A stretch of DNA of 64,000 nt from Porodaedalea pini (lineage: Eukaryota > Basidiomycota > Agaricomycetes > Hymenochaetales > Hymenochaetaceae): assembly GCA_002794775.1 (NCBI GenBank), contig NBAY01000122.1, forward strand, positions 1-64,000, in the 5' to 3' direction. Position 1 is the stretch's first letter; each line of letters opens with the position of its first letter. Made by a program: the position numbers and the translations under genes. Positions 1 through 64,000 of this stretch are shown piece after piece. The notes beneath the pieces are model-generated. The model had not been told where the DNA came from, made no database searches, and worked only from the letters and a program-made list of their open reading frames with translations.

Positions 1-80
1 ATCGCACTGCATTTACAGTACTAGTACATTTTTACCCTTGGCGCCCCAAAGTTTGTGCAATATATACCGGCTCGTTTACA

Positions 81-777
81 GCGACGCGCGTGACCACGTG
101 AATTTTGGCGTTCGAGCACTCAAAACCTGAAAAAAATCCATGACTCATTCTATTCTTTATGGACTCTCTTCAAAAAGTTGCAGAGTTCTTCAAATAATTT
201 CTGTAATATTATTATGACCTTGTGTGGTGAAATAATTATGTGTGTAACTTGGATTGCAAGGGATAGGTGTTCAGATAGGCCAAATTCTTCCTTGATTTTT
301 CCTGAGCTCAAATTTGAGGCCAGAGACATAGAACCTGTTGGATAATGGTAAGTATAACTTATTATTATTTTTAAATAGTCTCTTTTATTGTGAGAGAGAT
401 TTCTGAAGACAGTACTAGCCAGTGTCAAATAGATTTGGCTGAGCTTCAGAGTTTCAGCAGAAAAGACAAAAAACACTGGAAAATTATTATACTATAAATC
501 AGCTAGATCAGTTTCCAAGTGGTTTCATGTCTTTAGCTTTGAAATTGAGCTCAGGAAAAATCAAGGAAGAATTTGGCCTGTCTGAACACCTATTCTTCAC
601 AATCCAAGTTATACACATAAATCTTTCATCACAAAAGGTCATTAAAAATATTACAGAAATTATTTGAAGAACTCTGCAACTTTTTTGAAGAGATTCCATA
701 AAGAATAGAATGAGTCATGGATTTTTTTCAGGTTTTGAGTGCTCGAACGCCAAAATTCACGTGATCACGCGCGTCGC
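81..777. repeat. Foldback/MITE-like element with long terminal inverted repeats
   Basis: Bases 81 to about 340 reappear inverted at about 525-777, starting GCGACGCGCGTGA and including the CACGTGAATTTTGGCG stretch. This gives arms of about 255 bp around a spacer of about 185 bp. The arms match closely with scattered substitutions. There is no convincing coding sequence and I could not define a target-site duplication. Its inner part (around GTTCAGACAGGCCAA) resembles the foldback at 5249-5673, so both belong to one dispersed non-autonomous family. Confidence 0.75.
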
Positions 778-1388
778 CAACATTTATGAAAACAACTGCA
801 AACTTGAACAAATACTGCGTCTGTCACGCCTCGATCTCCATATGCGATAATGAAATGGTATTCATGACTTAAAAACCCAAACAAAATTGTGCACAAAAGC
901 CCAACTAGAATGAAAGTCAGAGAAGCCTGGGATCCAGCCCCTCATCACACCCATATGAAACCCCTCTCGCACTGAAGCTCCTCACGAACCAACACGAAGG
1001 GATCTGAAGCACGTAAAGATTAATTCTGGCGTCAAAGCACAGTAATTAAGCCAAACTCACTGCAGAAGCCAGAGATCGTCGTCGGCGCTGCACGCAGCTG
1101 CAGTTCCACCACCCTGCTCGAAGCAAAGCTGGTTGACAACTCCTCCGGTATCCCCTATATGATCATCAACCAACGTCAGAATCAGAACAGACAACCCCAT
1201 AGAAGAGAAATGCTCAGCGAACCCAGATCATCAAGACAGTATTCAAGAGTCGAGCAGCCCCTTCAAGCGAAACATGTCAGCCGTCGAGACCGTGGTGTAA
1301 AATAAACAAACAAACAAATTACTGCAGAAAATCAAGAGAAGGAGATTCAGTTGCTAAACATTTGGAATAGATAAGAAGAAAGACCTAC
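778..1388. other. Non-coding stretch, nothing recognised
   Basis: There is no open frame of interest and no repeat shared with the rest of the window. It lies downstream of SSP-1, so it could hold a missing 3' exon of that gene, but I could not identify one. Confidence 0.4.
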
Positions 1389-2025
1389 GTCCACTCCAAG
1401 GCGCATGTCCCGAACGTGAGTATCTCGAAGTTGTCCGGCTCGACGAGGAAGGTAGGACCCGCTGCCTGCGAAATCACTGACATAGAAGAAATAAGCGACG
1501 CGCAGTCACTTGATGCAGGCGCAAGCGCCGTCACGTTCTGACAGTTGCACTGGACTGGATACGTTGAGAAGGATTCAGTTGTTGTCCCTTGTGTGTTATG
1601 GAAAATCATAGCAACTCACAGCTCTGACCGCACTGGCATTCAGGAGCAGCATTCCTGCACTCCGCCGCATTACGGGCTTCGAGCGCAGAGCGCCTTCCGA
1701 AACTCTGCTTCGGAATCTTCTTAGTTGACGGCAAAGGAGTCTGCGCCGCCTCACGAAGGCTGTTATCCGGACAGGCATAAGTGGAGCGGTTGACTGTAAT
1801 GTCACCAGCCTGAATAAGCTGCGTAGACACAACGTAGGCGGCCGGACATTTTTCTGTTCCGGCGGCTTTGTTCGTAGAGCCACCTATAGTCGTTGGTCGT
1901 AATTAGAACAATGTCATGTAGGCTCAACGTGTGTGCGTACCGTGAGGTGTACGCATCTGGATCGTGGCTCCCAGAGCGCCGAGGCAGAAAGTGAGGGTGA
2001 TCAAAGGAGTGGCAAAGAGCTTCAT
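1389..2025 (-). CDS. Small secreted cysteine-rich protein (SSP-1)
   Basis: Likely secreted, function unknown. Exon 1 (2025-1941) encodes a signal peptide (MKLFATPLITLTFCLGALGA), chosen as the start because the other family members also begin with a signal sequence. Intron 1940-1884 runs from gtacgc to tatag. Exon 2 (1883-1620) carries the family cysteines as ACPD, AEC and ECQCGQ. An intron of 65 bases leads to exon 3 (1554-1389) with CNCQ, SDC and a GTCALEW block. A gtaggt donor follows, but the CWDE exon seen in the other three copies was not found, so the 3' end may be lost or too diverged to see. SSP-2, SSP-3 and SSP-4 in this window are paralogues. It lacks the CC doublets of hydrophobins. 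Confidence 0.65.
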
Positions 2026-2133
2026 CGTTCCAGACGATAAATAAAAAGGATTAGAAAAGAAAAAACTGAGAACGAAGGAAACGTGAGAGAAGCCGAGGGA
2101 AACACTCTGAGGTGTCCGAAAGATGGAGCCCGG

Positions 2134-2140
2134 CTTTATA
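2134..2140 (-). promoter_or_regulatory. TATA box of SSP-1
   Basis: TATAAAG on the minus strand, about 110 bp upstream of the SSP-1 ATG. The other SSP genes have the same TATAAAG upstream of their starts. Confidence 0.55.
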
Positions 2141-3832
2141 GGGACAGCGCAAAGAGCGCTGTCGCCAGAAAGATGTGAGTTGTCTCGGCGCGGACGCAAG
2201 TAAGATGCACGGTCGGATTCGCCCCTGTCGGAATTCACGATGCAGCACAACGAACTGTTCAAGGCGATGACAATGGAATCATTTTGACGCCGCTTGCCAA
2301 TGGCCAATTTTTATCGAAGAGAAGTTGTGCACGAATTGCTGATGAGCGAGTTACATTCGAGCGGCACTAGCATACGAAAATAGATTTCAGGATGTGGATC
2401 AGATCGCCGCGAGCCACGTATACTAGCCATGATGAAGGAAGTGATCTGTCTCGGGTAGCAACGTAAGGTGTGAAAAGCCTGGCCAGGTGGATTCAGGTTC
2501 ACCTAATGCCCGTAGGGGAATTGAAATTGACAGGTCTGATTACTGTCCATGGGAATCAGAGTCGAAGAACACAAGTAAATGCAAAACGATTAAGTTCACC
2601 ATGGCTTTCCCGCAGAGCAGTTCCTCGTCTTTACTAAGATGAATGCGCCTTTCTTGGCGAATTAGAAACAGAGCTCGGTCATTGACAGTTACTCCGGGCA
2701 TCGAGAAGGAAGTGCTCTGCCAGCCTATCTGTCTGATAGTAGCCTTGTCGGTTGCAAGGAGTCGCATCGCTAAGTGTATCAGATGGGCGTGAAAATGATC
2801 TATGATGGACCGTGAGTAGAAAGAGCCGCTGAGTCTAGATCTCACGCACTAGATATAGTTGAGGGAGCTGTAACTTTTTTCGAGACATGAGTAGGCACAA
2901 TACAGCGGCCATTGTCCCGGAAAGCAAAGATGGTAGTAACCAACCTATGGCAAGCGCATTGCCGACGGTTCATTGCAATTGGTATTTATCGATGTGCACG
3001 GGATTTTACGCGTAGCTACAATCAAGTCGCGTCTTTCTTTCAGACTTTGACTTCGGCATCCGAGTTTTTTAAGCCCTAGGCCTAATGGAAAACATGCTTG
3101 GAACAATATATTATCCCGTACATACATATACTATAGATACGTATGTAGGTATGAAGCACAAAGCGATAGATCTCCCTTCCGTTAGCCGGAGCTTGTAGTA
3201 CTAATCGAAGGACAGCCAAGGAGCACGGATTAAAAAGGGAGGCGAGAGATCCTGTAACAGTAACGATCATGAGTGATTTTATACAAAACAGCATGCCTCA
3301 TGCTTGAACCTCGTACCGTCGATTCCATGAACTGCTCATATCATTAATATCATCCTGAACACCACTGGATATACCGGGCTGTATGCAATCTTGAAATCTC
3401 ATACCTAGATCGGAGCGCTACAACAAGAGGCATTTCATTATATCAGCTCTCTATTATAATGAAAGCTTGCTTCTGAGAGTTCTGCGAGTGCTCTTTTCTC
3501 GAAGATGTGCAAAAAATTGAGTGCGCCAAATGGAACTACAAATTCAGATTCTACAGTTGAAGCCTTGGTAACCGGTCACGAATTTACATTTCAAATAATC
3601 AGAACGGAAAAGAATGGGCCTAGGTACAGGGTGTGGTTGGGCTCAGCCGAGAAGGAAACTACATGTACTTCCTGCTACCCGAGATAATAACACTATTCCT
3701 CAAATTCAATGACAAAAATAAGATCACTGAATGTACATCGGACCATAGGAGAGATTGCTAGTACTGCTTACTTAAGGAGAGGATCGGAAGATCCTGATTT
3801 GAAGACAGGGTTAGTGGAAGCAAAGAATTCGG
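2141..3832. other. Intergenic, nothing recognised
   Basis: Only short random frames are present. I see no RNA gene, no tandem array and no similarity to the repeats elsewhere in the window. Confidence 0.4.
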
Positions 3833-4626
3833 TCACTCGCAAAAATGAGATACGTACTGCTCCAACCACAATCCATTGTTAGCACGAGCTTGCGCACCAC
3901 TGGAGCTGCCTTCGACAACGCAGTCTGTGAATGATATACCTAGATTTGAATGCTAGAGGGGAAAGAGAGAGGGAGCGTGTTTTGCCTTGTCAGCTCCCTA
4001 GACATCTCACTTAAGCATATCTTTGCTCACCAGTTCATCCCAACAAATTTCTATTGGCGTCGTGGCTTGATTTACCAGTATCAAAGCGCACGTTTGAAAT
4101 GATAAGAGCCCGAATGAATTCACTGGCGTAATGAAGGTGGGACTGGTCTGCTCCGCAACGACCTCGAGGCTGTTCAAAAGGATCGCACAGTCATTCACGA
4201 TGGGCGGATCGGAAGATGTGATGTTTATACATGATTCTGAACCTAATAGATTGAAAGAGGTTGAGTGCAGGTCCTGTTATCACAAGAAGGTACAAAAACT
4301 CAACGTAATTGTCCGCATTGGCACTCTGGCGCAGCCGTCGTACACTCAGCGACGCTGCGGTGCATATTGCCAGACTTACTCCTGGCAGCCTCGGATAGGT
4401 CCACTCCGCCCGCAGATGCCGGCACCGCCTTAGAAATGCTGTCATCGGGGCACACGAAGATGCTGTGTTGGATGGCATGCTCGCCAACAGCGATTGCTGA
4501 AGTATTCACGAGAAGCGCTGTCGGGCACAACTCAAGACCATGAGATGTCGGGAGGCGAGGTTGCAGTTTTGCACCGAGAACTCCAAGCGACAATGTGACG
4601 GCGAGCGTAGAAGCAGTAATGAACAT
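3833..4626 (-). CDS. Small secreted cysteine-rich protein (SSP-2), promoter displaced by the palindrome
   Basis: Family member of unknown function. The first coding exon (4626-4305) encodes a signal peptide starting MFITASTLAVTLSLG, then LELCP, FVCPDD, AEC and ECQCGQ. A later exon carries VNDCAILLNSLEVVAEQ, QTCAL and EICWDEL (about 4190-4045). After an intron running from gtgagc to cattcacag, an exon from 3924 reads DCVVEGSS then ANNGLW. Between the ECQCGQ exon and the VNDC exon there is an in-frame stop or frameshift, so the copy may be decaying. The 16.7-kb palindrome begins 31 bases upstream of the ATG, and the TATA box of this gene is now at 21405-21411. Expression from its own promoter is therefore unlikely. 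The stop at 3833-3835 is tentative. Confidence 0.55.
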
Positions 4627-4649
4627 TATGACTGGGGTTGTAGGGCTCT

Positions 4650-4656
4650 GGAAAGT
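4650..4656 (+). repeat. Target-site duplication, left copy (GGAAAGT)
   Basis: GGAAAGT immediately precedes the CACTTCAGG end of the palindrome and is repeated directly at 21357-21363. The following base is C on both sides, so the duplication could be counted as 8 bp. The homologous 5' region of SSP-3 contains a single copy (30005-30014 region), which supports this as the target. Confidence 0.75.
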
Positions 4657-4731
4657 CACTTCAGGCCACCCCTTCAAGGAGACCTAATAGGGCAATTCAT
4701 ACACGCAACTAATTGACCTAATAGGTATCAT

Positions 4732-4916
4732 GACTGGGAGTGCCCAAATCTGCTGGGTACTCCCAATTGGGCATGCCCAAATCTGCTGGGCACTCCCAAT
4801 TGGGCATGCCCAAATCTGCTGGGCACTCCCAATTGGGCATGCCCAAATCTTCTGGGCACTCCCAATTGGGCACACCCAATCTGCTGGGCACTCCCAATTG
4901 GGTGTGCCCAAATGTG
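4732..4916. repeat. Subterminal minisatellite 1, left copy
   Basis: A tandem array of about 33-bp units around CTGGGCACTCCCAATTGGGC, ending in GCCCAAAT. The units are largely self-complementary (CCCAATTGGG, GGGCATGCCC). The left array has one more unit than its mirror. GACCTAATAGG occurs twice between the array and the element end. Open frames through the array are by-products of its period. Confidence 0.85.
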
Positions 4917-5248
4917 TCACTGTCACTGACTGTCTGGGGGACTTTTGGGCACACCCAATTTCATTTTTGCCATAAAATCTGGGACCATTAGAGGCTGTAT
5001 TTTATTGTTTTTAGCCTTACAATTTAGCACTCTTGCTGTTGATTAGGTTGCAAACTACTGGCTGCATGAATTGACCTTTGATCTGAGTTACAGTCATTTG
5101 CTGAAGTATTTACAATCACCTTTTTTGCATCTCAGAAAGTGCTCCTTTGGCTTCAAGAATCAACATTTTACTCAATTCTTCACTAATTCATGTCTAATAA
5201 ATTGCTAAATACATAGTTTAATTACTGCCAAATATCAATGAGGCAGCA

Positions 5249-5673
5249 AGTGACATGAGAAGATAAACAGCCTATTCTGTGAAGATTAGGTGTTCAGACA
5301 GGCAATATTCTTCCATAATTCTTCCTGAATTCAAATCTGAAGCTAAAGACATAAAACTTGCTAAATAATGATTTATGTAAGCTATTATGATTTTTAGATG
5401 TTTCTCTTGGGTGCAGAATAAATACTTAAAGACAGTCAATGCTAAGTAAGTTTGGCAGAGTTTTAGAGTTTCTGAAGCTAAGACAAACAAGATAGGAAAT
5501 ATACATTTCTATACACAGTCACTGCTTAAAATCATAATAAATCATATAGATCATCCTTCAGTAAGTTTTATGCCTTTAACTTCAGATTTGAACTAGGGAA
5601 GAATCAGTGAAGAATATTGCCTGTCTGAACACCTAAAATTTACAGAATAGGCTCTTTATTTTCTTACTTCACT
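5249..5673. repeat. Foldback MITE, left-arm copy
   Basis: Inverted repeat arms of about 135 bp (5249-5385 and 5540-5673) share CCTATTCTGT and GTGTTCAGACAGGCAATATT. It is related to the element at 81-777. The mirror copy is 20373-20797. Confidence 0.7.
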
Positions 5674-6068
5674 CTTTAATAACCTGTTTAGGAACATTTT
5701 TAATAGTATAATAATATGCTTGTACTTGGCTATCATGACATTAGTTATTTGTGTGTTTAGGTTGTGCTTGTCTTCATAAGAGTGTTACTGAGGTTGTATC
5801 ACCCTACATTGGCTGCTTGGGTTGACTTGACTAAATGCATATGACATTTTATGATAAAATAGTTAATTATTATAGCACTGAATTAGCTCTGTAACAACAT
5901 CTTCTAGTTATTAGCTGTGCTATTACAAAAGCATTAGCATGTCATTAAAAATGTTGCTAAAACATTGCCTAAGTTCATAATTATTGCTATTAGTCAAATT
6001 ATGAATTTAGCTACTTTTCTGACAAGAATTGAGATATTAAAGCCAAAAGAGCACTCTGTACTTTCCTA

Positions 6069-6398
6069 CAGGTGGTTTCAAAAAGTGTTTGGCCCCTCTG
6101 CTTTTGGAATTGATTGACATGGCCTAAGCAGGAAGGTGATTTGTATGATCCAAACCTCCATTCTGTGCATTCTGACATCTGTCTCCTCATCCTTCAAGCA
6201 AAATCAGTCTAGAAAAAAATTATACAGGTATTAATTATATACATACACTCAAGATACATTATTTCCTGTCAAATAATGGAAGAATCATGTATATTCAATG
6301 ACCAGTGTTTTCTCCCTTATGCTAATCACCTTCCTGCTTAGGCCATGTCAATCGGTTCCAAAAATGGGGAGGGGCTGAACACTTTTCAGAACCACCTG
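6069..6398. mobile_element. Mariner/Tc1-type MITE, left-arm copy
   Basis: A 330-bp element with inverted ends CAGGTGGTT...AACCACCTG. The repeat extends through GATTGACATGGCCTAAGCAG, and the element is flanked on both sides by TA (6067-6068, 6399-6400), the typical Tc1/mariner duplication. It has no coding capacity. The exact mirror copy is 19648-19977. Confidence 0.8.
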
Positions 6399-6779
6399 TA
6401 TATATGATATAATATATAATCTTCTATACCATATCATAGGGCTTGTAATACAGACTGTACTTTGAGCTAGAAGTTTTAAATATGATTATACTATATACAG
6501 TACAGTGCAGAGTGCAAAACTGAAGAGAACAAGAAAAAAAATAGATCTGAGGTCCAAAAAATAGCTAAGCTTGACCTGTGCTCAAATATCAGGTACAACA
6601 TTTAATGTTCATAAATTTGACTGATGCTTTAGAGACAAGCGTGACAGTATAGAGACTGCATTCTCAAGTTTATAACTAGAACTGTATATGATAATAATAT
6701 TGTATATTCTTCTGAGACTAGGCATTACTGAGTGAGACAGAGAAGTTTGATTTAGTGAGCCTAGAAAACTAGTTTATGG

Positions 6780-7370
6780 CCAGTTGGGAGTGCCCAGTTG
6801 GAAGTACCCAGTTGGGAGTGCCCAATTGGGAGTGCCTAATTGGGAGTGCCCAACTATTTGGGAGTGCCCAATTGGGAGCGCCCAACTATTGGGAGTGCCC
6901 AACTATTTGGGAGTGCCCAATTGGGAGCGCCCAACTATTGGGAGTGCCCAACTATTTGGGAGTGCCCAATTGGGAGTGCCCAACTATTGGGAGTGCCCAA
7001 CTATTTGGGAGTGCCCAATTGGGAGCGCCCAACTATTGGGAGTGCCCAATTGGGAGCGCCCAACTATTTGGGAGTGCCCAATTGGGAGCGCCCAACTATT
7101 TGGGAGTGCCCAATTGGGAGCACCCAACTATTTGGGAGTGCCCAATTGGGAGCGCCCAACTATTGGGAGTGCCCAATTGGGAGCGCCCAACTATTGGGAG
7201 TGCCCAATTGGGAGCGCCCAACTATTGGGAGTGCCCAATTGGGAGCGCCCAACTATTGGGAGTGCCCAATTGGGAGCGCCCAACTATTGGGAGTGCCCAA
7301 TTGGGAGCGCCCAACTATTGGGGAGTGCCCAACTATTTAAGAGTGCCCAATATTTGGAAATGCCCAGTTG
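6780..7370. repeat. Minisatellite 2, left copy
   Basis: About 19 units of roughly 31 bp built from TTGGGAGCGCCCAACTATT and TTGGGAGTGCCCAA variants. The units share the TTGGGAGTGCCCA core with minisatellite 1. The long frames reading repeats of WECPIGSAQL are artefacts of the unit length. The mirror copy, 18668-19266, differs by a small indel and one aberrant unit near 18820. Confidence 0.85.
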
Positions 7371-7821
7371 GGTCTCCTTTTTATTCCTGCCCAGGAATCT
7401 TTTTTATTTTATTTTTGAAATAGAAATCATTATGTCATGAAAATTAGAATATGTCTAGAATAGAAGCCTTGGTGATTCTACAGAGAATTTCTCAATCTTT
7501 CATTCTAGACTCTTATGTCACTGCCTTGCTTTCACTGGTGGCAGGTGGTCTTGACTCATGCATCTCTTAAGAGGCTAACCCAATTGCTTATATCACAATG
7601 TCAAAGCAACTGTTTCACAAGGCCTATTCTCAAGACCACCTGTGGAGGGCACCTGCACATACCACACAACTGGGTCTGACACATCAGTGGCTCTTTGCTG
7701 CATTTCACCATAAGCTGTGATAGCTCTGCCTCATCCATCTCAGGCATCACCTTGAGCTGTACAAGCCAAATGGCTGGTACAAGGTAGAATAATAAAGTAG
7801 TTGCATGCATAAAACCTGCTT

Positions 7822-10733
<2,912 letters not shown>

Positions 10734-10797
10734 TGTTCACCTGCCGTTGTCTGTGACCGATTCTGACTCAGTGGTAGCTCACGTTTGAACGTTCTTC

Positions 10798-11160
10798 GTT
10801 AAAAAGTCAGTTCGCCGGCTCGCCCCTCACTCCCGTGCTGAGCTTCTTCTCCGCGAGCCCCGTCACCTTCCCTCGCACCACCCCGATGTAGCAGAGCGCC
10901 GACTGCAGGACGCTACGTCTCGTGCATGAACGGCGAGGCGAGTGCGATGCAACGCGTATGCGACGAAGTGCGCAAGCATATTCGGTATCACTGGTGCCCC
11001 TCCTGATCCTGCTGTTGCGGTAGCGGGGGAACGCGAGACGACTGCGGTCGAGGACGATGTGGAAGAGGTGGAGGACGACGGAGGAAGGATCTCGGGGCAG
11101 TTGAAGGTATGGCTGACGAAGCGCGCGCAGAGCTTGCTGGTGTCTTCGTGCCCGTAGTAA
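10798..11160 (-). pseudogene. Cyclin-like gene fragment, left arm
   Basis: Mirror of the fragment at 14878-15240. On the minus strand it gives a TYYGHEDTSKLCARFVSHTF-type segment, then MLAHFVAYALHRTRLAVH, then in another frame ALCYIGVVRGKVTGLAEKK. I read these as remnants of a fungal PHO85-type cyclin. The assignment rests on recalled family motifs, not on an alignment. Confidence 0.4.
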
Positions 11161-11861
11161 GTGTCGATTGCCGGTGGGGGTGCTGCCGGCGTGGGGTGGT
11201 GTGAGTGGTGTGCGCGCGGGACTGCCGATGACTGTTTTTTTGTCGAACGTTTTCGGCGCAGTCGGAGGAAAAAAACGTGATAGAGAAAAAGACAGCGATC
11301 AACAGCCGCTCATCACTCAAGTATCAGAGATCGGGGGGAAAGAGGGGGGATGCTTACAAAACTCGAGGTAGTCGCTGCGGCAGCGGCGGACACAGAAGAC
11401 GATTTCGCAGGTGGAGGGGGGCGTACGTCGCACCACGCGGCGGAAGGGCGAGTGGTTCGAGCTGGCACTCGATGATGATATCGAATGCTGATGCGGATGG
11501 GGGTGGGGATGGCGCGGTGCGTGGACGATGGCCATATTCGCTGCGGCGGGCTCTCTGGCTCTGGGAGTTGACGAGCATCTGTGAGCGTCGAAGGACAGGT
11601 GGAGTCGATGCGTGAGAAGAGGTCGCTGCGAATGTTTTGATCGGAACGAGATCCTTCTCGGACACAACGGTTGCGTCGCGTTCGCCGAAGTGCTCAATGA
11701 GAAGGGCGGATGGGAAAACGGCTGACGTCGATGTTGAAGAGCGTGGATCGTCAAGGGGGGCAGGAGGAAGAGGCGAGGAACGCGTGCTGTGTGAACAGGG
11801 TGAGGGAAGTTGAACCGCACCAGTGCGGCAGAGATGGAGGGAAGAATGACCAGCAGAAAGG

Positions 11862-12062
11862 AGCACCCTGCTTCATCGGGAAGCCCTGCTTGTCGTTTCC
11901 GCCAGAGAAGCGAAAGACGTAGCCCTTGGACTCATCACCGAGCGAGTCACCGGGGATGCCTGGGACATCTTCTTGCCGTGGAAGATGCGGTAACGACGCT
12001 CATCGTCGATGTCGATCGTCTTTTGCTGGCCCGTCGCCGGGTCAGCGATGTCGACACTTCAT
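11862..12062 (-). pseudogene. RPS6: 40S ribosomal protein S6 fragment, left arm
   Basis: Mirror of 13976-14176, with the same two frameshifts. See the right-arm entry for the motifs. Confidence 0.7.
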
Positions 12063-12859
12063 GGCCGGTGGTGTCTTGAGGAGCTCGTCGTGTTCTGTCC
12101 CTTCAGGCAAGCAAAAAAATGCTGAAAAGTAGTTATTAGTATATTTAGATGGGTTTTATGAATATTTTTTTTGCTTACCTTGAGTGTGTGGCTAGTGGGA
12201 CACCTGAGCTCGTCGTCGATGGTGAAGACGAAACGATACGAACAACGACGACGCGTTGGTTGTGTTGCCTGATTTGGCCGATCGACACGTCTTAAACAAG
12301 CAATCAAAGCATTCCGAGTCTTTCGGACATCTCGAAAGACTTAGCTGCCTAGCTCAGAACATTTCTACAGACGCGTTTAAAAATACAAAAAAATATGGGA
12401 TAGTTTTATTATGTATGTATCTCTAGAATAGCCAAGAGTTACGCGTCCAACGCGTTTTTTTATGGTGTTATAAATACAACAGTAATCCTCACATGTAGCA
12501 CTAGGCCTCCAGAGGCATACACCAAAGTAAAATATATTCTGAAAGGCCTGACACCTATTCTGTCATGAAGTAAGTATTACACTTTGTATGTATGCAAGGG
12601 TTCAAGCCAATCAGACAAGAATTGACTTCATAATAGAGAAGGAGGTGACTTCATGAGATCTCCTGAATCTGAGTGTTTTGTATATCCTGTTCCCATTTTT
12701 TACTTTGATGGCACATAAAATATTGGGCATATCCAGAATAGATAGTTCTATGTTTCTGTAAATTTAAAAGTTTCCAGCCTCAGTGGTTGGAGCTGGGTGA
12801 ATTGCAAAACATCGAAAATCTTGGGTTTAAGAGGTTCAGAGAAAGCATATATTCATGTT

Positions 12860-13178
12860 TTTGGTTGGTTCAAAGTATGAGAAGCTCAACAAATTTAGTT
12901 ATTTGTATTTAAGTATGGTCCAAGAAAGATATCCAACCCTTAGTTTTGTGGGTGAGGGAAAAGTTCGGAATGGGGAGTGAAATGAGAGGTGATACAGTTC
13001 ATGTTTTGTGAAACTCGACGCAAATCCAAGAAACACAGAGTAGTTTTGCATGTATTTCCTCTCCCCCTTCAGAACTTTCCTCTAACTCCGAGATCTAGCA
13101 CCTGATTACATTTATTGTAGTCATATAAAGTATTAATATCTATTTTATAGAGCTTCCTGAGGTTTGGAATAAAGCAAC
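12860..13178. repeat. Central region of the palindrome, diverged symmetry
   Basis: These 319 bp are no longer strictly complementary, yet traces of the same axis remain. For example, AAGTTC at 12961-12966 mirrors GAACTT at 13072-13077, giving the same sum of 26038, with similar flanks. I see no gene or origin motif here. Confidence 0.6.
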
Positions 13179-13975
13179 AACATGAATATATGCTTTCTCT
13201 GAACCTCTTAAACCCAAGATTTTCGATGTTTTGCAATTCACCCAGCTCCAACCACTGAGGCTGGAAACTTTTAAATTTACAGAAACATAGAACTATCTAT
13301 TCTGGATATGCCCAATATTTTATGTGCCATCAAAGTAAAAAATGGGAACAGGATATACAAAACACTCAGATTCAGGAGATCTCATGAAGTCACCTCCTTC
13401 TCTATTATGAAGTCAATTCTTGTCTGATTGGCTTGAACCCTTGCATACATACAAAGTGTAATACTTACTTCATGACAGAATAGGTGTCAGGCCTTTCAGA
13501 ATATATTTTACTTTGGTGTATGCCTCTGGAGGCCTAGTGCTACATGTGAGGATTACTGTTGTATTTATAACACCATAAAAAAACGCGTTGGACGCGTAAC
13601 TCTTGGCTATTCTAGAGATACATACATAATAAAACTATCCCATATTTTTTTGTATTTTTAAACGCGTCTGTAGAAATGTTCTGAGCTAGGCAGCTAAGTC
13701 TTTCGAGATGTCCGAAAGACTCGGAATGCTTTGATTGCTTGTTTAAGACGTGTCGATCGGCCAAATCAGGCAACACAACCAACGCGTCGTCGTTGTTCGT
13801 ATCGTTTCGTCTTCACCATCGACGACGAGCTCAGGTGTCCCACTAGCCACACACTCAAGGTAAGCAAAAAAAATATTCATAAAACCCATCTAAATATACT
13901 AATAACTACTTTTCAGCATTTTTTTGCTTGCCTGAAGGGACAGAACACGACGAGCTCCTCAAGACACCACCGGCC

Positions 13976-14176
13976 ATGAAGTGTCGACATCGCTGACCCG
14001 GCGACGGGCCAGCAAAAGACGATCGACATCGACGATGAGCGTCGTTACCGCATCTTCCACGGCAAGAAGATGTCCCAGGCATCCCCGGTGACTCGCTCGG
14101 TGATGAGTCCAAGGGCTACGTCTTTCGCTTCTCTGGCGGAAACGACAAGCAGGGCTTCCCGATGAAGCAGGGTGCT
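13976..14176 (+). pseudogene. RPS6: 40S ribosomal protein S6 fragment, right arm
   Basis: Only the start of the protein is present. After ATGAAG the frame is shifted. It then reads [18 protein letters not shown] and RIFHGKKM, shifts again at 14078-14082, and continues as [19 protein letters not shown] and [11 protein letters not shown] in the new frame. These blocks are diagnostic of eukaryotic RPS6, a small-subunit ribosomal protein. The similarity stops after MKQG, where the family would continue. The two frameshifts are shared with the left arm, so they arose before the arms were doubled or were homogenised between them. Confidence 0.75.
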
Positions 14177-14877
14177 CCTTTCTGCTGGTCATTCTTCCCT
14201 CCATCTCTGCCGCACTGGTGCGGTTCAACTTCCCTCACCCTGTTCACACAGCACGCGTTCCTCGCCTCTTCCTCCTGCCCCCCTTGACGATCCACGCTCT
14301 TCAACATCGACGTCAGCCGTTTTCCCATCCGCCCTTCTCATTGAGCACTTCGGCGAACGCGACGCAACCGTTGTGTCCGAGAAGGATCTCGTTCCGATCA
14401 AAACATTCGCAGCGACCTCTTCTCACGCATCGACTCCACCTGTCCTTCGACGCTCACAGATGCTCGTCAACTCCCAGAGCCAGAGAGCCCGCCGCAGCGA
14501 ATATGGCCATCGTCCACGCACCGCGCCATCCCCACCCCCATCCGCATCAGCATTCGATATCATCATCGAGTGCCAGCTCGAACCACTCGCCCTTCCGCCG
14601 CGTGGTGCGACGTACGCCCCCCTCCACCTGCGAAATCGTCTTCTGTGTCCGCCGCTGCCGCAGCGACTACCTCGAGTTTTGTAAGCATCCCCCCTCTTTC
14701 CCCCCGATCTCTGATACTTGAGTGATGAGCGGCTGTTGATCGCTGTCTTTTTCTCTATCACGTTTTTTTCCTCCGACTGCGCCGAAAACGTTCGACAAAA
14801 AAACAGTCATCGGCAGTCCCGCGCGCACACCACTCACACCACCCCACGCCGGCAGCACCCCCACCGGCAATCGACAC
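14177..14877 (+). other. GC-rich captured sequence of unknown origin
   Basis: This stretch (mirror 11161-11861) has exon-like composition much richer in GC than the AT-rich outer arms. One frame gives LLIEHFGERDATVVSEKDLVPI. I do not recognise the source gene. It may be a third captured fragment lying between the RPS6 and cyclin-like pieces. Confidence 0.35.
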
Positions 14878-15240
14878 TTACTACGGGCACGAAGACACCA
14901 GCAAGCTCTGCGCGCGCTTCGTCAGCCATACCTTCAACTGCCCCGAGATCCTTCCTCCGTCGTCCTCCACCTCTTCCACATCGTCCTCGACCGCAGTCGT
15001 CTCGCGTTCCCCCGCTACCGCAACAGCAGGATCAGGAGGGGCACCAGTGATACCGAATATGCTTGCGCACTTCGTCGCATACGCGTTGCATCGCACTCGC
15101 CTCGCCGTTCATGCACGAGACGTAGCGTCCTGCAGTCGGCGCTCTGCTACATCGGGGTGGTGCGAGGGAAGGTGACGGGGCTCGCGGAGAAGAAGCTCAG
15201 CACGGGAGTGAGGGGCGAGCCGGCGAACTGACTTTTTAAC
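14878..15240 (+). pseudogene. Cyclin-like gene fragment, right arm
   Basis: The frames read YYGHEDTSKLCARFVSHTF, then a serine-rich linker, then MLAHFVAYALHRTRLAVH, and after a frameshift ALCYIGVVRGKVTGLAEKK and GVRGEP. Order and motifs resemble basidiomycete PHO85-type cyclins, which bind a cyclin-dependent kinase. Only the N-terminal half is present and it is broken, so no product is expected. Confidence in the family is moderate because no alignment could be run. Confidence 0.4.
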
Positions 15241-15304
15241 GAAGAACGTTCAAACGTGAGCTACCACTGAGTCAGAATCGGTCACAGACAACGGCAGGTG
15301 AACA

Positions 15305-18216
<2,912 letters not shown>

Positions 18217-18667
18217 AAGCAGGTTTTATGCATGCAACTACTTTATTATTCTACCTTGTACCAGCCATTTGGCTTGTACAGCTCAAGGTGATGCCTGAGA
18301 TGGATGAGGCAGAGCTATCACAGCTTATGGTGAAATGCAGCAAAGAGCCACTGATGTGTCAGACCCAGTTGTGTGGTATGTGCAGGTGCCCTCCACAGGT
18401 GGTCTTGAGAATAGGCCTTGTGAAACAGTTGCTTTGACATTGTGATATAAGCAATTGGGTTAGCCTCTTAAGAGATGCATGAGTCAAGACCACCTGCCAC
18501 CAGTGAAAGCAAGGCAGTGACATAAGAGTCTAGAATGAAAGATTGAGAAATTCTCTGTAGAATCACCAAGGCTTCTATTCTAGACATATTCTAATTTTCA
18601 TGACATAATGATTTCTATTTCAAAAATAAAATAAAAAAGATTCCTGGGCAGGAATAAAAAGGAGACC

Positions 18668-19266
18668 CAACTGGGCATTTCCAAATATTGGGCACTCTTA
18701 AATAGTTGGGCACTCCCCAATAGTTGGGCGCTCCCAATTGGGCACTCCCAATAGTTGGGCGCTCCCAATTGGGCACTCCCAATAGTTGGGCGCTCCCAAT
18801 TGGGCACTCCCAATAGTTGGGCTCCTTGGCACTCCCAATTGGGCACTCCCAATAGTTGGGCGCTCCCAATTGGGCACTCCCAATAGTTGGGCGCTCCCAA
18901 TTGGGCACTCCCAAATAGTTGGGTGCTCCCAATTGGGCACTCCCAAATAGTTGGGCGCTCCCAATTGGGCACTCCCAAATAGTTGGGCGCTCCCAATTGG
19001 GCACTCCCAATAGTTGGGCGCTCCCAATTGGGCACTCCCAAATAGTTGGGCACTCCCAATAGTTGGGCACTCCCAATTGGGCACTCCCAAATAGTTGGGC
19101 ACTCCCAATAGTTGGGCGCTCCCAATTGGGCACTCCCAAATAGTTGGGCACTCCCAATAGTTGGGCGCTCCCAATTGGGCACTCCCAAATAGTTGGGCAC
19201 TCCCAATTAGGCACTCCCAATTGGGCACTCCCAACTGGGTACTTCCAACTGGGCACTCCCAACTGG
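18668..19266. repeat. Minisatellite 2, right copy
   Basis: Mirror of 6780-7370. It contains one aberrant unit (GGGCTCCTTGGCACTCCC near 18820) absent from the left array. Confidence 0.85.
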
Positions 19267-19647
19267 CCATAAACTAGTTTTCTAGGCTCACTAAATCAAA
19301 CTTCTCTGTCTCACTCAGTAATGCCTAGTCTCAGAAGAATATACAATATTATTATCATATACAGTTCTAGTTATAAACTTGAGAATGCAGTCTCTATACT
19401 GTCACGCTTGTCTCTAAAGCATCAGTCAAATTTATGAACATTAAATGTTGTACCTGATATTTGAGCACAGGTCAAGCTTAGCTATTTTTTGGACCTCAGA
19501 TCTATTTTTTTTCTTGTTCTCTTCAGTTTTGCACTCTGCACTGTACTGTATATAGTATAATCATATTTAAAACTTCTAGCTCAAAGTACAGTCTGTATTA
19601 CAAGCCCTATGATATGGTATAGAAGATTATATATTATATCATATATA

Positions 19648-19977
19648 CAGGTGGTTCTGAAAAGTGTTCAGCCCCTCCCCATTTTTGGAACCGATTGACA
19701 TGGCCTAAGCAGGAAGGTGATTAGCATAAGGGAGAAAACACTGGTCATTGAATATACATGATTCTTCCATTATTTGACAGGAAATAATGTATCTTGAGTG
19801 TATGTATATAATTGATACCTGTATAATTTTTTTCTAGACTGATTTTGCTTGAAGGATGAGGAGACAGATGTCAGAATGCACAGAATGGAGGTTTGGATCA
19901 TACAAATCACCTTCCTGCTTAGGCCATGTCAATCAATTCCAAAAGCAGAGGGGCCAAACACTTTTTGAAACCACCTG
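19648..19977. mobile_element. Mariner/Tc1-type MITE, right-arm copy
   Basis: The 330-bp mirror of 6069-6398, with TA at 19646-19647 and 19978-19979. Confidence 0.8.
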
Positions 19978-20372
19978 TAGGAAAGTACAGAGTGCTCTTT
20001 TGGCTTTAATATCTCAATTCTTGTCAGAAAAGTAGCTAAATTCATAATTTGACTAATAGCAATAATTATGAACTTAGGCAATGTTTTAGCAACATTTTTA
20101 ATGACATGCTAATGCTTTTGTAATAGCACAGCTAATAACTAGAAGATGTTGTTACAGAGCTAATTCAGTGCTATAATAATTAACTATTTTATCATAAAAT
20201 GTCATATGCATTTAGTCAAGTCAACCCAAGCAGCCAATGTAGGGTGATACAACCTCAGTAACACTCTTATGAAGACAAGCACAACCTAAACACACAAATA
20301 ACTAATGTCATGATAGCCAAGTACAAGCATATTATTATACTATTAAAAATGTTCCTAAACAGGTTATTAAAG

Positions 20373-20797
20373 AGTGAAGTAAGAAAATAAAGAGCCTATT
20401 CTGTAAATTTTAGGTGTTCAGACAGGCAATATTCTTCACTGATTCTTCCCTAGTTCAAATCTGAAGTTAAAGGCATAAAACTTACTGAAGGATGATCTAT
20501 ATGATTTATTATGATTTTAAGCAGTGACTGTGTATAGAAATGTATATTTCCTATCTTGTTTGTCTTAGCTTCAGAAACTCTAAAACTCTGCCAAACTTAC
20601 TTAGCATTGACTGTCTTTAAGTATTTATTCTGCACCCAAGAGAAACATCTAAAAATCATAATAGCTTACATAAATCATTATTTAGCAAGTTTTATGTCTT
20701 TAGCTTCAGATTTGAATTCAGGAAGAATTATGGAAGAATATTGCCTGTCTGAACACCTAATCTTCACAGAATAGGCTGTTTATCTTCTCATGTCACT
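20373..20797. repeat. Foldback MITE, right-arm copy
   Basis: Mirror of 5249-5673. Confidence 0.7.
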
Positions 20798-21129
20798 TGC
20801 TGCCTCATTGATATTTGGCAGTAATTAAACTATGTATTTAGCAATTTATTAGACATGAATTAGTGAAGAATTGAGTAAAATGTTGATTCTTGAAGCCAAA
20901 GGAGCACTTTCTGAGATGCAAAAAAGGTGATTGTAAATACTTCAGCAAATGACTGTAACTCAGATCAAAGGTCAATTCATGCAGCCAGTAGTTTGCAACC
21001 TAATCAACAGCAAGAGTGCTAAATTGTAAGGCTAAAAACAATAAAATACAGCCTCTAATGGTCCCAGATTTTATGGCAAAAATGAAATTGGGTGTGCCCA
21101 AAAGTCCCCCAGACAGTCAGTGACAGTGA

Positions 21130-21281
21130 CACATTTGGGCACACCCAATTGGGAGTGCCCAGCAGATTGGGTGTGCCCAATTGGGAGTGCCCAGAAGATT
21201 TGGGCATGCCCAATTGGGAGTGCCCAGCAGATTTGGGTGTGCCTAATTGGGAGTGCCCAGCAGATTTGGGCACTCCCAGTC
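21130..21281. repeat. Subterminal minisatellite 1, right copy
   Basis: Mirror of 4732-4916, shorter by one 33-bp unit. Confidence 0.85.
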
Positions 21282-21356
21282 ATGATACCTATTAGGTCAA
21301 TTAGTTGCGTGTATGAATTGCCCTATTAGGTCTCCTTGAAGGGGTGGCCTGAAGTG

Positions 21357-21363
21357 GGAAAGT
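21357..21363 (+). repeat. Target-site duplication, right copy (GGAAAGT)
   Basis: Direct repeat of 4650-4656, adjoining the outer end CCTGAAGTG of the right arm. Confidence 0.75.
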
Positions 21364-21411
21364 CGTCAGAAGTGACTTGAAGAGATGGGGTTAAGGTCTC
21401 CTTTCTTTATA
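21364..21411 (-). promoter_or_regulatory. Detached 5' leader and TATA box of SSP-2
   Basis: On the minus strand this reads TATAAAG (21411-21405), then a leader ending ACTTCTGACGACTTTCC, and resembles the SSP-3 leader (TATAAAGGGAGG...CTCAATGACTTTCC). Removing the palindrome puts the TATA box about 71 bp from the SSP-2 ATG; the SSP-3 spacing is about 72 bp. Confidence 0.7.
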
Positions 21412-22388
21412 GTATGAGTTTCGGTAACTCAAGAAAAAAATAGGCATAGATTTGCTGTTCAGTCACCCTATATGACGCGTTCATACCAGGTACTGATTGA
21501 AAGGGAGGTGTGGCAAAAGCAGTAAGGTCCCAGCATAGAAGTCAAGAACAAACAAGCGAGAGTTACACTTATAGCCAGAAGTCAGGGACTTATATTGTCC
21601 GAGATCTTTTTCTCCTCGGACCTCAAGCTAAGTGCACTATACGTACGACACTTGCGACGACTTGAAGGCCCCCGGCTTCTTCCATTGTTCCTACATAGTA
21701 AATACGAGGAAGATCCGTGAGCTCTCTTCTTTATGGGAGCGCGTGCTTGATAGTAAGATCATTGATGTACCAGTTTCCCGGCGCCGCTCACGAGTACTAG
21801 GAACCGTTCAATGGATAAAAACTCGCACCTCGCCGCCCTCGTGTGTGGGGCTTGAGGTGAGGTCCGAAAGCTCCGTTGGAAAAAGTTATTTAAGTGAGCT
21901 CTTCAGGAGCATAGCTGTTCCGATAGTGTTTCCCCAAAGAAGCAACGAGAAACTATCGCAGAGGTTTTGGAAGGCCTCCAGGTGTCATCTGAGGTTTGGC
22001 TGAACACAGCCATGAGTCCATGACGCGAAGTTTTCCGCAGGCGAACGGCACTGCACGTGACGCTACGCGTCCATGACTTTTAAGTTTAACTCCTGGTTTG
22101 GGACTCCGACTATCCCGAAGCCAAAAGGCACGGTAACTCTTATGTATTTCAATCAACCGGAGAAGAACAGCACAACACATCAAACGTACGCCAGACAGTA
22201 ATCGATGCTTTCAAAATAAAACTAATCGTGTATGTATGGTATGACAGAGAACAGCAAAGAAGATAACCGAGCCGTCCCCAGAAGACAATATTAATGCATT
22301 TTATTCTCAGGGAGCAAAATGGAAGAGCCTGTTGTAGATACGTAATTAGCCAAGGCAAAGAAAAAAACACGTCGAAGTTAAGAACCAC
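21412..22388. other. Intergenic between SSP-2 and SSP-3; SSP-3 3' end not resolved
   Basis: No gene was recognised apart from a possible last exon of SSP-3 just below 22328 (minus strand, after a ctacaacag acceptor). The remaining frames look random. Confidence 0.4.
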
Positions 22389-23058
22389 GTACTCCTGGGT
22401 CCAAAAGCCATTGTTGGCTGTATTCAGGACGCTGGTATTGCCTCCAGGTATGATGCAATCGTCGAATAAAACACCTAGGTCAGCTTGCAGCTCATCCCAA
22501 CAAAATTCAATGTTTGCTGCTCCTTTGAATGTCCCTACATTGCTAAATTGAATATGAAGACACACAGATTAGTGGCTTTAAAATATAAAATAAGTATTGG
22601 AAGACAAACCTAAATTCTACCGCACAGGTCAGGTATGTCAGAAGGTCCATGGTGTTGTTTGCTGTAAGAAATGTGGGCCCGGATTGCTCTGCAACTATTT
22701 GGAGATTGGCCAAAAGGGTGTTGCAGTCGGGAGCTGAGGGTTGCGTCGTGGTGAAGCTCGCGCAGGACCCGGATGCTGATGGATTTATTGAGTAATTACA
22801 CATGCCTTTTTCTCGCAAAGGGAAACAGCACACATACAGGGTTGGCTGCACTGACACTCTGGCACATTTGTCTTGCACTCCCCGACATTACGGCGTATAC
22901 CACCAGCCTTGCTGCCGACGGCTTCTGAAAGGTCCAGCCCGTCCACAGATGCTGGCGCGGCTTTTGACAGGCTGTCGTTGGGGCACAGGAAGGTGCTGTG
23001 TTGGATGGTATGCTGGCCAGCAACGATTGTAGTGGTATTTACGAGAACCGCTGTCGGG

Positions 23059-23544
23059 TGTTAGGACTTGAACTTTTACCTTTTCTTTTATTTTCCCTTT
23101 TACCACTTCCTTTCTTTTAACTGCCCCTTTCCATTATATTTAACCTTTTTTCATAATCATTTCCCATTCTTATGTCATACACGATCATTCCCACACTCAC
23201 TTAGTACGACCCAACCTTCATTCGTTCCATTCCTAGTTACGTAAACTATACAGTACTTAGATAATACAATCCCGTGGATGACGCTATATAGAGGAAGGTG
23301 GAATCGCAGAAGCCCCCTGTTCTGCTTTTCCTCTTACCTCCACATCGTCCAGGTGAGACCTGTCCCCCCTGTATTAGTTAGACTTATATTAATCCTCTTA
23401 CCTCCACATCGTCCAGTCTGAGTAAACTCGCTGCCCGAACTTCGCGTTTGAGATACAGCCCGCCCCAGACAACGTCCGTGTCACCGTCAGGTGCCACACG
23501 TTGAGGTTGCCTAGTCTGAGTTCCACCCAGACTTCCACCTAACA
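23059..23544 (+). repeat. 5' LTR of the SSP-3 gypsy element
   Basis: Begins TGTTAGGACTTG and ends CCTAACA. It holds a TATA box at 23285-23291 (TATATAG) and, 34 bp on, GTTCTGCTTTT (23319-23329), the inferred start of the RNA. Confidence 0.9.
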
Positions 23545-23545
23545 T

Positions 23546-23556
23546 AAAAGCAGAAC
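23546..23556 (+). promoter_or_regulatory. Self-priming type primer-binding site
   Basis: AAAAGCAGAAC lies one base after the 5' LTR and is the exact reverse complement of 23319-23329, the likely RNA 5' end. It has no TGG start, so it does not match a tRNA 3' CCA end. Tf1/sushi-type elements prime reverse transcription with their own RNA 5' end in this way. Confidence 0.7.
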
Positions 23557-24146
23557 CCCGCCCAGGCTCATCCCCAGCGTACGTTGTCGCTGTCGACTCG
23601 CCTTCACTCAGTCTAGAGGAGCGCTCCCCTCAACGGACTTGACATGTAAACCCCCTAAACGACAACCCTCAACCCTGCCCGGATGTTTTCGGATGTTCAT
23701 GTATTATGTAAACTTTGCAACCGACTTTTCCCAACCCTGGCTCTCCGCATCTCCCTTTGGTGGAGGAGCCACTTAACCTGGATGTGGGTGACATTACGTG
23801 TACAGTTGTCGATGTCGTTGTCGATTGTTATCACTGCCGCGTCCTTCCGTCTCATTATCAACTTTGCCGACGAACCCATTCAACGTTGGTGTAACCCTGG
23901 ATCAAATGCTCAACCGATCCCTGTTCCCCTGCTGTCGTCAACATAGATCTCACCGACGAACAGCAATGGGCCCTTCCTGCATCAGCTCATTGGAATCCAG
24001 ACCGACCAGGCTACATCGCGACCAACAACAGCGGCGTTGTACACAATATCTGGTGGAGTGAAGTCCGGCACAGCTGGTATTCGTCAGACGAACAAGGAAG
24101 GAGAGCGAGGTGGCCCCCGGCAGCTCCATCATCGCCTGCACCATCA

Positions 24147-25334
24147 ATGTCTACGGTCCTCCTGCTGCCTACTCCAGGCCCTTACTGTGAGACTCATAGA
24201 GACCCTTCACCGCCAACCCCCCCTGAACCTTTGACGCCCATGCCCAAACCCACAATGTCAACAGGAGGTTTCAGTCAACAGCAGATGGAACAGATCACGG
24301 CAATTGTCACAGGTGCCTTTGCCCATCAGGTGAACAATGCCCCAGCACCGGTCGCTGCAGCTAACCCCCCAACCCCCAACATCGACGTCACCCGGCCACG
24401 TGAATTCACTGGTGGCAATGACTACCTAGACTTTAAATGCGAGGTCCTCCTTTTTGTCTCTGCAAACCCGAACCGGTACCCCACGTCAGAGAGTAAGATA
24501 TACATTGCTCTCTCCTACTTGAAGGGTGGTAATGCAGCAATGTGGGCACAGAATTATGTGGAAGAGTCAATGACAGCTGGAATCGTGACCTTCACCGACA
24601 GTTGGACAAGGTTCCAAGAGCGCCTAGATGCCTCGTTCGATGACCCGAACTGAAAGGAAAAAGCGCTAGCAGAATTCCGAACCAAAGTTCAGAAGGACCT
24701 CACCACCAACGAGTTTTTCCAGAAGCTCAATGTCATCATCATGAGAGTGGGACTGATGGACAACAGCATCATCTGTGACCACCTAAAGCACGCGATGAAC
24801 ATCGAGGTGGTCCGAGGGGTATTGAGGTCGATGCCGGTCCCAACCACGTACAACAACTGGAAGAAGAAGGCCATCGAGATCGATCATGGCGAACAACAGA
24901 TCTGCATGATACAACGAGGTTGTGCATTCCCACTTCCGCCGCACCAGCAACAACAGGCACCCCTGGCTCATCGACAGATCCCGGCCCCCCACGTCGACAA
25001 ACGTGATGCGACTGGCGTTACTTTCAGAGGTGCTGGCCAGCCAATGGACGTCTCGATGAACGAGGTGCAATGGAGGAGGGCATGCTGGATCTGTGGTAAA
25101 CTCGGCCACTTCAAAGACACGTGCCCACAAGGGAAGACGATCGTGCAGCGCATGCTGCAGATGATGGCGCCAGGCGAGCATCGTCTTCTTGCTGATGAGC
25201 TGGGTGCGATGAAGGAATCGGCCTTTGAGGAAGTCATAGACACTCGGAGGTCGACTGTGGAGGACTATGTGGAAGAAGACGGCGATGACGAAGAGGTTGT
25301 CGACTCGCAGGGTTTTGCGAGTGGTCAGGTGTAG
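24147..25334 (+). pseudogene. gag of the SSP-3 gypsy element (one nonsense codon)
   Basis: Capsid/nucleocapsid polyprotein. The proline-rich N-terminus is followed by a gag core (PREFTGGNDYLDFK, AMWAQNYVEESM) and near the C-terminus by the zinc knuckle CWICGKLGHFKDTC (C-x2-C-x4-H-x4-C). TGA at 24651-24653 interrupts the core where related copies in the window read NRK or NQK. The reading frame is otherwise open to the TAG at 25332-25334. The pol frame lies at -1 relative to gag and is open across this stop. Confidence 0.85.
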
Positions 25335-28300
25335 CCATCGGGAAGACTGACCGGGAAGAACAAGGGGTTTCGGATTCGGACTCAATAAAATATAGTCAAC
25401 CGTCTGTACAATACTTAGATGCAAATGACATCAATGACTTTCCCGATTACGAAGCCCCCACTGATGTGAACGAAGATGAAGAGTACGAACAGCTGTTCAT
25501 GAGAGGAACTGGCGGACACCAGCTGGACCTTCTCCTGAACGTCAGACACAGCATAGCGGGTGAAGTGAGGGAGGTGGATGCGCACGCCCTCGTAGATTTG
25601 GGGTGCACAGGGTCGTGCATCGACGTAAGGTTCGTCAAAAGGTATGGGTTAGAGATGAAACATTATATCCGACCCCTTGCAGTGCTCAATGCTGACGGTA
25701 TGCACAACGAGGCCGGGTTGATTGAGAAGTACGTCGACGTTGAACTTATGATCGGCCACCATATGGAACGGATCATCCTTGCGGTAACCTCGCTAGCATC
25801 GTCTAACATATTCCTAGGGTATGACTGGCTTCGACGTCACAATCCTGAGGTCGACTGGAAGACGGGTACGCTCGACTTCACCTGCTGTCCAAGCAAATGT
25901 ACGGTTGAGAGGGTTGTGGAAGAAGATGTGAGGAAGGTGGAAAAGGCTGTGGAAGAGATGAGGAGGGTGAGAGAGGTGCGAATGGACAAGACGTCCTGGC
26001 CCGCATACCTCAACGACTATGCTAATGTCTTCAGCGAGAAAGGCTTTGAGAAGCTGCCAGAACATCGACCCTGGGACCACATCATCGACTTCAAACCTGA
26101 CTTCAAACCTAGCGATTGCAAGATCTATCCGCTCATGCCAACTGAGCAACAATTGCTAAAGGACTTCCTCGACGAGAACTTGAAGTCTGGTCATATCCAA
26201 CGATCAATATCGCCCATGGCATCACCCTTCTTCTTCATCAAGAAGGCCGACAAGTCACTACACCCGATCCAGGATTACCATAAGCTCAATGACAGTACAA
26301 TCAAGAACAAGTATCCCCTCCCTCTCATCGACGAACTCGCCGACAAGGTCAAGAAAGTGAAGTACATCACTAAGCTTGACCTTCGCTGGGGATACTACAA
26401 CATCCGGATCCACGAAGGCGATGAGTGGAAGGCAGCCTTTCGCACGAATATGGGTCTCTTTGAACCGACGGTCATGTTCTTTGGTCTTTGCAATGCACCG
26501 GCAATGTTCCAAGCCTTCATCAACCACATCTTCAAGGGACTAATCTACGATAACCTGATCATCGTCTATCTCGATGACATCCTCATTCTTTCACAAACTC
26601 TTGAGGAACATATTGAGATGTCGAGGCGCGTCCTTCAGATCTTGCGAGAGAACGGCCTGTACCTGAAACCAGAAAAATACGAGTTCGACACCAAGACTGT
26701 GAAATACCTCAGCCACGTCATCGGCAATGGCGAAATCAGGGCTGACCTGGTGAAGACGGAGGCGATTGCAGACTGGCCAGTCCTGCGAAACCTCAAACAG
26801 CTGCAACAATTCCTCAGCATGGGCAACTGGCTGCGATGGTTCATCAAGGACTACAGCAAAGTGGTCCATCCGCTAACGTCACTGACGGGCAAGAAGGACT
26901 GGGTATGGGAGACTGAACAGCAAGAAGTGTTTGAGGAGTTGAGATGATGTCTCTGCTCACCTCCAGTCCTGGCCATTGCGAACAATGAGGGCCCTTTCCA
27001 CGTTGAGGCGGACTCATCAAACTTCACGCTTGGAGGCGTGTTGTTGCAGAAGCAGGAAGGCAAGTGGAGGGTAATCGCCTACAGGTCTGAAGCGCTCCTG
27101 CCAGCAGAACGAAACTGTTAGGCGGGAGTCTGGGAGACGACTCGGACTGGGCAGGCCTCAGCTGACTGTCGTCTGGGACGTGCTATACTCGAGTGGGGAC
27201 TCGGGACACGCTTTACTCAGGCTAGGTCGTCGCGGAGGTAAGAGGATTAATACAAGTCTAAACTAATACAGGGGGGACGAGTCTCACCTAGGTCATTGTG
27301 GAGGTAAGAGGAAAAGCAGAACAAGGAGTTCATGCGATTCCTGAGATCTTATATAGTGGCGACCATGAGACTATATTATCTAATGTTACATAAATGAACG
27401 GAATGGAACGAATGAAGGTCATGTGGAGGGAGTGTGGGAAATGATTGAAAAGACGATTAAATATAATGAAAAAGAGCGGTTAAAAGAAAATAAATGGTAA
27501 AAGGGAAAATAAAAGACAGGGTGAAAGTTCAAGTCCTAACAGAAACTATGAGATCTACGACAAGGAGATGCTCATGATTGTTTCAGCACTCAAAGAGTGG
27601 AGACAGTACCTTCTCGGCGCCCATCACCCTATCGAGATCTGGTCTGATCACGCCAACCTCACCTACTTCAGGTCGGCGCAAAAGCTGAGCTATTGACAAG
27701 CTCGCTGGCAGACAGAGCTCAAGGAATTTGACTTCCACCTCGAGCACAAGTCGGGGAAGACCATGGGCAAGGCGGACTTACTGTTGCGAAAGGCCAGTTA
27801 CGACGAGGGGAAGGATGATAACGATGGTGTCATGTTCATCAAGGAGAAGTGGCTGAATCGTGGAGTGGTGAGGACATCGTGTGACGAGGTGTTGGAATGA
27901 GTGGGTGAAGCACAGAGGGTGCAGAATGAGTCGGAGAGGCCGACAGGAATGACAGAGGTCGACGGTTTGTGGCGGATAAGAGGCAAGGTGTACGTGCCGT
28001 CGACGATGAAGGAGGCCGTATTGCGGGAATGTCACGACTCGGTACTGGCTGGACACCCAGGAGCGTCGAAAACAGTGGAGCTTGTCCGTCGAGACTTCTG
28101 GTGGATGTCGATGTTCTCCGACGTCCGAGCATATGTCCGAGGGTGTGATCGCTGTCAGTGAACAAAGGCTCTGAGGGCATCAAGGTCAAGGCCACTTCAC
28201 CCAAATGCAGTCCCTGAAGGCCCCTGGGAAATCATCACAGTCGACCTCATCGGAGAGCTCCTGGACTCCAAGGGGCACAACGCAATCTGCATCTTTGTTG

Positions 28301-29391
28301 ATAGGTTCTCGAAACAGATGCATGCTATCCCGATGATGACAAAGTTGTCAGCGGAAGGCATGGCTCAGCTGTACCGTGACCACATCTTCTGCCTCCATGG
28401 CTTGCCAAAAAAGATCATCCATGACCAAGGCACGCAGTTCGATGCATTGATGATGAAGGAACTGTACAAACTCCTACACATCGAAGGCAACCCATTGATG
28501 GCGTACCACCCACAAACAGATGGTCAAATGGAACGCGTTAACCAAGAGCTCAAACAGTACCTTCAACTCTTCGTTAACCATCGTCAATTGGACTGGAAGG
28601 ACTGGCTCCCCCTCACAGAGTTCGCGTACAACAACCGCAAACACTCAGCGACAAAAATGTCCCCCTTCTATGCGAACACAGGACGTCACCCCTTGAGCTT
28701 TGACACAACACAAACCTCGTCTGCCAACATGTTGGCGGAAGAATTCGCAAAGCACATCAAGGAGACTCATCACGTTGTGAAGGACAACTTGGTCAAGGTG
28801 GCAGACAACATGAAGCGCTACCACGACCGGACAGCAGGGACTTCAGTGGAGTACAAGGCTGGAGACAAGGTTTTCCTCGATGGGCAAAACATCAGCACAG
28901 ATTCGCTGACAAAGAAACTCACTGACAAATGGCATGGTCCCTTCGAGATCATCGACAAGGTGGGAGCTAGCGCATACAAACTCAGGCTCCCCAAGCGATG
29001 GAAGAAGGTCCACCCAGTCTTCAACGAGGCCCTGCTAAAGCCTGCCGTCAAACCATCCTTCGAGAGCCAGAAACAACCAGCACCGCCGCCACCTGACATC
29101 GTCGACAACGAGGAGGAGTACGAGATCGAGGAAGTTCTAGACTCGCGTCTGCACCGAGGAAAGCTACAGTACCTCGTCAAGTGGGTTGGCTACAACGAAC
29201 CGACTTGGCAGCCCAAGATGGACTTTGGCGAGAACACAAAGGAGGCGAACACTGAATTCTATTGAAAACATCCCAGCGCCCCTCGAAAACTCGACATTCC
29301 TCGCCAACGACTTCACCCGTGCTTCGTCGACACCGAACCAGATGACCTCGATCTTGGTTGGTCGGGACGCCCAACCTTGAGGGGGGGGTAA
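25335..29391 (+). pseudogene. pol of the SSP-3 gypsy element (protease-RT-RNase H-integrase-chromodomain)
   Basis: The protease motif reads DLGCTGSCID, where other copies have DSG, so the catalytic serine position is altered. RT shows KLDLRWGYYNIRI, FGLCNAPAMFQ and YLDDILI. TGA at 26945-26947 (CGA in the copy at 45240) ends the RT frame. A reversed solo LTR plus TSD (431 bp) shifts the downstream coordinates. RNase H, integrase (zinc-binding H..H..C..C, GMAQLYRD, YHPQTDGQMERVNQ) and a C-terminal chromodomain (EYEIEEVLDSRLHRGKLQYL) follow. More TGA codons lie near 27697, 27898, 28159 and 29263. The related copy in 42812-53224 reads on to a TAA abutting the LTR. Confidence 0.85.
27116..27541 (-). 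repeat. Reversed solo LTR inside pol
   Basis: 426 bp, TGTTAGGCGG...GTCCTAACA, flanked by perfect GAAAC duplications (27111-27115, 27542-27546). It matches the LTR subtype at 42812-43235 and 52800-53224. Orientation is opposite to the host element. Confidence 0.9.
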
Positions 29392-29877
29392 TGTTAGGAC
29401 TTGAACTTTTACCTTTTCTTTTATTTTCCCTTTTACCACTTCCTTTCTTTTAACTGCCCCTTTCCATTATATTTAACCTTTTTTCATAATCATTTCCCAT
29501 TCTTATGTCATACACGATCATTCCCACACTCACTTAGTACGACCCAACCTTCATTCGTTCCATTCCTAGTTACGTAAACTATACAGTACTTAGATAATAC
29601 AATCCCGTGGATGACGCTATATAGAGGAAGGTGGAATCGCAGAAGCCCCCTGTTCTGCTTTTCCTCTTACCTCCACATCGTCCAGGTGAGACCCGTCCCC
29701 CCTGTATTAGTTAGACTTATATTAATCCTCTTACCTCCACATCGTCCAGTCTGAGTAAACTCGCTGCCCGAACTTCGCATTTGAGATACAGCCCGCCCCA
29801 GACAACGTCCGTGTCACCGTCAGGTGCCGCATGTTGAGGTTGCCTAGTCTGAGTTCCACCCAGACTTCTGCCTAACA
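29392..29877 (+). repeat. 3' LTR of the SSP-3 gypsy element
   Basis: Same 486-bp length and termini as the 5' LTR. A G-rich tract (29381-29388) and the TAA end of pol directly precede it. Confidence 0.9.
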
Positions 29878-30056
29878 TTGGGCACAACTCGAGACCAGGT
29901 GTCCTTGGATGGTGGGCTTCAAGTTTCGCACCAAGAGCTCCAAGCGAGAATGCGACAGTGAGCAGAGGAGCAGTGATGAACATGATGACTGGAGTTGCAT
30001 GGCTCTGGAAAGTCATTGAGAAACAACTTGAAGTTTTGGAGAGTAGTTTGTCCTCC

Positions 30057-30063
30057 CTTTATA
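30057..30063 (-). promoter_or_regulatory. TATA box of SSP-3
   Basis: TATAAAG on the minus strand, about 72 bp upstream of the SSP-3 ATG. Confidence 0.6.
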
Positions 30064-31018
30064 CATTTGTTCTAGAGAGTCTAGAGCTGGTAAAATTTCT
30101 TTGTTGTATTAAAAAGTTACTGGAGTAAGTTGTCTAGGCTAGGTCTGGCAGAACAGAGGGCTGCTCGGTGCGATGAAAGTATTGAGAGATTACGCTGGGG
30201 CATTTTTCAATCATGGAGCCATGCAAGAAGCCTAGGGCCAGGGCTGAGACCTTGAGGGATGGATTTGTCTGGATGTGACTAGTCTGAGAAAGTGATGGTT
30301 TTAAAAGGTCTGCCTTTAATTCCATTCAAATAGTCCAGAGAGTAAACCCGATATTTGTAGTTTAAGGGAGAGGGTGGAATCCAAAAAGTAAGACACACTA
30401 CAGCCTTGTGAAATCAGTATTTGGAGTAAGAGGTGCGAAGAGCTTACAGCATATAGGAATCATATTGTTGGGTAGTCTACCGGAACCAGAACTGTGTACC
30501 TTTAGTTGGCCCTGTAAGACGGAGATGAACAGAAGCTCCGTGCTGCATCTTTCTTTCCCTGCGATAGCAGATCATGAACACCATAGCACTCTAGCTCTCT
30601 GGAACAGAGCATTTATGCCGAGAATCTTCACATAGAGAAGATGCTTGAAAATAGCATCAACTGCTCCGCTGCGGACGCAAACTCTAGTGTTCCAGGCACA
30701 TATTTTTAATACAATGTTAAATTGGACCTTCCGGTTGAGACCTGGACAATTTGGAAGCTATATGGGAGACGGAACAAAATGGCTTTACCAGAAGAAATTC
30801 AAGTTGATGATGCTGTATGTAGGTACCATGCGGCCAGAAGAGACTCGGAGATGCTGGGAGTCGCCGAATGAAGTTCCTTTGTCTTGATTTCAGAACAAAA
30901 TGCGTGTAGCTTCGAAATGTGTGTGGTTCATAACTATTGAGGACACTGACAGTACTGGTAGTCGGCGCAACTTTGAAAAAGAAGAAATCAGAAAAAGGAA
31001 AGGCCACCAGCAATGCAC
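30064..31018. other. Intergenic, original upstream region of NBS1 and SSP-3
   Basis: No gene was recognised. Before the LINE insertion this stretch lay directly upstream of the NBS1 promoter, as the target duplication at 31019-31029 shows. Confidence 0.5.
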
Positions 31019-32054
31019 GTGACTCGTGTTTTATAATTGTGCTGTCTCGCACCTAAGCTACTACAAAAACAAAACACTAAAAGAAACGGACGTAGTGCGT
31101 GAATAGGTGAGAACGAAATGTGTGGTACATAAGGTTGGGAAGGTTATATCAAAAATGAAGGTCTGAGGGGAGATCAGAGAAAAATGGCATGGGGTCAGGT
31201 GGGCGGCAATAGGAAAAGAAAGCGAATTGTAGTAAAAGCATGAAGTTGTTTGGTAGAAACCATTCCGAAAAATCAAGTGGTAAAGTGTCATGATGAAAGA
31301 ATTGTCTGCATATATGTGAAAAATAGGGACAAACATTAAGAATATGACAGACATCATGTTGAATACAAGACGGGTCAGGGCAATGGGCAATCAGGTAATG
31401 GTTATGCATGTCGAGAGCATTGAGGGCTAGCCCAACAGCTCTGGATTGAAGATTGTGTGCAATGCGCTTCTCTGATGGGAGTCAAAGGAACGACCGGAAC
31501 TGGTGACGTGGGTAGAGGGTGAAGGGCGCTGCGAGAATGCTGCGGTGACCTCTGAGGTTGAGCATGCAGTTTTTCCAGTTGGCAAGTAAATCAGCCATAA
31601 ACTGAGCGTTGATGTTAAGAAGGGTGTCCGGCACCATTTGGTGATGCACGGAATTGGCAGCTTGGGCCACGAGCTGGTCTGCTCAGGCATTGCCAGGGAG
31701 CCCCATATGAGAGGGTAGCCACTGGACTGTGATGGTCGATGAAGGGTGATGAGTGGCGAGGAAAATTCTGCAGTATCTGCAAAAGGCAATAATGAAGGAT
31801 GCGTGACGATAGTCATCCTCAAAAATTAATTGGGTGCAAGTCGCCAAGTCTGTGACGACGCACAGATAAATGGAGCTATGGCTGTTGGCGAACATGGAGG
31901 TGAAATGTGCAATGCCAGCGAGGAGAGCTTGTTGTTCTTCAAAGAGGATATTGGAGTGGGTGTGTGCCTCTGAAGAAAAGGATGCCAGTTCGAGTCAATT
32001 ATGCATAACGGAGTAACCGTGACCACCGGTGGGGATGCCGTCTGAGTCGATGAT

Positions 32055-32490
32055 TGTCAGCGACAGACTACGGGTACGCAAGGGGTAGCCGGGTCGCACG
32101 GAACTCAGTCAGAGGAGGAGGGAGAAGAGAGAGAGAACGGTGAGCCAGGGGAACTGACACAGCGCAGAGGTAAGGGGACAGCTTCTGGACGTAGCCAGGT
32201 AGAATTGACCAGGTCGAAACTAAGGGATAAGTACAGGAGGACTACCTACTTATATACCCTGCAGTGGCTGCGCACGGACCAGGGAATTAGCTACTACATA
32301 AAGATAGATGAAAGAATGTCGTGGAACTTCGTAGAACAATAGCGTCATAGTATCAGTCAGCAAATAATGACAGTGTGAGAAAGGGGCGTAATGGATATGA
32401 GTAAGTCAAAATAGGTGTGATTAGTAATGAGTGGATAAGATATGATAAGATAAGATAAGGGAATAAAATAATTAAAAAGCATCCATGACA
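32055..32490 (-). repeat. 3' LTR of the second gypsy family
   Basis: 436 bp. It contains TATATAAG (32256-32249) and, about 35 bases downstream, AGTTTCGACCT (32221-32211), the inferred RNA start. The polypurine tract AGGGGAGGG lies at its upstream edge (32494-32502). Confidence 0.9.
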
Positions 32491-32502
32491 TGACCCTCCC
32501 CT

Positions 32503-35500
32503 TCAAGGCGAGTGTCCCGATCGCCCTTGTTCCCTACCCTGGAACTTACTGGCCCACCACTGTGCCACTCCTTCCTGTCTCTCAGGCTCCATCATTTCAA
32601 ATACAGGTCGGAACTTCAGCTGTGACATCTCTAGGGTGTTGAGGGCGCGAGGAGCACTGGGAGTCGATTTATGAAATTCGTCAATGGCTTTTTGAGAGTT
32701 CGTCAAATTCTCAATTGGCTCCCAGGTGCGTTCTTCGTTCGGATACCCTTTCCAATGTACGAGGTATTTGAGCTTCCCTCGCACAAGTTTGGAGTCGACA
32801 ACCTTTTCGACCTCATATTCCGGCACATCATCAATGATCTCGGGCGGGGGTGGAGGATCTTGCTTTTGCGACGTATACTGCGGCTCGTGGTATGGGGAGA
32901 GGAGCACTTCATTGAAAACCGGATAGACTTTTTTCCATGTACGTGGAAGTTTAAGCCTATATGCTGACGTGCCGATTTTCTTTTCGACGATGAAAGGCCC
33001 ATAGCGTTTATCTCCCAGCTTCTTCATAGGACGATCTGTCTTTAAGTGAGTTCCTTCGAGCATGACCTTATCCCCAGGTTTATACTCGATGGATTCTCCC
33101 TTCGTCCTGTCATAGAAGCGCTTCATGGTTTCGGCTGCGTGCTTTAACGCCGATTCAGTTTCCTCCCTGATCTTGGCCATCCGGTCGGCAAACTGCTTGG
33201 TGGACTCATTGGTCGATTCGCGTCTAGGATTCGTGCCCTTATATGGGTGTCTCCCATGGTTGATGAAAAAGGGTGACGCTCCTGTCGACATTTGTTCTTT
33301 GTCATTATACGCGAATTCCGCTAGCGCAAGCCATTTCGCCCAGTCCGACTGATGGTGGTTAACAAAGAGACGAAGGTACTGTTCAATCTCTTGGTTTATC
33401 CGTTCTGTCTGACCATCTGTCTGTGGGTGATATGCCGTTGACGGGTTTCCCTTGATGCCCAGTAACCGGTATAGTTTGTTCATGAATTTGGACTCGAACT
33501 GTGATCCTCTGTCATGAATAAACTTGCACGGTATGCCGTGTAGCCTGAAGACATGATCTCGGTAGAGTCTCGCCATTCCTTCCGACGTTATGCTCACAGA
33601 GGTAGGGATCGCATGCACCTGTTTACTGAACCTGTCAACGAAGACACAGATTGCGTTATGCCCATTGGACTCGGGTAGTTCGCCAATCAGGTCTGCTGTG
33701 ACGATTTCCCAAGGACCTTTTGGGATCTCGTTCGGGTTCAGAGGATTATGCGGTTTCGCTCTGTGTGCCTTGGTACGTTGGCACGCATCACATCCCTTGA
33801 CATATATTCGAACATCTCGTTGGATTCCCGGCCACCAGTAGTTGCGTGTGATCAACTCATGGGTCTTGTAGCGTCCTGGGTGTCCTGTGAGCGTGCTGTC
33901 GTGATGGTTTCGAATGATGTCTTCTCGGAGTTTATGGTCTTTTGGCACGTAGATCCTGCCCTTCCACATCAACAACCCTTCTTCTTCATCCCATTCTCGT
34001 TCCTTCCGCTCTAACGCCTTCACAACTGCTCTGTCCCTGTTGTTTCGTACCCTTTTAATTCGTTTAACAAAGTCTGCATCCAGCGCTTCTAGCAGTGTTT
34101 CGTTTACAAATAGGTCCGGCTTGAGCAAAACGATGTCGATATTGTCATTCTCCCCCCTCTCATGATCCGCTTGTCTCGAGAGGAGGTCAGCCTTAGTCAT
34201 CAGGGCACCTGGTTTATGGAACAGTTTGAAGTCATAGTCTGCTAACTCCTGTAGCCATCTCGCTTGTCGGTGGTTAATCTTCTGGGGTTTTCAGAAATAC
34301 TGGAGGTTGAGGTGATCCGACCAGATTTCGAAGGTTTGCATTGCCCCTAGAAGATATTGTCGCCAGTCATCCAGTGCGCACATGATTGTGAACATCTCTT
34401 TGTCGTAGATTTCGTAGTTGCGCTCTGCTTGGCTAAGCGCTTGCGATCGGTATGTGATTGGATGCCACTTTCCGTCAATGAATTGGGACAGAATGGCGCC
34501 GTTAGCGAAATGCGACGAATCGGCCTCCACCCGAAATTGACCGTCATCAGTAGGTACTGTGAGTATGGGTTCTTCACAGAGCTTCTGCTTCAGACGTTCA
34601 AAGGCCTCCTGTTGCTCCACCTCCCACTTCCACTCTACATCTCCGGTCAACACTGTCAAGGGCTTCGCATAATGACTGAATGCTAGGATAAAGCGGCGGT
34701 AATAGTTGCAGAACCCAAGGAAAGACTGTAGTTCTTTCTTGTTCTTAGGCACTGGCCAATCTTTTACACCTGCCACTTTGGCTGGATCCATGCGAATCTG
34801 TCCGTTGCCAAGGATATGCCCAAGATAGTTCACGGTCTCTTGAGCGAAGCTGCACTTTTCTGGCTTTAAGAACAACTTGTTTGCTCGCAACACTTCCAGG
34901 ACTTGTCGGACGAGTTTGTCATGATGTTCGCGAGTTCGTGCGAAGATCAGAATGTCATCCATGTAGACTATGACGTGTCCATCATTGACGAGTTCTCGGA
35001 AGATCTTGTTCATGAATCCTTGGAAGGTTGCCGGTGAGTTTGTGAGACCAAAAAACATGACCGTTGGTTCGAATAGACCGCGGTTTGTCCTGAAGGTGGC
35101 TTTATGCTCGTCACCCTCTCGGATTCGAATGTTATTGTAACCCCAACGTATGTCAAGCTTCGTGAAGAATTTCGCCTGTTTTGTTTTGTCGATGAGCTCT
35201 TGGATTAGAGGTAACGGGTATTTGTTCTTAATCGTCATCTCGTTGAGCCGGCGATAATCCTGTATGGGGCGAAGCTTGCCATCCTTCTTTTTTATGAAGA
35301 AGAAGGGGGATGCCATCTCAGATTGAGAGTTACGAATACGGCCAGTTCTCAAGTTTTCGGTGAGGAATTCGTCCAGTGCCACCTGTTCGGATGGACTGAG
35401 CGGGTAGATTTTACAGTCAGAGAGCTTTGAACCCGGCTTGAGTTCAATAGCATGATCCCAAGGGCGTCTCTCTGGTAACTGATCAAATTCCTGTTCACTG

Positions 35501-36642
35501 AATACGTCCGCGAACTCTTTGACATAGTTTGGGACTTCCTCGAGCACCTGTTGTCTGACCTTCAGCACTTTTCTCGGATCGGACTTAATGTACCTGTCCC
35601 AATCGAAGAGGAAGAGCTGATCGCCGTCTTCAAGTTCCACCAAATCAAGGTTTTCGTCGGGGTCTGCATCAATGTCCTCTAGACTACGGATATAGCCGCA
35701 TACATCGGGGCATCGATTGAATTCGATCGTTGATTTTTGCCAGTCGATGTTGGGATTGTGCAGCTTTAACCATTCATGTCCGATGAACACATCTGTTTTC
35801 CCTAGATCTGTGACTGCGAAGTGGATGTGCTCTGAATGATCCTTAATTGTCATGCGCATTTCCACAAACTCTGTGATCGAGCCGTCCTTGTTGAGCGTGC
35901 CGTCAGCATTATAGACTCGGATTGGGATGGGTGTCTTTTTTGTCCTGATCTGATGCTTTTCGACGAAGGATCGGTTGATACACGAGCCAGTGCAGCCACT
36001 GTCCAGTAGGGCGTCTACCTTGAACTGGTTACCGGTGTCGGTCATTTGAAGGAGAATCGGTACCATGAGCTGTTGCCCCCGAGACCCTCTTACGAATCGT
36101 TTCGGACCCCTCAGGTCCCTAACAGCTGCCACGGCATCTGATTCTTCTAGCGCAATGATTTGATGCACCGTCTCTTCATTCGCTTCAGCATGCCTCTGCT
36201 GTTTCATCCACACTCGGAGAGTCGTTAAAGCACTTTCGAGTTTATCCTCTTTGAGACGCTGTACCACCCATGGGGTAGTAAAGGGGACAGGGCGATCTCT
36301 CCGGGACTTCCTCTCAGCTTGTTTCGACGAGTTTTCATTTTTCACGGATTTTGGTTCAGTTCCAGCCAAGGAAGAAATAGAATTAAAAGATTCGGAATAG
36401 GGTTTTACATGATTTTTTGACACAGGAGTAGAACAAGATGATGAGGCAGAAGTGTTGTTACATGTAGGCATATCTACACTACTAGCTACTGGTACAGGAA
36501 CAGAAGGAATATTTTTGCGAGTGACATTGCTTTTTACATTTTTTTGTTTTTTATCTAAATTATCTACAGAGTCCATAGAATTATCAAAAATGGCTGTTTG
36601 AAAAACCGAAACTGAACCTATCCCTGTCAGTGCCGTGTTCAC
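32503..36642 (-). pseudogene. pol of the second gypsy family (single nonsense codon)
   Basis: 1380 codons with one internal TGA at 34291-34293, inside RNase H. The frame is -1 relative to gag, and the gag TGA overlaps its first codons (GTGAAC). A serine-rich N-terminal extension is followed by protease (DALLDSGCTGSCIN), RT (KLDIRWGYNNIRI, FGLTNSPATFQ, VYMDDILIFA), RNase H (VEADSSHFANGAIL), integrase (HHDSTLTGHPG, GCDACQRTKAH, YHPQTDGQTERINQ) and a C-terminal chromodomain (EYEVEKVVDSKLVRGKLKYL, VHWKGYP). All catalytic motifs read as normal. The TGA lies where CGA (arginine) would fit. The stop at 32503 is just before the polypurine tract. Confidence 0.9.
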
Positions 36643-37724
36643 TGCTGGGGCTCCGCAAAATCCAACTCCTGCTCAAAGAGCACCTCCTCTTCTTCCTCCG
36701 CAAAGTCTGACTCCTTGAGCGTCGCGGTCTCGTCTGCCCAGACTTTTCTCTCTCGGGGTTCCATCCCCATCAACACAGCCCTTATCACCTTCTTCTGCAT
36801 TGGGCAATTCCTCTGTAGATGCCCAGATTCTTTGCAGTAGTAGCAGAGTCCTGCTTTCCTCAGCTCTTTGAGTGAGACGTCCATCGGCTTCCCCATGCCT
36901 CTGTATGTGACTCTGGTGGCATCGCGCCTTTCGGGGATTCTAGGTGCGAATGTCTGGGCAGGTTTTGGTGGGGGTGCCTGAGGTCTGGACGGGGCAGCGC
37001 GCATTTGTTCAATGGCTTTCATCTGACGTCTAGCGTTGTCAAATCAAATGGCTTTTTCTTGCCAGCCTTTGTACGTGGTTGGGACTGTGTCACTCATTTC
37101 GATCCGGTATACAATCTCTCTATCCAAGGCTTTCGTCAGTTTGTGGATGAGGGTGTCATCATTTTTGGCGTCATCGCTGTATCCTGCCACACGGCGATAG
37201 ATATCGAACTGCTGGAAGAATTGGTCGGCTGTGATGTCCCGGGTGTGTTTCCAGCTGTCCAATTTCTGCATGGCGTTCATGTGTTCGTTCGGATCTCCGA
37301 ACGCTTTCTCCAGTTGTTCGTTGAACTTCTGGTGACTGACGAGTGAAAAGATCAGATAGCCGTCCATTTTGATGCTTTCCAGGAAGTTCTGTGCCCAGAG
37401 TGCAGCCGAGCATTCCGTCATGAATGATAACACGAAAAGGAAGTAGTCCTTGTTGTTTACGAAGTCCTCTGCGTTAGCTTCAACGTAAAGGGTGATGGCA
37501 CGTTCGAACTTCTTATAGTCTTGCCCGTTGAATGCCTCGGGTTTGGTGATGTGTCTTCCTCCACTGCGGCTTGTTGGTGGAGGGACAGGTGCTGCTGCGG
37601 CTGCTGGCGTGGGGGTTGCTAGTAATCCCAGGCCATGTAGCGTGTTGATGATCTCCTGCATCATGTCGTTTGAGATCGTCGGAGTTCCGGCTGCTGGCGC
37701 GACTGGGGCTTGGGGTTCCGCCAT
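36639..37724 (-). pseudogene. gag of the second gypsy family (single nonsense codon)
   Basis: 362 codons. The alanine/proline-rich N-terminus precedes a retrotransposon gag core (KPEAFNGQDYKKFERAI, AALWAQNFLESI). TGA at 37044-37046 follows WQEKAI. The frame resumes with DVSLKELRKAGL and the zinc knuckle CYYCKESGHLQRNC. The C-terminus is acidic. Confidence 0.9.
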
Positions 37725-38566
37725 GATAGGCGATGGTGTTGGTGATGGGTGGGGTGGTTGGTGGGCTCCTAGCTCATCGTCTAGGCGTACTAGGTCGTCG
37801 TCGGTCAGTGGTGGTAGTTGTGCGAGGACAGCGTCGGCAGTGTCTTCTGGTGGTGTATTCCACCGCTGTGCCGCTGATCCAGACGGTCGAGCGTACGGGT
37901 GTGGAGCCAGCTCAAATCAGAAACAACACTGCCAGCCGACAGGTGGTGCGGACGCCTGCGGATCTGATTGAGCGCTGTAACAAAATTCCGGATGTGGTGG
38001 TCGACTTTCACTTGCTGATCAAACCCAGATCTTCCTCTGTGAAGACTCCAACGGGCACCAAGGGACCTTTCTGAAGATCACCCCCAAGGCCTGGTAGCTA
38101 CTCTCGAGTGGGTCGGACTCAACGTTACCCCCTCTCAAACAAGCGCTGGTTGATCGAATAGAAAGAGGACGGCGGGTTATGAAACGAGTGAGTTTAATAA
38201 TGAAGGTAAAGAATTAACAACGTATCGGCCTGATCGATGCACGTGAGATCGATCTGAGAACAGGTGTGGGTCGAAGCGATCGTAGTCGGGGTCGCAGTCC
38301 AAGTCGTCGGACGCGTCGGATAAGAATGTTGGTCTAGAGTTCGGGGTTACGGACAGGTAGTGGATGGTTTTGAGATTGTTGGACAAGATGGGGGTTGAGA
38401 GTGATGATGATAGATAGTAGGAAGAGTTCAATGGTGAGAGTGATTTGCAGGGTACAGGTAAAGGTGTAGATGGTAGCGCGGTAGAGAGATTGTTGTCGGT
38501 AGGAGATGCGAATGTTCAGAGCCAGCTTGGCGTCGGTGACTGAGAATGCGCAAGGCGGTAGGGGTA

Positions 38567-38577
38567 AGTTTCGACCT
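38567..38577 (-). promoter_or_regulatory. Self-priming type primer-binding site, second gypsy family
   Basis: Two bases inside the 5' LTR edge, the minus strand reads AGGTCGAAACT. It is exactly complementary to AGTTTCGACCT at the inferred RNA start in the 3' LTR (32221-32211). The 5' LTR copy has one C-to-T change. No tRNA-like TGG start is present. Confidence 0.65.
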
Positions 38578-38579
38578 TG

Positions 38580-39015
38580 TGTCAGCGACGGACTACGGGT
38601 ACGCAAGGGGTAGCCGGGTCGCATGGAACTCAGTCAGAGGAGGAGGGAGAAGAGAGAGAGAACGGTGAGCCAGGGGAACTGACACAGCGCAGAGGTAAGG
38701 GGACAGCTTCTGGACGTAGCCAGGTAGAATTGACCAGGTTGAAACTAAGGGATAAGTACAGGAGGACTACCTACTTATATACCCTGCAGTGGCTGCGCAC
38801 GGACCAGGGAATTAGCTACTACATAAAGATAGATGAAAGAATGTCGTGGAACTTCGTAGAACAATAGCGTCATAGTATCAGTCAGCAAATAATGACAGTG
38901 TGAGAAAGGGGCGTAATGGATATGAGTAAGTCAAAATAGGTGTGATTAGTAATGAGTGGATAAGATATGATAAGATAAGATAAGGGAATAAAATAATTAA
39001 AAAGCATCCATGACA
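38580..39015 (-). repeat. 5' LTR of the second gypsy family
   Basis: 436 bp, 433 positions identical to 32055-32490 by eye. Confidence 0.9.
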
Positions 39016-41075
39016 ATGATGGAGCCATCAGTAAATAAGAAATATTGGAAGGGAGAAGGATGGTTATAAAGGTTAAGAAAAGAATGATGAATGGAGCCGC
39101 TTTTGGCCTGTGTTGTTAATGGAAGAAGGGATAAACGAGAATGTAAGAGAGTAAATTGGGGATATAGAATTGATTGAGGAATAGAAATGGTTGCAGGGAG
39201 CTGAGAACGTAGTTCTGCCATCAGAGGTAAAGTAGGTTTGCAAAGGGAAATGTATGAGGAGATGAAGCATTTAGCTTGAAAAGAGACGACGAGGTCGATA
39301 GGAGGAATAGAAAGTAAGGATTCGGTGACATCTTTGTTGATGCTGCAAGATAGAATGTGAGAGAGAAAACGGTTTTGAACCGGCTGTAGGTGAGTAGAAA
39401 TAGAAGAGGATGGTGAAAATAGAAGCGCTCTGTATAGGGCAACTGATCAAATGAGATTGAAGTATAAAAGGCATTGATATTCGATATATGTGCCATGAGA
39501 AGAATGGAAAAGAAAGGAGCATTGATGTAAAGTAGAAAGGGCTTTATTGGCCTGGGATTGAAGGTGTAACATGGGGGTGAGGCAGTGGTGAAAAATTATG
39601 CCAAGTCAGGTAATACGAGTGTGGGGTTGGATAATGAGAGAAGGGGAGAGGGTAAGAGATGGTTGATGTTCTGGTTGAGTAGGAAAAGAAGAATGAGTGC
39701 ATGCGTTATAAGGAGTGAAGTGGATAAGTTCAATGGAATCTGGGTCGATAGAAAGGCCCAGAGATTGAAATTGAGAGGATAAGAAATGGAATTGGTTGCG
39801 AAGGCAAGTGATGTTGGTGCACATACTGATAGAACGCGAAGCGAGAAGATGGTCATCCATATATGCAAGAAGAGGACATTCAGAGGGAAATTGAAGTTGA
39901 TAGGTTTCGATAACAGGTGCAGAAGCGAAAACAGAAATAAGAGGGGAAAGGGGGGAGCCCTGGGGTACACCCCAATTTGGCTTGATGAAAACATCAGATG
40001 AAAAGGAATTGAATTGAAGAGAAATTGGCCGATTGTGAATCCAGTGTGAAAGGCAATGAATGAGGTTTGGAGAGACATGAGAACAGGTTAAATGATCAAT
40101 AAGAAGGGGGTGTGAAATGTTATCAAAGAAACCTTGAATGTCAATGGTAAGGACAGAGGTAAGAAGACGTTTTTTGTGAGGTTCGAAAGGACCGAGTTTA
40201 GGATCGGTCAATTGGGTGTTTTTAATGAGGGGTTTGAAGTTATTGAAGTGAAGAAGATCATAACAGGCAGTAAGGGAAGAAAGTGCCTTGTGGCAGCCAT
40301 GTTGTGAAGCGGGGATGAGATTGTTTTGTTCGAAAAAAGGTTGGAGACAGTTAAAAAGAATGCGTTCAAAAAGTTTGCCCATTGTGTCAACAAGGGCAAT
40401 GGGTCGAAATGATCTAGGAAGGGAGAAATCAGAGTGTTTGGGCTTCAGAATGAAAGTAACGATTGAGTGTTTGAATGAAGTAGGAAAATAGCCAAAAGAT
40501 AGGCATAAGGAGAAAAGTTGCATAAAGAAAGCCGTCTCCAATTGAATGAAAAGTTTTAAATGAAGATATGAGAGCGAATTAACGCCGGGGGATGAGTTAT
40601 CATCCGTGCTGGAGAGGGCACAGAGAAGTTCGTCAACCAAGACTGGCTCGATGCCAGTCAAGGGAGGGAGAGAGTAGGTTGCGCAGATTCCTGCCGCAAG
40701 CGGAGGGAAATACGTCGCACGAAAAAGGTCAGACTTTTCAGTCTTGTTGAATGTGTAGCGCCCAGAAGGGAGTTTAAGGGTGCCGATAGGGTATCGGCGG
40801 CATGCAGAACTGAGGTATTGGTGTTGCCATATTGAACTGTGATCAGATCGGTGGAGGTAATCCCCAAAGTATGCTGATTTGGTGGCAGCAAGGGAACGTC
40901 GGAGGTTTAGGTGGTTATGTTCAGAGGGTTCATCATGGAGAGCTCGGTAGTTGTGCTGACACTGTTCAGACCACCATGAATGTGGGCCGAAATATGTCTG
41001 GGGTTTGTGCTTCCGAAGGAAGCAAGCAGCGAAAAGAGAAAAGGAATTGTGAAAATCTGCGAGCTTGCGCTCTAG

Positions 41076-41476
41076 TGTTAGAGTACGACCACATACCCAA
41101 CAATCACTTAACCATCATACCCACATACAACGTGGGCAGAGGTCAAGTGACGTGGGAGAACAATAGCGGACGCTGTTCAGGCAACCACTATGCCCACAGA
41201 CACAAGAGTGAAGAGGGGAGGAGTCAAATGCACGAGCGTCACAGACGACATTGTCAAGGGTAAGCAGAGTAGATTAAACCAATACTGAGGTGAGGGACAA
41301 TACAGGTGAATGAGCTACCTATATACTCAGGACTTGTGTGACCTAACTACTATAACAAGGACGACATTCCTGGGAAATGGAACACGATGGAACATTGCAG
41401 AATGTGATGAGTAAGGAGTGGACGATGTCACCTGCAACCACATGCAAGGGTCACGTGATCGATGAGTTAGGTGACA
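41076..41476. repeat. Candidate solo LTR in LINE ORF2
   Basis: 401 bp starting TGTTAGAGTACG and ending TTAGGTGACA, flanked by TCTAG and TCAAG (4 of 5 matching). It breaks the LINE frame between the endonuclease and RT. A TATATAG lies on the minus strand inside. It matches no other LTR in the window. Confidence 0.55.
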
Positions 41477-42478
41477 TCAAGAAATGAGCAACATGGGGAA
41501 GAGTCCAGTGGGGAAGGGGGAAAGGGACATTGGCGTGGATGATGACGATGAAAGAAAAGGAGAAATGGATGTACACACTTGGGATCCTAACATCTAGCAG
41601 GTCAGGATCGCTGATTCCTGAAAGAGAAAAATCGAATAGGTTGGAATCGCAAAAAAGAGCGATTAGTGAAGGAACATCACATTTGCGAACAAGTCGTAAA
41701 GGGTGGGTGTCTGGAGGGGGAGAAAAAGAGAAGGGGAGGGAAAACAAGAGGGGAAGATGGTCCGAGCACGCCTCAAGTGAGGGATCACCAATAGAAAGAG
41801 ATTGTACAACGCAAGGAGTGATGTCTGGAGAACAAAAGACCAGATCTAAAGTGGAAGAGCCGTGAGGATAAAAGAAAGTTGGGGTATCAGGGGGGTTGCA
41901 TACAATGAGAGGATTAGAGTCAAGCCATTCAACGAAACGAGAAGTGGTGGAAAAATAATGACTAAGAGAAGGTGAAGACCAGGAAGGGGAATGTTGGTTG
42001 AAATCACTAACGAAAATATGGGGATCATTAGACGGAATTTGTGGAAAGGGGTCTTCAAACGAATGAGTTGAAGGAGAATTGTAAATGTTCCAGAGGGTTA
42101 ATGGGGGAAGAGTGTTTCCTCGACTAACTGAAATGACAACTTGAATCTGAGGATGTGAGAGATGTGGTAAGGACTGATAGAGATGGGCAATACGGGGATG
42201 AATGAAAGTTGCGCATCTAGGGCGTTGAGAAGAAAAGGAAGGGGGAAGGTAAGGAATGAAGGGGTCAGAATTCCACGTGGCAAATCCATGATCGCCATTT
42301 GGGTTGGATTTAGAAGGGGTAATGGTGCAAATAACAGGGATTTCCTGCAGACATATTATGTCGGGGCAAAAGGAGCCATGTTGGAAAAGTTCGCGGAACA
42401 GAATATCTGAGGTAGGTTCAGATTCATGAAGGTTAAGGGAAAGAAAGGTTAATTTGTCTGACATAATTAATATAGGGA

Positions 42479-45400
42479 TCAAAAGTTGCGACGAGCAGGG
42501 CAGTCAGGAGACCGCACGCTGTGATTACCTTGGCAATTAATGCAGTGCGCAAAATGTTCGCATTGCAGATTGTTAGATAAGGTGCAGGGGGCGCATTTGG
42601 CGACATGAACAGCCGTGTGGTGTGTCTCAGAGCAAATCACACAGCGAGCTACTGAGCGACATTTCGAAGCAGGGTGACCCAATCAGTGACAGTTGTCGCA
42701 TTGGTTGATGACTGGCTGGGCTTTCATTTCTTCAAGGCAGCAGATAACCCCGAATACTGGGACAGAACGATTGTTGTGAAGGAAGAAGTGGTCGAAGCAG
42801 AGGCAATCATCTGTTAGGCGGGAGTCCGGGAGACGACTCGGACTGGGCAGGCCTCAGCTGACTGTCGTCTGGGACGTGTTATACTCAAGTGGGGACTCGG
42901 GACACACTTTACTCAGGCTAGGTTGTCACGGAGGTAAGAGGATTAATACAAGTCTAAACTAATACACAGGGGATGAGTCTCACCTAGGTCGTCACGGAGG
43001 TAAGAGGAAAAGCAGAACAAGGAGTTCATGTGATTCCTGAGACCTTATATAGTGGCAACCATGAGACTATATTATCTAATGTTACATAAATGAACAGAAT
43101 GGAACGAATGAAGGTCATGTGGAGGGAGTGTGGGAAATGATTGAAAAGATGACTAAATATAATGAAAAGGAGCGGTTAAAAGAAAAGAAATGGTAAAGGT
43201 AAAATAAAATAAAGATGAAAGTTCAAGTCCTAACATTACCCCCCCTTCAAGGTTGGGCGTCCCGACCAACCAAGATCGAGGTCGTCTGGTTCGGTGTCGA
43301 TGAAGCGTGAGTGAAGTCGTTGGTGAGGAATGTTGAGTTTTCGAGGGGCGCCGGGGTGTTTTTGATAGAATTCAGCGATCGCCTCCTTTGCATTCTCGCC
43401 AAGGTCTATCTCGGGTTGCCAAGTCAGTTCGTTGTAGCCAACCCACTTGACGAGGTATTGTAGCTTCCCTTGGTGCAGACGCGAGTCTAGAACTTCCTCA
43501 ATCTCGTACTCCTCATTGTTGACGATGTCAGGCAGCAGTGGTGGTGGTTGTTTTTGGCTCTCAAAGGATGGTTCGACAGCAGGCTTTAGCAGGGCCTCGT
43601 TGAAGACCGGGTGGACCTTCTTCCATCACTTGGGGAGCTTGAGCTTGTACATGCTAGCTCCCACCTTGTCGACGATCTCTAAGGGACCATACCACTTGTC
43701 AGTGAGTTTCTTCATCGGCGAATCTGTGCTGATGTTTCGCCCATCGAGGAAAACCTTGTCTCCAGCCTTGTACTCCACCGAAGTCCCTGCTGTCCTGTCA
43801 TGATAGCGCTTCATGTCATCCGCTGCCTTGACTAAGTTGTCCTTTGCAACGCGATGAGTCTCCTTGATGTGCTTCGCGAATTCTTCCACTGACATGTTAG
43901 CAGATGAGGTTTGTGTTGTGTCAAAGCTCAAGGGGTGACGTCCTGTGTTTGCATAGAAGGGGGACATTTTCATCGCCGAGTGTTCGCGGTTGTTGTACAC
44001 AAACTCTGCAAGGGGGAGCCAGTCCTTCCAGTCCGATTGACGATGGTTAACAAAGAGTCGAAGGTACTGTTTGAGCTCTTGGTTAACGCGTTCTGTTTGA
44101 CCATCTGTCTGTGGGTGATACGCCATCAATGGGTTGCCTTCGATGTGTAGGAGTTTGTACAGTTCCTTCATCATTGACGCATCGAAATGTGTGCCTCGGT
44201 CATGGATGATCTTTTTCAGCAAGCCATGGAGGCAGAAGACATGGTCGTGGTACAGCTGAGCCATGCCTTCCGCTGACAACTTCGTCGTCATCGGGATAGC
44301 ATGCATCTGTTTTGAGAACCTATCAACAAAGACGCAGATTGTGTTGTGCCCCTTGGAGTCCGGGAGCTCTCTGATGAGGTCGACCATGACGATTTCCCAG
44401 GGGCCTTCAGGGACTGCGTTTGGGTGGAGTGGCCTTGACTTTGACGCCCTCAGAGCCTTTGTTCACTGACAGCGATCACACCCTCAGACATACGCTCGGA
44501 CGTCGGAGAACATCAATGTCCACCAGAAGTCTCAACGGACAAGCTCCACCGTTTTTGACGCTCCTGGGTGTCCAGCCAGTACCGAGTCGTGACATTCCCA
44601 CAATACGGCCTCCTTCATCGTCGATGGCACATACACCTTGCCTCTCATCTGCCACAACCTGGCGACTTCTGTCATACCTGTCGGCCTCTCCAACCCATCC
44701 TGCACCCTCTGCACGTCACCCACTCGTTCCAACACCTCATCACGCAACGTTTGCACCACCCCATGGTTCAACCACTTCTCCTTGATGAACACGACACCCT
44801 CGTTGTCATCCTTGCCTTGGTCATACCCAGCCTTGCGTGACAGCAGGTCAGCCTTGCCCATTGTCTTTCCTGACTTATGCTCGAGGTGGAAGTTGAATTC
44901 TTCGAGTTCAGTCCGCCAGCGAGCTTGACGATAGCTCAGCTTTTGTGCTGATCGAAAATAGGTGAGGTTGGCATGGTCGGACCAGATTTCAATCTTGTGC
45001 CAGGTGCCGAGGAGGTATTGTCGCCACTCCTTGAGTGCCGAAACTATTGCGAGCATCTCCTTATTGTAGATCTTGTAGTTTCATTCCACAGGTAGGAGTG
45101 CTTCTGACCTGTAGGCCACCACCCTCCACTTGCCCTCCTGCTTCTGCAACAACACACCACCAAGCGCAAAGTTTGACGAGTCCGCTTCTATGTGGAAAGG
45201 GCCCTTGTCATTGGCGATAGCCAGGACTGGAGGTGAGCAGAGACGTCGTCTCAGCTCCTCGAACGCTTCCTGCTGTTCGGTCTCCCATACCCAGTCCTTC
45301 TTGCCCGTCAGCGAGGTCAGTGGGTGGACTACCTTGCTGTAGTCCTTGATGAACTGTCGCAGCCAGTTGCCCATGCCGAGGAATTGTTGCAGCTGTTTGA

Positions 45401-48400
45401 GGTTTTGTGGGACTGGCCAGTCTGCAATCGCCTCTGTCTTTGCTGGGTCAGCCCTGATTTCACCATTGCCAATGATGTGGCTGAGGTATTTCACGGTCTT
45501 GGTGTCGAACTCGCATTTTTCTGGTTTCAGGTACAGGCCGTTCTCTCACAAGATCTGAAGGACGCGCCTCGACATCTCAATATGTTCCTCAAGAGTTTGT
45601 GAAAGAATGAGGATGTCATCGAGATAGACGATGATCAGGTTATCGTAGATTAGTCCCTTGAAGATGTGGTTGATGAAGGCTTGGAACGTTGCCGGCACAT
45701 TGCAAAGACCAAAGAACATGACCGTCGGTTCAAAGAGACCCATATTCGTGCGAAAGGCTGCCTTCCACTCATCGCCTTCGTGGATCCGGATGTTGTAGTA
45801 TCCCCAGCGAAGGTCAAGCTTAGTGATGTACTTCACTTTCTTGACCTTGTCGGCGAGTTCGTCGATGAGAGGGAGGGGATACTTGTTCTTGATTGTACTG
45901 TCATTGAGCTTATGGTAATCCTGGATCGGGTGTAGTGACTTGTCGGCCTTCTTGATGAAGAAGAAGGGTGATGCCATGGGCGATATTGATCGTCGGATAT
46001 GACCAGACTTCAAGTTCTCGTCGAGGAAGTCCTTTAGCGATTGTTGCTCAGTTGGCGTGAGCAGATAGATCTTGCAATCACTAGGTTTGAAGTCAGGTTT
46101 GAAGTCGATGATGTGGTCCCAGGGTTGATGTTCTGGCAGCTTCTCAAAGCCTTTCTCACTGAAGACGTTGGCGTAGTCATTGAGGTATGCGGGCCAGGAC
46201 GTCTTGTCCATTCGCACCTCTCTCACCCTCCTCATCTCTTCCACAGCCTTTTCCACCTTCCTCACATCTTCTTCCACATCCCTCTTGACCGCATATTTGC
46301 TTGGACAGCGGGTGAAGTCGAGCGTACCCGTCTTCCAGTCGACCTCAGGATTGTGACGTCGAAGCCAGTCATACCCTAGGAATATGTTAGACGATGCTAG
46401 CGAGGTTACCGCAAGGATGATCTGTTCCATATGGTGGCCGATCGTAAGTTTAACATCGGCGTACTTCTCGATCAACCCGGCCTCGTTGTGCATACCGTCA
46501 GCATTGAGCACTGCAAGGGGTCAGATATAACATTTCGTCTCTAACCCATACCTTTCGACGAACCTCACATCAATGCACGACCCTGTGCACCCCGAATCTA
46601 CGAGGGCGTGCACATCCACCTCCCTCACTTCACCCGCTATGCTGTGTCCGACGTTCAGGAGAAGGTCCAGCTGGCGTCCGCCAGTTCCTCTCATGAACAG
46701 CTGTTCATGCTCTTCATTTTTGTTCACATCAGTGGGGGTTTCGTAATCGGGAAAGTCATCGACGTTGTTTGCATCTAAGTATTGTACAGATGGTTGACTA
46801 TATTTTATCGAGTCCGAATCCGAAACCCCTTGTTCTTCCCGGTCAGTCTCCCCGATGGCTACACCTGACCACTCGCAAAACCCTGTGAGTCGACAACCTC
46901 TTCGTCATCGCCGTCTTCTTCCACATAGTCCTCCACAGTCGACCTCCGAGTGTCTATGACTTCCTCAAAGGCCGACTCCTTCATCGCACCCAGCTCATCA
47001 GCAAGAAGACGACGCTCACCTGGCGCAATCATCTGCAGCATGTGCTGCACAATCGTCTTCCCTTGTGGGTACATGTCTTTGAAGTGGCTGAGTTTACCAC
47101 AGATCCAGCACACCCTCCTCCATTGCGCCTCGTTCATCGAGACATCCATCGGCTGGCCGGCACCTCTGAAAGTAATGCCAGTCGCATCACGTTTGTCGAT
47201 GTGGGGGGCCAGGATCTGTCGATGAGCTGGGGGTGCCTGTTGTTGCTGGTGCGGCGGAAGTGGGAATGCACGACCTCGTTGTATCACGCAGATTGTAAGC
47301 CCGCCAGAGCGTTCTTACCACGTCCGACATGACACCGACTGTCCGGACATTGTGTCATGACTCCGAGTACTGAGTCTACCCCAGGACCATACCGAGTCTG
47401 AGCCTGAGTGCCGAGTCTCACGATCGTACCGAGTCTGAGCACAAGTGCCGAGTCTTGCGAACATACCGAGTCTGAGCCAGAACACCAAGTCTGAGCCCAA
47501 AACTCGGTGGCAGCATAGCCTCCGGACCTTCGGAGCATGGCACGTTATATTCTATTCATATCCTTTTCATATTCCCTTCACTCCCCAACCCGTCCGAAGC
47601 TAATGTGAACTCGTCCGATGCTCATACGCACTCGCACCGAGTCAAGCAATCCTTCAGCATCCAAATGCCGAGTTACGTATTCCGAGAGTAATTCTCAACG
47701 GATTCCTTTCGGACTGGTACTGTATAGTTCATATTATATAATCCCTCCTATTTGAACCCTTTCCGACGCCTTTGTTGCCTCAGTCTATCTGACAGCAACA
47801 AAGGTGAGTAGACAATTTTCATGTATGTACTTTTAGTCTATCTGACAGCAACAAAGATTGTTTTGTCCCATCTGTCTTGTGGGCTCAAGTGTCGGCACTA
47901 CCTAGGTGCCTTCCACAGATCTGTTGTTCACCATGATCGATCTCGATGGCCTTCTTCTTCCAGTCGTCGTACGTGGTCGGGACCGGCGTCGACCTCAATA
48001 CCCCTCGGACCACCTCGATGTTCATTGTGCACTTTAGGTGGTCGCAGATGATGCTGTTGTCCATCAGTCCTGCTCTCATGATGATGACATCGAGCTTCTG
48101 GAAAAACTCGTCGGCGGTGAGGTCCTTCTGAACCTTGGTTCGGAATTCCACTAGCGCTTTTTCCTTCTGGTTCGGGTCATCAAAAGAGGTGTCTAGGCGC
48201 TCTTGGAACCTTGTCCAACTGTCGGTGAAGGTCACGATTCCCGCTGTCATTGACTCCTCCATGTAGTTTTGTGCCCATGTCGCTGCGTTGCTACCTTTTA
48301 GGTAGGAGAGAGTGATGTAGATCTTGCTTTCAGATGTCAGGTACCAGCTCGGGTTTGCCGAGACAAAGAGGAGGACCTCACGTTTGAAGTCCAGGTAGTT

Positions 48401-51400
48401 GTCGCCACCAGTGAATTCATGTGGCCGGGCGACGTCGATGTTGGGGGTGGGGGCGTTACCTTGGCCAGCGCCTGCTGGGGTTTGGGCTGCTGCGTGGGTG
48501 AACACTCCTGCAACAATTGCCGTGATTTGTTCCAGCTGTTGCTGGCTGAAGGCTCCCGTTGACATCATCGGTGCAGGTGTCTTGGGTTCAGGGGGGGTCG
48601 ATGGTGAGGAGTCTTGTCGGGTTTCTCGGTATGGTCCCAGGATGGGTGGAAGAATGGTTGAGGTCGAAAGCGAAGGTGAAGTCAGGTTTGTAGGTTCGGA
48701 CGAGGGTGACCACTTCAATCTTCTTCCTCCTTCTAACATTGAGTACCACAGTCCCTTCTCAGCGCGCCACCAGATGATATATTCAACACCTGATTGAGTG
48801 GCGGTGTACCAGGAACGATGTTCCTCATTATACCAGGAGCGAGGCGGGAGGGTGAGGTGCTGTTCCTCGGTGAGATCTATGTTGACGACAGCAGGGGAAC
48901 AGGGATCAGTTGTGCATTTGATCCAGGGTTACGCCAACATTGAATGGGTTCATCGGCAAAGTTGATAATGAGACGGAAGGACGCGGCAGTGATAACAATC
49001 GACAACGACGTCGACGACTGTACATGTAACGTCACCCATGTCCAGGTTAAGTGGCTCCTCCACCAAAGGGAGATGCGGAGAGCCAGGGTCAGGAAAAGTC
49101 GGTTGCAAAGTTTACGTAATACACGAACATCTGAAAACGTCCGGGCAGGGTTGAGGGTTGTCGTTTAGGGGGTTTACATGTCAAGTCCGTCGAGGGGAGC
49201 GCTCCTCTAGACTGAGTGAAGGCGAGTTGACAGCGATGACATACACTGGGGATGAGCCTGGGTGGGGTTCTGCTTTTATGTTAGGCAGAAGTCTGGGTGG
49301 AACTCAGACTAGGCAACCTCAACGTGCAGCACCTGACGGTGACGTGGAGGTTGTCTGGGACGGGCTGTAACTCGAACATGAAGTTCGGGCAGCGGGTTTA
49401 CTCAGACTAGGTCATCGCAGAGGTAAGAGGATTAATACAATGTATACTACTACAGGAGGGGAGCACGGTCTCACCTAGGTCGTCGTGGAGGTAAGAGGAA
49501 AAGCAGAACAGGTGTTCAAGTGCAATTCCTCTTCCTTTTGTTCACACTGATTGTGAGACCGGATTATCTAAGTACTGTATAGTTTATGTAAATTAGAATG
49601 GAATGAATGAAGGTCATGTGAAGGGAGTGTGGGAAATGATTGGAAAGATGATTAATTATAATGAAAAGGATTGATTAAAAGAAAAGAAATGATAAAAAGG
49701 AAAAAAGAAAAGAAAAGGTAAAAGTTCGAGTCCTAACAGACACGCCTCGATGTTTCGATATGTTCCTCTAGGGTTTGCAAGAGGATGAGGATGTCGTCAA
49801 GGTAGACGATGATCAAGTTGTCATAGATCAGTCCCTTGAAGATGTGATTGACGAATGCCTGGAAAGTCGCCAGTGCGTTGCAAAGACCAAAGAACATGAC
49901 TGTTGGTTCAAACAGACCCATATTTGTGTGGAAGGCTGCCTTCCACTCGTTGCCCTCACGGATCCAGACATTGTAGTATCCCCATCGGAGGTCAAGTTTG
50001 GTGATGAACTTCGCCTTTTTGACCTTGTCGACCAGTTCGTCGATGAGGGGGAGGGGGTACTTGTTCTTGATCGTTCCCTCATTAAGTTTCCAGTAGTCCT
50101 GTATTGGGCATAGGGACTTGTCAGCTTTCTTGATGAAGAAGAAAGGCAACACCATTGGCGAGATCAACTTTTGTATACGGCCCGACTTCAAATTTTCTTT
50201 GAGGAAGTCCTTTAGTGACTGCTGTTCCATTGGTGTCAGCGGATAGATCTTGCAATCACTAGGTTTGAAATCGGGTTTCAGGTCGATGACGTGGTCCCAG
50301 GGGTGGTGTTCCAGTAGCTTCTTGAATCCCTTCTCCAAGAAGATGTCGGCGTAGTCATTGAGATATGCGGGCCAGGACACCTTGTCCATTCGCACTTCTC
50401 TCACCCTCCTTATCTCTTCCACAGTCTCTTTTTGGATCGTGCACTCTTCTAAACAGCAGGTGAATCCAATCAACCCCGCTTTCCAGTCGACCTCCAGGTT
50501 GTGACGTTGAAGCCAGTCGTAGCCAAGGAAGATGTTTGACAACGCTAGGGATGTTACTGCAAGGACGATTCTTTCCTTGTGATGCCCAATCATTAGCTCG
50601 ACGTTGACGTATCTCTCGATCAAACCAGCCTCATTGTGCATGCCATCCGCATTGAGTACCACAAGGGGTCTGATGTAGCGCTTGGTCTCCAACCCATATC
50701 GTTCGACAAACCTCACGTCGATACACAATCCTGTACACCCCGAATCCATGAGGGCATGCGCATCCACCTCTCTCACTTCACCTGCTACACTGTGTCCGAC
50801 GTTCAGGAGGAGGTCCAGCTGGTGTCCGCCAGTTCCCCTCATGAACAGTTGCTCGTGCTCGTCCTTTTCATTCACACCGGTGGGGACTTCGTAATCGAGA
50901 AAACCATCGATGTTGTTTGTTTCTACGTATTGTACAGACGGTTGGTTATATTTTATTGAGTCCGGATTCGAAGCCCCTTGTTCTTCTCGGTCAGTCGCCC
51001 CGATGGTTACGCCTGACCACTTGCAAAACCCTGCGAGTCGACAACCTCTTCGTCATCACCATCCTCCTCCACATAGTCCTCCACAGTTGACCTCCGAGTG
51101 TCTATGACCTCCTCGAAGGCCGACTCCTTCATCGCACCCAGCTCGTTGGCGATGAGACAATGTTCGCCTGGTGCCATCATTTGCAGCATGTGCTGCATGA
51201 TCATCTTTCCTTGTGGGCACGCGTCCTTGAAGTGGCCAAGTTTGCCACAGATCCAGCACGCCCTCCACCGTTGTGCTTCATTCATCGAGACATCCATCGG
51301 TTGGCCAGCGCCTCCGAAAGTGATGCCAGTCGCGTCACGTTTGTCAACATGGGAGGCTGCAATCTGACGGCGGGCTGGGGGTGCCTGCTGCTGTTGACAT

Positions 51401-54400
51401 GGTGGAAGTGGAAATGCGTGACCTCGCTGGATTGCATGGATCTGCTGTTTGCTGCGATTGATTTTGATGGCCTTCTTTTTCCAGTCGTCGTACGTTGTTG
51501 GGACCGGCGTCGACCTTAGTACTCCATGGACCACCTCGATGTTCATCGCACGCTTCAGGCAGTTGCAGATGATGCTGTCATCTGTCAGCCCAGCTCTAGT
51601 GATGACGACGTCGAGCTTTTGGAAAAACTTGTCGGCGGTGAGGTCCTTCTGAACCTTGGTTCGGAATTCCACTAGCGCTTTTTCCTTCCGGTTCGGGTCA
51701 TCGAACGAGGCATCTAGGCGCTCTTGGAACCTAGCCCAACTGTCGGTGAAGGTCACGGTGCCCACTGTTGTCGACTCTTCCATGTAGTTTTGTGCCCACG
51801 TCGCTGCATTGCCACCCTTTAGGTAGGAGAGAGCAACGTAGATCTTACTTTCTGACGTCGGGTACCGGCTCGGGTTTGCCGAGACAAAGAGGAGGACCTC
51901 ACGTTTGAAGTCCAGGTAGTCATCACCACCAGTGAATTCACATGGCTGGGTGACGTCGATGTTGGGGGTAGGGGCGTTACCTTGGCCAGTGCCTGCCAGG
52001 ATTTGGGCTGCTTGGTGGGCGAACGCTCCTGCGATGATTGCTGCGATTTGTTCCAGCTGTTGCTGGCTGAAGGCTCCCGTCGACATCGTCGGTGCAGGTG
52101 TTTCAGGTTCAGGGGGGATTGACAGTGAGGAGTCTCGTCGGGTTTCTCGGTATGGTCCCGGGATGGGTGGAAGAACGGTTGAGGTCGAAAGCGACAGTGA
52201 AGTCGGGTTTGTAGGTTCGGACGAGGGGGACCACTTCAGTCTTCTTCCTCCTTCTAACGTCGAGTACCACAGTCCCTTCTCAGTGCGCCACCAGATGATA
52301 TATTCAATGCCGGATTGAGTGGCAGTGCACCAGGAACGATGTTCCTCGTTATACCAGGAGCGAGACGGGAGGGCAAGGCGCTGTTCCTCGTTGAGATCTA
52401 TGTTGCTGACAGCGGGGGAACAGGGATTGGTTGTGCATTTGATCTGGGGTTATGCCAACATTGGATGGGTTCATCGGCAAAGTTGATGATGAGACGGAAA
52501 GACGCGGCAGAGATAACAATCGACAATGACGTTGAGGACTGTACACGTAATGTTACCCACGTCCAAGTTAAGTGGTTTCTCCACCAAAGGGAGATGCGGA
52601 GAGCCAGGGTCGGGAAAAGTCAGTTGAGGGGATTATGTAATACACGAACATCCGAAAACGTCCTGGCAGGGTTGAGGGTTGTCGTTTAGGGGGTTTACAC
52701 GTTAAGTCCGTCGAGGGGAGCACTCCTCTAGACCGAGTGAAGGCGAGTTGACAGCGACAACATATGCTGGGGATGAGCCTGGGTGGGGTTCTGCTTTTAT
52801 GTTAGGCGGGAGTCCAGGAGATGACTCGGACTGGGCAGGCCTCGGCTGACTGTCGTCTGGGACATGTTATACTCGAGCGGGGACTCAGGACACGCTTTAC
52901 TCAGGCTAGGTCATCGTGGAGGTAAGAGGATTAATACAAGTCTAAACTAATACACAGGGGACGAGTCTCACCTAGGTCGTCGTGGAGGTAAGAGGAAAAG
53001 CAGAACAAGGAGTTCATGCGATTCCTGAGATCTTATATAGTGGCAACCATGAGACTATATTATCTAATGTTACATAAATGAACGGAATGGAACGAATGAA
53101 GGTCATGTGGAGGGAGTGTGGGAAATGATTGAAAAGACGACTAAATATAATGAAAAGGAGCGGTTAAAAGAAAAGAAATGGTAAAGGTAAAATAAAATAA
53201 AAGATGAAAGTTCAAGTCCTAACATCATCGTCTTTGAGGACAACAGAGACATTGCAGAAGTTGTGTTTGTTCAGTCTTTCGACTGACAACATGAATCTGG
53301 GAGGGAACATAAATTCTTTACCCTCAAATTGAGGGAGAGATGAAATCTTGTCGAAAAGATCTTTTTCTGAGTAGATGAGTTTTGTGTCTTTGTCGAAGAC
53401 CGGAACACTGGGGATCACCATTTTAAATTGAGGGGAGGGGGTGAAGGCTTTAGCTCCATTAATGTTGATAATGTGGTTGAGCTGAGTGACGAGGGCGGGG
53501 TATTGAGAGTCAAAGTCTGAACGAATGTTAGTAAATGCCACCAAAAGGTTGCTGTTAGAAGTGTATTTGACATTAAGAACGATGAGATGTTTGAACGAAG
53601 GGTTGCCTTTGAGGCCAGCACAAATTGTGTTTTTAATGGAATTGGGAAGCGGGCGAACCGCGAGGTCACCCGGGAGAGAGAAGTAAACTCGGTGAACATT
53701 GCGAATGCAAGTATTTACAGATCCGTTAGATCTGTTAATAGGAACAGTGGAAACTTCCCCGTCAGGGTGCTGTTCAGTTGTGTGTACTACCTTGGTGGGG
53801 GTAGTCTTCGGTTTCTTCGATGCAGCCTTTGCGTATGTAACTGTGGTGAATCCATCCATGTCTGTGCCAACGGATTCGACAGGTGGATAGTAGACCTTGG
53901 TTTGGGATCCACGTGGGGTGTTATGTGCTGAATGGGCGTAACCATCCGGAGCGATGATTGTGCCTTCCATAGTCATGCGATAACCTGAGCCTGGAATATG
54001 AGTCTTCGCAATGGCATCAGCGTAAGCAGTTTGTCCATTTTTCGGAGTCTGAACGCGCTGTTTAACAATAGGAGCAGGAGGCGGGAACCTAGGATCATGA
54101 ACAAAATGAGCACCAATGGGGTTGGGAAGAATTTTGACGTTCTTGTTAGTAGTGTTGTTAGCAGAAGTCAAAAGTTTAGAAGGAGAAGCATGGGAATCTG
54201 AAAGCTGTTTTTCAATAGTGTTAGTTTTTTCCGAAATAGAAGATACGACTGCAGAAAGGTGCTGGATAGAGCGGGACATGGCGTGCATAGTGTCGGTGAT
54301 CTCCTGGTCACGGACGGTTTGACTGTTAACATAAATATTCTCGAAAACGTGTTTGAAGCTTGGTGAGTGAATGCGGTAAGAGGAATGAAAGGCCTCAAGA

Positions 54401-55122
54401 CTCTCATTCGCAGAGTTCTGGAGGGTAGTTTCGTCGTCAAGAGCGTTGGATTTGTTAATCCAGGACACCAGGGTGGAGCCGATGCTGGCAAGGGTAGTTC
54501 CGGCACTAACAGGGTCCTCGAACCAAGCTGTGGAGGAAGTCCACGTGGGTTGGGTAATAAATGTGGTAATCTTCTGGATGGTTTCCTTAGTAAGGTCGGA
54601 AAAAGAACTGTTGACCTTTGCGGCTATCGCCGGATCTTCCTGTTCATCGATAAAGTCCATATCGTTGTCGACCTGCGGGGCTTGGGACGGGTGTTTGTCT
54701 GGGATGTATAGGTCGTCGTCGTCCATCTTATTAACGTCGATGCGTGCCGGGGGTGGGAGAGATTTGTGCTCCTCCTCGGAGTTGGACTGTTTGAGTGTGT
54801 TCTGTGATTCGACCTCGGGCGTAGGGGGAAGGTCCCCTTGTTTGCGCAGTTTGGCGGCGTGTTCGTCCGCCTCGATATCGGGTGACCAATTGGCGCGATT
54901 CACTTGTACTTTCTCGCATACGGCATCGTTGTGGTTGTAGGTCTTATCGCGACCACAAACGGTGCAAAGCTTGGCGGTCCCACTGACACACTTGCGACTG
55001 TGGTAGGGGAGATCCTGTTTACACTCCTCACACTTGGTGGGGTCCTTGGGATTAACAAGGGAGCGGGTAGACTTGGTTTTATGGAGAGAGGCTTTCGCTC
55101 TGGTCAACATTTTGTTGTCCAT
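42479..55122 (-). CDS. LINE ORF1 (zinc-knuckle protein), split by a composite gypsy element
   Basis: Segments 55122-53225 and 42811-42479 join in frame once the 10.4-kb insertion and its TCATC duplication are removed, giving 2226 bases (741 residues plus stop) without nonsense codons. The N-terminus is cysteine-rich (CEECKQDLPYHSRKC, CTVCGRDK). The middle is low-complexity with a coiled-coil-like stretch. The C-terminus has knuckles CDNCHWLGHPASKC, CVICSETHH and CINCQGNH, as in ORF1 proteins that bind LINE RNA. ORF2 starts 15 bases after its stop. The insertion disrupts expression, but the reading frame shows the LINE was intact when hit. Confidence 0.85.
42812..43235 (-). repeat. Outer 3' LTR of the composite element
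   Basis: 424 bp. The adjoining TTACCCCCCC (43236-43245, plus strand) is the polypurine tract and the TAA of pol. Confidence 0.9.
43236..46727 (-). pseudogene. pol of the composite element (hybrid copy)
   Basis: Protease DSGCTGSCIDVRF (about 46610), RT KLDLRWGYYNIRI and YLDDILI (about 45630), RNase H (about 45056-44800), integrase (44387-43630) with YHPQTDGQTERVNQ, and a chromodomain ending next to the LTR. TGA codons at 46511-46513, about 45546, about 45079, near 44469 and at 43627-43629 break the frame. For most of these the SSP-3 element keeps CGA at the same site. The 5' part probably derives from the inner element and the 3' part from the outer one. Confidence 0.8.
46859..48739 (-). pseudogene. 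gag of the composite element (inner copy), interrupted by a solo LTR
   Basis: The frame 48739-47921 carries HEFTGGDNYLDFKREVL and ATWAQNYMEESM, and resumes after the LTR insertion at 47287 with a zinc knuckle CWICGKLSHFKDMY in which the last cysteine is tyrosine. The 622-bp LTR plus 5-bp duplication is a multiple of three, so both parts share a frame. The altered knuckle would weaken zinc binding. Confidence 0.8.
47294..47915 (+). repeat. Solo LTR of a third LTR family
   Basis: 622 bp, TGTAAGCCC...GCCTTCCA, with perfect CAGAT duplications (47289-47293, 47916-47920). It contains several direct repeats of ACCGAGTCTGAGC-type sequence between about 47370 and 47510 and TATATAA near 47735. No internal region of this family occurs in the window. 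Confidence 0.85.
49279..49738 (-). repeat. Inner LTR of the composite element
   Basis: 460 bp, TGTTAGGCAGAAGTC...CCTAACA. It is closer to the LTRs of the SSP-3 element than to the outer LTRs. It serves as 5' LTR of the inner unit and truncates the pol on its right. Confidence 0.9.
49739..50875 (-). pseudogene. Truncated pol of the outer gypsy unit
   Basis: Protease (MDSGCTGLCIDVRF) and the first part of RT (KLDLRWGYYNVWI, FGLCNALATFQ, YLDDILI). It is cut after the HIETSRRV region by the inner LTR. RNase H, integrase and chromodomain are absent from this copy. Confidence 0.85.
51007..52086 (-). CDS. gag of the outer gypsy unit (open frame)
   Basis: 359 residues, uninterrupted. It has a proline-rich start, gag core (CEFTGGDDYLDFKREVL, ATWAQNYMEEST), knuckle CWICGKLGHFKDAC and an acidic C-terminal tail. 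It is the only gag of this family here without a stop. Its pol is truncated, so it could at most act in trans. Confidence 0.8.
   Translation of the reverse strand: MSTGAFSQQQLEQIAAIIAGAFAHQAAQILAGTGQGNAPTPNIDVTQPCEFTGGDDYLDFKREVLLFVSANPSRYPTSESKIYVALSYLKGGNAATWAQNYMEESTTVGTVTFTDSWARFQERLDASFDDPNRKEKALVEFRTKVQKDLTADKFFQKLDVVITRAGLTDDSIICNCLKRAMNIEVVHGVLRSTPVPTTYDDWKKKAIKINRSKQQIHAIQRGHAFPLPPCQQQQAPPARRQIAASHVDKRDATGITFGGAGQPMDVSMNEAQRWRACWICGKLGHFKDACPQGKMIMQHMLQMMAPGEHCLIANELGAMKESAFEEVIDTRRSTVEDYVEEDGDDEEVVDSQGFASGQA
52800..53224 (-). repeat. Outer 5' LTR of the composite element
   Basis: 425 bp, noticeably more diverged from 42812-43235 than the LTR pairs of the other two elements, mostly by C/T and G/A differences. 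The complement of its RNA-start motif GTTCTGCTTTT is found just past its edge (52788-52799). Confidence 0.85.
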
Positions 55123-55203
55123 AGCGGTAGGAGAATGAGAACTGAAGCTGATAGTACGATTTTCCCACGATGGATGATGATGGTAGGAAGAAAGTGACTC
55201 GTG

Positions 55204-55218
55204 TCGCGTCTGTCGCGT
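55204..55218 (+). promoter_or_regulatory. Paired TCGCGT motifs upstream of NBS1
   Basis: TCGCGT at 55204-55209 and 55213-55218, about 210 bp before the NBS1 ATG. ACGCGA/ACGCGT boxes bind MBF-type factors at S-phase and repair genes in yeasts. The role here is inference. The LINE target duplication overlaps the first base. Confidence 0.4.
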
Positions 55219-55427
55219 CGAGCCGATGTGTCTCTATTTCCTCGCAATCCACATCTCTCCTTAAACCTTCTCATTTCGATCTTCTTGCTGGGTGAGGTAA
55301 GTAGTATCGTCATCACAGTTGTTCTATGTGTCTGATGCGTTGTCTGTGACGGCAGAGCTTGCTCTCAGATCACTTCATCTTCATTGCCGTCCTTGGTGTT
55401 GTCCAGGAGGCTAGACTTGTTCGAGCC

Positions 55428-58400
55428 ATGTGGCTTGTCGAAGGGGCTTTTGATCAGGAAGCAGCAACAAATCTTGAGCAGAAGAGTGAGCAGTTGAAGT
55501 CTGATGATTAATGTCAGCCTCTCATTTCTGGTTAGAGCTCAAGTTGCTCAAACCCGGCAGAAGCTACCCGCTCGGCAGAAAGCGAAAACACCCCCTACAG
55601 CTGGTCCTCAGCCATCCAAAAATCTCAGGAGAGCATATATCTTTTGTTGTTGGAGAGAATTCGGTTGATTCTGTGGTGCGTTATTAACTGATTAAACAAC
55701 TAACGCATTAGTGAACCTTACTTTGCAGAGCGACCCGACGTTCAGACCGACATTGAAAATACAGAACCACAAGAACAAGGCATTGCAAGTGAGCCGGGAG
55801 GTTAATGGAGCCGTCACGCGACACTTGATACAACCAATGTCTGAGGATGAGATATTAAGCGGAGATTGTATTGCTCTAGTAACAGGAATATACGTTAAGT
55901 GTGTCTGCTGGCTTTTCTTGTGTCTACATTTGCTTAACTCTATTCTAGTATAAATTGGAGACCGATCTGCTGTTTTTCACCGCCAAAAACGCCGATAATC
56001 TCGTTTGAGAGTTGCGCATCCTTAGGCGTCAAGGTGGTTTCGACACCTCGCCCCGAAATTACCCATCATCTGACTCCGACGCTCAGCGTATCGACCTCGC
56101 TAGCAACATCCCTCCTCACTCTCGCTCATGTCGTACGTCCTGATTGGCTAACTGAACTTCTACATCTCGGCGCGACGGCAGCGTCCGCCGGTGGTCCGTC
56201 TGCCCTCGAATCAGACTTCCGCCTGCCCGCCTTGGCACAATATTTTCCAGCAAGTGGGCCTGCGCTGCCTGCCCCGCTGAAGTCAACCATGTTGTGGGAG
56301 CCCAATGAGCAACGCGTTGGGATGCTGAAAGGCTGGAGGCTCCTTTTCGTTGGGGAGAAAGGGCGAGAAGTGGACGCGGAGACTCGGGCGCTCGTGGAAC
56401 GCGGCGGCGGCGAGTATGAAGTCTTTGATGTCTCTGGTGGATTGACGCGGTGGAGGCAGACACTTTCACGCAATAAAAGGAAAGCGGACGCCGATGGAGG
56501 AAAAGGTATCAGCATCTTTGCTGATACGGAAGCGTTGCAGATCGCGGTCGGCGACGCATGGGGCGGCATGCTCGATGAATTGAATAAGCAAGTCCCTTTT
56601 CGTGCTTGTCATCGATTATTCCTTATATGAATAGGATAGGTCTGAGTTATGTTTTGTTGCGCGATCGCAGCTGCTTGATGCGGTCTTCTTCGTCGACACT
56701 GGCCGTATTAACTCGTCACTCACTGTTCAAACTGAACAAGGCAAGCTTCTATTTTTATTTTCCCCGGTATAAAATTGTCACTTATAATACGAAAGACTCG
56801 CCTCTTCCTGACAGAGTCCCAAATACGCACGAAGAAGAGCCGTCCCTACCCTCTGCCCCGTCTCATAGCACGGAGGCCCCAGCGTCAGCTGCGAGTACCA
56901 GGCCCAAGAAACGTGTCATGGTGCCGCGTTCGACGACTCCAGCTGTCGATATTCAATCTGAAGATGGAGGCTCATCCGCACAACCAGCACCTCTGCCGGC
57001 TCCAGCGCCCGGAGAGGAGCCCCCTGTGCGTGCAAGTGAGGAGCCTGACGGTACAGGTGGGAGACGGAGAGTGAGTAAGATTTTTTGATTGGCAGTTTTT
57101 CTATAGTTCTTAACGAATGTTTTTAGCCACTTGTAAGACGTGCAAGGACAAATGCAACGCAGTCCCCGATTCTCGGTGTAGACGATCCTTCGTTCGCTTC
57201 GTTCGCACTTTCTCAATCCCCTGGACCTCAGTCCGCCGGTGCAGAGTCTGCAGCTCTTGTCGAATCACAGATAGCTGTCAAGCCTCCGTCATCATCTACA
57301 GTGAGTATCAATCTCTCTTCCGATTGCTTTTGATGTTGATGTACGAATACTTGCTCAGGCCCCGACTGGGCGCTCGAGCCGGTTGAAGAAGCGCGCACGA
57401 GCGGACAAGGAGTACAATCCCATTCTTGCAAGTCTCGAGCAGGAGATTGCAGCAGCGGCCGCACCGCATGCAGAGCAGCCGCCGTTAAAACGCTTCAAGG
57501 CTCTGTTTGACGAAACAGACCCGGACCGCGTAGCGTCTCAGATGACAAGCGGAGTTACTGGAAGTATATTGGACAGCCAAGTATTTTCTCAAATGACAGC
57601 GGAGAACAGCAACGCCGTCCAGAGTGAAAGCGGGGCTTTAGGAGCGCGAATGGTTGTAACACACGAGGAGGAGGAAAGTCAGTCCTTACCAACTGAAGGC
57701 ACTGAAGAGCGCGGAGATGTGGAGATGGGTAACACGAATGGGAATGACGTAGCACCGCCAAGTCAATTGCAACCCAGGCCGCCTTCGAAGGCATCAGTTC
57801 CTACATCGCAAGTTCATGCTGAAACCTTCGACAGTACCCAGGTAGCCAAGCACTCGAATTCGAAGGGCGGCGCGGCACCAGGTAAACCCGATACGGATGC
57901 GGCGTTTCTACAGGCACTCGCATCGACAAAAAAGGGGAAACGACGCGAAGACGACTTCGATCGCGAGTTCAATAATCTTCGTATCTCAAAGCCAGAACGA
58001 GATCGCGATGCGGAAGCGGAAGCGGAAGACTGGCGTGTGCTTGCGGACTTCGGCGACGAGAGTAATATTATGGGCAACTTTATGGTTATTGTCGAAATGG
58101 ACGTGCCGGATAAGCACAAGGACTCGAGCAGAGATACAAGCAGGTCACAAAGTAAGGGCCCAGACTTCAAGAAATTTAAGAAAGTGAGCGCCTTGATGAA
58201 TAAACTCGGTGCAGCGCACCTGCTAACTCTGGTGATGATAGAAAACGTCCGCTCGGCAGCGTCCTTCTGTTGAGTTGGTCGCGGAAGACGAAACCGACTA
58301 TGGGATGGGTCGCGGTATGAATCCTTTTGTCTTATTTGCGCTAAGAGGCTAACTTTTTCTTTCCATTTAGCTTACTGGAAGGGGTCACAGAGCCAGCCTC

Positions 58401-59032
58401 AATCACAGGGCGCCACGCAAGGTGATTTCTCCATTCCTCAGCAAGGCTTATTGCAGCCCAGTCAGAGTCAGAATCGTGGCTTCCTGCAGCCCAAGCCAGG
58501 TTTATCTACGCAGACTACGAAGCCACGAAGTCAGAGCCAGGCACAGACTCAGAACAAAGTAGTGAAGACAGAGACGCAGGAAATTGCTCGGAGAGGCAGG
58601 AGCCGGCCGTTGCAGGTTGTTGAAGATGACGAGGAGGATAGTGAGGATGTGCAACCACGCGCGTCTAAGACGGCGCGCGCGGCGACGAACGGCAAAGGGA
58701 AGAGTGGGAAGAGTCATCAGCTGTTCCTTAGCGACGAGGACGAGGATGAGACTGGAGGCGTTGCAAAAACAAATCATATTGAAGATCGTGGCGACTTGGA
58801 GCTAGACCTGGACCTGGATGACGTCGAGATGTCTGGTAACGAGCCCAGTGCAGCGACACTGCGCTCCACTGCCCAATCAAGTGCAGAAACCACAAAGTCG
58901 AAGGTGCTGGCTTCACCAGCAAAACGGGGCGCAAATGCAAAGAAGCGTACTGCAGCGCTTCTGGACGATGATTCGGATACCGGTATGGCGTTTAAGGGCT
59001 TTGGGGGCAAGAAGAAAGCGAGAGCAAAATGA
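55428..59032 (+). CDS. NBS1: Nibrin (Nbs1), MRN double-strand-break repair complex
   Basis: Nibrin binds Mre11-Rad50 and recruits the complex and the Tel1/ATM kinase to DNA breaks in the nucleus. Ten exons join to 3090 bases (1029 residues): 55428-55485, 55536-55675, 55729-55898, 55949-56591, 56671-56740, 56796-57070, 57127-57300, 57359-58183, 58242-58314 and 58371-59032. The start MWLVEGAFDQ is typical of fungal Nbs1. An FHA domain (about residues 25-110, SYPLGRKRKHPLQLVL, KISGEHISF) is followed by tandem BRCT repeats (VRPDWLTELLHLG, then MLKGWRLLFVGEKG) and a long disordered tail with acidic and SQ-rich stretches. WRVLADFGDES and NFMVIVEMDVP form a conserved block near residue 760. The C-terminus is basic. 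Intron 5 appears to be GC-AG. All phases agree, so the gene looks intact although a 24-kb LINE nest now lies about 230 bp upstream. Confidence 0.9.
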
Positions 59033-59267
59033 AGGTAGCCTAACTAAGCTTTTTTTGTTTATGAAATCTCATTTTGTCTTTACACTTCTCTCTGTGGAGT
59101 GAAACCACTCAAGAATTTATCTAGTATCTAAGAAGTAAACTACAGATACAAGAGGCGTGCTACACTTAGTCCGCTCGTGCAAGAAATACAGTACGCAAGG
59201 GTATCACGACGACATGCAAGATGAGACAAAATCACAAAGGAACAAAAAAAAACCTGCCCTGCTCGTG

Positions 59268-61013
59268 CTATCCGCGTTTCTTTCCCTTCTCAAGAGTTTG
59301 AGCGCGGATCTGCAGTCCGGTTTCTTCATCAAGCTCGTCGAATTTGACTCGCGGCGCTCGACGTGATAACGGGTACAGCTCGATCGCATCGCCCTCGCAT
59401 TTACGATCTGCAATCTCCCGCTCCATCTCCACGTCTTTGTATTCAATGACGCTGCATTGATCCTGGCTATGACTGTGGGTATGGTTTGTGAAGGATAAAA
59501 TAGCGCGCGAGCCCGAGTTAGAGCCCGACCCTGACCCTGACCCCGACGCCGTTCCCGAGCCTGAAGAAGACACCGCCAAACGCCCCTGCTCATCTTGTGC
59601 GGCGAATGACAAAGAGGTCTGTGTCGTCTGGACCTCTGAATCAGGGTTTACGCAGTGTGCGCGGATGTGCAATAGGACACGCGTGCAGAGGAGGCTGTGA
59701 ACGACGCGTTGAGGACTGTGATGCATGTCAATCAGTAAAATAAGAACGTCGATTTGATTGATACGTGGCAATGAACTCACGTTGTCAACCAGTTAGAGAA
59801 CTCGGGCTATCAAGAGATTACCGTTTCTTGGTAAAGTTGGTGAAGGAAGAGAGAAAATATGCAACCTACCGGAGCAGCGACGGCTATGAGGAGGTTGACA
59901 ATTGAGAAAGCTGGTTTTGATAATCTAAGTAGTCAGCAATATTGAATGGACCAGAACATACTCGAACGAACCGAGTAGATACACATAGTAAAGTAGACCT
60001 ACAGAAATCTTCCTTTAGAGCTGTTTTTGGTGACATTAGACCTGAACTCACCATCTTTATACATCTGCTTGATCAGAGGCGATCGAGTTTCGCGAGACAG
60101 GTCTGATATAGCGGATCATCCCAATTCCTTTATTCAGCTGGCACTTGTGACAGAAACGAAGACATACGGTGCTGCCGGGCTCGAATGACCGTCAAGATGA
60201 CTATACCTGCAGGATGAGAAGAAGAATCAGCGACGGGGTATCCGAAATGCCCGAAGTGCAAGACTAACTCGTTTCGCAGATGATGAGAAGCAGAAACGCG
60301 ACAAAAATGATGGGACTTGAGTCCTGCGTCTTCGAGCAGCCCAGGGGCAGTGCCTCGTCTGCATCATGATCGGGGTATAAGGTTACCGAGGACAGAAGGT
60401 AGGAGACAGGACATACAGGCAAAAGAGTCGACTTCAATTTGCGTAACGGCGATCGCTGGGATGAAGACGCTCTAGTTGTCATTAAAAGTGGCCGGTGAGA
60501 GTCAATCAAAGCAGAGCGTTGGTGGGCCTTACGAAGCCAACGATGAGAATGATGACGAGAATAACACGATTCTGACCCCACAAAGCATAAGTTCGAATCA
60601 TAAGAATGACTAGGAGTTGCCAACATTCGGTGAGCCAGGCGTACGAATCGTGTCTTGAAGGAGATAGCTCACTCTCAGCGATGATTATTCCAACTACAAT
60701 AAGCCCTAGACGCCTAAGGTCAGCGTCACGGACACAGAGTTCAGTGTAACGGCATTCAATTGAGCCCACATGTCACAGCGCGAAACCCGAAAAGGCATTC
60801 CTAGTCCATTGGAAGCTGAATTAATGGGGTGTATTAATGGTATAATGTCTTTGAGATACGCACTCTGTCGGTATTTTTTCCGGTCAAAACTATAGTTGAG
60901 ATGCGCTTTTCAGTCAATGCGCAACTCCGAGCGATGTTTAGTATGAGGCTCACGATGCAAAGACAGAAATGTGTCGAAGAAAGGTAGGTATCGGTTGAGA
61001 AAGAAGAGTAGCT
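59268..61013 (-). CDS. DUF6533-type integral membrane protein
   Basis: Multi-pass membrane protein of a family common in Agaricomycetes, function unknown. From 5' to 3': FFLNRYLPFFDTFLSL (about 61010-60955), RTYALWGQNRVILVIILIVG (about 60610-60545), CSKTQDSSPIIFVAFLLLIICET (about 60340-60270), IVILTVIRARQH (about 60200), MYKDGLLYYVYLLGS (60085-59962), KPAFSIVNLLIAVAAP (59924-59870), PEFSNWLTT (59806-59781) and PQRVVHSLLCTRVLLHIRAH (from 59715), then a serine/glycine-rich cytoplasmic-type tail. Introns are very short (37-65 bp, for example 59925-59961). The stop is at 59268-59270. The first exon upstream of 61013 was not identified. Confidence 0.75.
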
Positions 61014-62782
61014 GTAATTTGAATAAAGCCCGTGTTAGTGTACTGAGTAACCTATCGAGAACGCATGAATGACTGACTTTTCCAAAAGTCCATCGGGAAG
61101 GCCATACGAGCGCAACCTAGAACGAGTTACTGTTTTTGTGGTACAAAAAAAAAAGACCACAAACCTCTTGGTCATACGTCACGAAGAAAACATCGTATAC
61201 CTGCATACGAAAATCAATGACACCACAGGAATTTGTAAATGCTAAGCAAGATCACACACGAGCAAGGCACCAAAGGCTGCTAAAGGACAAGAATAAAAAA
61301 TTGGATCTTAAGCAGGACGGCACAAAAGTACCTATCGTCCCCCCTGTAAGGTCCTATGCGTTGGTCATGGAAATCAAGCGATTCAGATGATTGGCAGCAC
61401 GGAATGTTGAGTTAACCGATGAAAACCATCGAGACAACTTACAATTCCGCCAATGGTTGGCATTACCCCGCACTCAGCGTTTCCTCAGTGGAAGTGTAAA
61501 GTGATGAGAGCGAACGCTCGCAGTAGTAGTTCTTTTTCTCGCGGACCTCAGAATGCGTTTCTTCTTTCCTACAGCGGCATGAAGCCTACCGATTCCCAAG
61601 TAAGGGAAGCTCAAAAAAGAGAAAAAGTTCGCTGAAATGGGGAATGGTAGATTCTTTGAAAATGTGGTTCAGTGAAACCCTCGGCGGTCGCTGTTGCTCG
61701 AACCAGACAGGATGGTTGGGAGTTTCTTCAATTTGACTTCAATCATGATGCCGCGGCTGGCTTCATCTTGCCACGTAACTAGCTCGAGTATCACGTGGGC
61801 TTATCTGATGGTAATGGCATTTACTTCCCACCGTATCTTGTAACTTAGTATGCATATCCCATCATCTTATCCTTTACTCGCTCGCTTTCTATTAAAAAGG
61901 CGTCCGAGGGAGCTGAATCTCCGTGTTGTTGACTTTCATGCTCGGCCGCTTACAAACGAATCAGCCTGGCACTGCAGATCCTCCGAATCTATGATCCGCG
62001 TGCTCTGACTTGGCCGTGGATTTATCCGTTGGACTCAATTCTCTCACAAACTCCAACAAGGTGCGGGATGCTGAAATCGAACTGGTGAAAATCTCCTGTC
62101 TATGACTAATGATCACATCTGGCCAGTCGAACAAGTATATATTGTTTACCCACTGCATTCCGAGACGCACTAGCGGCGCCGGTTATCTTGACGAGCTGAA
62201 CTCGACATCTGAGACCTGACCTTCAAAAGGATGAAAGCATCGAGAGCGGGAAGCAAGCTTCCATAAAAAGCGCGCTTTGTGTGTTTGACCCTTCACTGGT
62301 CTTTGAATAACAAGGAACAGAAGAGGATCTGCTAACTTTATTGCAATAGAGTTGCGGGATCCGGTACGCTCACTCCTTGGACTAGAAACACTGGACTACG
62401 TTTTACTTCGGCATCTCAGGAGTACTGTTAGTCAACAGAATTCCGGAGGACGGATCTCATTGACTTTTCCAAAACTGAGTCCACAGTTAGTGAAAGTAAG
62501 GTCGAGATCGTGTGTTCTCCCATGTGCTACGGATCCGCATTCACACCTGGCTGTTTGATGTTGATCTAGACTTTCATTATCTGTCAAGCGATCCCGGACG
62601 CTGAGAATAATATCTTGTTCAAGCTCTACTCCATCCACAGTTTGTCGCAGGCGCAATGCGACGGCTCTCCGGACCAATGATATCCATCCTTCGATCTCTA
62701 ATTTATGGGCTGGACTGACGAGCTAGAGCACAAGGTTCCGCGGATAATTTTTTCTAGGGACGAAAGTCCAATAGCTTGCTCC
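61014..62782. other. Intergenic, nothing recognised
   Basis: It may contain the missing 5' exon of the DUF6533 gene near its left end. I see no repeat or RNA gene. Confidence 0.4.
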
Positions 62783-62789
62783 TATAAAG
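62783..62789 (+). promoter_or_regulatory. TATA box of SSP-4
   Basis: TATAAAG, 79 bp upstream of the ATG, the same motif and nearly the same spacing as SSP-2 and SSP-3. Confidence 0.6.
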
Positions 62790-62861
62790 TCTCAATGGGT
62801 TGCGCTCAAAATCTCCATCTCACTCTCGCATTTCACTCAAACGCTCCTCGACTCTGTGACA

Positions 62862-63755
62862 ATGAAGTTCTTCACTGTAACTCTTCTCGTTCTCGCCTTT
62901 TCTCTGGAGAGCTTGGGCGCAAGCCTTAACAACGGCTCCGTCAAGAGCAGGGGACTCGAATTATGCCCTTCGGCGGTTGCGGTCAATTCTGCGACTGTCA
63001 GCGTCAACGGCCATGAAATACAGCGGACCACATTCGAGTGCCCGGATGACAGCCTGTCAGCGAGGGCCGTTGCTCCTTCGCTTGCAGGTAGATCTCCCGT
63101 CACCGCGCCGAACAGTATATCAGAGATATCTCAGCGCAGCGCAGCCGAGTGCGAGACTGCTGCGCCGGAATGCCAATGCGGACAACCTAGTAATTACCTT
63201 TGATAACTTTTTTTCAGTATAGACAGTCGCTGATACGGAGATTGCTTTATCTCCAGCCACATGCACATGCATCAGTCCGACTCCGCTCGCACCCAACGGA
63301 AATGACTGCACAGTCCTCATCGATGCTCTCAAAGTTCTTCCGCAAGTCAGTGGTCCAACATTTATAGTCCAGACGAGGACCTTCGAGCTCGTCCAGTTCG
63401 AATCCTGTGCGTATTTTGTTACAAACCAGGTTGTCAAATTATAGCATTAAATTTGCCTCTAGGTGCTATGGAGTGGTCTAATTTAGGTCTTCGGAACGGG
63501 CCCTTGGAGTACTGCTGGGATGAAGCGTTTTTGAGTCATTTCTCTTGCTTGCCTTGGGGGAGATTCTGACACTTTGGTGTTTAAGGGTCGCTCTTGCGGG
63601 CCTAACCAACGAGGATTGCCTTGAAGCAGGAGTCAGTACGGGGGCATCCTGCACTCCTAATGATGATCTATGGAACCTTGAGTGAGTTCTGGAGTCGACT
63701 TTATGAGTCTAGAGGTCTCATTTCCATTAATAGGATATTGCGGATTGGATCTTGA
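62862..63755 (+). CDS. Small secreted cysteine-rich protein (SSP-4)
   Basis: The ATG at 62862 opens a signal peptide (MKFFTVTLLVLAFSLESLGA), followed by LELCPS, FECPDDS, AECETAAPECQCGQ, then CTCISPTPLAPNGNDC and VQFESC in the next exon. LEYCWDE follows in the third, and LTNEDCLEAGVSTGASC in the fourth. Ten cysteines can be aligned with SSP-3 by position. Junctions around the first intron (after GQP, short and TA-rich) and before MEWSN do not give a clean frame by eye, so either the splice sites differ from my choice or the copy is slightly damaged. Opposite strand to its paralogues. No element interrupts it. Confidence 0.6.
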
Positions 63756-64000
63756 ATGATCTCTGCTCTCTTCTCGAAGCTCTCGGAGATATGATGATTC
63801 TCAGCTTCATGTAGCATTTTGTCTATTGACTTTGGAGCGCACAATTATCACTACCACTCGATAGGCTCAGTACGTATGGCTGCGAAATGGACATTTATCA
63901 GTAATTATATATCGTGAATAAAGTTTTGCCTCTAGGAATTTAGGTGTTCCGATTGGCGCATGGCCGAACTCGGGGTTTGAGCCCGACAATCTCATTTACT
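63756..64000. other. Window end, nothing recognised
   Basis: No gene or repeat was identified before the sequence ends. Confidence 0.35.

What the first reader, a model, noticed from the sequence alone, without database searches (positions are those of the whole stretch)
4657..21356. A 16.7-kb near-perfect palindrome that behaves like a transposed unit
Two 8.2-kb arms mirror each other around base 13019. The outer ends are matching inverted repeats (CACTTCAGG) bordered by the same GGAAAGT. The two flanks are halves of one host locus: SSP-2 coding sequence on the left, its TATA box and leader on the right. The uninterrupted paralogous leader of SSP-3 shows the join. Terminal inverted repeats of this size with a target duplication and no transposase do not match an element type I know. 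An assembly fold-back would mirror the flanks too, and it does not.
Basis: partly seen in the sequence, partly recalled or inferred. Interest (0 to 1): 0.92.

Follow-up and report, generated by a model that had tools for sequence, protein, structure and literature searches.

The report
Giant mirror-image fungal transposon family
A 16.7-kb near-perfect mirror-image stretch of DNA, in what is likely a mushroom-type fungus, is one of about fifty mirrored copies in that genome; it carries mirrored pieces of the host's own housekeeping genes, is likely moved by a transposase made by rarer relatives elsewhere in the genome, and likely keeps its two halves identical by copying one half onto the other.

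Summary
The palindrome is real (4657-21356; arms about 8.2 kb, 289-nt spacer, GGAAAGT on both outer sides). It is not a one-off: the genome holds 107 exact copies of its two terminal-word variants, forming 41 facing pairs. Of 29 elements scored, 21 have an exact 7- or 8-bp target duplication (mismatched pairings: 1 of 812). Two long members with the same kind of ends (C28, C2) encode a KDZ (Kyakuja-Dileera-Zisupton) transposase, so the window copy is best read as a non-autonomous fold-back KDZ element. Fifty places hold a mirrored pair of a host RPS6 fragment; the window copy also carries XPB, and twenty others carry HSP90, each in both arms. In 22 elements compared at the centre the spacer is the same in one orientation, so the palindrome is old; yet left and right arms are identical at 1195 sites in 20 of 22, while lineages differ at 164 or more. 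HSP90 interrupts RPS6 at mirrored places, so kilobase insertions were copied between arms. This mix is a new variant of a known kind. Against a simple picture: 8 of 29 lack an exact duplication, one further element has another spacer, and three near relatives have swapped arms (ectopic recombination or misassembly).

The parts
4650..4656 (.). Left copy of the target duplication GGAAAGT
4657..12874 (+). Left arm, beginning CACTTCAGGCCACCCC
   Evidence: terminal word shared genome-wide
4736..7331 (+). Span of left arm that holds the subterminal arrays of GGGAGTGCCCA / TGGGCACTCCC; candidate transposase-binding repeats (inferred)
   Evidence: 52 copies in the element, 0 in the other 47.3 kb of the window
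8058..10814 (-). XPB/RAD25 gene fragment in left arm (mirror of 15224-17980)
   Evidence: mirror coordinates computed
11864..12091 (-). RPS6 fragment in left arm (mirror of 13947-14174)
   Evidence: mirror coordinates computed
12875..13163 (.). Central spacer, shared in one orientation with 21 other elements compared
13164..21356 (-). Right arm, ending CCTGAAGTG
13947..14174 (+). RPS6 fragment, 90% identical to the native gene on C81
15224..17980 (+). XPB/RAD25 fragment, 94.1% identical over 2767 aligned positions to C6:1206065-1203299, introns included
18707..21277 (-). Span of right arm that holds the mirrored subterminal arrays
21357..21363 (.). Right copy of the target duplication GGAAAGT

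Best explanation
The 16.7-kb palindrome is a non-autonomous fold-back member of a family whose long members encode a KDZ transposase; it was likely inserted here as one unit by such a transposase acting in trans, and its two arms are likely kept identical by gene conversion in which one arm serves as template for the other. Shown: shared termini, 7-8-bp target duplications, a KDZ transposase in two members with the same kind of termini, one common spacer in 22 of 22 elements compared, mirrored host-gene fragments and mirrored divergence. Inferred: that this KDZ protein moves the palindromes, that the subterminal repeats bind it, that the copying step is gene conversion or gap repair from the opposite arm, and that host fragments (RPS6 first; HSP90 in one lineage, XPB in another) entered one arm during break repair and were then copied to the other.
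For: Termini: 20 + 87 exact places, reversed control of the larger set 0, 41 facing pairs 10.7-35.1 kb apart. Duplications: 21 of 29 exact (14 of 7 bp, 7 of 8 bp), cross pairs 1 of 812. KDZ domain in C2 (8.1e-54) and C28 (2.4e-60), CxC1 in C2; terminal parts of palindromic C66 match C28 at 91-96%. Arms: left-right differences 4 in total over 22 elements x 1195 sites against a mean of 1534 (minimum 475) in 10000 reshuffled pairings; C35 against window 104 of 1292 in each arm. Mirrored captures: RPS6 50 pairs of 107 places, XPB 9 pairs, HSP90 20 elements (both pair counts read off the tables). HSP90 piece sits inside RPS6 in C37, both arms.
Against: The window copy has no transposase, and no KDZ-bearing member with its own variant of the terminal word (GGCCACCCC) was found. 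8 of 29 elements lack an exact duplication. C24, C65a and C83 have arms closer to another element's arm than to their own (18, 13, 12 differences within; 2, 3, 0 between). C25, outside the 22, has a different spacer of about 507 nt. Spacer and arm divergence do not scale together. The long-read quality of the assembly is unknown, and contig C19 ends 45 nt short of a full arm.
Confidence: 0.7

Rival explanations
1. Same element type, but the arms are born identical: each cycle of movement or repair rebuilds the palindrome from a single arm through a hairpin intermediate, rather than by later gene conversion.
For: Left and right arms identical in 20 of 22 centres and 0 of 5460 in the window. Only 4 unmirrored differences in all.
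Against: The same spacer in the same relative orientation in 22 of 22 means the centre was not remade at new places; C25's different spacer could be one such remaking. Nothing here shows a hairpin intermediate.
Confidence: 0.2
2. The palindromes are moved by a transposase other than the C28/C2 type, or by an extinct relative, and the shared ends with C28/C2 reflect common descent only.
For: No KDZ-bearing member with the GGCCACCCC variant was found among the fetched pairs; the genome has 77 KDZ matches of several kinds; only C28 and C2 carry close relatives of that transposase.
Against: The terminal 16 bases differ by one letter, and duplication lengths (7-8 bp) are shared by C28 and the palindromes.
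Confidence: 0.15
3. Assembly artefact: a missed-adapter or fold-back read was assembled as a palindrome.
For: Three relatives have swapped arms, C65a-left and C24-right share the only cross duplication, and contig C19 ends near a palindrome centre.
Against: Flanks outside the arms differ, with matching 7-8-bp duplications in 21 of 29. The same spacer recurs in 22 elements. Lineages differ at many sites mirrored in both arms, which read errors would not produce.
Confidence: 0.03
4. Inverted segmental duplication of one host region with no transposition.
For: The arms hold genomic, intron-bearing gene pieces.
Against: The donor genes lie on different contigs (RPS6 C81, XPB C6, HSP90 C3), and the termini and duplications recur in many copies.
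Confidence: 0.01

Closest known systems
KDZ (Kyakuja-Dileera-Zisupton) DNA transposons of fungi (PMC12730594 and PMC12810828, passages read)
   Same: KDZ transposase and CxC1 cluster in the long members; 7-8-bp duplications; CA..TG ends.
   Different: The two Laccaria Kyakuja families described there have no inverted repeats; Cryptococcus KDZ1-3 have 139-241-bp ones. Here they are kilobases long and make up nearly the whole non-autonomous element. No TET/JBP gene was seen in the frames scanned.
Galileo, a Foldback-like P-superfamily element of Drosophila (PMC3573991 passages; PMC3688188 abstract)
   Same: Long inverted repeats with internal tandem repeats, longest in non-autonomous copies; 7-bp duplications; chimeric copies flanked by non-matching 7-mers, as in C24 and C65a.
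   Different: Galileo repeats reach 1.25 kb, here up to 8.2 kb; different transposase superfamily; no mirrored host genes reported in the passages I read.
Pack-TYPE non-autonomous DNA transposons of plants (PMC8903248, search listing and start of abstract only)
   Same: Non-autonomous DNA transposons that carry captured host DNA.
   Different: Here each captured piece is present twice, in mirror image.
Palindromes of sex chromosomes kept alike by gene conversion (willow paper PMC7023750, search listing only; mammalian Y from recall)
   Same: Arms evolve together.
   Different: Those are fixed chromosomal structures; this one is mobile and multi-copy.

Membership tests
KDZ superfamily | KDZ transposase core (PF18758) in members with these ends | tested here: met
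   C2 8.1e-54, C28 2.4e-60; absent from the window copy, which is non-autonomous
KDZ superfamily | CxC-type cysteine cluster next to the core | tested here: met
   CxC1 3.5e-6 in C2, just over its cut-off; not scanned in C28
KDZ superfamily | 7-8-bp target duplication | tested here: met
   21 of 29 exact, 8 of 29 not
Kyakuja (as the two Laccaria families of PMC12730594) | CA..TG ends without inverted repeats | tested here: not met
   Ends are CA..TG, but inverted repeats run for kilobases
Kyakuja / Dileera / Zisupton | Place of the transposase in a tree with named references | not tested
   No named reference sequences were at hand; so filed only at superfamily level
Foldback / Galileo (P superfamily) | Long inverted repeats with internal tandem repeats | tested here: met
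Foldback / Galileo (P superfamily) | P-type transposase with THAP domain | tested here: not met
   No THAP or P-type match in the 10 frames of C2 and 4 of C28 scanned; KDZ found instead. So it works like a Foldback element but is not filed as one of that superfamily
Pack-TYPE | Captured host gene fragments in a non-autonomous DNA transposon | tested here: met
   RPS6 and XPB in the window copy; HSP90 in C37

The most novel reading that the evidence does not exclude
A DNA transposon whose genome is a giant palindrome: each arm is a full backup of the other, a single arm can regenerate the whole by hairpin or arm-to-arm copying, and every host gene it captures is doubled in mirror image, so a transcript across the centre would be a ready-made silencing hairpin against the host gene.
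Probability: 0.2. Interest if true: 0.92.

Novelty: new variant of a known kind. Interest (0 to 1): 0.74.

Why it matters
Large palindromes are regarded as fragile, yet here dozens of them, mostly 13-20 kb, sit in one genome, spread as units, and stay symmetric while lineages diverge. That gives some fifty natural replicates in which to study how palindromes are maintained, and nested captures that order the steps: HSP90 interrupts RPS6, so RPS6 came first. It extends KDZ elements to the fold-back design, and it warns that such elements may break or mis-join fungal assemblies.

Tried and rejected
Rejected: assembly fold-back (duplications, shared centre, mirrored divergence); inverted segmental duplication (donor genes on three contigs); P/Galileo transposase (KDZ found instead). 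A PCL-type cyclin gene, guessed from reading the translation, was not supported: the frame scanned there (window 10807-11298) had no Pfam match. Two frames of C2 and three of C1b are Ty3-type retrotransposon genes, not element genes. A protein search with one unknown frame of C28 gave 4 relatives, two of them hypothetical proteins of Mycena leptocephala; its function stays unknown and the host is named only as likely mushroom-type. CpG decay explains only part of the XPB divergence (38 of 154 differences). Left out of the 29 elements scored for duplications: 12 of the 41 facing pairs, namely C21 (its right end was not recognised after reorientation), C2 (its last 22 bases were not fetched), and ten whose ends were not fetched (nine elements and the outer of two nested in C50). 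For C50 the inner right end was used. Left out of the RPS6 pair count: 6 of 113 matches (the native gene and five overlapping second matches). The tool scored only its best candidates (150 of 193 for RPS6, 83 of 91 for HSP90), so those counts are lower bounds. Absence of fold-back KDZ elements from print rests only on the searches and on passages of the papers named.
Full report
Observation. The palindrome is present at the stated place. Three arm pairs together cover 4657-12874 and 13164-21356 with a 289-nt spacer. Alignment of the left arm with the reverse-complemented right arm finds few differences, most of them in tandem arrays and at the spacer edge, and none over 7400-12859. The ends read CACTTCAGGCCACCCC, each bordered outside by GGAAAGT. 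The left flank matches the paralogous SSP-3 gene up to and including GGAAAGT, and the right flank resembles the next part of the SSP-3 leader. SSP-3 itself is split by an LTR element in its coding part, so 'uninterrupted' holds for its leader only.

It is a family. The window is contig C122 of a 53.27-Mb genome in 201 contigs. The terminal word occurs exactly 20 times as CACTTCAGGCCACCCC and 87 times as CACTTCAGGCTACCCC; the reversed control of the latter gives 0. They form 8 and 33 facing pairs, 10.7-35.1 kb apart. Nine elements were fetched whole or nearly so, and the ends of 20 more. Of 29 elements scored, window included, 14 have an exact 7-bp and 7 an exact 8-bp duplication; among 812 mismatched left-right pairings one matches, C65a-left with C24-right. 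The other eight: C30, C14b, C25, C24 and C65a have none, C40 has 6 bp, C46 and C49 have 7 bp with one mismatch. For copy C29a the genome holds a related repeat, 91% identical, in which the two flanks adjoin but for 6 missing bases at the join.

The long members are KDZ. C2 (29.6 kb) and C28 (22.1 kb, 8-bp duplication) share a core with a KDZ transposase domain (8.1e-54 and 2.4e-60) and, in C2, a CxC1 cluster. The genome has 77 KDZ matches in all, but only the C28 and C2 genes are close to each other (87% over most of the exon, 70% over its start; the next are about 70%). The terminal parts of palindromic C66 match C28 at 91-96%. Kyakuja is reported with 7-bp and Zisupton with 8-bp duplications, and the two Laccaria Kyakuja families with CA..TG ends and no inverted repeats (PMC12730594, passages read). 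Active Cryptococcus KDZ elements have 139-241-bp inverted repeats and 4-8-bp duplications (PMC12810828, passages read). A Marasmius paper classifies KDZ elements of that mushroom (PMC8290104, passages read). Kilobase inverted repeats on a KDZ element did not come up in the searches; a review of giant transposons has no mention of KDZ (PMC6431247, term counts and one passage).

Host gene pieces. The window arm aligns to the native XPB/RAD25 locus on C6 over 2767 positions at 94.1%, introns included, so genomic DNA was captured. A search for the XPB C-terminal domain gives 26 matches: the native gene and 25 in element copies, in which I count nine mirrored pairs. A ribosomal protein S6 piece lies nearer the centre, 90% identical to the native gene on C81. 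Of 107 places carrying it besides the native gene, 100 form 50 mirrored pairs and 7 are unpaired. In C37 a 1.08-kb HSP90 piece, 95.8% identical to the native gene on C3, interrupts the RPS6 piece with loss of about 8 bases, in both arms. I count mirrored HSP90 matches in 20 elements and one-sided ones in two; the 18 RPS6 pairs spaced 4.0-4.5 kb apart are all among the 20. In C35 and the window copy RPS6 is not interrupted there, so HSP90 came later.

Arms evolve together. At the centre, 22 of 22 elements share one spacer in one relative orientation. Over 1195 ungapped arm columns 276 vary, but left and right of the same element differ at only 4 sites in all, 2 each in C40 and C30. The summed distance is 4, against a mean of 1534 and a minimum of 475 in 10000 reshuffled pairings. 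C35 and the window copy differ at 104 of 1292 sites in each arm; for C24 it is 103 and 102, for C30 72 and 78. Sixty substitutions private to one element are mirrored in its two arms, 52 of them in the three most distant elements. Together with the mirrored HSP90 and XPB pieces this calls for copying from arm to arm after the palindrome arose. Whether by gene conversion, gap repair or hairpin replication is not decided here.

Results against a simple picture. C24, C65a and C83 each have arms that match another element's arm better than their own partner: C24-right/C65a-left 2 differences, C65a-right/C83-left 3, C83-right/C24-left 0, against 18, 13 and 12 within the elements over 5460 bp. C24 and C65a lack duplications of their own, but C65a-left and C24-right share one. 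Chimeric Galileo copies flanked by non-matching 7-mers are alike in this (PMC3573991, passages read), but mis-joining by an assembler would look the same. C25, not among the 22, has a different spacer of about 507 nt with identical 2396-nt arms. The spacer has diverged less than the arms between old lineages (1.9% against 8.1%, C35 and window) and more between young ones (1.4% against 0.2%, C35 and C70, three changes each); I cannot explain this. Contig C19 ends 45 nt short of a full arm.

Working model. A transposase of the C28/C2 type would act on the shared ends, likely helped by arrays of GGGAGTGCCCA, which occur 18-88 times in 9 of 10 elements examined (a relaxed form 22-94 times in 10 of 10) and not at all in the other 47.3 kb of the window. 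Galileo's long repeats hold multiple transposase-binding sites of this sort (PMC3688188, abstract). Breaks in one arm would be repaired from the other, which makes the arms alike and doubles captured host DNA. The host is likely a mushroom-type fungus: two of the four relatives found for a C28 protein are from Mycena leptocephala.

Noticed in passing
window 23062-29733: An LTR element with 99.7% identical ends splits the coding part of SSP-3; related LTR sequence recurs at 27239-27538, 42935-43232, 49424-49735 and 52923-53221.
   Followed up: partly
G000 C24:176814-193792, C65:1102-17865, C83:38879-55453 (L018-L023): Arms of three elements are swapped among one another, and C65a-left and C24-right share a duplication ATAATTTC: real ectopic exchange or mis-joined contigs.
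   Followed up: partly
window 12875-13163 and centres L079-L092: Spacer diverges less than the arms between old lineages but more between young ones; unexplained.
   Followed up: partly
G000 C19:602904-611076: Contig ends 45 nt short of a full palindrome arm, which suggests that palindromes break the assembly.
   Followed up: partly
window 209-647 and 5249-5673: Two inverted-repeat pairs, one outside and one inside the element, share similar stretches by eye; perhaps one small element family.
   Followed up: no
window 6069-6398: A small TA-flanked stretch with ends CAGGTGGTT..AACCACCTG, seen by eye; looks like a mariner-type miniature element, mirrored in the other arm.
   Followed up: no
L024:6677-8386:- and L025:2144-4348:+ (element C28): Open frames of 570, 388 and 346 aa near the KDZ gene have no Pfam match and relatives in C2; function unknown, 4 relatives found for the 388-aa frame.
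   Followed up: partly
window about 62863-63520: A further SSP-like gene on the plus strand; a 54-nt stretch matches SSP-2 at 81%.
   Followed up: no
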